A stretch of DNA of 64,000 nt from Blumeriella jaapii (taxonomy: Eukaryota; Ascomycota; Leotiomycetes; Helotiales; Drepanopezizaceae): the NCBI GenBank assembly GCA_009599575.1, contig VWND01000067.1, forward strand, positions 992,001 through 1,056,000, written 5' to 3'. The translations under genes and the position numbers were made by a program. The notes beneath the pieces are model-generated. The model had not been told where the DNA came from. It saw only the letters and a program-made list of their open reading frames with translations, and searched no databases. Shown piece after piece: positions 1 to 64,000 of this stretch; the stretch's first letter is position 1, and every line of letters starts with the position of its first letter.

Positions 1-405
1 CTTTTGCTGCCGAAGCCAAAGCTTTTGCTAAAACCTTTATCGACCTTATTATTTACGACGCTTATATAAATCGTTTAAAAAGAAATAACGCTTCGGCTTT
101 TATAATAATCGAAAGTCGTGCGAATCGCGCCGCGGCTCGAATTGCCGCTGCTGCTGCTACGTCCGTTCCTGCCGGTTTAACGGCTGCTGCTATTTTAAAA
201 GCTTTGGCTGCGCCGGCCCTTTTTTTAACGACGCCAATATAAAACGTATTCTTCGACGTTTCGAAAACGTCGCTCGGACCTATTCTGACCAATTGAATCA
301 AATTCTGGATTTTCACGAAAATATCGTAGCTGCAATTCAGGATTCGATTACGGCTATTGTAAAAGCTTTAATTAAAATAAATCGAATATTTTGCGAATTC
401 GTTTA
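1..405 (+). pseudogene. Unrecognised Ala-rich degenerate reading frame (partial)
   Basis: A plus-strand frame is open from the window edge to a TAA at 238-240 and is rich in Ala (many GCT/GCC/GCG codons). A second plus frame (about 218-405) continues with a charged, helical-looking segment containing residues NDANIKRILRRFENV and ends in TAA at 403-405, so one frameshift probably separates the two. Codon use favours the plus strand; the minus-strand frame over the same bases looks like its shadow. It could be the end of a gag or of another transposon protein, but I see no zinc knuckle or other motif. It lies just beyond the 3' end of the neighbouring minus-strand Gypsy pol. Function unknown. 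Confidence 0.3.
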
Positions 406-499
406 ATATTAATTTTTTTTAGCTTACCGCTGCTTTTGAATTTAAAAAAAATAGCGATAACGATAAAAAAAGAAATAACGATAATAAAAATAAATTAGT

Positions 500-2060
500 T
501 TAGCGGCGGTTCTGAGGTTTTTTAAATGTTTTTGTTTTCTTTTTTTTATTTTTACGGCGCGCATTCGTTATTGCTCCGTTGCTATTATTTATCGTATTTT
601 TTAAGTATTTTTCTACAATCTTTTTTGCGTTCGTAAAATGGTTTTTTGGCTTTTAGGAGTTTTCGTTTAATAAATAGCCTTTTTATCGCATCAAATAATA
701 TCGGCCTTTTTTTATATTTTTATAAGCTTGTATTAATTTAATCTCGTATTTTTCGGATTTTTAAAATTTTATTATATTATTTTTCGGCTCGGTATCGTTC
801 CGACTTTGCCAAAATTCTAATAAAAAAACGTAGAAAATATCGTAAATACGATATTAAAAAAAAAGCTCGAATTAATAAGCTTGGCCGTGCTCGTATATAA
901 CTCGCTTAATTTTAAAAAACTTTAAATATTTATTTAAAAGCTTTCGAAAAAGTCGCAGTTATCGAAGGTTTTTAATCGATAATAGCATTTTGTCGCTTAT
1001 TTAAAATCTAATCTTTTTGTGTTTAGCGTCGTAAAAATTTTTATAATTCGCGTTGGCTTTTTTTAGCTTTTTATTAAATACTTTTCTTTTTTTTTGCAAT
1101 ATTCTAATTCGTTTTTCCGCTGACGGTACCCTTTTTTCTACGACGTCGCTCTCGACGTTGCTGCCAAATTTTGAATAAAAACCGTATAATATGCGAAAAA
1201 AAGTAAAATCCGTAGAAACGTATATCGAATTGTTATACGTAAATTCGGCTAAAACAAACTTTGTAGCCTAATCGTTTTGTCGATAATCGCAATACGTACG
1301 AAAATAAAATTCTAAAATTTGATTTTAACGTTCCGTTTGGCTATTTGTTTAAAAATGAAAAGCGATGTTTAATCGACGTCGTATTTGTAAATAAAATATT
1401 ATTAAAAACCAGAATTTATTAATAAAAACTGACCTTTTGTTTATAATAATTTTCTTAAAGCAGCCAAAATCTTTGTAAACGTGTTATATAAATATTTTAG
1501 CCAAATCTAAGGCTGAAATCGTTTTTTGTATCGGTATGTATTTCGACAGCTTCGTATATCGGTTTATTATAACGAGTATCGAATCGTAAATACGATTTCG
1601 TTTTTTGCTAAAAAGTAGATTCGTAATAAAATCTATAGTTATTTTTTTCCAAGGTTTTGTAAAAATCGAGCTAATTCGCCATAAAATCGATGCTTTCTAA
1701 GCTTGCTTTTCTGACACTTTTTATACGTATTAACGTAACGTTTTACGTCGCTTCGTAAATCAGGCCAGAAATACTTTTTTTCGACCAGTTTTAGCGTTCG
1801 CCGAAAGCTTTAATAGCCGGCGGTCGGATCGTCGTAATTAATTTTTAATATTTCGCTTTTAATAGCGCTTTTATTCGAAATATACGCACGTTTTTTATAA
1901 CGTAGTAATTTATTTTAGCTTATACGTTAATATTCTTCGAACCCGGCTCGATTGCTTTGCGAAGCCGATTCGTATATTTTCTATAATACAAAAAAATCAG
2001 ATTTTTGCAATTCAAAAATAGTTTTGTAAATCGGTTCTGCTAGTTCGTTATTAACCGTTT
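500..2060 (-). pseudogene. Gy-IV integrase and C-terminal chromodomain (RIP-degraded)
   Basis: Read on the minus strand, this is the C-terminal part of a Ty3/Gypsy polyprotein. The integrase zinc-binding half ends in a segment with YFWPDLRSDVKRYV and Cys residues near 1720-1790; the catalytic core and a typical post-core linker follow down to about 1010 (YKNFYDAKHKKIRF). A chromodomain lies at about 560-740 with the pattern YEIK...KKGRYYLMR..GY...NS...HFTNA. A C-terminal chromodomain places the element among fungal chromoviruses, where it is thought to tether integration to heterochromatin. Many TAA/TAG codons replace Gln and Trp, so nothing here is translatable. RNase H and reverse transcriptase follow at higher coordinates. 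Confidence 0.82.
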
Positions 2061-3690
2061 CGGATTGTAATAACATAGCGGCTACGCTCCGTGGTATATA
2101 TTATTTGCAATCAGTAATATTAGCAAAAAACAGTCCGGCGAAAAAGCTTTTTATTTAGCTTTTTTCCGTTTACTTTTTACTTTTTGATTTCGTTAACAAA
2201 AGCTTCGAATATTTATCGGCGCGAAATAATTTATGCCTCGATTTTAAACGTGTTTTTACTGCGGAAAATATTCTAAAATTTCTTAAATAAGCTAGTTTTA
2301 GCTTACGATGCAACGTAAGCAATTGTTCGTTATTTTTTTCTAAATCTTTTTTTAAATTTGGCCGGCGGAAAAAACCATCCGCCGGATTAAAAACTTTTGT
2401 TTTATATTCGATTGCAAAATCGTATTTAGCTAACTCGTCGGCCCACCTCGCTTAGCGTCCGTTTAAACGTTTTTTCGTAAAAAAGTATTTTAAATTATAA
2501 TAATTTATACGCATAATAATAACGTCGGAAGCGCTACGTAAATATTAATTCTATTATTTAAAAGCGTAAATTATAGCTATTAGCTTAGCGTCGTAAACTT
2601 TGTATTTTTGTTTTATAAAAAAAAGCTTTTTCGAATAATATACGATAGAATGCTAATATGCCTCCGCACTCTTCTCGAACAATTGAAATAATATTCCGCT
2701 TATAACGAATTTCGAAACGTTTGTTTCGATTTAAATTTTTAATCGAAAATCGAAATAGCGTAAAATCGGTGCTTGGCAAAACTTTTTTTTTAAAAGTAAA
2801 AAAGCGAGCTTCGCTTCGAATAAAAAACGAAAAGGGCCCGACATTTTTTTTCGTTGCATTTTTTTTAAAAGATTTATAATAAATCGGCAAAGCTTAGCGT
2901 AGTTTTTAATAAAACGTTTGTAAAAGTTAATAAAACCCAAAAACATTTAAATATTTCGCCACGTAATAAAAAAAAGCTATTTCCGAATATTATTTATTTT
3001 CTTTAGGTCCATTTTAATTCTCGTAAAAATAACGACGAAACCTAAAAACTTAACCGTATTCGTATCGAAAACATATTTTTTCAGATTTTCGTAAAATTTA
3101 TTAATACGAAGTTTTTCGAAAACTTTTTTTACCGCGTTTGTATAATCGTCGGGGTTTTCGAAAAATATTAAAATATCGTCGAAATAAATTATATACGTAA
3201 CATTTATTAAACCGACTAAAGCTTAATTAATATACGCTTAGAAAATTGCTAATGCGTTCGAAAAGCCGAAAAGTAATACGCAGTATTCGAAGTATCCGTA
3301 ACGAATGCGAAACGCAGTTTTCTATTTATTTTCTTTTTTTATTCGAAGGCGATAGTACGCCCAAATAAAATCTAATTTAATAAATATTTTAACTTTTTTC
3401 AAACGGTCTAAAGTTTCGCTTATAAAAGATAAAAGAATTCGATTTTTAATCGTAACTGCGTTTAAATTTTTATAATCGACGCATAATCGTAAACTTTCGT
3501 TTTTTTTCGGTATAAATATTACCGGTGCGCCGGCAGAGCTAATAAACCTTTTTATCCAGTTTTTTTTTAAATTCGAATCGAAATATTCGCGCAATTCGAT
3601 AAGTTCAGATTCCGATAAAAAGTAAACTGGTTTTTAAAAAAAGTCCTTCCTTTTCGCGAAATTTATTCGATGTTTTATAAAATGATAAAA
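2060..3690 (-). pseudogene. Gy-IV reverse transcriptase and RNase H (RIP-degraded)
   Basis: On the minus strand the reverse transcriptase starts near 3690. The stretch 3322-3594 is still open and has the expected palm motifs GAPVIFIPKK, LRLCVDYKNLNAVT and FIKLD. The active-site box reads YFDDILIF (about 3175). The segment 2731-2946 has FLGFINFYKRFI followed by AFLLLKKKF..APILRYFD, the usual RT/RNase H junction of Gypsy pol. RNase H follows with VYDAKLIAIIYAF and ARWADELAKYDF...NPADG (about 2360-2600). Domain order PR-RT-RH-INT-chromodomain defines Ty3/Gypsy rather than Copia. Multiple in-frame stops make it a pseudogene. The short frame at 2585-2890 is an off-frame shadow. Confidence 0.9.
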
Positions 3691-3994
3691 AGCTAGAATA
3701 ACCGCGGCGGTATCGTCGAACACGTCGGCGTAATCGTCGTATTTAAAAAGTAATTAATATTGTTTTTTAATAGCTTTTTTCAAAACGATATAAAACGCTT
3801 GTTTCTTTTTGAATTTCTTTTTAAAACGTTTGATTATAACGAAATTAAACTGTAAGCGTTCGATTAGGTATCGCTACGATTTAGCTCGAAAGCTTATAAC
3901 GGGATCGATATTTCGCAATCAAAAGAAACCTAAAATAAATAAAACCTTTGGAATATTTATATCGCAAGCTACGAAATCGCTTTATATTTTTTTA

Positions 3995-4260
3995 ATTATT
4001 CCATAACTATTAATGGCGCGAATAAATTGCGTATGCGTATCGTAAATAATTACTTTTTTTTTTTTAACCGTAAATAAATTAATACGTTTTTAAATTGGTT
4101 TCTATTTATATTTAATTGATAATTTTTGAATTACGCAGTTTTTCTTCGCGCCGCAATCGATAAAAGCTCGTTTTGTACGAGTTTCGCTTTTGGTTTTTTT
4201 AATTTCGATAAAATTATTATTTTCTGCTTTTTTTTTTCGTTCGATTTTATTAGCAGCGAC
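3995..4260 (-). pseudogene. Gy-IV aspartic protease remnant
   Basis: Minus-strand translation gives AFIDCGAKKNCVIQ around 4140, matching the D-(S/T/C)-G-A catalytic box of retropepsins with Cys in the second position, followed by a beta-rich stretch. It sits between the CCHC knuckles of gag (about 4330-4430) and the reverse transcriptase, the position expected in Ty3/Gypsy. The downstream frame is interrupted by stops. Confidence 0.65.
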
Positions 4261-4299
4261 GAAATTAAAATCGAACGAAAGCTTTTCCCGAATTTTTAG

Positions 4300-5183
4300 A
4301 TTTGTTAGCTTCGAAGCAGTTTGAAGCTATATATTTTTTTTTGTTGCATTTATAATATTCGACTTTTGGACAATTGATTATGCGATGCCTTTTTTTTTGG
4401 CAGCGACTACATTTCGAAAAATAAAAGAAATCGTTAGGAATTTTAGGATTCCAAAGGATTTTATTAAAATTATCGTTTTTTCGCTTTCGTTTTTCTTTTT
4501 ATAACGTATTTTCGAATCGAAGACGATATATATCTGTTTTAGCCTTTAAATTTTAATCGTAAATATAAATCCTTTTTTTTTTTTTTTTTTGCGCTCGTTT
4601 CGTCGTTTATTATTTTTCGTTTCGTCGCTAATAATTTTATTAACACTTTCGATACGACGAACGATTAATACCAATTTTTCGTACGAGCTTATAGCTGTAA
4701 TATTGCTTCGTTTGATAATTTTTTTTCGAAAAGTAAATCGGAGTTTTGCGAAAAGTATTTTTTTTTAATCGTATCGTTTGTTATTTGCAATTATTATTCG
4801 AGATTATTTAAATAAACAACGAAATCGTTAACTGATTTATGCTTTTTTTGCTTCGTTTTATCGTATGAATTCGAAGCCGCGATTTCTCGATTTTCCGTAT
4901 TTATTAAAAAGTTTAATATTTATTTTTTAAAATCGTCCTATATAATTCGAATGTTCGTAAAACGTCGTTCGTATCCGGTTCATTTTTTTTTTTATTTTAT
5001 CGTCGAAAGCTAAAACATAAGCGTTAATTTTCTTTTAATCGGTACAAAATATTACCCTTTTATTTTGGCGAAAGCTTCGTTTTGCACGCCGAATAAAAAA
5101 TTAAGCTTTTTTAATATTTTTTCCTCGATATATTAAAAAGTTTCTTATTTTTGATACCTTTCGGCTTGAATTCGCTGTGTTTT
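4300..5183 (-). pseudogene. Gy-IV gag, C-terminal half with CCHC zinc knuckles
   Basis: The minus-strand frame contains CSRCQKKRHRIINC, a complete C-x2-C-x4-H-x4-C knuckle. A second, damaged knuckle follows at once (YKCNKKKYIASNC, first Cys changed to Tyr, compatible with G-to-A). Upstream (4430-5183) is a capsid-like helical segment with stretches such as NDFVVYLNNLE. The frame stops at the LINE insertion point (5171-5183 target duplication) and resumes beyond the LINE at 11490, so gag is physically split by about 6.3 kb. RNA binding in the virus-like particle is the role inferred from the family. Confidence 0.8.
5171..5183. repeat. LINE target-site duplication, left copy
   Basis: TTCGCTGTGTTTT; the identical 13 bases recur at 11490-11502, directly after the LINE tail. 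Confidence 0.9.
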
Positions 5184-5229
5184 CACCTTCACAACATACA
5201 CGGATTCTACTTTTTGTTCGCAACAATCA

Positions 5230-6953
5230 TTAAATTCACTGCATTCGATTCGGGAGACTCGTTTTTTTCCGAATTTCGAAAAATCAGCTCGAAAGCTCGT
5301 CGCGTTCGCCGTACAGCTCGCGAAATAATTCCTTTCATTTCTTTTCGGTCGTCCGACGACTACGATTACGATTACGATTACGACGAATTATATATTCGCC
5401 TTATAAACGCAATTTTACCGTTTTAACAAAACCTGCATTTTAAAAAAAAAAAGCAGGCGAATATTTTTAGCATTCGCTTTTTTCCCTTCGTTTTAAAATA
5501 CGAAGCGCGAACATTTATTATTGCAACGTCGGCTATTATTAGCCAGCTCGACGAAACAAACCGACAATCTTAAATACGCCGTAAAATATAAGCATAATTC
5601 GCGACCGCTACCGACAGCGTCGTAAATTAGCAAAAAAAGCCCGAAGCGCGATAATACGCCGAAAAGCTTGCAAAAAGCTTTATTTTCTTTTTGCAAACTC
5701 GCGCTTTTATTATTTTTTTCGCCGCCTCGCCAAACAGCATCGACTTTTTCTTTTTTTCTGCTAAATTAATTATTTAAGCAAATCGAGTTTTACGAAAAAT
5801 TTTAAAAACCTTAATAAACTCCGAAAAATTAAAATCGATTACCGTCAAAAAGTTATAATAATAAACGCGTCCGTTTATCAGCGGAATCTTACGCGTTTTT
5901 TTAAATTCGTTTACCGAGGACCAATCAGCAAAAGTTCGATAAAACCATCGCTTTCTGATTACGTCGGCGAAAAGCATTTTGTTAAACAGGCTTAATACTT
6001 TCGTTTTTAAATAAGAAATCGCGAAATTTATACCGGGCCTAACGAAAAACGCGATTAAAAACCTGACGCCTATAAAAATAAGCTGGGCCTTTTATTTAAT
6101 TAATCTGAAAATCAAAAACCTTTTTACCATTTAAAAAAGCGTCGAAGTTTTTCGCAAAATATTCGGAGCCACCGTCGTACGCATTCCGAAAAAATAATAC
6201 AACTACGCGGTACAAAACGTTTCAGCCACGGTTCCGAAGCTATTCGACGACGTTTTTTATTGCTTAAAACATATAAAAAACGAAATCTTTATTTAAATCA
6301 AAATTAAACCGATTAATACGCGCCTTTTCCGATACGAAGCGAATCCAACTATAAGCAAGCAAACTTAAATAATTTCCTTTCTACAGCCAATCAAAAGCTT
6401 TACCTTTTTCGGCGTTAGCGCCCAAACCAAGCTTATCGATAAAAAACCGGCCATACTTCGCTACGACCCTAAATACCAAAACTTTTGCAATTTACTAGCT
6501 TGCACCCGACACGCTCGCTGCAATTATTATAACAACCGAATACAAAACTACAATAGCCCGACTGGCTTTAATTGCAAAGCAGCTCCGTAATGCGCGAACT
6601 GCTATAAGCTATACGCTGCGGATTATTTACGTTGCTTTGCGACTCCTCGCCGCGTAAATAATAAAATGATACGACCAATTAAAAAGAAATTAAAAACTGT
6701 CCGGCGATTAGGAAAAGCGGCCTATTCGATCGCGGTTATTTTTATTATTAAAGCTTCCACCTTTTTAAATAATAATAACCCGGTTTTTAATAACGCGGGC
6801 CGAAAAAAAAAACGCGGAAACGCCGTAACGGCATACAAGCAAAAAACCACCGCGCCTTTAAACACTATTTCCGCCGCGGCCATAACGCTAAACGTGATTT
6901 TTTCGGACCGCCCAGTCCGAAACTCAACTTTAAAGCAATCGCTAAATATTTAA
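5230..6953 (+). pseudogene. LINE copy 1 ORF1 (gag-like, Cys/His knuckles)
   Basis: The 5' part contains a run of Asp-Tyr dipeptides (about 5350-5390) that in LINE copy 2 reads as Asp-His. From about 6140 the frame carries VFRKIFGATVVRIPKK and later VQNVSATVPKLFDDVFYCLK. A Cys/His-rich region follows at about 6480-6650 with CNLLACTRHARCNYY, FNCKAA, CANCYKLYAADYLRC, i.e. several CCHC-type knuckles. The part 6666-6953 is open and basic (RPIKKKLKTVRRLGKAAY). An RNA-binding ORF1 protein is the usual role. Frame breaks and stops throughout. The start is not determined. Confidence 0.75.
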
Positions 6954-7149
6954 TATTTCGGCCGAAAAGTATATTCGATTTTCGACGATACGGTTTTCGT
7001 AATCTTTTCGTAAAACACGTTTTTTTTTATTTCGTCAAAAGCAACCCATCCGTTTTTATCGGACTAGCTACGAAATAAATCTTAAGCTTTCGCAAACGAA
7101 TTAAAAAAAATAAATATCGATACTAATACTTTTATTTTTTAATAATAAA

Positions 7150-8020
7150 ATACTTTTATAAGCAACGCGGGAAATTTCGCAACCGAAAGCCTAAAATAAA
7201 TTTTAATATTTATTAAGCAAACGTTTAAAAAAAACAACCGAAGCATATCACGCTTTTGCATTTGTGCGATATAAAGCGTATAAACGTGATTTGCGTATAA
7301 AAATCCTAAAGCGCTCCGAAAACTAAAATATAAAACTATCCGTTATACGATTTGTATACACCGATCGATTTATAAAACAAAATCGAAAAAGAAATCTTCG
7401 AACGAATACGCTTTAAAATGCTAATTTACGTTCGAAAAAGCGCAAAGCTTAATTCATAACTACAACGATTAATTAATAACAAAAATCTGCTTTGGCTAAA
7501 CGTAAATATATATTTTATTTTTAACATATATAAACAAAACCATACCTAACAAATACTAAACTACGTAACACATTTCGAACCATTTTTCAATTGCATAATA
7601 AGCGGCGATTTTAATGCTCGACACGACATTTTTAAGCCCGGGTCGGATACGGCAAAAAATAAAAAACATTTCGCGGACTAAACTGCTATTTCGGATATAA
7701 ACTTTATCGGCGCCGCTAACGAACCCATTTATAACAAAAAACACGTTTTAAATTTCACTTTTTCGAACGTGCCCAACTCGATTATTACGATACGATACGA
7801 TATGCACAGCGGCTTAAACCACGAAATTCAAATAACGATTTTTTTTAGCAAAAAGAAAATACTCGTAATTCAAATATATTATAAAATACCCGATTCCGAA
7901 TTCGGCAAATTCGCAAGCTTGATACGCGCAGAAATCAGCCGATTTGCGAACCCCGTCATATTATTAACGCTAAAAAAACTGAACGAATACGCGGCTGCGC
8001 TAGCCCGGATCTTTTAAAAA
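7150..8020 (+). pseudogene. LINE copy 1 ORF2, endonuclease domain
   Basis: Plus-strand frames show the hallmarks of an exonuclease-endonuclease-phosphatase (APE-type) domain: CDIKRINVICV near the start, GDFNARHDIF (about 7600-7630), a segment ending LNFTFSNVPN, and SGLNHEIQ (expected SDHE box; about 7810-7830). In LINEs this enzyme nicks the target to prime reverse transcription. The open piece 7769-8017 covers the C-terminal end and the linker to the reverse transcriptase. Stops from C-to-T and G-to-A changes disrupt the rest. The minus-strand frame at 7556-7744 is a shadow. Confidence 0.8.
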
Positions 8021-8649
8021 AGCATTACAGCTGCCGGAAAACCTTTTTAAAAAAGTTTACAAACTATTTTATAATAAACCGACGAATATCAAAAAGCTAA
8101 AAATAAATATTTGCGAGCGCGCAGAATAATATACGACGGTGAAATTTTTAAAAAAACCAGGCAGTTTTTCGCTATAATACGCAAAGCGAAAAAAAATTAT
8201 TAGCGAAAGCTTATTAACGGAATCGATAATAACGAAAAACTATATAAAATAATAAGCTGGCATCGAATAACCACGAATTTTAAAACTTTTCTATTAATAA
8301 TAAACGGCGTTGTAATTAAAAACATTAAAAACAAAACTAACGTTCTGAAAAACGAAATATTTGGCCGTTTTTTAACTACCGACGATTTCGATCAAAATTC
8401 TTTTACCGAATAAGCAGGGTCGGGCCATCTTTTTTAAGCAAACTTCGTATCGCTCGAAAAAATAAAAAAATATTACATCGGAATTATTAGCATTTTTCCG
8501 GATATTAACCGGATTACGATAAAACTTTTAAAAGCTTATTAAAAAAAAGTCCGAACCGCTATATACGGCCTGTTTAACCGCTGTTTCGTAATAAACCATT
8601 TCCCGACCTTTTAAAAGCTGGCCGAAATGGTTATAATAATTAAAACTAA

Positions 8650-9450
8650 TAAACGAAACAAATCCTTTCCACGCTCGTAACGCCCGATCGCCTTTTTTTT
8701 TTGTATATCTAAAAGCTTCGAAAAAATCATCGCTAGCAAAATCGCGTAAATAACGCTTACGACCGGCCTGCTTAATTTATAATACGAAAACGCTTTTCCG
8801 AAACGTTCTGCTTTCGATTTGACAGCGTGCTTTACGGCCGATATCGAAATTGCGCTCGCCGCAAAAAAATATATTACGATTATTATTTTAAACGTACAAA
8901 GCGCGTTCGACGCCGTTTTAACCCGACGCCTGCTTAAAAAAATAATCGATCAAAAATGACTTTTCTTATTTTTTTTATTAATCAAATCGTTTTTCACGAA
9001 ACGACGAATATAAATACGATTCGAAAAAAAAACCACCGATTTCAGCTACGTTTATTACGGCATTTTTTAAAAATCGCCATTTTTTCCGGTTTTATATATA
9101 CTATACCTAGCAGAATTGCTTAATTAAAACTTTACTTTTCGCTTTAAATACGCAAACGATATATTAATTTACCGCATTTTATATAACCTAAACGATAATA
9201 TCGAGCTATTTGCGAAAACGTTCGCGATATTTTCGAATAAAAAAACGAATATAAAATCGCTTTCGCGCCGGAAAAAATCGAAATAATATATATTATTACG
9301 CAAAACAATAACTACGCTTTTCCGATTATAATCGACGACAGAATTACGATCTTTTGCATTATTACGACGAAAAAAAGCGAGCAATCCGCGCTGCGCTAGC
9401 TAAAAATCTGGTTCGATCGAAAACTTATTTTTAAACGATACGTTAAAAAA
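8650..9450 (+). pseudogene. LINE copy 1 ORF2, reverse transcriptase domain
   Basis: The frame contains IIILNVQSAFDAVLTRRLL (about 8880-8940), matching the LINE RT motif where the first catalytic Asp lies in the D-x-x-x-A-F-D box (here D changed to N). FRFKYANDILIY follows at about 9140-9170, the F-x-Y-A-D-D box with Asp changed to Asn. Both changes are G-to-A, so catalytic residues themselves were lost by RIP. The preceding segment (8780-8870) with FDLTACFTADIEIALAAKK is the usual helical lead-in. Inactive by inspection. Confidence 0.85.
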
Positions 9451-10149
9451 CGCGTAAGCAAAATACAATAAGCGGCGTAATATATTAAAAACCTCGGCCG
9501 AATTAATAATAACCCTCCGGCCAACGCGCTGCGAAAAGCAATAATTACTTATGTTTTTTCTTCGATATTATTTAAAACCGAAATTTAATACGCAGGCCGT
9601 ACGAAACCTGATCGCCGAACCGAACGAAACAATCAAATTAATATCCGTTTCGGCGATTATATCGATTTAATATAAAAAACTATTATTTTAGCCGTACGGA
9701 AAATACTTCTTATATAACGCATTATTTTTTTTATTATAATAATACGAAACGCAAGTTTTCTTTTCGCAAACGCGGCCTTAAAAAAGGCCAAAATACGCTT
9801 TGCGATAAAATTGCAAACCGTAAACGAAGCGTATTTTTTGGTCCAACGCATTTTTATCTTAATGATTTTTCGAAGCAAATACGCGAGCATACATATAGCC
9901 GCCAAAACGAAAATCCAGCGCTTCGGCGATATTTTTTTACAAATTCTACGATTTAAACTGATTTTTTCGTATTTTTCGCCCGGCAGTCGCATCGACCTTA
10001 TTATAAACGTTAAAAAAAAAAAAGCCGCGGAAAATTTTAAAAAATAATAGGCAGAACTATTTTTTAAAAACGTTACGATTTTCTCGAACGGCTGCGAAAA
10101 GTACAAAAACGGCGCCTATTTCGTAAGCTACGAATACGCTATATACCAG

Positions 10150-11010
10150 AACCGCAGACAAATAGCGTTTAAATACAGCTCGATAAACGACTATTTCCAC
10201 GTTTTCGACGCAAAAGCGATAAAAGCATAAAAAGGCCTGTAAAAAGCTGCGAATATACTAACCGAAATACGTACGCAAAAACTATAAATATATATCGATA
10301 ATATTTTAATAATTTAAAAAATACGCGAAACACTTTTTTTTTTTTTCTAATAAACCTTTCTGGCCTGCCAAAAAGCGATAAAAACATACGATATAAAAGT
10401 CAAATAAGCACCGGGTTATACGAGCATCGAAAGCAACGAAGCCGCCGATAAATTAATAAATACGGGTGCGGAAAAAACTTTTTGGAATAAAAACTTTGCG
10501 TCCGAACTTATTATAAATAAAATACGCTTCGATTTCAAAAAAATACGAAATTCGCATCGAAGCCGCTAATAAAAAACAGCTAGCAAAAAGCTTTTACGAA
10601 ATTATAAGCGGTAAAACCCGGTCTACGCAATTAAACTCTTGCCGAAGTTCGATATGCCGAAACGATTGTTCTACTATTATTTGGCGACCAAAACTATTTA
10701 TAAAAACTACGAATAATATCACGTTAAATATAATCATACCGACGTTAAATTGCGTTGCAAATGCAAAAAGCTTAAAACTTTATTACATTTCGTGCTATGC
10801 CGCCGCGCGATCAAACGTTTTTTTAATTAATTTAAAAAAACTCGATCAAACGCTTTTTTCCGAACTAAGCGAAAAGCCGTAATATTCTTTAAAAACCTGC
10901 TTCGCGAGCCAAAGGATTTTATAACGTTTTACGCGTTATTATTATAATTTTTTAAATATAACCAGTTTTGCTACACGTATACTGCTTATTTTAATCGATT
11001 GCAGTTCGAA
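10150..11010 (+). pseudogene. LINE copy 1 ORF2, RNase H and C-terminal Cys/His region
   Basis: RNase H is recognised from APGYTSIESNEAADKL (about 10410-10460), the W-x-P-G-H-x-G-I-x-G-N-E-x-A-D box with RIP-type substitutions. Further on, HTDVKLRCKCKKLKTLLHFVLCRRAIKRFF (about 10735-10830; H, C, C, H, C spaced as in fungal Tad-like LINEs) forms the C-terminal zinc-binding region. A stop near 11080 ends the frame. The minus-strand frames at 9657-10106 and 10169-10387 are shadows. Confidence 0.8.
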
Positions 11011-11059
11011 CAAAATAAACTGCGTACGACCGCGCGAAGCGACGTTACAACGAAACGAA

Positions 11060-11489
11060 TATTATTTTGCACATTTGTATAACAAATAATTTTCTATTTT
11101 AATAAGCGCAAATCTGTTTTTGCTTTTGGTTTTTGGATTCGGATATTTAAACACTGCTTTTCTTTTTTTTTTTCTCGGCCTATTGGCCATACCATTATGC
11201 GTTTCCACGCAACCGACAAATTATATTTTGATCGGTGCCGTATACATATTTTTTAAGCTTTTTTCTAGGCTTTACGCTTATATTTTCATTAACGAATTAT
11301 CGCAAAAAGCGGCGAAAAGCGTAGTCGACAGCAGTTTTAACTATACCAACACGAATTGCTTTCGGAATCGTATTTTGTATTTAATTCCTTAGCTTAGCAC
11401 GTTTCCGTATCCTCTGGAAGGTCCTAGAAGGGCAGCCTCTCGGCTGCACTCCGCTAGACGTTAATTAATACTACTACTACTACTACTAC
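11060..11489 (+). other. LINE 3' untranslated region and (TAC)7 tail
   Basis: No coding signal beyond a chance 90-codon frame (11120-11392). The last 100 bases (11395-11465) are unusually balanced in composition and contain short inverted repeats (AGGGCAGCCT...), perhaps the structure recognised by the LINE reverse transcriptase. Seven TAC units at 11469-11489 end exactly at the target duplication. Confidence 0.6.
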
Positions 11490-11502
11490 TTCGCTGTGTT
11501 TT
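11490..11502. repeat. LINE target-site duplication, right copy
   Basis: TTCGCTGTGTTTT, identical to 5171-5183. Confidence 0.9.
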
Positions 11503-12200
11503 TTACAAAAAATATAATATACTTAAAAAAAATGCTAAGTCGTTTTTAATAAGTATTGTTATCGTAATGCTCCGAAAATACTTTATAATAATCGCCAGCT
11601 TGGGTTATTTTTTGTCTTTTCTCAGCTGGAGCGGTATTAAAAAATATAAAAACTTTTTTTTCGATATTTTCGAAAGCGTTAAGTTCTCGTTGAAATTGTT
11701 TAACCTTTTTTCGAAATTCGTTTCGGCGTTTTTTGGTTTTTTCGAGTTTTTTAATTGTTTCGTAAACCTTTTTCTTAGTTTTTTTCTATTTTATTTTAGC
11801 TCGTATTTCTTTTATTTTTTTACGTTTATCGTTTTTTTTTTATTCGGCGCGGATTCGTTCGTCAGCCAAATAAATCAAAATCTCGGTAAAAAGTTTTTCC
11901 GAATCGCTTTAAGCGTGGCCTTTTTTAATAATTTCTTCGATAAAAAAAATTGAAAAGTCGTCGCGCTCTGGTAATAAGATATTTTCGACCTTTAGTAAAA
12001 CTCATAACGTTAAAAGAAACGATAGTACGGAATTTTTCTAAGCAGCCGAAAATGTTGGATCTTTTTAAATAGCTGGAAATGCTTATTTTCTGCGAATGCG
12101 AAAAGCTATAATATCGATAATAACGATATAAATGTAATAGCGTAATAAAAGATTATTTTAATAATATCGAACTGCCGTTCCGGTAAATAGAAAAATCAGA
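11503..12200 (-). pseudogene. Gy-IV gag, N-terminal half (coiled coil)
   Basis: Minus-strand continuation of the split gag. The frame is strongly charged and helical: VYETIKKLEKTKKRRNEF, then FRKKVKQFQRELNAFENIEK, with AEKRQKITQAGDYYKVFSE just before the LINE. The plus-strand 128-codon frame at 11567-11953, rich in Phe/Leu/Ser, is its antisense shadow. Upstream, at 11960-12170, SEKLFTEILIYLADERIRAE continues the same frame with stops. Joining to 4300-5183 is supported by the LINE target duplication. Assigning this coil to gag rests on position, not on a recognised domain. Confidence 0.55.
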
Positions 12201-13673
12201 ATATAAAAATTAAAAGGCAGGAAAACATTAATTTAAATAATAAAACTCAGATAAAATTGGGTTGATAATCAGATTAATTTTTATTTTTTACATTTTTAAT
12301 AAAAAGCGTGTATAAATACAAAAAAAAAAATAAAGCCCTTGAGAAAAGTATTTCCCAGAAAACCAAGCGAATCCTATTTAGTATGCTTTTCCAGCCCCCA
12401 TCCCGACTTTTTTTTATCTTTTTTAATATAACTTTAATAATTGGTTTCTTAGCAATCATTTCTATAAAATGTTTTACCTAAATATTATTTTCAGCCTTTA
12501 TAATATTATCCGGCCCCTACGGCTTATCCGCAGAAAATGCTATTCGAAGATTGGTAAAAGGCAGAGGGTTTTGGCGGATCACCTGATTTATACACGTGAT
12601 GTTGGTTCCTGACATATATACGATATTTTCGTTAGTATTCGGACTGGTATTAAAAAAATTCTTTAACTTCGATATTGCGTTATGAATCGTACGGGCTATA
12701 TGGGTTATTACGACCGGTATTTTTAAAGTTTTGGTTTTTAAAATTATATTAAAATTCTACCGGCTGTGCAAAAGTATCGGAATTTTCTTTTGCTTTGTCC
12801 GATAATAGCCCATTTAGTTTTTTAATTTTGCGATTATATTTTCGAAATATTTCGTTGTATTTAATACGCAACCGAATTCTTTTTTTTTGCAAAACAAAAG
12901 TTTATTCGATTTTATTTGATTTTAATCGAGCTTAAACCATTGCCGCGTATAAGATTTCTGCTATAAGTTTTATAAAAAGGCTTGCGATTAAACAGGTTTC
13001 GCGGAATTTTTTCTAAACTCGGAAATTAAGTTTTGCAAACGTATCGAAAGTTTATTTTTTAAAATTTTTCCGAATAATTTGTAATAGCTCGTAAAATAGG
13101 TTTAGTTTGTTATTTGTTTTATAAACCTCGTAACAAAGCGCAATATGCTTATTTAAAGCTTTTTCGGAAAACGTTGCTGGATCTATTTTTTTATTTTAAT
13201 TTTCGATACCGTATTTAATATATGCAAATATCGGAATTATTTTAAATGCTTATTTTTAATAATAAAGCGATTTATATTTAAAATCCGGTATTTCGTAATT
13301 AATAGCGGTAGTTGGGTTAGTGGCGTTTTTAATTGTTTTTGATTAGTAGTTGTCGCAAAATATAAATTGTAACAGATTAAAAAATGGGGCGTTTGCTTGC
13401 TTATATTGCTGCTTGGTTTTTAGAATTTCTTTTCGAAATCGTAAAACTCGCCGAACAGCGGTGTTAATAAAACATAATCAGATAGAAATTATTAAACCTA
13501 ACTTTAGCTATCTTTTCTTTTTTTTGGTCGTTTTGCATAACAAAAAAAGATTGGTAGCCTTTAGCGCAAATCGGAAAAAAAAGTCGTTTTGCATAACAAA
13601 ATTTCTTAAACTTGCTTTTTTTTTGAATTTTGCGAATCTGTGGTTAGAAATAAATTTAACTATTGATTAATAT
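12201..13673. other. AT-rich region without an assignable gene
   Basis: About 1.5 kb between the Gy-IV gag and an orphan LTR. One stretch (about 12525-12745) has near-normal composition and is open on the minus strand for more than 70 codons (containing NENIVYMSGTNITCINQVIR); it continues past a stop into 12274-12459. I do not recognise it. The rest is RIP-like and may be Gy-IV 5' leader or part of another element whose 5' LTR is at 13674-13865. The plus frame at 13350-13670 has no family features. Confidence 0.4.
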
Positions 13674-13865
13674 TGGTATCACAGGTGGTGATACAGATAC
13701 GACTAGTCGTAGTAAATCGGGTTGAAATTATATGCATTTTATTAGATTTAGCTAGCGTGAGAATATAAGATAGATATGCGAGCGCTAGCGGGCGCTAGCG
13801 CTGCGCACCTACAACTGTGATCCCGCATCATCTGATCCCACGTGACCCCTATGGGTATTCCCACA
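13674..13865 (-). repeat. Orphan 192-bp LTR
   Basis: The segment begins TGGTATCACAGG and ends GGGTATTCCCACA, so on the minus strand it runs TGTGGGAATACCC...GTGATACCA with the canonical TG...CA ends. It is less RIP-mutated than its surroundings. One end carries a perfect inverted repeat, TATCAC-AGGTG-GTGATA, and the middle is GC-rich (repeated GCGCTAGCG). Flanks (AATAT, CCTGC) do not match, so it is not a clean solo LTR. It could be the 5' LTR of Gy-IV or of a Copia-type element extending to lower coordinates; I cannot decide. Confidence 0.5.
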
Positions 13866-13986
13866 CCTGCGAAGCTTTTTTGTTTAAAACTTTGAATTTC
13901 TAGCTTTAATTGCTTGGCCAAATTTTAAAAAATCAAAATAATATTTGCATTTTGGTTTACAAACGATATTCCGAAAGGAAATAGCA

Positions 13987-14010
13987 TTTTTTTTTTTTTT
14001 TTTTTTTTTT
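13987..14010. repeat. 24-bp T homopolymer
   Basis: Uninterrupted T run in Gy-V-like DNA; no function implied. Confidence 0.9.
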
Positions 14011-15757
14011 CGATAATAATAAAATTCTTAACCTTTTAAGCTTTTTTATTAAAATAAATATCTAGAATTAATTGAATAAAATTGGCTATCAAAAGATTTA
14101 GATTTGTTAATTATATAAATATATTTTTCGCAGCTTTTTTCTTCGATTTCTGATTCTTTTTAATACTTAGCTTTCGGAATTGTTTAAAAATTTCCGAAAA
14201 AAACTGAAAAAATTTCAAAAGATTAATAATAACTTCGAATTTAAAAGCTAAGTTTATATAATTTATAAAGTCTTTTTTTGATCGTTCCACAATTTATTTT
14301 AAATATTTCACTTTAAAAGCTGGCTTATTTATTGCAACTCTTTTAAATCTGGTTTAGCGTATTAATTTCGCAGCTTAAAATGCATCGTTATTAAAGTTTA
14401 CGATTTTAATTTTTTTTTATTTTGTTAACTATAAAAGCATTAATTTAAATATCGTTTTCGGCTATTATAATATATTTTAAATTTTTTAATAAGCCCACGG
14501 CTTTAAAGTTTTTGCCAGCTGATCTGAAAGCGGCTTTATTCTCGATATACGGATTTTCATAATTTCCGGTCTATTAAAACAAAATTATAATAATATTAAT
14601 AATAATAAACATTTCTGTTATAAATGTAAAAGCAGCAATAAAAGCAAAAGATTTTTCTAAAATTTCGGTGATTCGTAATTAAGTATTTTTAGCTATAATC
14701 GTAGCCATATGTTTTGCAACAGAAGTCTTCGGGAAAATAATAGCTTTAATATAAGCTTTTTTTTATTTCGGCAAAAGTGCGTTTTTGCATACAATTTTGA
14801 TATATTCCAACTCGCTATAATTTAGACAAAAGGTTCCGTTTATACGATTGTATTTTTTAAATCCATTTAAAAAAAAGTTTTTCGATTCGATATCAGATTT
14901 AATAATTAAAATCGATTGCTAAAAAGTATTCGTCGAAATTTATATATTTCCCGAATTGTTATTATTATTGCTTCCGTTGTTTTAAGCTCCGGAGTTTTAA
15001 TCGCGATTATTATTATAATTGTTATTTCTTAATTTTTTATTATTTCGAACGTTAAAAAAATATAAAACTGCTGCTTTTAATTGTTATTCCCGTTTGCTTT
15101 TAAATTAACACGCGTATTATTCGTATTTTGACTTTGTTCAGCTAAAGTTTTATTACGGTTCTGCTAAAATTAAGCGTTATTTATAACTAAAACAGATTTT
15201 ACAATTTGGCCAAAGTTTATTAATATCAGCGTTTGTTTTGAAACATATTCCACGTATTGTTTTTTTTTGTAAATTGCTATAGCGATTGCTATTAATATAC
15301 TTAAGCCTTTTTTTTACGAATTTTATCAATTTATTATAAAAGTTTTTTTTTTTTATTTCTGCCTAAATTTTTTTTGGGGTTTTCAAAGCAAACTGAAAAA
15401 AATATAAGATTTTATATGCCTTTTATAAGCATAAATATAACAAAACGTTGTTCGACAAAGCGTGGATTCTTAATTTTTAATTTTTAATTTTAATTATAAA
15501 AGCCGTAATAATAAACTTCAAAATATAACGATTCGAATCCGATTATTAGTTTTCGTATTAATTATTTATAGCGTTTTTATTAAAATCCTTTCTATCAGTC
15601 TTTTTTAATAAAGCTAAGATTCGAAAGTAGTATTAAAATAAAGTTTCTTTTTTATTTTATATAAAATCACGTATATTACGGAAAACATCGGTTTTTTCCA
15701 TAAGATTTTTATCGGTTAAATACTAAGCTTTCAGCCATTTAATAATTTCAATTTTTT

Positions 15758-15982
15758 TTAAGCTTTGGTAAATAAGCGGTTAGCCATAATAGCACGCATG
15801 CGCGGATTGCTTCTGAACTTAAAAGCAGCTTTTCCTATTAAAAAAATAAATATAGCTCTGAAATATATAAATGGCTTAAAATCAAATTGTTTATTTACTT
15901 CGAATTCGTAATTTAATTTATCCAGCCAATACTCGGCCGGCATTTTTTTATTATAATTTTTGTATTTTTTAAACCGCGGCAT
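15758..15982 (-). pseudogene. Gy-V gag fragment
   Basis: A 74-codon open piece containing MPAEYWLDKLNYEFE, then FRAIFIFLIGKAAFKF, and SNPRMRAIMANRLF. This resembles the N-terminal capsid region of ascomycete Gypsy gag proteins, where W-L-x-K-L is followed by a helix ending G-x-A-A and an S-N-P-x-x-R motif. It ends at a RIP-type stop at its C terminus. On the minus strand it is the first coding segment downstream of the displaced 5' LTR (34080-34313), about 0.93 kb away once the copy A insertion is removed. Confidence 0.55.
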
Positions 15983-16863
15983 TTTTAAAACGAATATATT
16001 AAAGATCTGCTAAAATGTTTTTGTTTTTATTTTTTTTTAGTGTTTTTGCGTTTTAAAAAAGTTTGCTTTTAGCTGCCGATTTAAATTTTTAATTTATTTA
16101 AACGATAAATCTGTACTAAAGCCTTTTATGACTTTGTTAAACTGCTTTTTTTCTGCTTTGCTTACGAATGCATTTAAGAATTACTAAATCTTTTGGCGAA
16201 TATCCGATATAAACTTTTTAAAAATTTCTGCCGATAATTAATTATTATTAGATTTTGCAAAGCCTGATATAAATATAATAAATAAAATGTTTTTCGATGT
16301 TAATCCTAATTATATAAAATAGCTTTCGGAATTAATTAATAAAAAAGCAGATGTATTTTTTTATTCGTGCGCACTTTTTTATTAAATGCTAACGTTTTCG
16401 ATTTTAGCCTTATTTAAACCTTTGCTAAATTAAAGTTTTGAAAAGCTTTTTGTCGTATGTATTTAAAACCGTAATTTTTCGTATTATATAAATTTTTTTC
16501 CAATAACCCTGTTGTTATTTTTCTTTTGTATAAGTTTTTTTTTCTAGCTTTTAAACATTAATATCGATTTTTTTGTAAAGTTTTGAAATTATCCTTCGTA
16601 TTATAATTCGATAACGTATTTTATCGTTAATAGCGTTTTCGGATTTTGTTTTTTTAATAATATTTTTATTATTTTGAATTCGTTTTTTAATCGATTTCAA
16701 ATCTTTTTAATAAAATCTTCGAATAAAAGCTTTTTTAAATATTTCGACCTTTTTTTCCGGATAACAATTCGATTTTCTTAACTTTTGTGTAATATTTCGA
16801 CTGCGAAAAAAGGTTATTCGACTTTTTGCGAAAAGCACCAGTTGAAGCTTTGAAATTCCTTTG

Positions 16864-16868
16864 CGAAG
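16864..16868. repeat. Target-site duplication of Gy-I copy A, left
   Basis: CGAAG, repeated at 34026-34030 right after the opposite LTR. Confidence 0.85.
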
Positions 16869-17136
16869 TGTGACGATCTAATCAGTCGGAAGGCTGGGAG
16901 ATCAGTCAACTGGTCGCCGTGTTTACATGGTATAAGAAACGAGCTTTTGGTTCTGTAACAAAAATATTTATTTAAAATCAATAATTACAAAAGGCAGAAA
17001 TTGCTAAAAAAAAAAAGCTTTATATATATGAATAGTTTCTACAATTAATAGGAAACCTATCAAAAGACCAGAAAGTTTGCAGCTACACGTAATTGCTAAA
17101 ATAATACAAAAGGTGGCAAAAAAGTAAGTCGTCACA
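16869..17136 (-). repeat. Gy-I copy A 3' LTR
   Basis: 268 bp, TGTGACGATC...GTCGTCACA. The first 60 bases remain balanced in composition and match the other Gy-I LTRs closely; later parts show RIP-type changes. It lacks the 28-bp duplication seen in the LTRs of copy D. Confidence 0.9.
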
Positions 17137-20100
17137 TTATTTTCCCGTTCGAAAAAAGCGCGCCTTCGAGCTTTTATTTATTAATACGTCGCTATCCAAA
17201 TAATCGTACAAATTTAAACCTTCGGAATACGTTTTTAGCCAATTTACAAATTTTGCAAAAGGACCGGAAAACTTTTTATATGTTAAATAAAAATCGCGCA
17301 TTTTCAGAAAAGCATATATAAAATCAAACGCGGGGTACCACGTAAGATTTTTATTTAAGCCTACTTAAAAAGCTTTATATTAAAAGGTCTTCCGCTGTAT
17401 TCGATAAACGATTAATTTTTCGATTTCGTATTCAAATTTACTAATTATATTAATAAATTCAAAGATTGGATTAACTTAATTTAAAAGCGCGTCGTCAGCT
17501 GCTTTACGCAATCGATTAGCGTAAAAAACTCGATATACGTTTATAATACTAAAAAGATCTAGCTTAAAAGCGTTGTCGAAAATTTTGGCTACAATTTTAA
17601 AAGGGCCGTTTATAAGATTATCGAGCTTGCGAAAAAGCCGGAAGATCGGAAATAAACGTATATCGAGCTATACGTAGTCGCTAACGTTAAAATCGATCGC
17701 GCGGCGAAATTTATTCGCATTTTTTTTTTTTATCGTAAGCTTATCAAAAGTGCGATTTAGCGAGGTTTTAAGCGTCGTAATAGCGGCGAGCGTACGCACG
17801 AGCTTCGTTTGCGTTTAGCTTATATAAAAGGTTGGAAAAAAAGGAAATATCGAGCTTTCAGTTTTAATTAATATAAAAAATATAACCGTATATAGTTTTA
17901 AAAAATGAAAGGCCATTTGAACTTTCGTAAAAAAAAAAAATTTAAGCGAAATCTATTATTAAAAAAAATTCGTTCCAATTGTTTTAATTAAAGTTTACGA
18001 AAGGTCGAAAGCGTTTTTGCAGATATTAATTGTAAATTACGGTTTATTTATCGGTTTCGGAATAAGCGGCTATCGAAAGCTTTAATTGCGTATCGAATAT
18101 TTTGTTTAATTCAGACCAGAAAGTAAACTAATATTAAAAGCTACGATCGCTAATAATACTTTTTAAAAAGCCAAAATATTTATATACGTAAAATATATAC
18201 AATTTGGCGAAACTTCGAACGTCGATATTTTTATAACAAAAAATCGAAATAATTTGTTTGGAAAAGCGATTTATTATTACGAACACGTTATCGTAATCGT
18301 ATTTGTTTTTATTAAAATTGCAAAAGTTTATTATAACGTGCTTTTAAAAATGGTCAAAAACAAAAAAAGGCTAAAAAAAGCCGGGGCGCTTATTTTTTAA
18401 AATAAAACTTTTTCGATAAGCGTGGCAATTGCGATAATATTGTTTTACGAAAGCTGTTATACCTCGCTAATAATATTAGTTCGAAAGCAATTGCGTAATT
18501 TTACGAGCCCTAAAATAAACGGTAAAAATTTGGTCGTGTATTTTTTATAAAAAAGCTAAACGAAAATAATCGACGTCTAGTATTATTAGGCGATCGTAAT
18601 ATAACAGCAGGTCGCGTTTAAATATATACGAAATATTATTATCGTCGTTTTTTTTCGTAGCGTTTCGTACAGTTTTTTTTCGGAAAGCTATCAGGCTGCT
18701 AGCTGTGCGATTAGCGTAGAGAATTTAATTAACGATACGAAACGCGGGAAAAAAATCAGCTATTTCAACGATAAAAACAGCTGTTTCGAAAGCCGTGGAA
18801 AATCGAAGTTTTTTAATTAAAAAGCGATAATCGATTTAATTTATTCGAAAAAAGATTTGCAAGCGTTAGATACGTTTAAAAAAGTTTTGGCGGTCGAGTT
18901 CGCTTGTACGACGTGTTAATGCGTCAGCTAAAAAATTGTATTTATTTGGTTTGTACGTAATAAAAAAATTGTAATCGGCGAAAAGCTCGGCCCAGCGTAT
19001 TTGTCGAGCGTTTAAAAATTTGAAAATTATAAAATATTCTAAAGCTTTATAGTTAATAATTATTTTAATTTAATAAACTAAGCTAGCTAGTTTAGTATAA
19101 AAGTTGCTTAAAGATTTTACGATTGCGAGCATTTTTTTATCGTATACGACGTAATTTAATTTTGCGAAAGCTATGGTTTTGCTAAAATAAACGATTAAAA
19201 ACCAATCGTTATTATAGAATTGCGAAAGCATAAAAGCTATTACGCCGTCGAAAGCGTTGATTTTTAATATGCAAAAAAGGTTTTGCCTGTAATATTATAA
19301 AACTGGTGCAGTAATAAAAGCTAATATAAAAAGGTCGAAACTCTTTTGATATTTAAAAATGAAATTGTAAAACGTTAGCTTTAATTAAATAAATCAAAAG
19401 TTTTGCAATTATACCGTAGTTTCGAAAAAAACGTCGGTAGAAGTTACAAAAACCAAAAAAGCTTTATACATTTTTTACAATAATAAAAAGCTTTTAGTAA
19501 GCGATTACGAAAATCTTTTTTGAATTTATTTTTAAGCTTTTAATAAAAATAATAAAGCTTAGGTAACGGGTCCGAATAATATTAAATTCAGAATTCCGAA
19601 TATCGGCCTGTAATCCAGCGTCAGCGAATTTTTAAAGCATTTTGCGAACGTATATAACGTATTTTAAAAGGTCGGACAAATAAATAAAAATATTATTTAA
19701 ATATGCAATATAAAAATCGTTTAAATAATCGAAAAAAACGTCGTTTATATAACGTTAATAAATTGCGAATTTATTAATAAAGCCAAAAAATAACATTTTG
19801 CATTTATAAACGCCGTAACGCGTACGAAATATCGTTAGTTTTTTATTAGCGGAATTTATTCGAATTTTATAAAAGATTTAACGAATATCGAATTTCGTAA
19901 AAATTCGCGCTTTCGAAAAACGAACAAAAGTCTTATCGATAAAAAAAAAAGTAGCGGTTTTTACGAGTAACGTTATTAAAAATTCGATAATCGATACAAA
20001 AACGTAATAAACCGTCGGGTTTTTTAGCGAAAAGCATTAAAGCAGCGAAAAAAGCGGTAAAAAGTTCGATAAAGCTTTTATTAAAATTATTTTATAAATA

Positions 20101-20639
20101 AGTTTTGATAATCTCGAGCTTTGCAATCGATATTTTATACAAAAAAGTATATTTCAGCTTTTTTTCATTTATAATAAGCTCGATCTTATGGTCGTAGGGC
20201 CGATAAAAGGCTAGCTCGTTACTGACGGCCTTAGAAAACACGTATTCGAAGTTTTTGTATTCCGGAAAAAAAAATTCGAAAAAAAATTTATTCGAAATTA
20301 GCTTTGCTAAGCTGGTTGAAAGGGTCGAAATCGATATTTCGTTAGTTCTGAAACGTTCGAAAAAACTATGAGATTAGATCTTAAAAAAAGTATTATACGT
20401 AAGGTCGTTTAGTATTCTATCGATTTCGTATAAAAAGATTAAAAGCACTTCAATTACTTTTTTTTAAAAAATCAGCTTAAAAGCGTATGTAATAATCTGG
20501 CAAATGGAAATTAAATAAGTAATAAGTTAAAAAATTCGTTTTCGAATTGGTCGTTTAAAAAGTTCAGAAGAAAGTTTATTTAAATTATCGATTATATTAA
20601 GCTGAAAGGCCATCGCGGCGAAAGCTTTTTTTCGGTCTT
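17137..20639 (-). pseudogene. Gy-I copy A pol, 3' half
   Basis: Read on the minus strand from 20639 down: reverse transcriptase (20.4-19.6 kb), RNase H (19.5-18.95 kb), integrase (18.8-17.6 kb) and the C-terminal chromodomain-like region (17.5-17.15 kb). Each aligns by eye to the same domain of copies B, D and F. The copy is broken at 20639 (equivalent to about 28450 of copy D) by the LTR of copy B. TAA/TAG codons are dense and no frame longer than about 60 codons survives. Confidence 0.85.
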
Positions 20640-20905
20640 TGTGACGATCTAATCAGTCGGAGGGCTGGGAGATCAGTCAACTGGTCGCCGTGTTCACATG
20701 GTATAAAACGAGCCTTTGGTTTTGTAACAAAAATATTCATTTAAAATCAACAACTGCAAAAAGCAAAGGTGCTAAAAAAAAAAAGCTTTATATATATGAA
20801 TAATTTCCATAATTAATAAAAAGACTCACCAGAAAATCAGGGAGTTTGCAGCTACACGTAGTTGCTGGAGTGACACGAGAAATAGCAAAAAAGTAAATCG
20901 TTACA
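20640..20905 (-). repeat. Gy-I copy B 3' LTR
   Basis: Begins TGTGACGATC and ends AATCGTTACA. 266 bp; same structure as the copy A LTR. Confidence 0.9.
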
Positions 20906-21148
20906 CTACCCTTCCGTCCGAAAAAAACGCGCCCTCGAGCTTTTATCTATTAATACGTCGCTATCCAAATAATCGTACGAATCCAAACCTTCGAAATACG
21001 CTTTTAGCCAGTTTATAAATTTTGCAAAAGGACCGGAAAGCTTTTTATGCGCCAAATAAAAGTCGCGCACCTTTAGAAAAGCATATATAAAATCAAACGC
21101 GAAATACCACGTAAGATTTTTATTTAAGCCTATTCAAAAAGCTTTATA

Positions 21149-21499
21149 TTAAAAGATTTTCCGTTGCATTCGACAAGCGATTAATTTTTCGATTTCGTAT
21201 TTAAGCTTACCAGTTATATTAATAGATTTAAAAGCTAAGTTAACCTGATTTAAAAGCGCGTCGTTAGCTGCTTTACGCAGTCGATTAGCGTAAAAAACTA
21301 AATGTACGTTTATAATATTAAAAAGGACTAGCTTAAAAGCGTTGTCGAAAATTTTGGCTATAATTTTAAAAGGGCCGTTTATAAAATTGTCGAGCTTACG
21401 AAAAGGCCGCAAAGTCGGAAATAAACGCATATCGAGCCATACGTAATCGCCAATATTAAAATCGATCGCGCGGCGAAATCTATTCGCACTTTTTTTCAT
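21149..21499 (-). pseudogene. Gy-I copy B integrase C-terminus and chromodomain-like linker
   Basis: The longest surviving piece of copy B, 116 codons. It holds the post-integrase GPY/F-type module: FNIGDYVWLDMRLFPT, RPFRKLDNFINGPFKIIAK and KLVLFNIINVHLVFYANRLR, then the start of the chromodomain-like region (KLKYEIEKLIACRMQRK). The remainder of that region (WYPA, APxKxRDFHLAY, SGFFAKLVDWL in copy D) continues below 21149 after a stop. In this family the domain probably directs integration. The plus-strand frame at 21960-22268 is antisense to the integrase core. Confidence 0.85.
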
Positions 21500-23387
21500 T
21501 TTATCGTAGGCTTATTAAAAATGCGATTTAGCGAAGTTTTAAACGTTATAATAACGACGAGCGTACGCACGAGCTTCGTCTGCGTTTAGCTTATATAAAA
21601 AGTTAAAAAAAAAGGAAATATCGAGCTTCCAATTTCAATTAATATAGGAAGTATAATCGTATACAATTTTAAAAAGTAAAAAGCTATTTAAACTTTCGTA
21701 AAAAAAAATCATTTAAGCGAAATTTATTATTAAAAAAAAATTCGTTCTAATCGTTTTAATAGAAATTTACGAAAGGTCGAAAGCGTTTTTGCAAATATTA
21801 ATTGTAAATTTCGGTCTGACCGTCGGTTTCAAAATAAGCGGCTGTCGAAAGCTTCAGTTGCGTACCGAATATTTTATTTAATTCAAACCAAAAATTAAAC
21901 TAATACTAAAAGCTACGATCGCTAATAATTTTTTTTAAAAGGCCAAAATACTTGTATACGTGAAATATAAACAGTTTGACAAAACTTCGAGCGTCGATAT
22001 TTTTATAATAAAAAATCGAAATAGCCTGTTTAAAAAAGCGATTTATTATTACGAATACGTTATCGTAACCGTATTTATTTTTATTAAAACTGCAAAAATT
22101 TATTATAACGTGCTTTCAAAAATGGTCAAAAACAAAAAAAAACTAAAAAACCGAGGCGCTTATCTTTTGAAACAAAACTTTTTCGATAAGCGTAGCAATT
22201 GCGATAATATTGTTTTACAAAAGCTGTTATACCTCGCTAATAATATTAATTCGAAAGCAATTGCGTAGTTTTACGAACGCTAAAATAAACGGTAAAAATC
22301 TGATCGTGCATTTTTCGTACAAAGGCCAAACGAAAATAATCGACGTTTAGTATTATTAAGCGACCGTAATATAACAGCAGATCGCGTTTAAATATATACG
22401 AAATATTATTATCGTCGTTTTCTTTTATAGCGTTTCGTACAACTTTTTTTCGAAAAGCTATTAGACTACTAATTATACGATTAGCGTAAAAAATTTGGTC
22501 AACGACACGAAATGCGGAAAAAAAATCAGCTATTTTAACGATAAAAACAGCTATTTCGAAAACCGTGGAAAATCAAGTTTTTCAATTAAAAATCGATAAT
22601 CGATCTAATCTGCTCGGAAAAGGGTTTGTAGGCGCTGAATGCGTTTAAAAAAGTTTTAGCGGTCGAATTCGCTCGTACGACGTATTAATACGTTAGCCAA
22701 AAGATTATGTTTACCTGGTTTATACGTAATAAAAAAGTTGTAATCGGCGAGGAGCTCGGCCCAGCGTGCCTGTCGAACGTTCAAAAATTTAAAAATCATA
22801 AAATATTCCAAAGCTTTATAATCAGTAATTATTTTAATTTAATAAATTAAACCAGCCAATTCAGCACGAAAATTACTTAAAAATCTCACGATTGCAAGCA
22901 TCTTTTTATCGTATACGACGTAGTTTAGCTTTGCGAAAGCTATAATTTTATTGAAATAAGCGACTAGAAACCAGTCGTCGCTATAGAATTGCGAAAGCAC
23001 AAAAGCCATTATGCCGTCGGAAGTATTAGTTTCTAATATACAAAAAAGGTTTTGCCTGTAATATTATAAAACTAATACAATAATAAAAATTAATATAAAA
23101 AAGTCGAAGCTTTTTTAATATTTAAAAATAAAATTGTAAAAAACGTTAGCCTTAATTAAATAAACCAAAAGCTTTGCAATTATATCGTAATCTCGAATAA
23201 AACGTCGGTAAAAATTACAAAAACCAAAAAAGCTCTGTACACCTTTTACAATAGTAAAAGACTTTTAGTAAGCGACCACGGAAACCTTTTTTAAATCTAT
23301 CTTTAAGCTTTTAATAAAAATAATAAAGCTTAAATAACGGATCCGAATAACATTGAATTTAAACTTTCGAATATCGGCCTATAACTA

Positions 23388-25754
23388 AATTTTTTTTTTT
23401 TCGATTTTAACGTTTTTTTTTATATCAATTGGTTTAGCGAATAAAACAAAAGCATTTTGCTTTTTTATAATTCGTTGGCTTAATTATACAGCTATAATAT
23501 TTACAAATATAATAATTGCATTAATAATATATATATTTGTTTTTTATTTATATATTTAAACTTTATTTATAATTAAAATAAAAGCTTTTTTTTTGATTAA
23601 TACGCTTTCGGAAATGTTTTTTTTTTATTAATAAAAATCGTTTTCGCATTTTTTTTGTTTTTTAAATAATCGTTTCATTTCGTACTTTTCATTTTCAAGC
23701 GAATAATATTTAATCAGCTTTGATTTTCAGATTTATTAAAAAGGCTTATTTCTGCTTCCATCGGTCCGAAGCAAATCGCTTCGTACTTATTAATATAATA
23801 AATACTATTATTTATACAAAAATTAAATGCTTTGCATTTAAAGCGAATATAAGGTTTTTCGCAATAAATTTTTTTATTATTACAAAATTTATATTTAAAA
23901 CTACGAGGTTTGTTTTAATAATTATTTTTATTATTTTAATAACCGCGATTTTAATTTCCGCGTTAATTTTCTTTTTTCTTTTAATAATCGTTATTATAAT
24001 TAATATTTCGCTGATTTTAATCGTTAGCACGGAAAAATTGCTATTAGGCAGCTATTATTTCTACGATAGCTTAGCGAAATTAATCGCTTCGCGTATTTTA
24101 AAAAAAATAATTGTTATAAAAGTTATTTTAATTGTTTTTATTATCCGAGTTAACGTAAAAAAGTTTTTTCTGCTATTGCATAAAATTTTCGATTTTGTTT
24201 TGCAATTTTTAAATCTTAATATTTGTAAATTTTAATACGAGAATTTCGATATTTTTGTTAAGCTTTTCCAAGCTAATAAACTCTGCGAAACGATTAAATA
24301 ATATAATAACTAATTGTTTTTTAGCGATTTCGGTAATTTTTAATAATTAAGCATGTTTTTGTATTAAAGCTTCCACGTTTTTTTTGTATATAGAAAAAAA
24401 AGATTTCTTTTAATTTATAACTTTAATAATACGTTCGCTTTGGTTTTATTTAAAAACGAATTTTACAAATTTAAAATATCAATCGAAGATTTCAAAGTTT
24501 TGTTTATTAATTTTAAAATGCTTAATAATTTTGTTACGAATGCTAGTTGGAAGGCCAAGTAAAAACAATCTTTTTTATTTAATTTCGCTTAAGACTTTTT
24601 TATTAATAAAGACGTCAGAATCTCTCGTATAAATACGATAATAAATCTTGAGTTTTTTAGCTTAGCGAGTTATTATAACAAACTGTTTAAAAAAAGCGAT
24701 AGTATCGCGAATTTGCTAGCGATCGTAGTTTCGGAATTCCGATTTTAAAATTTTAACTAACTTACGCCAGTTTCGAGCCTTAATAGCCTTTTATTTATTT
24801 ATCGATTTAATAATATTTTTAATAATTAAATTATAATAGCGAAAAAGTTTATCGAATATTTTAGTTTCAAAAACTCCGAAATCCTTATAAGTTTTTTTAT
24901 ATTTCTCGATAAAATCGGTAATATTGGCGCTACTAAATAAAAGTGCATCAAAAGAGCTAGGAAAAGGCATACGGCCTCGTATAAAAAAACGAAAAGCGTC
25001 GTTGTTTATGATATTAATAAAAATATTAGTAGGGTTTAAATTAAATAAATAAATGTTTTCTGAAATTGCAAATTAAAAGTTTTTAATAGAAAAAAATCGT
25101 TCTTAATAAAGGAGCTATTAGAAAAATCTTTATGTTTTTTAAAAAAATTAAATAAAATAAAATTACGTCCAGATATTTAAATAATATATTAAAAAATTTT
25201 ATTTTTTAATAAGTTAATTAAATTAATATAATATTGCTGCATAATTTACGGTTTCGATATTTCGTGGCTCAGGCTAATATATGTACAGCCATCTTTTTAT
25301 TATTTTTAATAAAAAATCGCAAATTGTAATTGCTATAATTATAAAGCGCAAAATCAAAAAATTGAATTTTCGCCAGGCGTTTAATCAAAAGAGATTTAAT
25401 TCAAAAGGGCCGAGCGTAACGGTCGAAGCGTACGAACCAATATTCGATTTATTATTTTTAAACAAAAAAGCGATTTTCGAACTTTAAATTTCGCACGGTT
25501 TAAAATTGCTTAACCGTAATTTCAAACGTTTCTAAAATGTATTGCATTTTTGTAATCTAATAATTATGCGTTAAAAAAAAAAAGCTATTCAAAGTTTTTT
25601 ATATAATATAGCTACGAATAATATTATATGAAAGGTTTTTTAAACCGTAGTAGCGAAATATCGAAATCGACTTTAATTGCGAATTTGAAAAATGCATCGG
25701 CGAATATATAAAAACGAAACACCGAAGTTTTAAATCCCTGCGTAAGTTATCAAA
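23388..25754 (-). pseudogene. Gy-II copy C, gag region (truncated)
   Basis: Minus-strand counterpart of 51930-54290 in the complete Gy-II element: 5' leader next to the LTR (25754-25030), then gag. The gag start codon seen in the complete copy (52672) is ATA here (plus strand ...TTTAT near 25010), a RIP-type G-to-A change. The Cys-rich segment and Asn/Gln-rich linker fall at 24.1-23.7 kb; the plus-strand 171-codon frame at 23720-24235 is antisense to it. The copy ends abruptly at about 23388 in a T-rich tract, leaving only about 2.6 of 11.3 kb. Confidence 0.8.
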
Positions 25755-25795
25755 TGTAAAAGTAGGTAGAAAAACCAAACTGATACGACCATATA
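25755..25795 (-). repeat. Gy-II copy C 5' LTR, inner part (interrupted)
   Basis: Starts TGTAAAAGTAGGTAG, the inner end of the Gy-II LTR seen at 51663-51929. It is broken at ATATA by the insertion of Gy-I copy D and continues at 32258. Confidence 0.85.
25791..25795. repeat. Target-site duplication of Gy-I copy D, left
   Basis: ATATA, matched at 32253-32257. The empty site is visible in the intact Gy-II LTR, which reads CCATATGTCGATGGG (about 51890). Confidence 0.92.
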
Positions 25796-26089
25796 TGTGA
25801 CGATTCACTCTGTTGCCACCTTTCGTGTCATCCCAGCAACTACGTATAGCTGCAAGCTCCCCAGCAACTACGTATAGCTGCAAGCTTCCTGGTCTCCTGG
25901 TGGGTCTCCTCATCAACTATGGAAACTATCATATATATAAGACTTTCTCCCTTTAGCAACCTTTGCCTTTTGCAGTTGTTAATTCTAAATAAATATTTTT
26001 GTTACAAAACCAAAGGCTCGTTTCATACCATATGAATACGGCGACCAGTTGACTAATCTCCCAGCCCTCCGACTAATTAAATCGTCATA
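25796..26089 (+). repeat. Gy-I copy D 5' LTR
   Basis: 294 bp. Contains a direct duplication of 28 bp (25835-25862 and 25863-25887, core CAACTACGTATAGCTGCAAG) absent from the A, B and E LTRs. A TATA-like stretch lies at 25932-25940 (see separate entry). Confidence 0.92.
25932..25940 (+). promoter_or_regulatory. TATA-like box in Gy-I LTR
   Basis: TATATATAA followed by a pyrimidine-rich GACTTTCTCCC stretch, the likely U3/R promoter of the element. The same box is recognisable in all Gy-I LTRs, reverse-oriented in A, B and E. Confidence 0.5.
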
Positions 26090-26212
26090 TTATTAACAAC
26101 TTTTTTTCTACGCTGGCGACGGCGTAAACTATCTCTCTTTTCGAATTCCTTACGGATTATACTAAAATAATCGACCGATCGTAAAAAAGCTTATTTCCGC
26201 ACTTCGCGAAAA

Positions 26213-27720
26213 ATGGCTCCTGTTCAACGATCCCCCTTTCAGCAAAGCTTTTCAGCTCCTGTTATTACATCTTAATCTTCCTTCTTCTTTTAATCAGCGA
26301 AAAAGCAACCTTCCCCAAAAGCTTTTTCTTTTAAAAAACAGTCTTTCCCCCGAGGAAAAAAAAACAAAGGAAAAGGCAGAGCGCCAACCATTTCGCTTGC
26401 CACCTCCCAGCCTAGCGCTGAAAGCGTTCAGTTGAAACTCCTGCAAAATCAATTAAAAAAAGCGCAAAAGCGTAAACGATAACTTTTGGAAATTATGCGA
26501 TTGCGACAGACCCCTTAATCAAAGCGTTTGATAAAATTTATCGAACGTGCTTCTGCCAATCGCGAATCTGCTGCTCTTCCCCTTTTTCGCAACGTTTTAT
26601 TTCAACCAATAAACGCTGCAAACCAACTTCTACGCTTTTCGCGAACTTTTTTTAAATCTTTTTTTAACGGCCAAAATCCTAGCGCGCTTTTTAAACGCTA
26701 TAATTCCTATTTATTTGCTGATTTTCGACTAGCTCGTATAAAACGCGTTCCGAATTTTAAGTTTAAATTAAATAATAATAAAAATTACAAAGCACGCCAT
26801 TAGGAAATTAGAATTTTCGACAACCTCGAATTTTACTACGACTATTTCGCTGGCGATCGATCCCGTAAAAATTATATATTCGATCAGACCGAAAGCGTAA
26901 CAAAAAAGTTTCTAACCCCGCGTATTTTGGACCGTTCCGACCTTACATTTTCCGAAAAATTAATGAAAAAGATCGCCGATTTCCTGGCCGATTCTTTAAA
27001 CGTTTAAAAGGCGGAAAACGAATTTAAAATATTTACAATAAATACGTACGACGACTTTTGGCGATTTTATCTGCGATTTTCCATTTTCGTAGCGAACGTT
27101 CAAATACGAACTGACAAACAGCTTCGAAACGCCTTTCGCGACAAAATACTAAAGCGTTTACAAAAAAAGCTGCACTTGGAATAAGCGCGTACAACGACCT
27201 TTAAAAATTAACTTACCGCCGTCCGTTAAAAAAAACAAAATTAATTAACTAAACGAATTTTATACGCGAATCGCTTTTTAACCAAATTTACTATTTATCA
27301 AAATGATAGGTTTTTAACCAAAGCGTATTACGAATTAAATCGTACGTACGAAAATCGTTCAAATGCTTCACAAGCTTTCCCTTAGTCCTCTGTTTTTTCT
27401 CTTTTTCCACGCCAAAACGCCCCTTTTAGCGTTTTTCCCTTTCGATCGGACCAACGACAACGCTCGTTTTTTATTCTATACCAAAAAATTCGAGGCCAAT
27501 CTGCACGACCTTTTACAGGCCGACCTTCGGTTTCACCCAAAAGCTTTTTTAGGCTAATAAATATAAACGAGGTCGAACCGGCCGAAAATTCGCTTTTTAA
27601 TAATAATAATAAAAACGAAAACCCTTCTTCAAACGACTTCCAAAACGTACACGAAAAAGTCGAAAGCTTTCCCGCCAGTCGGAAAAACGCTCAGGCCTAA
27701 GCAAAGCTTCTTTTTTAAAC
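26213..27720 (+). pseudogene. Gy-I copy D gag
   Basis: The frame starting at ATG 26213 (AAAATGGCTCC context) begins MAPVQRSPFQQSFSAP and reads, through a few RIP stops, across 26528-26803 to about 27350. Features are a Ser/Lys-rich N terminus (KKQPSPKAFSFKKQ), a basic coiled-coil stretch (LQNQLKKAQKRKR) and a helical capsid-like body (about 26820-27180; SEKLMKKIADFLADSL). The downstream part reads in another frame at 27363-27557, which implies a frameshift. No intact CCHC knuckle is visible. The assignment rests mainly on position between 5' LTR and protease. Confidence 0.65.
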
Positions 27721-27732
27721 GTATTACGCGAT

Positions 27733-27912
27733 ATGCGTTACTTTAACGTTCGAAAGCTTTTTAATAACGATTTATTAACAATTTCCGTTATATTTACCAA
27801 AAATAGCCTTTCGTACAAAATAAAAGCGCTCGCCGATTCTAAAGCGAACAGTTATACGTTAATCGATTCGGCGCTAATCAAATTCTTTTTTTTCTTTTTA
27901 AAACCTTTGATT
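27733..27912 (+). pseudogene. Gy-I copy D aspartic protease
   Basis: Sixty codons with ALADSKANSYTLIDSALI. This matches the D-S-G-A-N retropepsin active-site box with Gly replaced by Lys, so it is catalytically dead as it stands. The same pol frame continues through several stops to the RT at 28855 and includes the typical protease C-terminal segment ILKKAWLAEHxILLNC (about 28070-28100). The equivalent region of copy F is at the right edge of the window (about 63905-64000, minus strand). Confidence 0.65.
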
Positions 27913-28301
27913 TAATTTTTCCCGGCTCTTTTTTTTGTAAAAAAGTATAATAGAACTCGTAGCCATTCAATTATACATTTTACGCTTTTCAATCTTATTA
28001 TTAACAATCGAATACAATCGTTTATTCTTTTCTTAATTACCAACCTCGGAAATCATAATATAATTTTAAAAAAAGCTTGGCTGGCCGAACACTAAATTTT
28101 ACTAAACTGTAATAAACGCAAGCTTTATTAGCCGAAATCTTACCTTTTCACAGCCTTTTACGCTCGTTATATTAAAATCTTTTATTTGCATTTCCGAAAG
28201 ATTTAATCTCGCTATTAAAACGACGCTGTAAAACGTAACAAAAACCTTAACTAATTATAGCAGATCTACGACGCTGTACGAAGCGCGAAAAAATCGAATT
28301 T

Positions 28302-28336
28302 TATTCGCGGTGCCAATTTCGATAGCGACGCTAATA
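28302..28336 (-). repeat. 35-bp palindromic module (Gy-I copy D)
   Basis: Minus-orientation copy of the module defined at 57218-57252. Arms TATTCGCGGTGCC and AGCGACGCTAATA, 35 bp overall. Read in the pol frame it adds IRGANFDSDAN in the linker between protease and reverse transcriptase. See findings. Confidence 0.75.
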
Positions 28337-28854
28337 AAATAATATAAAAAATTACATCACTTTCCCAGGCTGCCGATCTCCCTTTTATTATTTCTTCTCC
28401 TTTTTTTTTCCTTTCGTCAAAACAGCTTTTTCGTTCTACGAAAAACAATTATATCAAAAACCGAAAAAAAGCCTTCGCCGCGATGGCCTTTCAGCTTAAT
28501 ATAATCGATAATTTAAACAAGCCATTTTTTAAACTTTTTAAACGACCAATTCGAAAACGAGTCCCTTAACCTACTGCTTATCCAATCTTTATCTGCCAAA
28601 TTATTATACACGCTTTTAAGCTGATTTTCAGAAAAAAAACAATTAAAATGTTTTCAACCTTCTTATACGAAATCGACAAAATACTAAACGACCTTACGTA
28701 TAACACTTTTTTTAAAACCTAATCTCATAATCTTTTCGAACGTTTCAGAATCAATAAAATATCGATTTCGACTTTTTTAATCAGCTTAGCAAAGCTAACT
28801 TCGAATAAATTTTTTTTCGAATCTTTTCCCCCGGAATACAAAAACCTCGAACAC

Positions 28855-29604
28855 GTGTTTTTTAAGGCCGCCAGTAACGAGCTAGTCTCTCACCGGCCCT
28901 ACGACCATAAAATCGAGCTTACTATAAGTAAAAAAAAGCTGAAATACACTTTTTTATACAAAATATCGATTCCAAAGCTCGAAATTATCAAAACCTATCT
29001 GCAAAACAATCTTAATAAAAGTTTTATCGAACTTTTCACCGCTCTTTTCGCTGCTTCAATGCTTTTCGCTAAAAAACCCGACGGTTCATTGCGTTTCTAT
29101 ATCGATTATCGAACCCTTAATAATATTATTCGTAAAAATCGCTATCCCTTTTTTTTTATCGATAAGACCTTTGCTCGTTTCTCGGAAGCGCGAATTTTTA
29201 CGAAGCTCGATATTCGTTAAGCCTTTTACAGAATTCGAATGGATCCCGCCAATAAAAAACTAACAACGTTTCGTACGCGTTACGGCGCTTATAAATGCAA
29301 AATGCTACCTTTTGGCCTTACTAATAAACCCGCAATTTATCAACGTTATATAAACGACGTTTTCTTCGATTATTTAAACGATTTTTGCATTGCATACCTG
29401 AATAACATTTTTATTTATTCGTCCGACCTTTTGAAATACGCTATATACGTTCGCAAAATGCTCCAAAAGCTCGCTAACGCTGAATTACAGGCCGATATTC
29501 GAAAATCTGAATTTAACGTTACACGGATCCGTTACCTAGGCTTTATTATTTCGACTAAAAGCTTAAAAATAAATTCAAAAAAAGTCTCCGTAATCGCCCA
29601 CTAA
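28855..29604 (+). pseudogene. Gy-I copy D reverse transcriptase
   Basis: Two open pieces in the same frame, separated by a single TAA at 29218. Motifs in order: MLFAKKPDGSLRFYIDYRTL (fingers), FTKLDIR (motif A, first Asp kept), FRTRYGAYKCKMLPFGLTN (motif B) and CIAYLNNIFIYS (motif C). In motif C both Asp of the Y-x-D-D box are Asn through G-to-A change. Near 29637 copies A and B read AGCTTTTTTGG where D reads AGCTTTTAG, a 2-base loss that shifts the frame before RNase H. The enzyme would copy element RNA to cDNA; here it is inactive. Confidence 0.92.
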
Positions 29605-29689
29605 AAGCTTCCTACTATTGTAAAAAATATACAAAGCTTTTAGTTTTTGTAATTTCTACCGACGTTTTATTCGAAACTACGATATAATT

Positions 29690-30195
29690 GCAAAGCTTTT
29701 GGTCCATTTAACCAAAGCTAATATTCCTTTTAATTTCATTTCTAAATATCAGGAAAATTTCGACCTTTTTACACTAGCTTTTACTACTGCACCAGTTTTA
29801 TAATATTACAAACAAAACCTTCCTTATATATTAGAAACTAACGCTTCCGACGGCGTAGTAGCTTTTATACTTTCGCAATTTTATAGCGACGACTGGCTTT
29901 TAGTCGCTTACTTCAGCAAAACCATAATCTTCGCAAAACTAAACTACGTCGTATACGATAAAAAAATACTCGCAATCGTAAAATTTTTAAGCAACTTTCG
30001 TATTAAATTAATTAGCTTAGTTTATCAGATTAAAATAATTATTAATTATAAAATTTTAAAATACTTTATGACCTCCAAACTCTTAAACGCTCGATAAGCA
30101 CGCTGGGCCGAATTCTTCGCCGATTACAATTTTTTTATTACGTACAAACCAAATAAACACAACCTTCTGGCTAACGCATTAACACGTCGTACGAA
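29690..30195 (+). pseudogene. Gy-I copy D RNase H
   Basis: In the frame shifted by the 2-base loss, the sequence reads ENFDLFTLAFTTAPVL, YILETNASDGVVAFILSQF, VAYFSKTIIFAKLNYVVYDK and ADYNFFITYKPNKHNLLANALTRR. This is the standard Gypsy RNase H series with catalytic DASD reading NASD. Only one or two stops interrupt it. It joins directly to the integrase zinc-binding region. Confidence 0.88.
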
Positions 30196-30239
30196 CGAAC
30201 TCGACCGCCAAAACTCTTTTAAACGCATTCAACGCCTGC

Positions 30240-31350
30240 AAACATTTTTTCGAACCGATCAGATCGATTACCGCCTTTTAACTAAAAAATTTCGACCGCT
30301 CACGGCCTTCGAAACAGCTGTTTTTATCGTTGAAATAGCTGATTTTTCATTCGCATTCCGTATCGTTAACTAGCTTCTTCACGCTAATCGCACAACTAGC
30401 AGCCTGATAGCCTTCCGAAAAAAAGCTGTACGAAACGCTACGAAAAAAAACGATAATAATACTTCGTATATATTTAAACGCGACCTGCTGTTATATTACG
30501 ATCGCTTAATAATATCAGACGTCGATCATTTTCGTCTGGCCTTTATACGAAAAATATACGACCAAATTTCCACCGCTTATCTTAGCGTTCGCAAAACTAC
30601 GCAATTGCTTTCGAACCAATACTATTGGCGAAATATAACAGCTTTCGTAAAACAATACTATCGCAACTACCACGCTTATCGAAAAAATTCTATTCCAAAA
30701 AATAAGCGCTCCGGCTTTTTTCAGCCTTTTTCTGTTTCTGACCACTTTTAAAAGCACGTTATAATAAACTTTTGCAGCTTTAACAAAAACAAACACGGTT
30801 ACGATAACGTATTCGTAGTAATAAATCGCTTTTCCAAACAAGCTATTTCGATCCTTTATTATAAAAATATCGACGCTCGAAGCTTCGCCAAATTATATAT
30901 ATTCCACGTATACAAGTATTTTGGCCTTCCAAAAAGTATTATTAGCGATCGTAACCTTTAATATTAGTCTATCTTTTGGTCTGAATTAAACAAAATACTC
31001 GATACGCAACTGAAGCTTTCGACAGCCGCTCATTTTGAAACCGACGGTCAAACCGAAATTTATAATTAATATCTGCAAAAACGCTTTCGATTTTTCGTAA
31101 ACTTTTATTAAAACGATTGGAGCGAATTTCTTTTAATAATAAATTTCGCCCAAATGGTTTTTTCTTACGAAAATCTAAATGGCCTTTCACTTTTTAAAAT
31201 TATACACGATTACACTTTCCACACTAATTAAAACTAAAAGCTCGATATTTCCCCTTCTTCCAACCTTACACAAACTAAACGCAAACGAAGCTCGTGCGTA
31301 CGCTCGCCGCTACTACGATGCCTGAAACCTCGCCAAATCGCACCTTTAAT
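30240..31350 (+). pseudogene. Gy-I copy D integrase
   Basis: The H2C2 zinc-binding region lies at about 30480-30720 (LSVRKTTQLLSNQYYWRN, YYRNYHAYRKNS; several of its Cys/His are replaced). The catalytic core follows: HVIINFCSFNKNKHGYDNVF with the first Asp changed to Asn, FGLPKSIISDRNL with the second Asp kept, and ETDGQTEIYN where the catalytic Glu region remains readable. Stops are few. The minus-strand frames at 30515-30841 and 30969-31190 are antisense shadows of this domain. Confidence 0.88.
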
Positions 31351-31358
31351 AAACCTAC

Positions 31359-31958
31359 GACAAAATAAAAAAAAATGCGAATAAATCTCGCCGCGCGAAC
31401 GATTTTAACGTTAGCGACTACGTATGGCTCGATATACGCCTATTTCCGACTTTCCGGCCTTTCCGCAAGCTCGACAACCCTACAAACGGCCCTTTTAAAA
31501 TTATAGCCAAAATTTTCGACAACGTTTTCAAGCTAAACCTTCTTAGTATTATAAACGTACACCTAGTTTTTTACGCTAATCGATTGCGTAAAGCAGCTGA
31601 CGACGCGCTCCCAGATCAGATTAACCCAATTTTTAAACCTATTAATATAACTGATAAGCTTAAATACGAAATCGAAAAATTAATCGCCTGTCGAATGCAA
31701 CGGAAAACCTTTCAGTACAAAGCTTTTTGGATAGACTTAAATAAAAATTTCACGTGGTACCCCGCGTCTGATTTTATATACGCTCCTTTGAAAATGCGCG
31801 ACTTTCATTTAGCGTATAAAAAGCTCTCCGGTTTTTTTGCAAAACTTGTAGACTGGCTGAAAATATATTCCGAAGATTTGAATTCGTACGATCATTTGGA
31901 TAATGACGTACCAATAAATAAAAGCTCGAGAGCGCGCTTTTTTCGGACGGAAAGATAG
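31359..31958 (+). pseudogene. Gy-I copy D integrase tail and chromodomain-like region
   Basis: Frame 31359-31958 starts in the post-integrase linker (NDFNVSDYVWLDIRLFPT, RPFRKLDNPTNGPFKI) and ends in a region with KLKYEIEKLIACRMQRK, YKAFWIDLNKN, WYPASDFIYAPLKMRDFHLAY and FFAKLVDWLKIYSEDLNSYD. The W-Y-P-A-x-x-F and L-x-x-F-H pattern is that of C-terminal chromodomain-like modules in a group of ascomycete Gypsy elements. The stop lies at 31956-31958, one base before the 3' LTR. A further frameshift separates it from the integrase core. Confidence 0.85.
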
Positions 31959-32252
31959 TATAACGATTTATTCTGTTGCCATCTCTCGTGTCACCCTAGC
32001 AACTACGTATAGCTGCAAGCTCTTTAGCAACTACGTATAGCTGCAAGCTTCCTGGTCTCCTGATGGGTCTCTCCATCAACTGTGGAAACTATTATATATA
32101 TAAGGCTCTTTCCTCTTAGCAACCTCTGCTTTTTGCAGTTGTTGATTCTAAGTGAATATCTTTGTTACAGAACCAAAGGCTCGTTTTATACCATATGAAC
32201 ACGGCGACCAGTTGACTGATCTCCCAGCCCTCCGACTGATTAGATCGTCACA
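31959..32252 (+). repeat. Gy-I copy D 3' LTR
   Basis: 294 bp, with the same 28-bp internal duplication as the 5' LTR. Its start reads TATAACGATT instead of TGTGACGATT, a G-to-A pair. Confidence 0.92.
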
Positions 32253-32257
32253 ATATA
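32253..32257. repeat. Target-site duplication of Gy-I copy D, right
   Basis: ATATA, pairs with 25791-25795. Confidence 0.92.
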
Positions 32258-32479
32258 TCGGTAAATAAAATAATCTAGGAAATCCCTAGAAAAAACTGAA
32301 AAGAAAAGAAAAATAATTAAAAATATGAATTGGGCTGCGTGCTTCTGGTATTATCTAAAAAATGCTTTGCTTTTATATTTGTTGAAAATAATTAATGGCA
32401 GGGGGTCTCGGAGGGGTCCATGCCTCGACCATAGCTAAAACTACCAAATCCCATTAATACAAAGTATCACCGTTTTACA
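32258..32479 (-). repeat. Gy-II copy C 5' LTR, outer part
   Basis: Continuation of 25755-25795. The two pieces total 263 bp against 267 bp for the intact Gy-II LTR. It ends ...CACCGTTTTACA. The segment 32395-32470, with CAGGGGGTCTCGGAGGGGTCC, has escaped most RIP change. Confidence 0.88.
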
Positions 32480-33758
32480 GCATTTAAACGATTTTCGTAC
32501 ATACGATTTGACTCGTAATACGCTTTGATTAAAAATTTACCATTTTGATAAATAATAAATTTGATTAAAAAGCGATTCGCGTATAAAATTCGTTTAGCCA
32601 ATTAATTTTATTTTTTCTAACAAACGGCGATAAACCAATTTTTAAAAATCGTTATACGCGCTTATTCCAAATGCAGCTTTTTTCGTAAACGCTTTGGTAT
32701 TTTATCGCGGAAAGCGTTTCGAAACTGTTTATCAATCCGTATTTAAGCGTTCGCTGCGAAAATGGAAAATCGCAAATAAAATCGCTAAAAATCGTCGTGC
32801 GTATTTATTACAAGCATTTTAAACTCGTTTTCGGCTTTCTGAACGTCGGAAAGATCGGCCAGAAAATCGGCGACCTTTTTACTTAATTCTTCGGAAAATA
32901 TAAAATCGAATCGGTCTAAAATACGCGAAATAAAAAACTTTTTTATCACGCTTTCGATCTGATCGAATATATAATTTTTGCGAAATCGATCGCTAGCGAA
33001 ATAGTCGTAGTAAAATTCGAAATTATCGAAAATTTTAATTTTTTAATAGCGTATTTTGTAATCTTTACTATTATTTAGCTTAAACTCAAGGTTCGAAACG
33101 CGCTTTATACGAGCTAGTCGAAAATTAGCAAATAAATAAAAATTATAACGTTTAAAAAGCGCGCTAAGGTTTTGGCCGTTATAAAAAAATTTAAAAAAAA
33201 TTCGCGAAAAGCGTAGAAATTGATTTGCAGCGTTTGTTAATTAAAATAAAACGTTGCGAAAAAAAAGAAAAGCAGCAGATTCGCGATTAGCAAAAGCACG
33301 TTCGATAGATTTTATTAAACGCTTTAATTAAAAAGTTCATCGCAGTCGTATAATTTTCAAAAGTTATCGTTTACGCTTTTACGCTTTTTTCAATTGATTT
33401 TGCAAAAGTCTTAATTAAACGCTTTTAGCGCTAGGTTGCAAAAAAAAAATGGCAGGCGAAATAGTTGGCGCTCTGCCTTTTTTTTGTTTTTTTTTCCTCG
33501 AAAAAAAAACTGTTTTTTAAAAAAAGAAGTTTTTGGGGAAAGCTGCTTTTTCGCTAATTAAAAATAGAAAAGTTAAAATGTAATAATAAAAACTAAAAAG
33601 CTCTGCTAAAAGGGGAATCGTTAAATAAAAGCCATTTTTCGCGAAATGCGGAAATAAGCTTTTTTACGACCGGTCGATCATTTTGGTATAATTCGTGAAA
33701 AATTCGAAGGAAAAGATAGTTTACGCCGTCGCCAGCGTAAAAAAAAAGTTATCAATAA
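32480..33758 (-). pseudogene. Gy-I copy A gag region (5' part)
   Basis: Minus-strand counterpart of 26090-27368 of copy D, beginning beside the 5' LTR and running to the point where Gy-II copy C entered (AAATGC in the element orientation). Leader and N-terminal gag are recognisable by alignment, including the purine-rich stretch around 33470-33520. No open frame survives. Confidence 0.8.
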
Positions 33759-34025
33759 TATAACGATCTAATCAGTCGGAAAACTGGGAAATCAATCAAT
33801 TGGTCGCCGTATTTATATAATATAAAAAACGAGCCTTTGATTTTGTAATGAAAATATTCACTTAAAATCAACAATTGCAAAAAGCAAAAGTTGCTAAAAA
33901 AAAAAGCCTTATATATATGAATAGTTTCTATAGTTAATAAAAGACCCACCAGAAGACCAGGGAGCTTGCAGCTACACGTAGTTGCTGGGATGACACGAGA
34001 GGTGGCAAAAGAGTGAGTCGTCACA
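33759..34025 (-). repeat. Gy-I copy A 5' LTR
   Basis: 267 bp, TATAACGATC...GTCGTCACA. Single copy of the 28-bp unit that is duplicated in D. The half nearest 34025 is little mutated. Confidence 0.9.
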
Positions 34026-34030
34026 CGAAG
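34026..34030. repeat. Target-site duplication of Gy-I copy A, right
   Basis: CGAAG, pairs with 16864-16868. Confidence 0.85.
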
Positions 34031-34079
34031 AATGCTTAATTCGTCTAGAACTAAGTTTATAGAAAACGAAAGAATACGC

Positions 34080-34313
34080 TGTGACCTGAATGGTCTATGC
34101 TCTATAATGGCCTCAGGCCACTAGGCTATCACACCACTGTAAGCACGGGCTATTTCGGGTATTAAACCCCGCGCTAAGTTACGTGATCCATAAGCGCAAC
34201 CATTGTATATAAAGTTCGCGACTCCGAGCATTTTAGCTCGGTGTCTTTTTTTCAATTTACATACGTACCTTTTGGTCTATATCATCCCGATCATCCTTAA
34301 GCTAGCTGTGATA
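34080..34313 (-). repeat. Gy-V 5' LTR (displaced from its element)
   Basis: On the minus strand it runs TATCACAGCTAGC (expected TGTCACAG) to ATTCAGGTCACA, 234 bp. Composition is near normal, with a TATA-like TTTATATACA at about 34207-34216. A perfect inverted repeat CCGAGC-ATTTTA-GCTCGG lies nearby at about 34234-34251. With copy A removed, this LTR sits directly 5' of the Gy-V gag at 15758-15982, which supports its identity. A run TAGCCTAGTGG on the minus strand resembles a Pol III A-box but lacks a B-box. Confidence 0.6.
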
Positions 34314-34439
34314 GTATATTTCAATCTGACGAAGCTTTTTAAGATTTAAAACATTTTAAAAGTATTGAAATAAAAGAATATTTTTATTTTTAATAGGTTT
34401 TTATTCATAAAAAGTATTTATTATTGAAAAGTTTTGATT

Positions 34440-34810
34440 CATAAAAACTTTTATTAATAACGATATTTTAACGTCGATTTTTATATTTACTATAAATTTA
34501 TAAAATTTAATAATATTTTTATTAACGGTCGTATAAATTATTCGTTTATCGGTAAAAATCGAAATTTTATATGCTTCGGCAGTTTCTTGATTTATATAAT
34601 TGATTTCGGCTTGATGTTCGAATAAAGCGAGGGCGGTAATGCTTTTTTTAAATTTTATTTTTATTTTCGATGCTTTTATAGCTATATAAAAACAGTGTCG
34701 TCGTTTTGAGTTCTGGGTTTTTATAACAAAAGCTAAAAGGCTGACTATTTAAAAGTATCTCTTTTATCGGCTAAATTGATTACGGCATTATATATTTTTT
34801 TTTTTTTTAT
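34440..34810 (-). mobile_element. Gy-II-related protease fragment
   Basis: The minus strand matches 54720-55030 of the complete Gy-II element: the plus sequence GAATAAAGCGAGGGCGGTAA (about 34621) is the complement of the ALALFDS segment (retropepsin box). About 370 bp, strongly RIP-mutated, flanked by unrelated DNA. The adjoining 34314-34440 is AT-rich, with repeated TTCATAAAAA-like words and no identifiable gene. Confidence 0.6.
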
Positions 34811-34890
34811 TACATAGTGGTGCCAATGATCCGATCCTAATGTTTCGTCGGCATTGATGGCTCAGCCCCAGCAATTCGGTTCCACGGATG

Positions 34891-34987
34891 GGTACCAGTG
34901 GCGGGGTACCAGGGGCAGGGTGCCAGTGGCGGGATACCAGGGGCAGGGTGCCTGTGGCGGGATACTAGGGACACGGTGCCTGTGGTA
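34891..34987. repeat. 28-bp GC-rich minisatellite, about 3.5 units
   Basis: Units beginning GGTACCAGTGGCGGGGTACC, GGTGCCAGTGGCGGGATACC and GGTGCCTGTGGCGGGATACT follow each other at exactly 28-bp spacing. Each is itself made of two related 14-bp halves. It marks the left edge of the balanced-composition island. Frames crossing it on both strands (34898-35113 plus, 34837-35139 minus) are probably by-products of the repeat. Confidence 0.85.
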
Positions 34988-35463
34988 CAAAGCCAGAAGC
35001 GAGTAAAAGTTGTTTCACCTATATGGTTTTGTCTGGGTTCGACAACTTCGAAATGTGCGTCGGATTTGCTGCCCAAATTCACGTTGCAATTTAGAATTAC
35101 AAAAAGAAAGTAACCAATGGATACTTGGGTAATTTCCAAATGTTATAGATATAAAAACCTTTTCCTTTTTCCATTTTGAATGTTTTCTTGATTGTTACTT
35201 CAGCTCATCCTGTTCCCACTTCACCTAGACGACCCGTGTTTACAGTGTAGCCCTAGTACCGCGTGGTTTGAACTTTGAAAGTTTCCTCCCTATCGGACAA
35301 TATTCTTACCTCAGATTCGATACCCTTGACGAAGAGATGGATCTCTCAGACCCAGATCATCCAGTCCGTACCGGCATATTTTTATTTTTTAGTCTTTCGT
35401 TGTTTATTTTCATTTCAATTTCGACACCGATTTCCAAAACATACTAAACCTTTCTAGAAAATC
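34988..35463 (+). promoter_or_regulatory. Upstream region of the island gene
   Basis: Balanced composition with no RIP signature. Holds a TATA-like TATAGATATAAAAACC at about 35143-35158 and pyrimidine-rich stretches (35158-35220, 35386-35420) typical of filamentous ascomycete promoters. A 60-codon frame (35275-35457) has no recognisable feature. An upstream exon cannot be excluded. Confidence 0.3.
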
Positions 35464-36114
35464 ATGACTCACCTTATGGGCAATTTCACTTCATCCAGCA
35501 TCCTTAAATGGACTCCATCCCAGATCGATACTCTTTCCGCATTTCTCAACGCGGACGATGACTTTTACGAATACATATCCAATCAACTCCCAGTCTCATC
35601 CATGGATACCGACTTCGATAATGAACACGGCAAGAAAAACGTCGCACCCATGTTCACCTTCAGCGACCTTACCATTCCTGCTTCTCTTCTCCGCGCTCTC
35701 GGATTCGCCAGCCTTGATGAGCATATTACTAATTTCCATGGCGAGCGTCTTCTGCCTTTGGTTGAAGATAAGATCAGGGAAGTTTTGGCGCAGATGTGGA
35801 AAGACATCGTGATTGCGAGCGCCGGCGACCTAAAGCTCGAAGAGAAAGAGAAAGGCAACATTCACCGTAGTCGGCAAGGCAAGTCTGCAAGCGGCAATTA
35901 TTGCAGTAGCTCCAGTGGAACATCTTTGGACAGAGACAACGTCCGACCTGTTGTGAAGAGGGAGCAGAAGGAGAGTAGCCCGACCGATCGCAGACTTTTG
36001 GAGATATTGGAAAAGGAAATCGCCGAATGTTATGCACGCGAGAAGGAGTTGGACGAGGAGCTCGAGATATTCATGGGAAAGATAGAAGCCATGAGCCTGA
36101 AGGAAGAGTTCTAA
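35464..36114 (+). CDS. Hypothetical protein, 216 aa, C-terminal coiled coil
   Basis: An intact intronless frame from ATG (A at -3, AAATCATGA context) to TAA, with balanced composition and mixed codon use unlike the AT-rich surroundings. I do not recognise the family. Residues 1-60 are mixed, with an acidic cluster (NADDDFYEYIS). Residues 60-125 look globular (FTFSDLTIPASLLRALGF; VEDKIREVLAQMWKDIV). Residues 130-170 form a Ser/Gly/Arg-rich linker (SGNYCSSSSGTS). Residues 172-212 are a charged heptad-like helix (RRLLEILEKEIAECYAREKEL). No signal peptide or membrane segment, so a cytosolic or nuclear protein is inferred. It is the only non-transposon frame in the window. The alternative is a remnant of an unlisted element that escaped RIP. 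Confidence 0.65.
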   Translation: MTHLMGNFTSSSILKWTPSQIDTLSAFLNADDDFYEYISNQLPVSSMDTDFDNEHGKKNVAPMFTFSDLTIPASLLRALGFASLDEHITNFHGERLLPLVEDKIREVLAQMWKDIVIASAGDLKLEEKEKGNIHRSRQGKSASGNYCSSSSGTSLDRDNVRPVVKREQKESSPTDRRLLEILEKEIAECYAREKELDEELEIFMGKIEAMSLKEEF

Positions 36115-36403
36115 AGGTTGTACAGCAACACATGTGGATGGACAAATGACCGAATGGGGGTACGGTTTCTTGGATGTAGTTGGGGAAAATTTAGTCGCTA
36201 ATGAATCAATCTATTTATTTCCCGATAAGACCATGCCAGAAGAAAGAGTTTCAGTTGAAGCTAACTGAATTTTTCAAAACAGAAATAGATATTAAATGTG
36301 ACAGCTGACTTAGGGGTGATCAGAATGATATGGGCCGAAAGGTACGCGTGTACGTTGAATACTAAGGTGAAGAGCTTTAAGGTAAACGGGAGCTCTGAAC
36401 TAC
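36115..36403. other. 3' flank of the island gene
   Basis: Balanced composition, probably 3' UTR and intergenic DNA up to the Tc1/mariner insertion site (TA at 36404-36405). Nothing else recognised. The same composition resumes at 43364 beyond the transposon. Confidence 0.4.
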
Positions 36404-36498
36404 TATAATACGTGGACACATGAATGTGCGCGTCGGCCCCCGACCGCGACTTTTCGCGTTTACAACAAAACACACCTTTTTTTCGCAATTATACTATT

Positions 36499-37617
36499 AT
36501 GCCACGAATATCCGAAACGTTTCGCCAACCTTTTGAAAACCTTTTTTCAGAGGCTAGAAATCGTATTATTAGCGGTAAAAGATTTGGAATTTCTTATATT
36601 TGGCTTGCGAAGTCGGAAAAATGCAGCTTATCCGCCGCGCGTTACACGGTCAAAAACGCGTTTTTATAATCCGACGGTAAATCACAACCTCGAAATCGCC
36701 CGCTTTCTTTTATTACGGAACGCGATAAAAAAGCTATTTTCAAAGCAATTGCTCGTACGCCAAAGATTACAGCGGCCTAATTACGCTTTTTTACCGTTCC
36801 GCACGTTTCGAAAAAAACGATATATCGATTTTGAAAAAAATTTAGTATATAAAAATGGCGCTGTCGAAAACGATTTGTTTTGACCGACGAACGCGCTGCC
36901 GCGCGATTGCAATAAGCACTTTTTCACGATAATAAACCTTTTTTTTATTAGCGTCGTTAGCGCTGGTTTAACGAATATTTAATTAAACGTAAAAAAAAAA
37001 GTCGTTAAGAATTTGTTTATCGAACGAAAAATTAATATTTCTATCGATTTATATTTTTTACTATTAACGCAATTTAATAAATAAAAGCTTATAGCTTTGG
37101 GCAATTTAAAAAAAAGCTTATTAAAAGTCGAACGATTATATTTTAGGCTGTATTCGGCTAAGGAATTCGAACAGATTTGATCGTAATACGCGAAGATTTA
37201 AATGCGATTCGTAAAAGCGTTACAGCTGCCAAATATTTCGAAGTTTTCGAAAAACACTTTTCTACGATTTTTTACGACGATAGTATTTTTAAACAAAATA
37301 ACGCTCCGATTTATAAAGCGCGTTTTATTCAAAAATAATTTCGTGATATAAATATCGAATTAATAAATTAGCCTTTTTATTCGCCGAATTTTAATCCGAT
37401 TAAAAATTTATAAAAAATATCAAAAGCTAAAATTATTAAAATAAAACCTGAATTAATCGTTATAAAAAATAACGATATAATTCAGCGTTTATTAATAAAT
37501 ACTGCATAAAAAGCGTAGAAGCTTTTGAAAGACCAGTTATTAAATAAACTAGCGGAAAGGATGCAAAAAAGAGTAAACGCTGTTAAAGCTGCAAGTGGAT
37601 GGTATACTAAATACTAA
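36499..37617 (+). pseudogene. Tc1-like (DD34E) transposase, RIP-inactivated
   Basis: One frame of 373 codons from ATG 36499 to TAA 37615-37617, broken only by RIP-type stops. The N terminus (MPRISETFRQPF, KRFGISYIWLA) and a second helix-turn-helix region (RDKKAIFKAIARTPKITAA) form the DNA-binding part. The catalytic C-terminal part has FKQNNAPIYKARFIQ, where the second catalytic Asp (QDNAP) is Asn, and YSPNFNPIKNL, where the last acidic residue (PIENL) is Lys. Both are G-to-A changes. Thirty-four residues separate these positions, as in the DD34E Tc1 group. It ends in a basic segment (ERMQKRVNAVKAASGWYTKY). The off-frame reading at 36533-36883 is a shadow. Confidence 0.88.
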
Positions 37618-37811
37618 TTGAAACCGAATATTCTTTCGATTTTCAGCTTTCATTTAAGCTATTTGTATTTAAAATCGATTAATTAATGGTGGAATTATAA
37701 AGTTGTAAAGGTAGAAGAATTTTGTTAGGATAATGTCAGGGGTGCGAACAAGCAGAAGGTTCGTAAATGAATTGCATTGACTACGAAGTTTTAAATTAAA
37801 AATGTCGTAAA

Positions 37812-37911
37812 GTCTAAGATACAATATGTGCGGGCTCCGATGTCACGTGACAACAACGTGACCTTCGGACTACGTAACCAACGAACTGACGTTTTATCCT
37901 TTTATATATAA
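37812..37911 (-). repeat. Gy-III 3' LTR (100 bp shared segment)
   Basis: GTCTAAGATACAATATGTGC...; differs from 43221-43320 almost only by transitions. Contains GATGTCACGTGAC and TATATATAA at its right end. Confidence 0.65.
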
Positions 37912-38259
37912 TTCTTTTTCCTATTTTTTTATTTAATTTTTTTGTCGTCGAAATCTACTTTTATAAATCGAGCTTTGTTCGCAAAGCGTTTTTGTAAACG
38001 AATGCGAAATTCAGCTGGAATAATAGAAAAAATAGTAGAAAAAAAAGCAGGCTTTTCTAGTTTCGGAAGCAAAACAATTGATTCTTTTATAATAGAAAGG
38101 AAATTAATAACAGTTTTGTGTTTGATAACGGTTGTAAAAGTTTTTTTTAATAATAAAAGCTCGTTTTCGTTATTCGTCGATTTAGCACGTTTTTTGTTAG
38201 CAATTCTGGTTTTAATTAATTTTGTTTTAATCGGGTAAAATTTTTAAAAAAAACGTATA

Positions 38260-38660
38260 GCGAATTCAATTATAAAACTATATGCGTTAATAACGTTTTT
38301 TAATAGTTTTCAAAACTGATCTTCGGCGTTATAACCGCGCTATTATATAAAATAAAAAAAATTGGAATTTCGTTTAAAATCGAAAATAACGTTTATAACC
38401 TATAGCAAGCTGCCGTCGGCGTCGATAAAAACAAATGGTAAAAAAGGGTTTTTTTGCTTTGGAAAAGAATCGTTGTAAGCAGATTTAAGTAAATTAATAT
38501 AAAAAACGGAATATAATAGTTTTTGCTCGAAAAATAGTTTTAATTTATAATTGTAAAAGCTTAAAACTTCGGCGATTTTGTAAAAACCGTAAAACTTATT
38601 ATCGAGCTTTTTAATTAATCTGATAAAAGTAATATTACGTTTATTAAAAAACACGTTATT
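38260..38660 (-). pseudogene. Gy-III integrase tail and chromodomain
   Basis: The open stretch 38400-38654 has KKLDNKFYGFYKIAEVLSFY, a basic linker, and SVFYINLLKSAYN, the GPY/F module that ends Gypsy integrases. In the adjoining frame (38400 to about 38260) ERILDFKRNSNFFYFI, GYNAEDQF and NVINAYSFIIEF match a chromodomain (Y-x-V-E-x-I-L-D...W-x-G-Y...). This makes Gy-III a chromovirus distinct from Gy-IV. Confidence 0.78.
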
Positions 38661-39640
38661 TTTTATTCGATAAGCAAAAGCTGATTAGCGGTGTCGATTA
38701 AAATAATATTTTTGGTCGGCCAGCGCTAAAATCAAATTCGTACGTAATAATAATTTTATTTTTTTTATTTTATTTGCAAAATCGTTTTTTTTTGCGTTTG
38801 CTATTTGTAACGTGCGGAAAATCGAAGCTAAAATAGATTTGGATAAAAAAAAGCTTAGTCGGAAATAAAAGCTTTTGTTAGCGTAAAAAAGAAAAACTCC
38901 GGTAAAAGCGTTTACAGCGTTATTTGCTGCGAATTCGGCTAGAAAAAGCTAATTTTTCTAATTTTTTTAAGCGTATTTAACAAATTGTTTTAAATAAAAA
39001 AATAAATAAGCGTTTGCGTTTTCGGTTTGGCCATTTGTTTCGGAATAAAAGCTGGTGGATAGCGTAATATTAATTCCGAAACGGTAATTAATAACTTTCC
39101 AAAATTGTAAAACGAACAAAAAGCTTCGGTTTGAAATTATAAAATCGAAAAAATTATATAAGCGCCAGATATTTCTACAAAACAGCTTGGCTAAATCTAA
39201 CGCTTTTATAACAGAATAGCAGACTGTATAATATCGTTTTTTGGTAAGGCGACATATTATTACTATAATTAAATTGTTTCGACTTTTATATTTTTTTACG
39301 AAAAAAAAATTTATAAAATCGATTAATATATGATTCCAACGACGTAAAAAAACTAGGCAAAGGTTTAAAAAGTCTTTAATAGCGTTGATTAATGCTTGTA
39401 TTACGAAAACAGCCGTTGCAATTGCGCATAAATTTTTTGCAATTTTTAAAAATTAATAGCCAATAATAATTTCTGCTAATAATCTCGTATAATTTGTTTT
39501 TTCCGAAATAGCCTGTTTTTATTAAATCATGGGCTATTTGCAAAAGCCAGGTGCGAATAAAAATATTTAAACTCGGTGTGTTTAAAACGTATAATCGGTT
39601 TCGAAAATACAATTTGTTATTACGTATAAAACATTCGGAA
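38660..39640 (-). pseudogene. Gy-III integrase
   Basis: The 78-codon piece 39376-39612 carries the full H2C2 zinc-binding region: HDLIKTGYFGKNKLYEII, NYYWLLIFKNCKKFMRNCNGC (His, second His replaced by Tyr, two Cys kept). The catalytic core below 39370 is heavily broken but keeps the expected length before the chromodomain. This domain fixes the minus orientation of Gy-III. Confidence 0.85.
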
Positions 39641-39899
39641 AATTATAAGTTTTTTGATTTCGAAATACCTTTTGATTTAAGCATTTTTTTTTTGATAGCA
39701 ATTCATAATTTATTAATAAAATAATATTCGTTTAACAATCGTAAAAGCTTTTCGTCGTTTGCTTCGGATATTTGTTTAAGTAAAGCTAAAAAAGCGTTTA
39801 AAACTTCAGTTAAATAATACTTTTTAAAAAAAACTTGATTTTGAAACTGAATCCTTTCGTTTGAAAAGTTTTGGAAAAAATCTTAAAAACGTCGGGTTA

Positions 39900-41160
39900 A
39901 AAAATCAAATTTGCTATTTTATTTTTTAAATCTGAATATAATTACGAAATCAAAACCAGCTAAAAACTCGCTTCAGCGTATTTAACGTCGGTTAAATTGT
40001 TTAATTATTATAAAATATTTCAGATTTCGGTGGTTTGTAAATACACGAATTAAATAAACAATTTTTTATAATTCGGCTCGCCAACTTTCGAAATAACGTA
40101 TAATAGCAAAAAGTTTTTTATTATAAATTTCGTAATTGCATTCGGCTAAATCGAACTTTTTTAAAATAAAAGCGATTGAATAAAGCATTTTTATATCGTT
40201 TTTTTAAAAAAGAATTTCTGAAAAAACGTAATTAAAAACGTCGGTTTTAACGAAAATCTTTTTATTAAAATTGAAATAAAATAGTATAAATGCAATAATA
40301 AAAGCTGATTTAAAAAATTCGAAAATTTTAATATAATTATTATTAAAATTTTATTTAATATTTTTTTTCGTCAGATTTATTAAAAAAATAACGATGCGAA
40401 AAAAACTTTTAATAAAACGTCGATAAAAATTTGCAAAACCTAGAAACGCTTGTACGTTTTTAACGTTGAATAAAAGGTTTTAGCTAATAATAACTTCCAA
40501 CTTTTTGAAATTCATTTTGATTCTAGTAATAAAAATAATCATTTTTAAATAAACGATTTTTTAAATTTCAAATTCGTATTTTTTTATATTTAATTGCAAG
40601 CCAGCGTCGGAAAAAGTTTGAAAAACGAAATTAACGTGTTTTTTGTATTTTTAAAAATCGTTTGAATAAACTAAAATATCGTTTATATAAGTTATATAAA
40701 AGATATTTAAATAAAGTCGTAAAATATCGTTTATGCGAAATTGAAAAGTGGCAAAAGCGTTGCATAAACCGAAAAGCATAACCAACGATTCGAATAAACC
40801 GTATTTCGTATTAAACGCAATAAGCTATTTATGGCCCTTTTTTATTCGAATTTTATTAAAAACGGCAAAAGCGTTAAGTTTAATATAAAACTTCGTTTTA
40901 TTTAATCGAAAAAGTGTTTTTTAAACTAATAGCAAAAAATACCGGTTTTTAATTATTATAGCGTTAAGAGCTTTGTAATCGACGTAAAAACGTAATCCGC
41001 CTTTTGGTTTTTTCGTAAATAAAACTGGAAAGGCGGCGGAGAAAAAGCTAGCTCGAATCCAGCTTTTTTCGAAGTTTTTCTTCAGAAACTTACGTAAAAC
41101 TTAAAGTTCGTTAATTAATATATTATACAAAAAATCGTATAAAAATACTACGCCAAAACG
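39900..41160 (-). pseudogene. Gy-III reverse transcriptase and RNase H
   Basis: On the minus strand RT begins near 41110 with ENFEKSWIRASFS-type residues and PVLFTKKPKGGLRFYVDYKAL (about 41030-40970). It passes [15 protein letters not shown] (active-site Asp changed to Asn, about 40690) and the RT/RNase H junction at 40380-40450. RNase H motifs ([17 protein letters not shown], about 40110-40160) follow. No frame longer than about 50 codons survives. Confidence 0.8.
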
Positions 41161-41749
41161 AAGTTTTATCGTATAATCAACGCTTTTTTTATAAAGCGCA
41201 AGTTTATTAGTTTTAATAAAATCGAAAGCGGCCAAATAATAATAATAATATTAAAAAAGTTTTATTCGAAAATCGATTAATAGTTTAATTTAAAAGGCCA
41301 AACGAATATTTTCCAAAAAAGCTTTAGCGAAATAAAATTCAGCTAATAAATATTATCGTTTAGCTTAAAAAAATTCTTGTCGTAATTAATTTATTTTTAA
41401 AAATGCAAAATTAAAATCGTTTTTAATTATAGCGCCGAGTTTTTGTAAACGTTAATCGATTTCGTATAATAAGGCTGAAAATACCTCGACTCCGAACTAA
41501 AAAAATAAAATATTAAAAGCAGCGGCTCCTGTACGGCGAAAAAAAGCTAATTAAACGATTAACTTATAAAAATAGCGTTTTTGAATTAAGCCTGAAACAG
41601 CCAATTAATGAAAATTCTAAGATAAACAGTTCGAACGGCAAAAGTCTGAATTAAAGCAAAAAGTATTCGTAATTTAATTAATATGGGAATTATATATTTT
41701 AAGCTAAGATTTGCCTAAAATAAAATCGTATTTCCTAAATGTTGTAATA

Positions 41750-43220
41750 AAAGCTGTAATTCGTTCGGTATGGCGGGCGATATTAATTTAAAAAAAGATT
41801 TAATAAATAATATCGCCGTAAATAAAAAAACGTCCGTTAACCACGGTAAGTTTACGTGGATTAATAAGTAAAACAAAGGTTAATTCGTAATATTATACGA
41901 AAATATAATTAATAAAATTATCGGTAGCTTCGGAATCGTTTAAAAAGTAGATTTTAATATATGTATTATTAGCAGTTATAATACAAAGCAATATCAAATA
42001 TGATTCCGAAACGCTATTTAAAACAAATAATTCCAATTTATTTTTCAAAAGTTTTTGATAATAATAATTATCAGAAACAATCAGTTTCCCGACTTTTTTG
42101 CTTCGGCTTTAGCTTTTTTAATCTAAGAAAAATCGGAGCAATTAGCAGCTCGGTGTTTATCGCTGATATATTATAAATAAAAGTTGTTAGCAAAAAAGTA
42201 GATTCGGCGAGCTAGCTTTTCGGCGTTATCGACTGGGCGTTTGTTTTTTGCTATATTAGCTGCGGTTTATATAATTGCTTTGGTTTAGATAGCGCTGAAA
42301 TTTATAAGATCGTTTTAAATAATAATCGTAATAGCAGTTTTAAATACGAGAGCGGAAAAAATAATTTTCGTATTACGGTTTTCGATTTTATAATAATTAA
42401 AATTTAATTATCGAAAAACAGTATCGGTTTCGCATATTTAAGCGTAAAAACCAATAAAATCGGTTTTCAAATCGGAAAAATTAATATACGACAAACGAAT
42501 AATTATATCAGAATAAAAAGTTTTACGCAAAATAGCGATAGCGGCTTCGTTATTAAATTTAATATGTTTTTTAATTTTCAGCCAGATGGAAAAAAAAATA
42601 GACAGAAATTAAATATTTTGCTTAAAAAACAGAATTTTTTTAAATATATCTGCTTATTGATTAAAAACACCGAACGATTATTAAAAAACTTGAATTATTT
42701 TTGTAATAATCAGATAGGAAAAAGTGCCGTTCGTACGTAAACTTTTTTGTAAAACGCTTTTGGCTGTATCGGAAAAGCGGAAAAAAAAATAATTTATGCG
42801 ATTTTGTTCGGTCGCATATCAGTTTTGATTAAAACGAAGCTTTAAAATTATATTTTAAAAAAAGATAGTAAAATGCTTCGTAACGTTGCTAATATTATTC
42901 GAACTTATAAATTTATCGGGGTCGGAAAAAGCAAATGTTTTTCTTTCTGCGTTTAAAATATTCGGTGTATTTTAACTGGTAAAAGCTTGTTTTCGGAGGT
43001 TAGCAAGCTCGGCTTCGCGGTTTTAAATCATTTTCTTTTAAAAAGCCTTTTCTTTCCAGTATTATACTGTCTGAACATCCAGCTTCTAAGCGAGATTATT
43101 TAATTTAGCTTTGAGTAATACCATTATATCGTTCTGCTTTACCGCGTAGGCGAAAATATCGAGAATTTCTTGAGAGCAGGCTTCCGTATTGGCGATCAGG
43201 GCGGCGACGACTTGGTCGGG
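41750..43220 (-). pseudogene. Gy-III gag and protease region
   Basis: Directly after the right LTR the minus strand reads LDPDQVVAALIANTEACSQE, then LDIFAYAVKQND. This is a barely mutated gag N terminus (43060-43215) in near-normal composition. From 43 kb downward RIP damage rises; FAFSDPDKFISSNNISNV (about 42930) resembles the gag capsid start. At about 41900 NDSEATDNFINY matches the D-S-G-A-T-D retropepsin box. The gradient from clean to ruined within one gene is noteworthy. Confidence 0.65.
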
Positions 43221-43320
43221 GTCTAAGATACAGTGTGTGCGGGCTCCGATGTCACGTAACAACAACGTGACCTTCGGACCACGTGACCAACGAACTGACG
43301 TCTCATCCCCTCATAGATAA
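43221..43320 (-). repeat. Gy-III 5' LTR (100 bp shared segment)
   Basis: Direct repeat of 37812-37911, less RIP-mutated than its partner. Confidence 0.65.
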
Positions 43321-43363
43321 CGATTATTTACTGACGCGCATATTCATATGTCCACCCACTGTA

Positions 43364-43970
43364 AATACAGGTTGGTGGGAGTCCGTGCGCAAGGCGTAAA
43401 GCTAAGCCACGTGATTGATCGGTGCGTGCGCGGCCGCAAGGCTGAACCCTAGCCTTAGAAGCCCGCCAGCCAGGCAGCACCTAGGGTCGTAACATTAAAG
43501 TCCGGTTGAACAATCGTAAACAATTCAAATATCGCCGATTTGAATATGAAATTTTAATTTAAATCTTCCGGAACGGCATAAAGCTTCACCGGAAGCTTTT
43601 TGGGATTGAATAATTAAGTAAAGTTGGTGGAACAAAGCAATTTGGCTATATTGTGAAAATTACGATTTTCAAAATGAAATGAAGTTTGAATTTTAGAAAG
43701 AAGATTTTTTCCGTGTTTCTCGGGAGCATTTCACTCTTTGTTTTATGTCAAATAAATATAATATAGATACGGGACCTAAAAACCCACAAAAAGTAAACGG
43801 TTATATTAATCTCCCGTCCGAAAAAAGCGCGCTTTCGAACTTTTATTAATCGTTATAAAAGATTTATTGGATTTTGCTTTTGATTATACAATTTTAGACT
43901 AGAAATTTTTTCGCTATTTTTTATTTAATTTTAAATACATTTTTTTGTTTTATTGCTTTTACGAGCTGAA
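43364..43970. other. Non-RIP flank beyond the Tc1 transposon
   Basis: 43364-43500 is GC-rich (contains GCGGCCGC). Read from 43492 on the minus strand it begins TGTTACGACCCTAGGTGC, which looks like an LTR start, so part may be an old LTR. 43500-43800 has intermediate composition and no open frame I can support. 43811-43856 (CTCCCGTCCGAAAAAAGCGC) matches the Gy-I sequence just inside its 3' LTR, a 45-bp stray fragment. 43857-43970 is AT-rich with nothing recognised. Confidence 0.4.
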
Positions 43971-44173
43971 TGTGACGATCTAATCAGTCGAAGGGCTGGA
44001 AGATCAGTCAACTGGTCGCCGAGTTTATATAATATAAAAGACGAGCCCTTGGTTCTATAACAAAAATATTTACTTAGAATTAACAATTGCAAAAAGCAGA
44101 AGTTATAAAAAAAAAGGTCTTATATATATAAATAGCTTTTATAATTAATAAAAGATCCACCAACAGACTAGAA
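43971..44173 (-). repeat. Gy-I copy E/F 3' LTR, truncated
   Basis: TGTGACGATCTAATCAGTCG... for 203 of about 268 bp, broken by the 5' end of LINE copy 2. The rest of this Gy-I copy resumes at 49906. Confidence 0.85.
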
Positions 44174-44219
44174 AGCTTGCTATCCTTCACAATATACACG
44201 GATTCTACTTTTTGTTCGC

Positions 44220-45920
44220 AACAATTATTAAATTTATTGCATTCGATTCGGAAAACTCGTTTTTTTCCGAATTTCGAAAAATCAGTTCGAAAGCTCGTCG
44301 CGTTCGCCGTACAGCTCGCGAAATGATTTTTTTCATTTTTTTTCGGTCGTCCGACGACCACGATCACGACCACAATTACGACGAATTATACATTCGCTTT
44401 ATAAACGCAATCTTACCGTTTTAATTGAATTTGTATTTTGAAAGAAAAAAATAAGCGAATATTTTTAGTATTCGCTTTTTTTCCTTCGCTTTAAAACACG
44501 AAGCGCGAATATTTACTATTGCAACGTCGGCTATTATTAATTAGCTCGACGAAGCAAACCGACAGTTTTAAATACGTCGCAAAATATAAGTATAATTCGC
44601 GACCGCTGCCGATAGCGTCGTAAATTAGCAAAAAAAGCCCGAAGCGCGATAATACGCCGAAAAATTTGCAAAAAGCTTTATTTTTTTTTGCAAACTCGCG
44701 CTTTTATCACTTTTTTCGCCGCTTCGCCAAATAACATCGATTTTTTTTCTTTTTTTATTAAATTAATTATTTAAGCAAATCGAATTTTATAAAAAATTTT
44801 AAAAATCTTAATAAATTCCGAAAAATTAAAATCGACTATTATTAAAAAACTATAATAATAAACGCGCCCGTTTATCAGCGGATTTTACGCGTTTTTTTAA
44901 ATTTGTTTATCGAAAATTAGCTAATAAAAGTTCGATAAAATTATCGCTTTTTAATTACGTCGGCGAAAAGCATTTTATTAAATAAATTTAATATTTTCGT
45001 TTTTAAACAAAAAATCGCGAAATTTATACCGGGCTTAACGAAAAACGCGATTAAAAACCTAACGCTTATAAAAACAAATTAAGCCTTTTATTTAATCGAT
45101 TTGAAAATTAAAGATTTTTTTATTATTTAAAAAAGCGTCGAAGTTTTTCGCAAAATATTCGGAGCCACCGCCGTACGTATTTCGAAAAAATAATAAAATT
45201 ACGCGGTATAAAACGTTTTAGCCACGGTTCCGAAGCTATTCGACGACGTTTTTTATTGCTTAAAATATATAAAAAACGAGGTTTTTATTTAAATAAAATC
45301 AAGCCGATTAATACGCGCTTTTTCCGATACAAAGCGAATCCAATTATAAATAAAAAAACTTAAATTATTTTTTTTTATAGCCAATTAAAAGCTTTACTTT
45401 TTTCGGCGTTAGCGCCTAAGCCAAGCTTATTAATAAAAAACCGGCTATATTTCGCTACGATTTTAAATGCTCAAACTTTTGCAATTTATTAATTTATATC
45501 CGATACGTTCGTTGCAATTATTATAGCAACCGAATATCAAATCACAATAGCCCGACCGGTTTTAATTATAAAACAGTTTTATAATACGCGAACTGCTATA
45601 AGCTATACGCTGCGAATTATTTACGCTGTTTTACGGCTTTTCGCCGCGTAAATAATAAAATAATACGATTAATTAAAAAAAAACTAAAAACTATTCGGCG
45701 ATTAAAAAAAACGGCTTATTCGATCGCGGTCATTTTTATTATTAAAACTTTTATTTTTTTAAATAATAATAATCCGGTTTTTAATAACGCGGGCCGAAAC
45801 GCGGAAACGTCGTAACGGCATACGAGCAAAAAACCATCGCATTTTTAATTATTATTTTCGCCGCGGCTATAACGTTAAACGTAATTTTTTCGAGCCGTTT
45901 AATTCGGAATTTAATTTTAA
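44220..45920 (+). pseudogene. LINE copy 2 ORF1
   Basis: Counterpart of 5230-6953. The frame 44212-44424 keeps an Asp-His repeat (DDHDHDHNYDE) where copy 1 has Asp-Tyr. The Cys/His region (about 45470-45650) is recognisable but several Cys codons are mutated. Confidence 0.65.
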
Positions 45921-46139
45921 AACAATCGCTGAATATTTAGCATTTTAGCCGAAAAACATATTCGATTTTCGACGATACGATTTTTATAACTTTTTCGCAA
46001 AGCATATTTTTTTTTATTTTATTAAAAACAATTTATCCGTTTTTATCGGATTAGCTACGAAATAAATTTTAAACTTTCGTAAACAAATCAGAAAAAATAA
46101 ATATTAATATTAACATTTTTATTTTTTAATAATAAAACA

Positions 46140-47010
46140 TTTATATAAGCAACGCGAAAAATTTCGTAACCGAAAATTTAAAACAAATTTTAATATTTAT
46201 TAAGCAAACGTTTAAAAAAAACATCCGAAGTATATTACGCTTTTGTATTTATACGATGCAAAGCGTATAAATATAATTTGCGTACAAAAATTCTAAAACG
46301 CTTCGAAAACTAAAACATAAAACTATTCGTTATACGATTTGTATATATCGATCGATTTATAAAACGAAACCGAAAAGAAAATCTTCGAGCAAATACGCTT
46401 TAAAATACTGATTTATATCCGAAAAAGCGTAAAGCTTAATTTATAATAACGACGATTAATTAACAGCAAAAATTTATTTCAGCTAAACGTAAATATATAT
46501 TTTATTTTTAACGTATATAAATAAAGCTATATTTAATAAATATTAAATTACGTAATATATTTCGAATTATTTTTCAATTATATAATAAACGGCGATTTTA
46601 ATGCTCGATACGATATTTTTAAGCCCGGATCGGATACGACAAAAAATAAAAAATATTTCGCGGATTAAGCTGTTATTTCGGATATAAATTTTATCGGCGC
46701 CGTTAGCGAATTTATTTATAATAAAAAATACGTTTTGAATTTTATTTTTTCGAACGTATTTAATTCGATTATTACGATACGGCACGATATCCATAACGGC
46801 TTAAATCACAAAACTTAAATAACGATTTTTTTTAGCAAAAAAAAAATACTCGTAATTCAAATATATTATAAAATACCCGATTTAAAATTCGGCAAATTCG
46901 CAAATTTAATACGCGCAAAAATCAGCCGATTCGCGGATTCCGTTATATTATCAACGCTTAAAAAACTAAACGAATATACGGCTGCGCTGGCCCGGGTTTT
47001 TTAAAAAAGC
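46140..47010 (+). pseudogene. LINE copy 2 ORF2, endonuclease domain
   Basis: Counterpart of 7150-8020, with the GDFNARH box read as GDFNAR-YDIF (about 46590) and the terminal SDHE region at about 46800. Interrupted by many stops; the minus-strand frame 46567-46794 is its shadow. Confidence 0.7.
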
Positions 47011-47649
47011 ATTATAGCTGCCGGGAAGCTTTTTTAAAAAAGTTTACAAATTATTTTATAATAAACCGACGAATATTAAAAAACTAAAAACAAACATTTG
47101 CGAATACGCAAAATAATATACGACGGTGAAATTCTCGAAAAAACCAAGCAATTCTTCGTTATAATACGCAAAGCGAAAAAAAACTATTAGCGAAAGCTTA
47201 TTAACGGAATCGATAATAACGAAAAGCTGTATAAAATAATAGGCTAGCATCGAATAATTACGAATTTTAAAACTTTTTTATTAATAATAAATAGCACGGT
47301 AATCGAAAATATCAAAAATAAAACTAATGTTTTGAAAAACGAAGTATTTGGCCGCTTTTTAGCTAACGACGATTTCGATTAAAATCCTTTTATCGAATAA
47401 GCAGAATCGGGCCATTTTTTTTAAATAAACTCCGTATTGTTCGAAAAAATTAAAAAATATTACATCGGAATTATTAATATTTCTTCGGATATTAACCGGA
47501 TTACGGTAAAACTTTTAAAAGCTTATTAAAAAAAAATTAAAACCGTTATATATAATTTATTTAACCGCTGTTTCGCAACGAATTATTTTCCGACTTTATA
47601 AAAGCTGGCCGAAATAGCTATAATAATTAAAATTAATAAACGAAATAAA

Positions 47650-48450
47650 AATTTTTTATATTCGTAGCGCCCGATCGATTTTTTTTTTATATATTCAAAA
47701 GCTTCGAAATTATCGTTAGCAAAATCGCGTAAACAACGCTTACGACCGGCCTATTTAATTTATAATATAAAAGCGCTTTTCCGAAACGCTTTGCTTTCGA
47801 TCTGGCAGCGTATTTTACGGCCGATATCGAAACTGCGTTCGCCGCTAAAAAATATATTACGATTATTATTTTAAACGTGTAAAACGCGTTCGACGCCGTT
47901 TTAATCCGACGCCTATTTAAAAATAACCGAATAAAAAAAAAATTTTATTTTTTTTATTAATTAAATCGTTTTTTACGAAACGACGAATATAAATACGATT
48001 CGAAAAAAAAACCATCGATTTCAGCTACGTTTATTACGGCACTTTTTAAAAATCGCTATTTTTCCCGGTTTTATTTATATTATACTTAATAAAATTGCTT
48101 AATCAAAATTTTATTTTTCGCTTTAAATACGCAAACGATATACTAATTTATCGTATTTTATATAATTTAAACGATAATATCGAATTATTTGCGAAAAACG
48201 TTCGCGATATTTTCGAATAAAAAAACGAATATAAAATCGTTTTCGCGCCGGAAAAAATCGAAATAATATATATTATTACGTAAAATAATAAGTACGTTTT
48301 TTCGATTATAATCGACGATAAAATTACGATTTTTTGTATTATTACGACGAAAAAAAACAAGCAATCCGCGCTGCGCTAACTAAAGATTTGATTCGATCGA
48401 AAGCTTATTTTCAAACGATACGTTAAAAAACGCGTAAGCAAAATATAATA
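47650..48450 (+). pseudogene. LINE copy 2 ORF2, reverse transcriptase
   Basis: Counterpart of 8650-9450. The V-x-N-A-F-D-A-V box (about 47875-47900) and F-x-Y-A-N-D-I-L box (about 48120) are visible, again with Asp-to-Asn changes. Confidence 0.75.
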
Positions 48451-49129
48451 AACGGCGTAATATATCAAAAGTTTCGGCCGAATTAATAATAGCCTTTCGG
48501 CCAGCGCGCTGCGAAAAGCAGTAATTATTTATATTTTTTTTTCGATATTATTTAAAACCGAAATTTAATACGCAGATCGTACGAAATTTAAACGCCGAAT
48601 CGAACGAAACAGCCAAATTAATATCCGTTTCGGCGGTTATATCGATTTAATATAAAAAATTATTATTTTAGCCGTACGAAAAGTACTTTTTATATAACGC
48701 ATTATTTTTTTTATTATAATAATACGAAACGCAAGCTTTTTTTCCGCGAACGCGGCTTTAAAAAAAGCCAAAGCACGTTTTGCGATAAAACTGCGAATCG
48801 TAAACGAAACGCATTTTTTAATCCAACGTATTTTTATTTTAATAGTTTCTTGAAATAAATACGCGGGTATATATATAGCCGCTAAAACGAAAATCCAGCG
48901 CTTCGGCGATATTTTTTTATAAATCCTACGATTTAAATTAATTTTTTTGCATTTTTCGCCCGGCAGCCGCACCGATTTTATTATAAGCGTTAAAAAAAAA
49001 ACCGCGGAAAATTTTAAAAAATAATAAGCAAAACTATTTTTCGAAAACGTTACGATTTTTTCGAACGGCTGCGAAAAATATAAAAACGACGCTTATTTCG
49101 TAGGCTACAAATACGTTATATACAAAAAC

Positions 49130-49905
49130 CGCAAGCAAATAGCGTTTAAATACGGCTCGATAAACGATTATTTCTACGTTTTCGACGCAAAAGCGATAAA
49201 AGCATAAAAAAGCTTATAAAAAGCTGCGAATATGCCAGCCGAAATACGCACGTAAAAATTATAAATATATATCGATAATATTTTAGTAATTTAAAAAATA
49301 CGCGGAATACTTTTTTATTTTTTTTATAAGCTTTTTTGGCCTGTTAAAAATAATAAAAACATATAACGTAAAAATCAAATAAACACCGGGCTATACGGGC
49401 ATCGAAAATAATAAAGCCGCCGATAAACTAGCAAATGCGAATATAAAAAAAACTTTTTAAAATAAAAGTTTTGCGTTCGAACCGATTGTAAATAAAATAC
49501 GTTTCGATTTCAGAAAAATGCGAGATTCGCATCGAAGCCGCTAATAAAAAACAGCTAGCAAAAAGCTTTTACGAAATTATAAGCGGTAGAATCCGGTTTA
49601 CGCAGTTAAACTTTTGCCGAAGCTCGATATACCGAAACGATTGTTTATTATTATTTAGCGATTAAAATTATTTATAAAAATTACGAATAATATTACGTTA
49701 AATATAATTATACCGACGCCGAATTGCGTTGCAAATGCAAAAAGCTTAAAATTTTATTATATTTAATATTATACCGTCGCGCGATCAAACGTTTTTTTAA
49801 TAGTCTAAAAAAACTCGATTAAACGCTTTTTTCCGAACCGAACGAAAAGCCGTAATATTTTTTAAAAACCTGTTTTACGAGCCAAAAGATTTTGTAACGT
49901 TTTTA
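49130..49905 (+). pseudogene. LINE copy 2 ORF2, RNase H and partial C-terminus
   Basis: Counterpart of 10150-10930. RNase H box PGYTGIENNKAADKL at about 49390-49430; the terminal Cys/His region (about 49700-49790) is present. The frame ends at the junction with Gy-I sequence at 49905/49906. Confidence 0.75.
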
Positions 49906-51662
49906 ATATTAGTTCGAAAGCAATTGCGTAGTTTTGCGAGCGTTAAAATAAACGGTGGAAATTTGGTCGTGCATTTTTCGTATAAAAGCTAAACGAAAAT
50001 AATCGACGTTTGGGATTATTAAACGATCGTAATATAACAGCAAATCGCGTTTAAGCGTATACGAAATATTATTATCGTCGTATTTTTTCGTAGCGTTTTA
50101 TACAGCTTTTTTTCGAAAAGTTATTAGGCTGCTAGTTATGCGATTAGCGTAAAAAATTTGATTAATAATACGAAGTGCGGAAAAAAGATTAGCTATTTCA
50201 ACGATAAAAACAGCTGTTTCGAAAGCCGTGGAAGATCGAAGTTTTTTAATTAAAAAGCGATAATTAATCTGATTTGTTCGAAAAAGGGTTTGCAGACGCT
50301 AAATGCGTTTAAAAAAGTTTTAGCGGTCGAGTTCGTTCGTACGACGTGTTAATACGTCAGCTAAAAAATTATGTTTATTTAATTTGTACGTAATAAAAAA
50401 ATTATAATCGGCGAAAAGCTCGGCCTAGCGTGCTTATCGAGCGTTTAAAAGTTTGGAAGTTATAAAGTATTTCAAAGCTTTATAATTAGTAATTATTTTG
50501 ATTTAATAAATTAAATTAGCTAATTTAATACGAAAATTGCTTAAAAATTTTACGATTGCGAGCATTTTTTTATCGTATACGACGTAGTTTAGTTTTGCGA
50601 AAGCTAAGATTTTGCTAAAATAAGCGACTGGAAACCAGTCGTTATTATAAAATTGCGAAAACATAAAAGCTATTACGCCGTCGGAAACGTTAGTTTTTAA
50701 TATGCAAAAAAAATCTTGCCTGTAATATTATAAAACTGGTGCAATAATAAAAGCTAATGTAAAAAGATCGAAACTTTTTTAATATTCAAAAATGAAATTA
50801 TAAAAAACGTTAGCTTTGGTCAAATAAATTAAAAGCTTTGCAATTATACCGTAGTTTCGAATAAAACGTTGATAAAAGTGACAAAAACCAAAAAAGCTTT
50901 GTACATTTTTTATAATAATAAAAGGTTTTTAATAAGCGATCACGAAGATTTTTTTTAAGTTTATTTTTAAGCTTTTAATAAAAATAATAAAACTTAAATA
51001 ACGGATTCGAATAACGTTGAATTTAAATTTCCGAATATCGGCTTGTAATTTAGCGTCAGCGAACTTTTAAAATATTTTGCGAACGTATATAGCGTATTTT
51101 AAAAGGTCGGACGAATAAATAAAAATATTATTTAAATATGCAATATAAAAATCGTTTAAATAATCAAAAAAAACGTCGTTTATATAGCGTTAATAAATTA
51201 CGGATTTATTAAAAAAGCCAAAAAGTAGTATTTTGCATTTATAAGCGCCGTAACGCGTACGAAATATCGTTAGTTTTTTATTAGCGGGATTTATTCGAAT
51301 TTTGTAAAAGATTTAACGAATATCGAGCTTTGTAAAAATTCGCGTTTTCGAAAAACGAGCAAAGATTTTATCGATAAAAAAGAAAAAATAGCGATTTTTA
51401 CGAATAATATTATTAAAAGCTCGATAATCGATACAAAAACGTAATAAACCGTCGGGTTTTTTAATAAAAAGCATTGAAACAGCGAAAAAAGCGGTGAAAA
51501 ATTCGATAAAGTTTTTATTAAAATTATTTTGCAAATAAGTTTTAATAATTTCGAGCTTCGAAATCGATATTTTGTATAAAAAAATATATTTTAGCTTTTT
51601 TTTATTTATAATAAGCTCGATCTTATAATCGTAAGGCCGGTAAAAAGCTAGCTCGTTATTAA
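49906..51662 (-). pseudogene. Gy-I copy E/F pol: integrase part, RNase H, RT
   Basis: Minus-strand Gy-I sequence equal to about 18470-20215 of copy A. RT is best preserved at 51313-51534 (IKKPDGLLRFCIDYRAFNN, FTKLDIR). RNase H covers about 50340-50900 and a partial integrase 49906-50330. The right edge (51662) is the insertion site of the complete Gy-II element; the same pol resumes at 62948 with a short repeat (TTAA/TTAG) on each side. Confidence 0.85.
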
Positions 51663-51929
51663 TGTAAAACGGTGATACCTTGTATTGATAAGAGTTGGTA
51701 GTTTTAGCTATGGTCGAGGCATGGATCCTTCCGAGACCCCCTGCTATTAACTATCTTCAACAGGTATAAAAGCAAAGCATCTCCTTAAATAATATTATAA
51801 GCACGCAGTTTAATTCATACTTTTACTTATTTTTTTTTTCCTTTTTTCAGTTTCTTCTAGAAATTCCCTAGACTATTTTACCCATCGACATATGGCCGTA
51901 TTAGTTTGGTTTTCCTATCTACTTTTACA
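51663..51929 (+). repeat. Gy-II 5' LTR
   Basis: TGTAAAACGG...CTACTTTTACA, 267 bp, canonical TG...CA. Much less RIP-mutated than the interior. A TATA box (GGTATAAAAGC, TATAAAAG at 51765-51772) supports promoter function. Confidence 0.92.
51765..51772 (+). promoter_or_regulatory. TATA box in Gy-II LTR
   Basis: TATAAAAG, conserved in the 3' LTR and in copy C. Confidence 0.55.
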
Positions 51930-52671
51930 TTTGATAATCTACGCAAAGATTCAAACTTCGGTATTTCGTTTTTATATATTCGCCGATGCATCTTTTAAGT
52001 TTACAATCAAAATCGATTTCGATATTTCGCCACTACGGCTTAAAAGACTTTTTATATAATATTATTCGCAGTTATATTATATAAAAGATTTTTAATAACT
52101 TTTTTTATTTTGCGCATAATTATTAGATTACAAAAATGCAATATATCTTAAAAACGTTTAAAATTACGGTCAGGCAATTCTAAACCGTGCGAAGTTTAAA
52201 GCTCGAAAATCGCTTTTTTATTTAAAAATAACAAATCGAATATTGGTTTATACGCTTCGACCGCTGCGCTCGGCTTTTTTAATTTAGATTTTTCTTGGTC
52301 AAACGCTTGGCGAAAATTCAACCTTCTGATTTTACGCTTTGTAATTATAGCAATTACAATTTGCGGCTTTTTATTAAAAATAGTAAAAATGGCTGTACGT
52401 GCATTGGTTTGAGCCACGGAATATCGAAACCGTAAATCATACAGCAATATTATATTAATTCAGTTAACTTACTAAAAAATAAATTTTTTAATATATTATT
52501 TAAATATTTGGACGCAATTTTATTTTATTTAATTTTTTCAAAAAACACAAAAACCTTTTTGATAGCTCTTTTATTAAAAACGATTTTTTTCACGCTGAAA
52601 ACCTTTAATTTGCAACTTCAGAAAACACTCATTTATTTAATTCAAATCTTATTAATACTTTTACTAATACT
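51930..52671 (+). other. Gy-II 5' leader
   Basis: Untranslated-looking AT-rich leader between LTR and gag; the same sequence flanks the LTR of copy C (25754 downward). The chance frames 52196-52447 (minus) and the start of 52508-52882 (plus) show no family features. Confidence 0.5.
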
Positions 52672-54110
52672 ATGGACAACGACGCTTTTCGTTTTCTTAT
52701 GCGAGGCCGCATGCTTCTTTTTGGCTTTTTTGGTGCATTTTTATTTAATAGCGCCAACGTTACCGATTTTATCGAGAAATATAAAAAAACTTATAAGAAT
52801 TTCGGAGTTTTTAAGACCGAAATATTCGATAAACTTTTTTGCTATTATGATTCAATTATTAAAGATATTATTAAATCGATAAATAAATAAAAAGCTATTA
52901 AGGCTCGAAACTGGCGTAAGCTGGTTAAAGCTTTGAAATCGGAATTCCGAAACTACGATCGCTAGCAAATTCGCGATACTATCGCTTTTTTTAAGCAGTT
53001 TGTTATAACAATCCGCTAAGTTAAAAAACTCAAAGCTTATTGTCGTATTTATACGAAAGTTTTTAACGTTCTGGTTAACAAAAAGGTTTTAAGCGAAATT
53101 AAGCAGAAAAAGTTGTTTTTACTTGGCCTTTTAATCAGCATTCGCAACAAAACTATTAAATATTTTAAAATTAATAAATAAAACCTTGAAACTTTCGATT
53201 AGTATTTTAAATTTGTAAAATTCGTTTTTAAGCAAAACTAAAGCGAACGTATTATTAAAGCCATAAACCAAAAAAAATCTTCTTTTTTTATTTATAAAAA
53301 AAACGTGGAAGCTCTAATGCAGAAATATGCTTAGCTACTAAAAGTTACCGAAATCGCCAAGAAACAATCAGTTATTATATTATTTAATCGTTTTGCAAAA
53401 TTTATTAGCTTAAAAAAGTTTAATAAAAACATCGAAACTTTCGTATTAAAATTTACCGATATTAAAATTTAAAAGCTTTAAAGCAAAATCGAAAGTCTTA
53501 TACAGCAGCAGAAAAAACTTTTTTACGTTAATTCGAATAATAAAAACGACCAAAATAGTTTTTACAATAATTATTTTTTTTAAAATACGCGAAGCGATCA
53601 GCTTCGCCAAGCTATCGTAAAAATAATAGCTGCCCAATAGCAACTTCTCCGTGCTAACGATTAAAATCAGCGAAATACTAATTATAATAACGATTATCAG
53701 AAAAAAAAAGGAAACCAGCGCGAAAACCAAAATCGCGACTATTAAAATAATAAAAGTAATTATTAAAACAAACCCTGTGGTTTTAAATATGGATTCTGTA
53801 ATAATAAAAAAATTCATTGCGAAAAACCTTATATTCGTTTTAAATGCAAAGCATTTAATTTTTATATAAACAATAGTATTTGTTATATTAATAAATACGG
53901 AGCGATCTGCTTCGGACCGACGGAAGCAGAAATAAGTTTTTTTAACAAAGCTGAAAACCAAAGCTGATTAAATATTATTCGCTTAAAAGTAAAAAGTACG
54001 AAATAGAACGATTGCTTAAAAAACAGAAAAGATGCAAAACGATTTTTATTAATAAAAGAAAAAACATTTCAAAAAGCGTATTAATTAAAAAGAAAACCTT
54101 TATCCTAAAT
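52672..54110 (+). pseudogene. Gy-II gag
   Basis: ATG at 52672 opens a frame that reads through RIP-type stops for more than 1.2 kb. N terminus MDNDAFRFLMRGRM, then NSANVTDFIEKYKKTYKNFG, the start of the capsid-like region of this Gypsy group. A helical body follows (RNYDR, DTIAFFKQFV, LKAYCRIYTKVFNVLVNKK), then an Asn/Gln-rich linker (53660-53800). A Cys-bearing segment (HCEKPYIRFKCKAFNFY..CYINKYGAICFG, 53815-53915) probably derives from a zinc knuckle. The minus frame 53446-53961 is its antisense shadow. Copy C (23388-25754) is the same gene on the opposite strand. Confidence 0.72.
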
Positions 54111-54119
54111 ATAAATAAA

Positions 54120-55130
54120 GTTTAAATATATAAATGGAAAACAAATATATATATTATTAATATAAGTATCGCATTTGCAAATATTATAGCTGCGCAATTA
54201 AGCCAGCGAATCATAAAAAAGCAAAATGCTTCTGTTTTATTCGTTAAACCAATTGATAAAAAAAAAAACGTCAGAATCGAAAAGGAAAAAGATTTTGAAA
54301 TTCGAAAAAAAACCGATGAAACTATTAGAAAAACGCTTATAATAAAAAAAATTAACGACGATATAAAAGATATCGATATCGACATTCCGATTCAAATCAT
54401 TTAAAAAGTACCAGCTTTTAAGCGTTCATTATTAATGCGAAGCGAGAAATAAATCGATAAATATATCAGCCCCGAAGCCGTCGACGAAGCTATTAAAAAA
54501 ATTATAAAATAAAAAATTAAATTAAAATTCAACGATTTATTTAGCACAGAAAAAAGATTCGACAAAATTATTAACAAACAAATTTTTGTATTAAAAAAAA
54601 ACGAAAAAATTAAAATTATTCGAAAAAAAAACGATTTTAAATTGGAAAAAAACCAGAAAAAAATTTATAATATCGCAGTTAATTTAGCCGACGGAAAGAA
54701 ATCCTCGGAAAAAGTCAGCTTTTTGGCTTTCGCTATAAAAACCTAAAAGTCAAAACGACGAAACTGCTTTTATACGGCTATAAAAGTATTAAAAATAAAA
54801 ATTATATTTAAAAAAAGTACGACCGCCCTCGCTTTATTCGATAGTAGAGCCGAAGTTAATTGCATAAATCAAAACAGCCGAAGCTAATAGTGTTTCGATT
54901 ATCATCGATAAGCGAATGATTTATATTATCGTTAATAAAAATACTATTGAGTTTAATGGAATTGTACGAAATATAAAAGTGGACGTTAAAAATATTGTTA
55001 TTTATAAAAACTTTTTAATAATAAAAAAATGCTTTTATTTTATTATTTTTGAAATACCCTGGATTTTGGAAAATTTCGTCAGCTTTAAATACACCGAGAA
55101 CGGCCAGATAAAAGCTTTTTTTTGAAACTG
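54120..55130 (+). pseudogene. Gy-II linker and aspartic protease
   Basis: After a charged linker (FEIRKKTDETIRKTLIIKK; later KVPAFKRSLL and YISPEAVDEAIKKII) the frame reaches ALALFDSRAEVNCIN (about 54835-54880), a retropepsin D-S-G-A-E-V-N box with Gly changed to Arg. The open piece 54916-55125 continues the protease-like fold (IIVNKNTIEFNGIVRNIKVD; FIIFEIPWILENF, expected G-x-P-W). The linker resembles the conserved region found between gag and protease in large fungal Gypsy polyproteins; I do not assign it a formal domain. Confidence 0.65.
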
Positions 55131-55272
55131 GAACCGATTTTTTTAAGATTAAATTACCGTCGCCGGCGATAAGATTTTTTTAATCGACGTTTTATCGGGA
55201 AACGAATAGCCGGCTTTAGTTTTAAAACAGACGCTGGGCTATAATAAAACCTGGAAAATATTCGGCTAAAAG

Positions 55273-55307
55273 CATTCGCGTTATTAATCGAAATGACACC
55301 GCGAATA
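55273..55307 (+). repeat. 35-bp palindromic module (Gy-II, protease-RT linker)
   Basis: CATTCGCGTTATTAATCGAA... ending ACACCGCGAATA. In the RT frame it reads AFALLIEMTPRIK. See findings. Confidence 0.72.
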
Positions 55308-55639
55308 AAATTGGTTAATATTAATATTTTTGGTTATTAACTCGGAAATAAAAGTTTCGAAAATTTCGTTTTCGTATTAAACAAACCCGATTTATATATT
55401 CTACCTTTTTGTATTAATATCAGCATTTTTTATAAGCGCAAAGCTAATAAAATACGATTCGTAAATCTTAGCGAATCCGATAAAGATATTTTCGGAAAAA
55501 TAAACGATTGGTTCGAAAAAAACGAAGTAGCAAAACCATTCCAATCAGTTACTAGCGAATTCGAAAGACTTATTATCGGCCGATTTTCCAATTTATTATT
55601 TGACAGCCGATTTATAAAAAAACGATTTAATAATTTAGC

Positions 55640-56560
55640 AATCGAAACCTAATTTTTGTCAAAAAAGAAAAAGATTTTGTACGAAGTTTTACGCAATCGA
55701 GAAAAGGTAATAGCTTTCGATTTTACCGAAATAAGCCAATTCAGCTTTGACGTTACGCTTTATATTAATATTAAAACCGTGCCTTACGAAGCCTGGCAAA
55801 AAAAAACCTTTTCAGTTTTTAAAGCTTTCCAGGATAAAATAATCGAAATGTTAAAAAAACGAATCAAGCAAAAAATCTTCGAATTCTGCTACGGCTTATA
55901 CAAAAACAAATGGTTTATCGTTGCGAAAAAAAAAAAAAACATTTATAAATTTATTACCGCAGTCGTCGAAATAAACAAAATAACGATACGAAACGCTAAC
56001 GTGCCATTTAACGTCGATTAATTTTCGAACGAATTCGCAAGATTAACGATCGCTTTCTTTTTCGATTTGTTTTTCGGCTACGACCATTTGGTATTTAATC
56101 TACGATTTCGAAACATAACGGCAATTTAAATATTAATCGGTCTGCTGCGTATAACGAAAGTACTTATGGAAGCTATTAATTTAATCGCTTAATTCGTAAA
56201 AATCGTATATAAGATTTTTATAATTTATATTTCTAATATTACTTTTTTTTACGTTAACGACGGCGGAGTAAAAGACTCCAGATTATATTACAATAATAAA
56301 AAAATCCTTTTTAAAATTCGACGTTATATAATAAAACACATTTAAAATATCGATAAAATTATGGTCTGCTTCGAAAAAGCCAAAGCTATTATTGACTTTC
56401 GATTAAAATTTTGTATGCCCGAAATAGATATCGTTGGTTATATAACTAATAGCGCTGGCCGTTATTTTCAACGAAAAAAAATTAAAAAAATTTGCAAATA
56501 AAAAAAATATAAAAATATTACCGAAACCAAAACTTTTATTAGGGTTGTGATTTACTACCG
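55640..56560 (+). pseudogene. Gy-II reverse transcriptase
   Basis: The open stretch 55656-56021 holds the RT N-terminal region: EVLRNREKVIAFDFTEISQF, TVPYEAWQKKTFSVFKAFQD, KIFEFCYGLYKNKWFIVAKK and INKITIRNANVPFNVD. This is the distinctive series of a large fungal Gypsy group in which the substrate loop reads TVPHKAW and NPWFLVKKK. Motifs A to C follow with stops (about 56080-56300). Catalytic boxes are degraded. The frame differs from those of protease and RNase H, so indels have occurred. Confidence 0.85.
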
Positions 56561-56689
56561 CAATTAAATTAAAAACTTTTTTTAGAAAGCTGCATTTATT
56601 TACGCCACGATAAAAAAAAATCGATTTCGTTTAAAAAGAAAAGCAAAGCAAAGTTATAAAAGTTTTTAAAAACGATTTTTTATCGGCTT

Positions 56690-57115
56690 TATCGCTTATG
56701 CGGATCGATTACAGCCTAGACGCAGAAGAAATTATTTTGATTATCGACGCTAGTATTTTCGGTTAAGGAGTTATATTATAACAAATCGATAAAAACAAAA
56801 AACGGCATTTTTTACGATTCGAAAGCGGCTTATAATTCTCCGCGGAAATACGCTACGATATTATCAAACGAAAATATCGAAACGCTTTTAAAATAATAAA
56901 AAAAATAAAAAGCGAATTATACGGCGTATATTTTATTTTGAAAACAAACGCGAAAATTTTTATCGATTAATTAAATAAAAAAGCCAATAACTTATTAAAA
57001 GCATTCGTTATTAATTAAATAGCTTAAATACGATTTATGGATTTCGAAATCAAATATATTAAAAGAATAATTAATACAGCGGCAGACGGCTTTTCCAAAC
57101 GAAAACGTTTTTATT
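56690..57115 (+). pseudogene. Gy-II RNase H
   Basis: RIDYSLDAEEIILIIDASIFG carries the first catalytic Asp (DASxxG). KKRHFLRFESGL and EIRYDIIKRKYRNAFKIIKK (K-R-E to K-R-K) follow, then VYFILKTNAKIFID and YIKRIINTAADGFSKRK. Domain order and spacing are complete. The linker that follows contains two tandem copies of the palindromic module. Confidence 0.85.
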
Positions 57116-57217
57116 CGTCTGATTTCGCTGAATAAAACGAATAAAATATTAACGAATAAATTGCTAACGAAATCGGCTGCTTTGTTATTTGCGCTTTGGG
57201 TTTTATAAAGCCAAAAC

Positions 57218-57252
57218 CATTCGCGTTGCTATTTCGGTTGGCATCGCGAATG
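57218..57252 (+). repeat. 35-bp palindromic module, copy 1 of tandem pair
   Basis: Arms CATTCGCGTTGC and GGCATCGCGAATG; the outer 8 bp of each arm are perfectly complementary. Loop about 9 bp. Confidence 0.85.
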
Positions 57253-57280
57253 AAAAATATTAATTTTCGGGCCGAAAAAG

Positions 57281-57315
57281 CATTCGCGTTATTATTTCGG
57301 CTGGCACCGCGAATG
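57281..57315 (+). repeat. 35-bp palindromic module, copy 2 of tandem pair
   Basis: CATTCGCGTTATTATTTCGG ... CTGGCACCGCGAATG; 63 bp downstream of copy 1, so in the same codon phase. Confidence 0.85.
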
Positions 57316-57479
57316 GATTTGACCGAAAACGATCGGAATAAGCAAATTAACGACGAAAATAAATTTTTAATCGATAATTACGAAACCGAAAACTTTTATT
57401 TAATCGTATATTATTTAATTATTTTATTTAAACTATTTAGCGTGCTAAATTATTAGTTTAAATTATTTAAAAACCAAAC

Positions 57480-58540
57480 TTTCGATTATACTTTAGCCGA
57501 CAGAAAGTTATATAAAATAAAAAATAATATATATTAAAAACGCTTAATAATAAATAATAAAGCTGACAAGTTTTAAATTATAAAAAAAGCCTACGAAAAA
57601 GTGTTTTATAAAAAAGCTGAAGCCATTTATTACCGAATCAAAAACGACTTTTGATAGAAAAGTTGCTTCGAAAATTGCAAAGTTTTCGTTAAAAGCTGTA
57701 TTTTTTATTAAAAACGAAAGCTTGGCCGAAAAAAACTTATTATATCCGACGTGGTTTTTTAGAATTTAAAAAAAAGTCAATTTCGATATTACACGCGTAC
57801 CGACCACCGATCGCGGTTATATATATTTCGTGCTCGCTATTAACGATTTATTTAAATGGCCTGAAAAAAAACTTTTCCGAAACGTTATTTTCGAAGTTAT
57901 AGCGATTTTTTTTTAAAAAAACGTTGTATATCGATACGGTTTGTTTAGCAAATTAAACGTCGATAATAAATCCGAAAACAAAAGCGTTATCGAAACTTTT
58001 ACAAAAAAATACGGAATTCAGCGTATTTAAATCTTAGCTTACAATTCGAAAAGCAACAGATCCGTTAAACGAAGTTATAAAAATATTTTCGACGGCTTTT
58101 TAAAAGTTATTCGAAAAGGCTATAAGCGTTGGTTACGGAAATTTTCGGAAATGTTTTTTGTTATGCGCATATATATACACGCTTTTATTAAAATAATCCC
58201 ATTTTTTATTTAATACGGCAGAAACGCCCGATTATTTAAAAACAAAATGATTTGTGTAAAAGCTTTATAACGTAATTAAAATAAAAACAAAAGCTGATTT
58301 ATTAGCAATAAGATTTAAATAGCTAAATTACCGCGATATAAATATAAAAAAGATAATTTTAAGAAAAAAAAGATATAAAAAAGCAATCAAAAAAGTTTGA
58401 AATAGAATTAAAGTTTTAAAAAAAACGCTAATTAAAAAAGAAAATTTGGTTTTAATTTACGACGTTCAGCGCGCTATCGACAAATCGGCCGATATTAAAC
58501 TTAATTATAAATAGTTCGGACCTTACGAAATATACAAGGC
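57480..58540 (+). pseudogene. Gy-II integrase
   Basis: Starts with LADRKLYKIKNNIY and the zinc-binding region (AYEKVFYKKAEAIYYRIKND, SCFENCKVFVKSCIFY; Cys pairs kept at about 57660-57705). The catalytic core lies at 57780-58240 (TRTDHRS for the first Asp region; the DGG-like segment near 57960). It ends in a basic region and the LINYKxFGPYEIYK-type GPY/F module at about 58500-58540. Many stops. Confidence 0.78.
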
Positions 58541-58544
58541 CGAA

Positions 58545-58760
58545 TTGGATAAAAGCTATTATAAGCTTACGGAACTCGATGAAATAAAATTAAAAAAAAC
58601 GTTCGCCGCTAACCGGTTAAAGCGATTTTATAAAAAAAACCAGCAAATTTACCTTTTGGATTTCGAATTAAAAAGCGACTCCGATTTTAGCGATTCCGAC
58701 GACGATTCCGACCAAAGCGATTATACTTCTAAAAAAGAAAAATCCTTTAGAAAAGTTTAA
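58545..58760 (+). pseudogene. Gy-II pol C-terminus
   Basis: Open 71-codon piece: YYKLTELDEIKLKKTFAANR, LKRFYKK, then an acidic Ser/Asp tail (DSDFSDSDDDSDQSDY). This matches the end of integrase proteins in this group (E-L-D-G-x-x-L-K-x-T-F-A-x-N-R-L-K-x-F). There is no chromodomain. pol therefore ends near 58760, leaving 3.9 kb before the 3' LTR. Confidence 0.8.
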
Positions 58761-59661
58761 AAACAGCCGAACGATAACCCCGCTGCTGAAATCACAGTTT
58801 AAATCGTAATTCCATTTATAATCGAAAAAAAGAAAAATGTTTACAAGATTGTTTACTAACTGTTTTATTATTTTCGTTGTTTATTGTTTTTCTTTTTTAT
58901 TATATACTGTTTTATTGTTTTCGTTTTGCTTTGTTTATATACAATTTAATTATTTTGTTTTATATATATTATTTATTTTTGAAACTTTTTTTTATATTAT
59001 TTAAAACACTTATTGTATTTTTCTTTGTTTGATTGTACTTTTGTTTACCAAAACAAAAGCTTTGTATATGTTTAAGCCGCATATTTAATATATTTATATT
59101 ATTTATATAATTTACGAAAACTATTTTTTATATATTTTATTATTTGCTACTTTTTGCACTATTTATTTTTTTTATTATTTTAAACGGATGCTTATTTAAA
59201 CAATTATAATTTATTGGAAAAACAATATGCGAATTCTCGTAACTTTTAAATACAAATATCTTATAATTTTCGTATTTTTTTTTAATTATTTTTTAATAAA
59301 TACAACACATTTTTTTAATTAACGAACCTATCGATATCATATCGTTTTTTAAACAAAGCGTTGCTAAACCTGGCAAATTTATTTTTAATTTATTTTAAAA
59401 CGGAACTATTATACGCAACCTTTCCGAATTTAAATAAGCATATAATACCGCTATTTTAAATTAATAAGCAGCTTTCGTAAAAATATTTATAAAGCAATTC
59501 GATATAATAACTGGAAACGTTAACGAATTTTTATTCGATTACGAAAGCTTCGTTAAAGCTAAATTCGTTTGCAAAAGTTTTAATTACGATAAATTTCTGT
59601 TAAATTACGATAACGAAAAGCCTTCGCCGGAGCAAAAAAAGCTCGAAATAACAAAAAGGAG
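58761..59661. other. T-rich spacer between pol and ORF3 of Gy-II
   Basis: Low-complexity T-rich plus strand with repeated TGTTTTATTATTTTCGTTGT-like words (58860-59160). No frame or motif seen. May contain the promoter or splice signals of the downstream frame, but I see none I would defend. Confidence 0.5.
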
Positions 59662-62510
59662 ATGACAGACCGGATTTTACGTTTTTTGTTAAATTAACGA
59701 AAAAAAAATATTTAAAAATACGTTTTTAGTAAAATTACCGGTATTATTCTACTTCGGCATTTCGCTCGCCTTTTCGAAATTATTATTTTTATTAAAAAAA
59801 GAGTTTGGGTATTAAACGCTTATATTTTTAAAGCGCAAGCTTTGAAAGCTAATAATTTAAAAGCCCGCAGGTTCACAGGCCTTTTTACAACTGTTTGCAA
59901 ACTGGTCGACGACGTTATGCAATCGTTAAAAAAAGTTTTAGTCGATTGCGAAATTTTAAATTTGATCTTTTTTTAAAGCAAAAGATTAAATATCGCTAAG
60001 TGCGGTATTTTTATACCGAAAAAAAAAAACGACGCTATTTCGATATTTTAAATTTACGACGACGAAAAGAACGAAAAAGCTAATATTATTTTCGTTTAAT
60101 TCGAAAAAATATACGCGGTAATAATTAATATTTTCAAAGCAGCTAAAACAATTTAACGATTTTTATTTTTAATTATCGAAAACGAATTAAAAAACGAAAC
60201 CAAAAGCGTAACAGCAGACAACCGCTTATTCGAATACAAAAAGTTTATTATGCTTATAAAAACGATTCCGGAAAAAGTAAAAACAAAAGACGTGAAAAAG
60301 CGCGCCGACATTTTCGAAACTTTTTTTGTTCGGAGAAAAAAACTATTCGCGTTGCTAACAAAAAAGGCACCGCGAGTAAAAACAGCCGGAAATCAACGCC
60401 GAGCTATAAGTTTTAAGCTAATTAATAAAAAACGCGACGATTTTACAAAATCAGATTTAAAAAACTCCGGCATTTCGAAAAAAAAAAATTCAAACGATTT
60501 TGAATTTAATTTTTCGAAATTAAATACGCAAATATCAAAAACGTTTATTGCGTTTAAAAACGTCGAACCGCTAATATTTCAGATTTTAATAAAAGCATTT
60601 AAAATCTCGACTATTGCACGACTCGACCGAAAAAGCTTAAAAAAAGATATCGAAGTTATCGCGGAAAAAATTATATAAAAAGCATAAAATCAAATTACTT
60701 TATTTAAAACTTTCGTTTTCGACGACGAAACAATTTAAAAGTTTTACTTCGACACTTTTATATAAAAACCAAATAAACCTGTTAGTTTTTTCTTTTTTGC
60801 TTCGAACGAAAACTAAATTAAGCTTTTTTCGGAAAATTATAAGTATAATACGCTAAAGTAAATAAAAAAAACTTTTGAAAACGGTAATCCGTTTTTATTC
60901 GAGTTTTTCTTCGTTGAGAAATTTCGATTTTTTAATTTCGTTTTTACGAATAACGTTAACGTTAAAAAAGACGGCAAGTTTTGTTATTTTTACGTACGCT
61001 GTTACGCGGCGTACTGCGATTTAATTACAAAAAAAATTAACGTTATCGGCTTCGCTAATCGATTCGCTGCTATTAGAAATTCGGATTACGACGTATTCGA
61101 AATTAATTTTAATAACTAATTTATATTTCGACGAAAAACTGCGAGAATTACTTAAGTACGTACTAAAGCTTATTTGGGCTACGCAAATTTTAAAGCAGAT
61201 TCTAAGGCTTTTAGCGCGATTATAAAATTCGATTAAAACGTAAAAAAGTGGAAGCAACGAATATTTTCAAAAGCCGACTTTTCTGGCCTTTCGACCGAAA
61301 ATGTTTTTCAAAGTTTATTCGAACTAAGTTGCGAATTCGTTAATTACGTAAGATTTCACAACGGAAACAAGCTATTGCTGCATTTTATAAAAAAAAAAGT
61401 AGTTATATATAAGCATTATTTCCGATTGGTTAAAACCCAAAAAGCGCTTACAGCTTTTTTCGCTAATATATTTTACAGTTTTATTTAATAAGTTTTTAAA
61501 ATGCACCCCGGCTTTTACTTCGCTGTTTTAATTATTCGGAATCTTGGAAACTACCGCTTCGTAGCATACTTTAACATTCCGATCGCTTTAGGTTTCGCTG
61601 ATCCCGATCGTATTACAATTACAAAATTCGATATCGCCGATTTTCAAAAAGAAAAAAAAATCGAAAATCTTATCGACGTTATTTTCGATTACCATGTTTT
61701 GCTTATATTCGTATATAACTCGGAAATAATCGAAGCTTATTTGCAATTATACTACGACGCCAAGCTGATTAAAACCATTTAGAAAAGCCTAGCTTTCTCG
61801 TATTTCAGCGCGTCTAAAACAGTGGCTTTGGCTATTTTATCGGATTACGAAACCGAAAGCTACGGAATAGAAAATAAAATAATTTTTGTCAGCTTTTCGA
61901 TTAAGCAAAAGGTTTTCGTCAGATTCAGGACCTAAAAAACCGACGGCGCGATATTAATTTATTCGAATAATTATACGGCGCAAAAATATAAAAACTATTT
62001 TAAAAACGACAATCCGATAAGCAATTCGATATTATTTATATTGCGGAAAAAGCAATTATAACACTTTTGATGATTTCGATTGCAAACGACTACTTCCGAA
62101 TTATTCCGTGGAATAGTCTTTTTTATAGGCTTCGGAGCTTTTTCAAAAGCATTCGTCGGTAAACAATCGTAGTCCGATTTATTAGTTTTACGCGAAGCAA
62201 AAGCGTTAATCGGTTTTAATTACGACGAATTAATCGATTATTTTTACGATTTTAATATAAGACTTTTCAGCGCTTTTTGCAAAGCGTAAAACTACGTTCA
62301 GAAATTAAAATCTATTATTTACGAAGAAAAATCGTAGAAAGCATTCGTCGCGGCGACATTTAATAATATTATCGACGAAAAAGCTATTAAAACGTTCGTA
62401 GGTTTAGACGATATTTCGATTGATATTTTATCGAGCTATTTTTAAAAAAGCAGGATAAACAAAATGATTTAAACGATAAGCGAAACGCTATCTTTCCGCA
62501 GGAGCTAATA
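59662..62510 (+). pseudogene. Gy-II ORF3: long unrecognised extra reading frame
   Basis: From ATG 59662 (AAAGGAGATGAC) a single plus frame can be followed for about 950 codons. Almost all its breaks are TAA/TAG/TGA of the kind RIP makes from Gln and Trp codons; 60250-60678 (143 codons) and 61501-61779 (93 codons) are open in exactly this frame. Readable segments include RHFARLFEIIIFIKKRVWVL, LKARRFTGLFTTVCKLVDDV, KPSRF-like basic linkers with a palindromic module (60344), a Cys cluster (FCYFYVRCYAAYC, about 60990), HPGFYFAVLIIRNLGNY, and GLDDISIDILSSYF near the end. No signal peptide, fusion peptide or clear membrane anchor is visible. The position is that of an env gene, but nothing in it supports that; function unknown. 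Confidence 0.6.
60344..60378 (+). repeat. 35-bp palindromic module (Gy-II ORF3)
   Basis: TATTCGCGTTGCTAACAAAA ... GGCACCGCGAGTA, read LFALLTKKAPRVK in the ORF3 frame; same codon phase as the other three Gy-II copies. Confidence 0.75.
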
Positions 62511-62671
62511 GCAAAAAGGCCAAAAACGGATTAGGAAACCGAAGGAATATAAAATTAAAAAGTTTGGTTTATGGTTAATTGGTTTTTAAATCATATAAAA
62601 TAAACTAGATTACATTTATTAAAATTATGTTTTTTTTTGGTCGTAATCAAAAACGATTACGTATGTTATTT

Positions 62672-62680
62672 AGGACAGGA
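62672..62680 (+). other. Putative polypurine tract of Gy-II
   Basis: AGGACAGGA immediately before the 3' LTR, the usual place for plus-strand priming. Confidence 0.4.
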
Positions 62681-62947
62681 TATAAAACGGTGATACTTTG
62701 TATTAATAAAAGTTGATAGTTTTAGCTATGGTCGAGATATGGATTCCTCCGAAACCTTCTGCCACTGACTACTTTCAACAGGTATAAAAGCAAAGCATTC
62801 TTTTAAATAGTATTATAAGCACGCAGTCCAATTCATATTTTTATTTATTTTTTTTTTCCTTTTTTCAGTTTTTTCTAGGGATTCCCTAGACTATCTTACC
62901 CACCGATATATGGCCGTATCAGTCTGGTTTTCCTACCTACTTTTATA
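62681..62947 (+). repeat. Gy-II 3' LTR
   Basis: 267 bp, same length as the 5' LTR; starts TATAAAACGG and ends CTACTTTTATA, with TG and CA ends altered by transitions. Confidence 0.92.
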
Positions 62948-63407
62948 TTAGCGGTTTTAAAAAACACGTATTCGAGGTTTTTGTACTTCGGGGAAAAAGA
63001 TTCGAAAAAAAGTTTATTCGAAATTAACTTTGCTAAGCTAGTTAAAAAGGTCGAAATCGATATTTCGTTGGTTTTAAAACGTTCGAAAAAACTGTAAAAT
63101 TGGATTTTAAAAAAAATATTATACGTAAAATCGTTTAATATTTTATCGATTTTATACAAAAAGATTAAAAACATTTCAATTGCTTTTTTTTAAAAAATCA
63201 ACTTAAAAGCGCATATAATAATCTGGCAGATAAAAATTGGATAAGCAATAAATTAAAAAATTCGTTTTCGAATTAATCGTTTAAAAAGTTCAGAAAATGG
63301 CTTATTTAAATTATCGATTATATTAAGCTAAAAAACTATCGCGGCGAAAGCTTTTTTTCGGTTTTTAATATAATTGTTTTTCGTAAAACGAAAAAGCTGT
63401 TCTGACG

Positions 63408-63446
<39 letters not shown>
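63408..63446. repeat. 39-bp A homopolymer inside Gy-I pol
   Basis: Uninterrupted A run (plus strand). Copy D has, at the same place (28377-28414, opposite strand), a 38-bp pyrimidine tract of mixed C and T. Confidence 0.9.
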
Positions 63447-63448
<2 letters not shown>

Positions 63449-63486
63449 GGCAGCCTAAAAAAATAATATAATTTTTTGTATTATTT

Positions 63487-63521
63487 TATTAGCGTCGCTA
63501 TCGAAATTAATATCGCGAATA
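63487..63521 (+). repeat. 35-bp palindromic module (Gy-I copy E/F)
   Basis: TATTAGCGTCGCTATCGAAA ... TATCGCGAATA; the copy E/F counterpart of 28302-28336, on the opposite window strand. Confidence 0.72.
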
Positions 63522-64000
63522 AAATTCGAATTTTTCGCGCTTCGTATAGCGTCGTAAATCTGCTATAATTAATTAAGATTTTTATTACGTTTTACAGCAT
63601 CGTTTTAATAGCGAAATTAAATCTTTCGAAAATGCAAATAAAAAACTTTAATATAACGAACGTAAAAAACTATAAAAAGGTAAGATTTCGGCTAATAAAA
63701 CTTGCGTTTATTACATTTTAATAAAACTTAATATTCGGCCAACTAAGCTTTTTTTAAAATTATATTATAATTTCCGAAATTAATAATCAAAAAATAAATA
63801 AACGATTGTATTCGGTTATTAATAAAAAAATTAAAAAGCGTAAAATATATAATTAAATAGCCACGAGTTTTATTATACTTTTTTATAAAAAAAAGAGCCG
63901 GGAAAAATTAAATCAAAGGTTTAAAAAAAAAAAAAAATTTGATTAGCGCCGAATCGATTAACGCATAACCGTTCGCTTTAAAATCGGCGAACGCTTTTAT

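What the first reader, a model, noticed from the sequence alone, without database searches (positions are those of the whole stretch)
57218..57315. A 35-bp palindromic module inserted in frame in polyproteins of two Gypsy families
Six copies of a 35-bp near-palindrome (arms like CATTCGCG...CGCGAATG) are visible: 55273-55307, 57218-57252, 57281-57315 and 60344-60378 in Gy-II, and 28302-28336 and 63487-63521 at one homologous site in Gy-I, in opposite orientation relative to pol. All are exactly 35 bp. The four Gy-II copies all begin at the second base of a codon and encode variants of x-F-A-L-L-x-x-x-x-x-P-R. All lie in inter-domain linkers (protease-RT, RNase H-integrase, ORF3), never inside a fold. 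Same length, same phase and unrelated hosts suggest a mobile micro-element tolerated within proteins, reminiscent of the palindromic elements described in Rickettsia genes. I know of no fungal counterpart.
Basis: partly seen in the sequence, partly recalled or inferred. Interest (0 to 1): 0.88.

Follow-up and report, generated by a model that had tools for sequence, protein, structure and literature searches.

The report
Palindromic coding module in fungal retrotransposons
A 35-base near-palindromic DNA cassette sits at four in-frame sites in one jumping-gene family of a presumably fungal genome and at a fifth site in another family; it was likely copied there as a sharply bounded unit and now seems to multiply only with its host elements, much as short palindromes do in yeast mitochondria and Rickettsia.

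Summary
In detail: all six 35-bp copies lie where stated, and a loose pattern finds 1,428 relatives in the 47.4-Mb genome, reversed control 0. The anatomy is two arms (14 and 13 bp) around an 8-bp spacer. Between sites the arms differ almost only by transitions, as RIP would produce; spacers differ by transversions; flanks are unrelated. Sites B and C share nearly the whole 35-mer, spacer included, and similarity drops at its edges, so it was copied as a discrete unit. Gy-I carries it on the other strand, in another codon phase, with another peptide, so DNA rather than peptide is shared. It is hardly dispersed: 3 of 1,428 copies lack the A found two bases downstream of all known sites. Copy number thus reflects retrotransposition of two hosts. 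No empty site was found, so inserted length and any target duplication stay unknown, and a few places remain unclassified. Closest analogues: yeast mitochondrial GC clusters (in frame in var1; stems constrained, loops free) and Rickettsia palindromic elements. Template switching at A-tracts during reverse transcription is my preferred, untested mechanism.

The parts
55273..55307 (+). Module copy A, Gy-II pol, read by eye as the protease-RT linker; reads A-FALLIEMTPRI-K
57218..57252 (+). Module copy B, Gy-II, read by eye as the RNase H-integrase linker; reads P-FALLFRLASRM-K
   Evidence: 38 distinct copies of this site compared
57281..57315 (+). Module copy C, starts 63 bp after B, same spacer as B up to one transition; inner stem lost (GC to AT at positions 11-12) in nearly all copies
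60344..60378 (+). Module copy D, Gy-II ORF3, inside a 173-aa open stretch; reads L-FALLTKKAPRV-K
28302..28336 (-). Module copy I, Gy-I pol (pol is on +), protease-RT linker; in the frame taken for pol reads IRGANFDSDAN
   Evidence: 536 places of this type in the genome at up to 2 mismatches
63487..63521 (+). Second copy of the Gy-I site (this Gy-I copy lies on -)
57232..57239 (+). Variable 8-bp spacer of copy B (positions 15-22 of the module), an example of the part that differs by transversions between sites
51662..62949 (+). Gy-II element that hosts copies A-D; 270-bp direct repeats 51662-51931 and 62680-62949 (86.7% identical) read as its LTRs

Best explanation
A discrete 35-bp near-palindromic DNA module, two nearly invariant arms around a variable 8-bp spacer, occupies four in-frame sites of one Gypsy-like family and one site of another; it was likely copied between sites as a unit and now appears to multiply only as a passenger of its hosts' retrotransposition. 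Shown: sharp edges between B and C, arms free of transversions with free spacers, both orientations, and near-absence outside the five sites for sequences close to the known arms. Inferred: the copying happened during reverse transcription. The hairpin would stall the enzyme, the A-tracts near the module would give microhomology for a jump to another RNA and back, and co-packaged Gy-I and Gy-II RNAs would let it cross families; the near-palindromic arms would let the interior be copied in either orientation. Copies that kept the frame in tolerant stretches would survive, and each host family then amplified its own. Later RIP would explain the transitions in the arms.
For: B and C copies agree at 0.8 or more at 28 of 35 positions, with a fixed GC/AT difference at 11-12 and partial ones at 1, 23, 25, 27 and 35; outside they fall to scattered matches, apart from AAA one base upstream (31 B and 18 C copies, 300 sampled pairs). 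Means over 38 B and 38 C copies: arms 0.83, loop 0.92, 40-bp flanks 0.27. For the other nine site pairs: arms 0.73-0.91, 7-nt loop 0.03-0.55, 40-bp flanks 0.29-0.40, nearest 10 bp 0.23-0.53. Transversions against window copy B: in 27 arm positions 0 in 1 A, 1 in 38 B, 1 in 38 C, 0 in 6 D, 2 in 2 Gy-I copies (both position 5); in the spacer 3 (A), 0 (B), 1 (C), 30 (D), 4 (Gy-I). A T x C mismatch inside the stem is found at every site. Gy-I has the module on the other strand and in another phase. Confinement: 3 of 1,428 copies lack A at +2; none has C or T directly after it under the pattern; 4 outer-arm matches have G or C at the tested second base outside, against 1,091 with any base but A there. 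Of the first 100 of 1,428 places 18 coincide with exact Gy-I-type hits, 72 have Gy-II spacings, 10 are unlinked. In-frame AAA codons stand before 4 of 4 and after 3 of 4 window Gy-II modules, though AAA is 99 of 730 codons in the pieces counted.
Against: No empty site was seen, so insertion itself is inferred; the one test (site C, coded flanks, gaps 0-9) found none and had no filled count by the same flanks. Reverse transcription as the route has no direct support. Only one of six modules passes a strict hairpin scan and the window has no excess of such hairpins; C and both window Gy-I copies fold little or no better than shuffles. If template switching were frequent, more than five sites would be expected. 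Sites were recognised by their arms, and B and C copies were fetched by arm patterns, which biases arm conservation upwards. The 8-bp spacer was set after seeing that position 22 varies. Unclassified and possibly new sites: the 10 unlinked places (some tied to Gy-II by other calls) and two of the four.
Confidence: 0.5

Rival explanations
1. The module is a DNA-binding or site-specific recombination site: two 13-14-bp half-sites around an 8-bp spacer, the layout of lox and FRT sites (layout recalled), bound by a recombinase or host factor, with coding merely tolerated.
For: Arms nearly free of transversions while the spacer is free, yet the directly repeated pair B-C shares one spacer; an asymmetric mismatch in the stem at every site.
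Against: No recombinase domain in the Gy-II ORF3 pieces scanned. I did not search for B-C deletion products. The sites lie inside reading frames.
Confidence: 0.15
2. It is a peptide repeat, such as a processing site of the retrotransposon protease (K-x-F-A-[LS]-L-x3-A-P-R), duplicated to separate domains.
For: The four Gy-II copies share frame and peptide, and three lie between domains as read by eye.
Against: Codons recur up to transitions, not just residues: GCG and GCA for Ala (12% each of 40 Ala codons counted) and CCG for Pro (20% of 10); CGA for Arg is uninformative because it is the commonest. Gy-I encodes another peptide from the other strand.
Confidence: 0.12
3. It is an RNA hairpin that acts in cis in the retrotransposon RNA (packaging, pausing or translation).
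For: Copies B, D and A fold better than shuffles (z -4.98, -3.96 and -2.63).
Against: C (z -1.10) and both window Gy-I copies (z 0.18 and 0.66) do not clearly; the inner stem of C is lost in nearly all 38 copies; no excess of such hairpins in the window.
Confidence: 0.1
4. All copies descend from one ancestral Gypsy linker by vertical descent and ordinary duplication, without any mobile unit.
For: Most copies that could be classed are inherited with their hosts; A and the Gy-I site both seem to be protease-RT.
Against: Edges are sharp and flanks unrelated; orientation and phase differ between A and Gy-I.
Confidence: 0.08

Closest known systems
Yeast mitochondrial palindromic GC clusters (GC42; var1 insertions)
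   Same: Tens of bp, palindromic, stems constrained and loops variable, in-frame insertion in a coding gene reported, fungal (PMC4478555 and PMC8811140, passages)
   Different: Mitochondrial, most often intergenic, at sites that vary between strains, with a target dinucleotide; here on large contigs, inside two retrotransposon families, at five sites, no demonstrated target duplication
Rickettsia palindromic elements (RPE)
   Same: Palindromic repeat inside pre-existing reading frames without destroying them (PMC3767692, passages)
   Different: 100-150 bp, in various cellular genes of bacteria; here 35 bp and seen only in retrotransposons
PARCEL palindromic amphipathic repeat coding elements
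   Same: Coding DNA with dyad symmetry, associated with mobile elements (PMC2996958, abstract and passages)
   Different: 25-residue tandem protein repeat in microbial proteins; here single units and one pair

Membership tests
Rickettsia-type palindromic coding element | Palindromic unit inside open frames, frame kept | tested here: met
   Gy-II copies open in frame; Gy-I open through the module in the frame taken for pol
Rickettsia-type palindromic coding element | Found in many unrelated genes | tested here: not met
   Near-confined to five sites of two families for sequences close to the known arms; more diverged copies would be missed
Rickettsia-type palindromic coding element | Orthologues without the insert define its length | tested here: inconclusive
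   No near-empty C site found; protein searches with module-bearing pieces found no relatives
Palindromic GC cluster | Stem positions constrained, loop positions free | tested here: met
   with the arm recognition bias stated in the report
Palindromic GC cluster | Short target duplication at the edges | tested here: inconclusive
   AAA near both edges at A, B and D, near one edge at C and Gy-I; could be preference, duplication or microhomology
Palindromic GC cluster | Mitochondrial location | tested here: not met
   Copies lie on many contigs, the largest seen 3.1 Mb, in a 47.4-Mb genome
lox/FRT-like recombination site | A cognate recombinase acts on it | not testable with these tools
   No recombinase domain in the pieces scanned

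The most novel reading that the evidence does not exclude
A parasite of a parasite: a 35-bp palindromic cassette that lives only inside the polyprotein genes of nuclear LTR retrotransposons, jumps between and within them by hairpin-driven template switching in the virus-like particle, in either strand and frame, keeping its arms and leaving its spacer free. It would be the first nuclear, fungal counterpart of Rickettsia palindromic elements and mitochondrial GC clusters.
Probability: 0.3. Interest if true: 0.85.

Novelty: new variant of a known kind. Interest (0 to 1): 0.6.

Why it matters
It would show that coding-tolerant palindromic micro-elements are not limited to bacteria and mitochondria, and that a unit of 35 bp can be copied precisely inside retrotransposon genes and across families. 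With about 1,400 RIP-marked copies in one genome, it makes the old question of how tiny palindromes without any enzyme spread directly testable in a system that has its own reverse transcriptase.

Tried and rejected
Segmental duplication of B to C: rejected, flanks unrelated. Protein-level convergence: disfavoured by shared codons. Random genomic dispersal: rejected for sequences close to the known arms. The Gy-II-like stretch at 34432-34808 as an empty A site: rejected, the similarity ends before the site. A frame of Gy-I reading FAVPISIATLI: set aside in favour of the frame with fewest stops in copy 1 (10 of 350, against 19 and 26), which also holds the protease and RT stretches there; copy 2 does not settle it (25, 16 and 29 stops). 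Structure of the B-C stretch: uninformative (pLDDT 49). Arm patterns in viral contigs and genome contigs: 0 matches each. Homologues of the ORF3 and B-C pieces: none at E 0.01 and E 1. The Gy-I RT piece found 28 proteins; of six with an organism name five are Drepanopeziza brunnea and one Pyrenophora teres, so the host may be a related fungus, unproven. I fetched 10 of the 28; the longest named one (P0002) shows no linker that I could compare. A search for other discrete modules in the window gave 111 pairs; the 40 printed looked like parts of longer repeats, LTR edges and a tandem repeat. A guess that this was Leptosphaeria led nowhere. Misdesigned: pattern out of register, 0 matches; also admits site C; matches the known palindromes on their other strand. 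Papers: ten searches; among the titles listed, a part of the hits, I saw no nuclear fungal counterpart. Only titles and abstract starts were seen except for PMC2996958 (abstract, passages), PMC3767692, PMC4478555, PMC8811140 and PMC4210507 (passages).

Rows dropped: 101 of 159 module readings, other-strand readings included, fell outside the five classes and were not used. In one search, 7 readings were unassigned: two are the L064 copy of site A on either strand, one base under the threshold, so A counts as one copy; five look like chance matches.

Full report
What is there. The window lies in a 47.4-Mb genome of 91 contigs and is AT-rich (30% G+C). The six 35-mers are at the stated places. 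Four lie in one 11.3-kb element, Gy-II, bounded by 270-bp repeats (51662-51931 and 62680-62949, 86.7% identical). Two are the same site in two copies of a second family, Gy-I. I name the sites A (55273), B (57218), C (57281), D (60344) and I (28302 and 63487).

Anatomy. In the orientation of Gy-II a module reads arm (14 bp, YATTCGCGTYRYTA), spacer (8 bp) and arm (13 bp, RRCAYCGCGARTR). The outer 8 bp of the arms are fully complementary in B and C and nearly so in A and D, with more breaks in Gy-I; then comes a T x C mismatch found at every site (37 of 38 B, 21 of 38 C with T x T in 16, 6 of 6 D, the one A and one of two Gy-I copies), then a short inner stem. In the window copies the Gy-II sites differ in these arms only by transitions, and Gy-I has one further change at position 5; spacers differ by transversions at positions 15, 17, 18, 21 and 22. 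The spacer was set at 8 bp after seeing that position 22 varies. Over the copies in hand, transversions in the 27 arm positions against window copy B are 0 in 1 (A), 1 in 38 (B), 1 in 38 (C), 0 in 6 (D) and 2 in 2 (Gy-I, both position 5); in the spacer 3, 0, 1, 30 and 4. Loop (7 nt) against arm contrasts in the window copies have Fisher p from 0.00011 to 0.021 in seven of ten pairs; A-D, D-I and B-C are not significant. Sites were recognised by their arms, and B and C copies were fetched by arm patterns, which favours arm conservation. As a hairpin the module is imperfect: only 57218 passes a scan for 11 of 14 Watson-Crick pairs, and the window holds no more such hairpins (6) than shuffles do (2-9).

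A discrete unit. Position by position, B and C copies agree at 0.8 or more at 28 of 35 positions, with a fixed GC/AT difference at positions 11-12 and partial differences at 1, 23, 25, 27 and 35; on both sides only scattered positions agree, apart from AAA one base upstream. Mean identity is 0.83 in arms, 0.92 in loop and 0.27 in 40-bp flanks. A unit of 35 bp, or slightly more, has been copied without its surroundings. The Gy-I copies have it on the opposite strand. In the frame with fewest stops in Gy-I copy 1 (10 of 350, against 19 and 26; copy 2 gives 25, 16 and 29 and does not settle it) the module begins at the third codon base and reads IRGANFDSDAN, whereas Gy-II copies begin at the second and read FALL...R. 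So DNA, not a peptide, is common to both families. Two of three phases are free of stops in both orientations in all five window copies tested, so one shared phase within Gy-II is weak evidence.

Genome-wide. A 28-base pattern with up to 3 mismatches has 877 places, the reversed control 0; a looser exact pattern has 1,428, control 0; the Gy-I type has 536 with up to 2 mismatches, control 0. The tool calls such counts lower bounds. All five known sites have A as the second base after the module. Only 3 of the 1,428 do not. A related exact pattern with C or T directly after the module has 0 matches. A pattern on the outer arms alone (Gy-II type; Gy-I does not match it) with G or C as the second base outside has 4 matches, two of them among the 3, against 1,091 with any base but A there, most of which read the known palindromes on their other strand. 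Among the first 100 of the 1,428 places, 18 coincide with exact Gy-I-type hits, 72 have the Gy-II spacings (about 1,945, 63 and 3,063 bp, within tolerances) and 10 are unlinked; 2 of the 18 also met a spacing. At least two of the ten are Gy-II by other calls: C1:2807205 is locus L045, site D, and C1:3083823 lies at the A-B distance from a hit. The module is thus near-confined to five sites, and its present number is due to its hosts. The first-stage idea of a freely mobile micro-element is not supported for the present.

Empty sites. None was found. The one possible test, for site C flanks 0-9 bases apart with RIP-coded letters, gave 0, without a filled-site count by the same flanks. Protein searches with module-bearing pieces gave no relatives. 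The inserted length and any target duplication remain unknown. In-frame AAA codons stand upstream of 4 of 4 and downstream of 3 of 4 window Gy-II modules, while AAA makes up 99 of 730 codons in the pieces counted; 7 of 8 has a binomial chance of about 6 in a million by my own arithmetic. This fits a target preference, a 3-bp duplication or microhomology.

Mechanism. The unit lies in genes of elements that replicate by reverse transcription, it is flanked by A-tracts, some copies can form a hairpin (z: B -4.98, D -3.96, A -2.63, but C -1.10 and Gy-I 0.18 and 0.66), and it occurs in both orientations and two families. Template switching at A-tracts, with the hairpin as a pause, would explain these but is inferred throughout. 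Arms nearly free of transversions may reflect need for the hairpin, a bound protein, or recent copying.

Comparison. Yeast mitochondrial GC clusters are palindromes of about this size; GC42 has constrained stems and variable loops (PMC4478555, passages), and var1 forms differ by in-frame insertions of GC clusters (PMC8811140, passages). Rickettsia elements are 100-150 bp and sit in frames without destroying them (PMC3767692, passages). PARCELs are longer tandem coding repeats (PMC2996958, abstract and passages). This module works like the first two but fails the test of wide dispersal, and it lies on large contigs of a 47-Mb genome. I file it as a new variant of palindromic coding elements, not as a member of either.

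Limits. Gy-II domains were read by eye, since Pfam recognised none of the pieces scanned, while Gy-I RT, RNase H and integrase pieces were recognised. RIP is inferred from the excess of transitions and low G+C; no RIP index was computed.

Noticed in passing
63408-63446: A run of 39 A in one Gy-I copy, close to module copy I, where the other copy (near 28390-28425) has a shorter, interrupted tract.
   Followed up: no
34895-34964: G+C-rich tandem repeat with a period of about 28 bp in an otherwise AT-rich window.
   Followed up: no
59716-62500: Gy-II carries a long third ORF after pol; the open pieces scanned match no Pfam family above its cut-off.
   Followed up: partly
51662-62949: Gy-II appears inserted into a Gy-I copy: Gy-I sequence continues at both ends (49904-51658 and 62951-64000).
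   Followed up: partly
5186-10930 and 44184-49903: Two 86.8% identical copies of another long repeat without a module at 13 or fewer mismatches.
   Followed up: no
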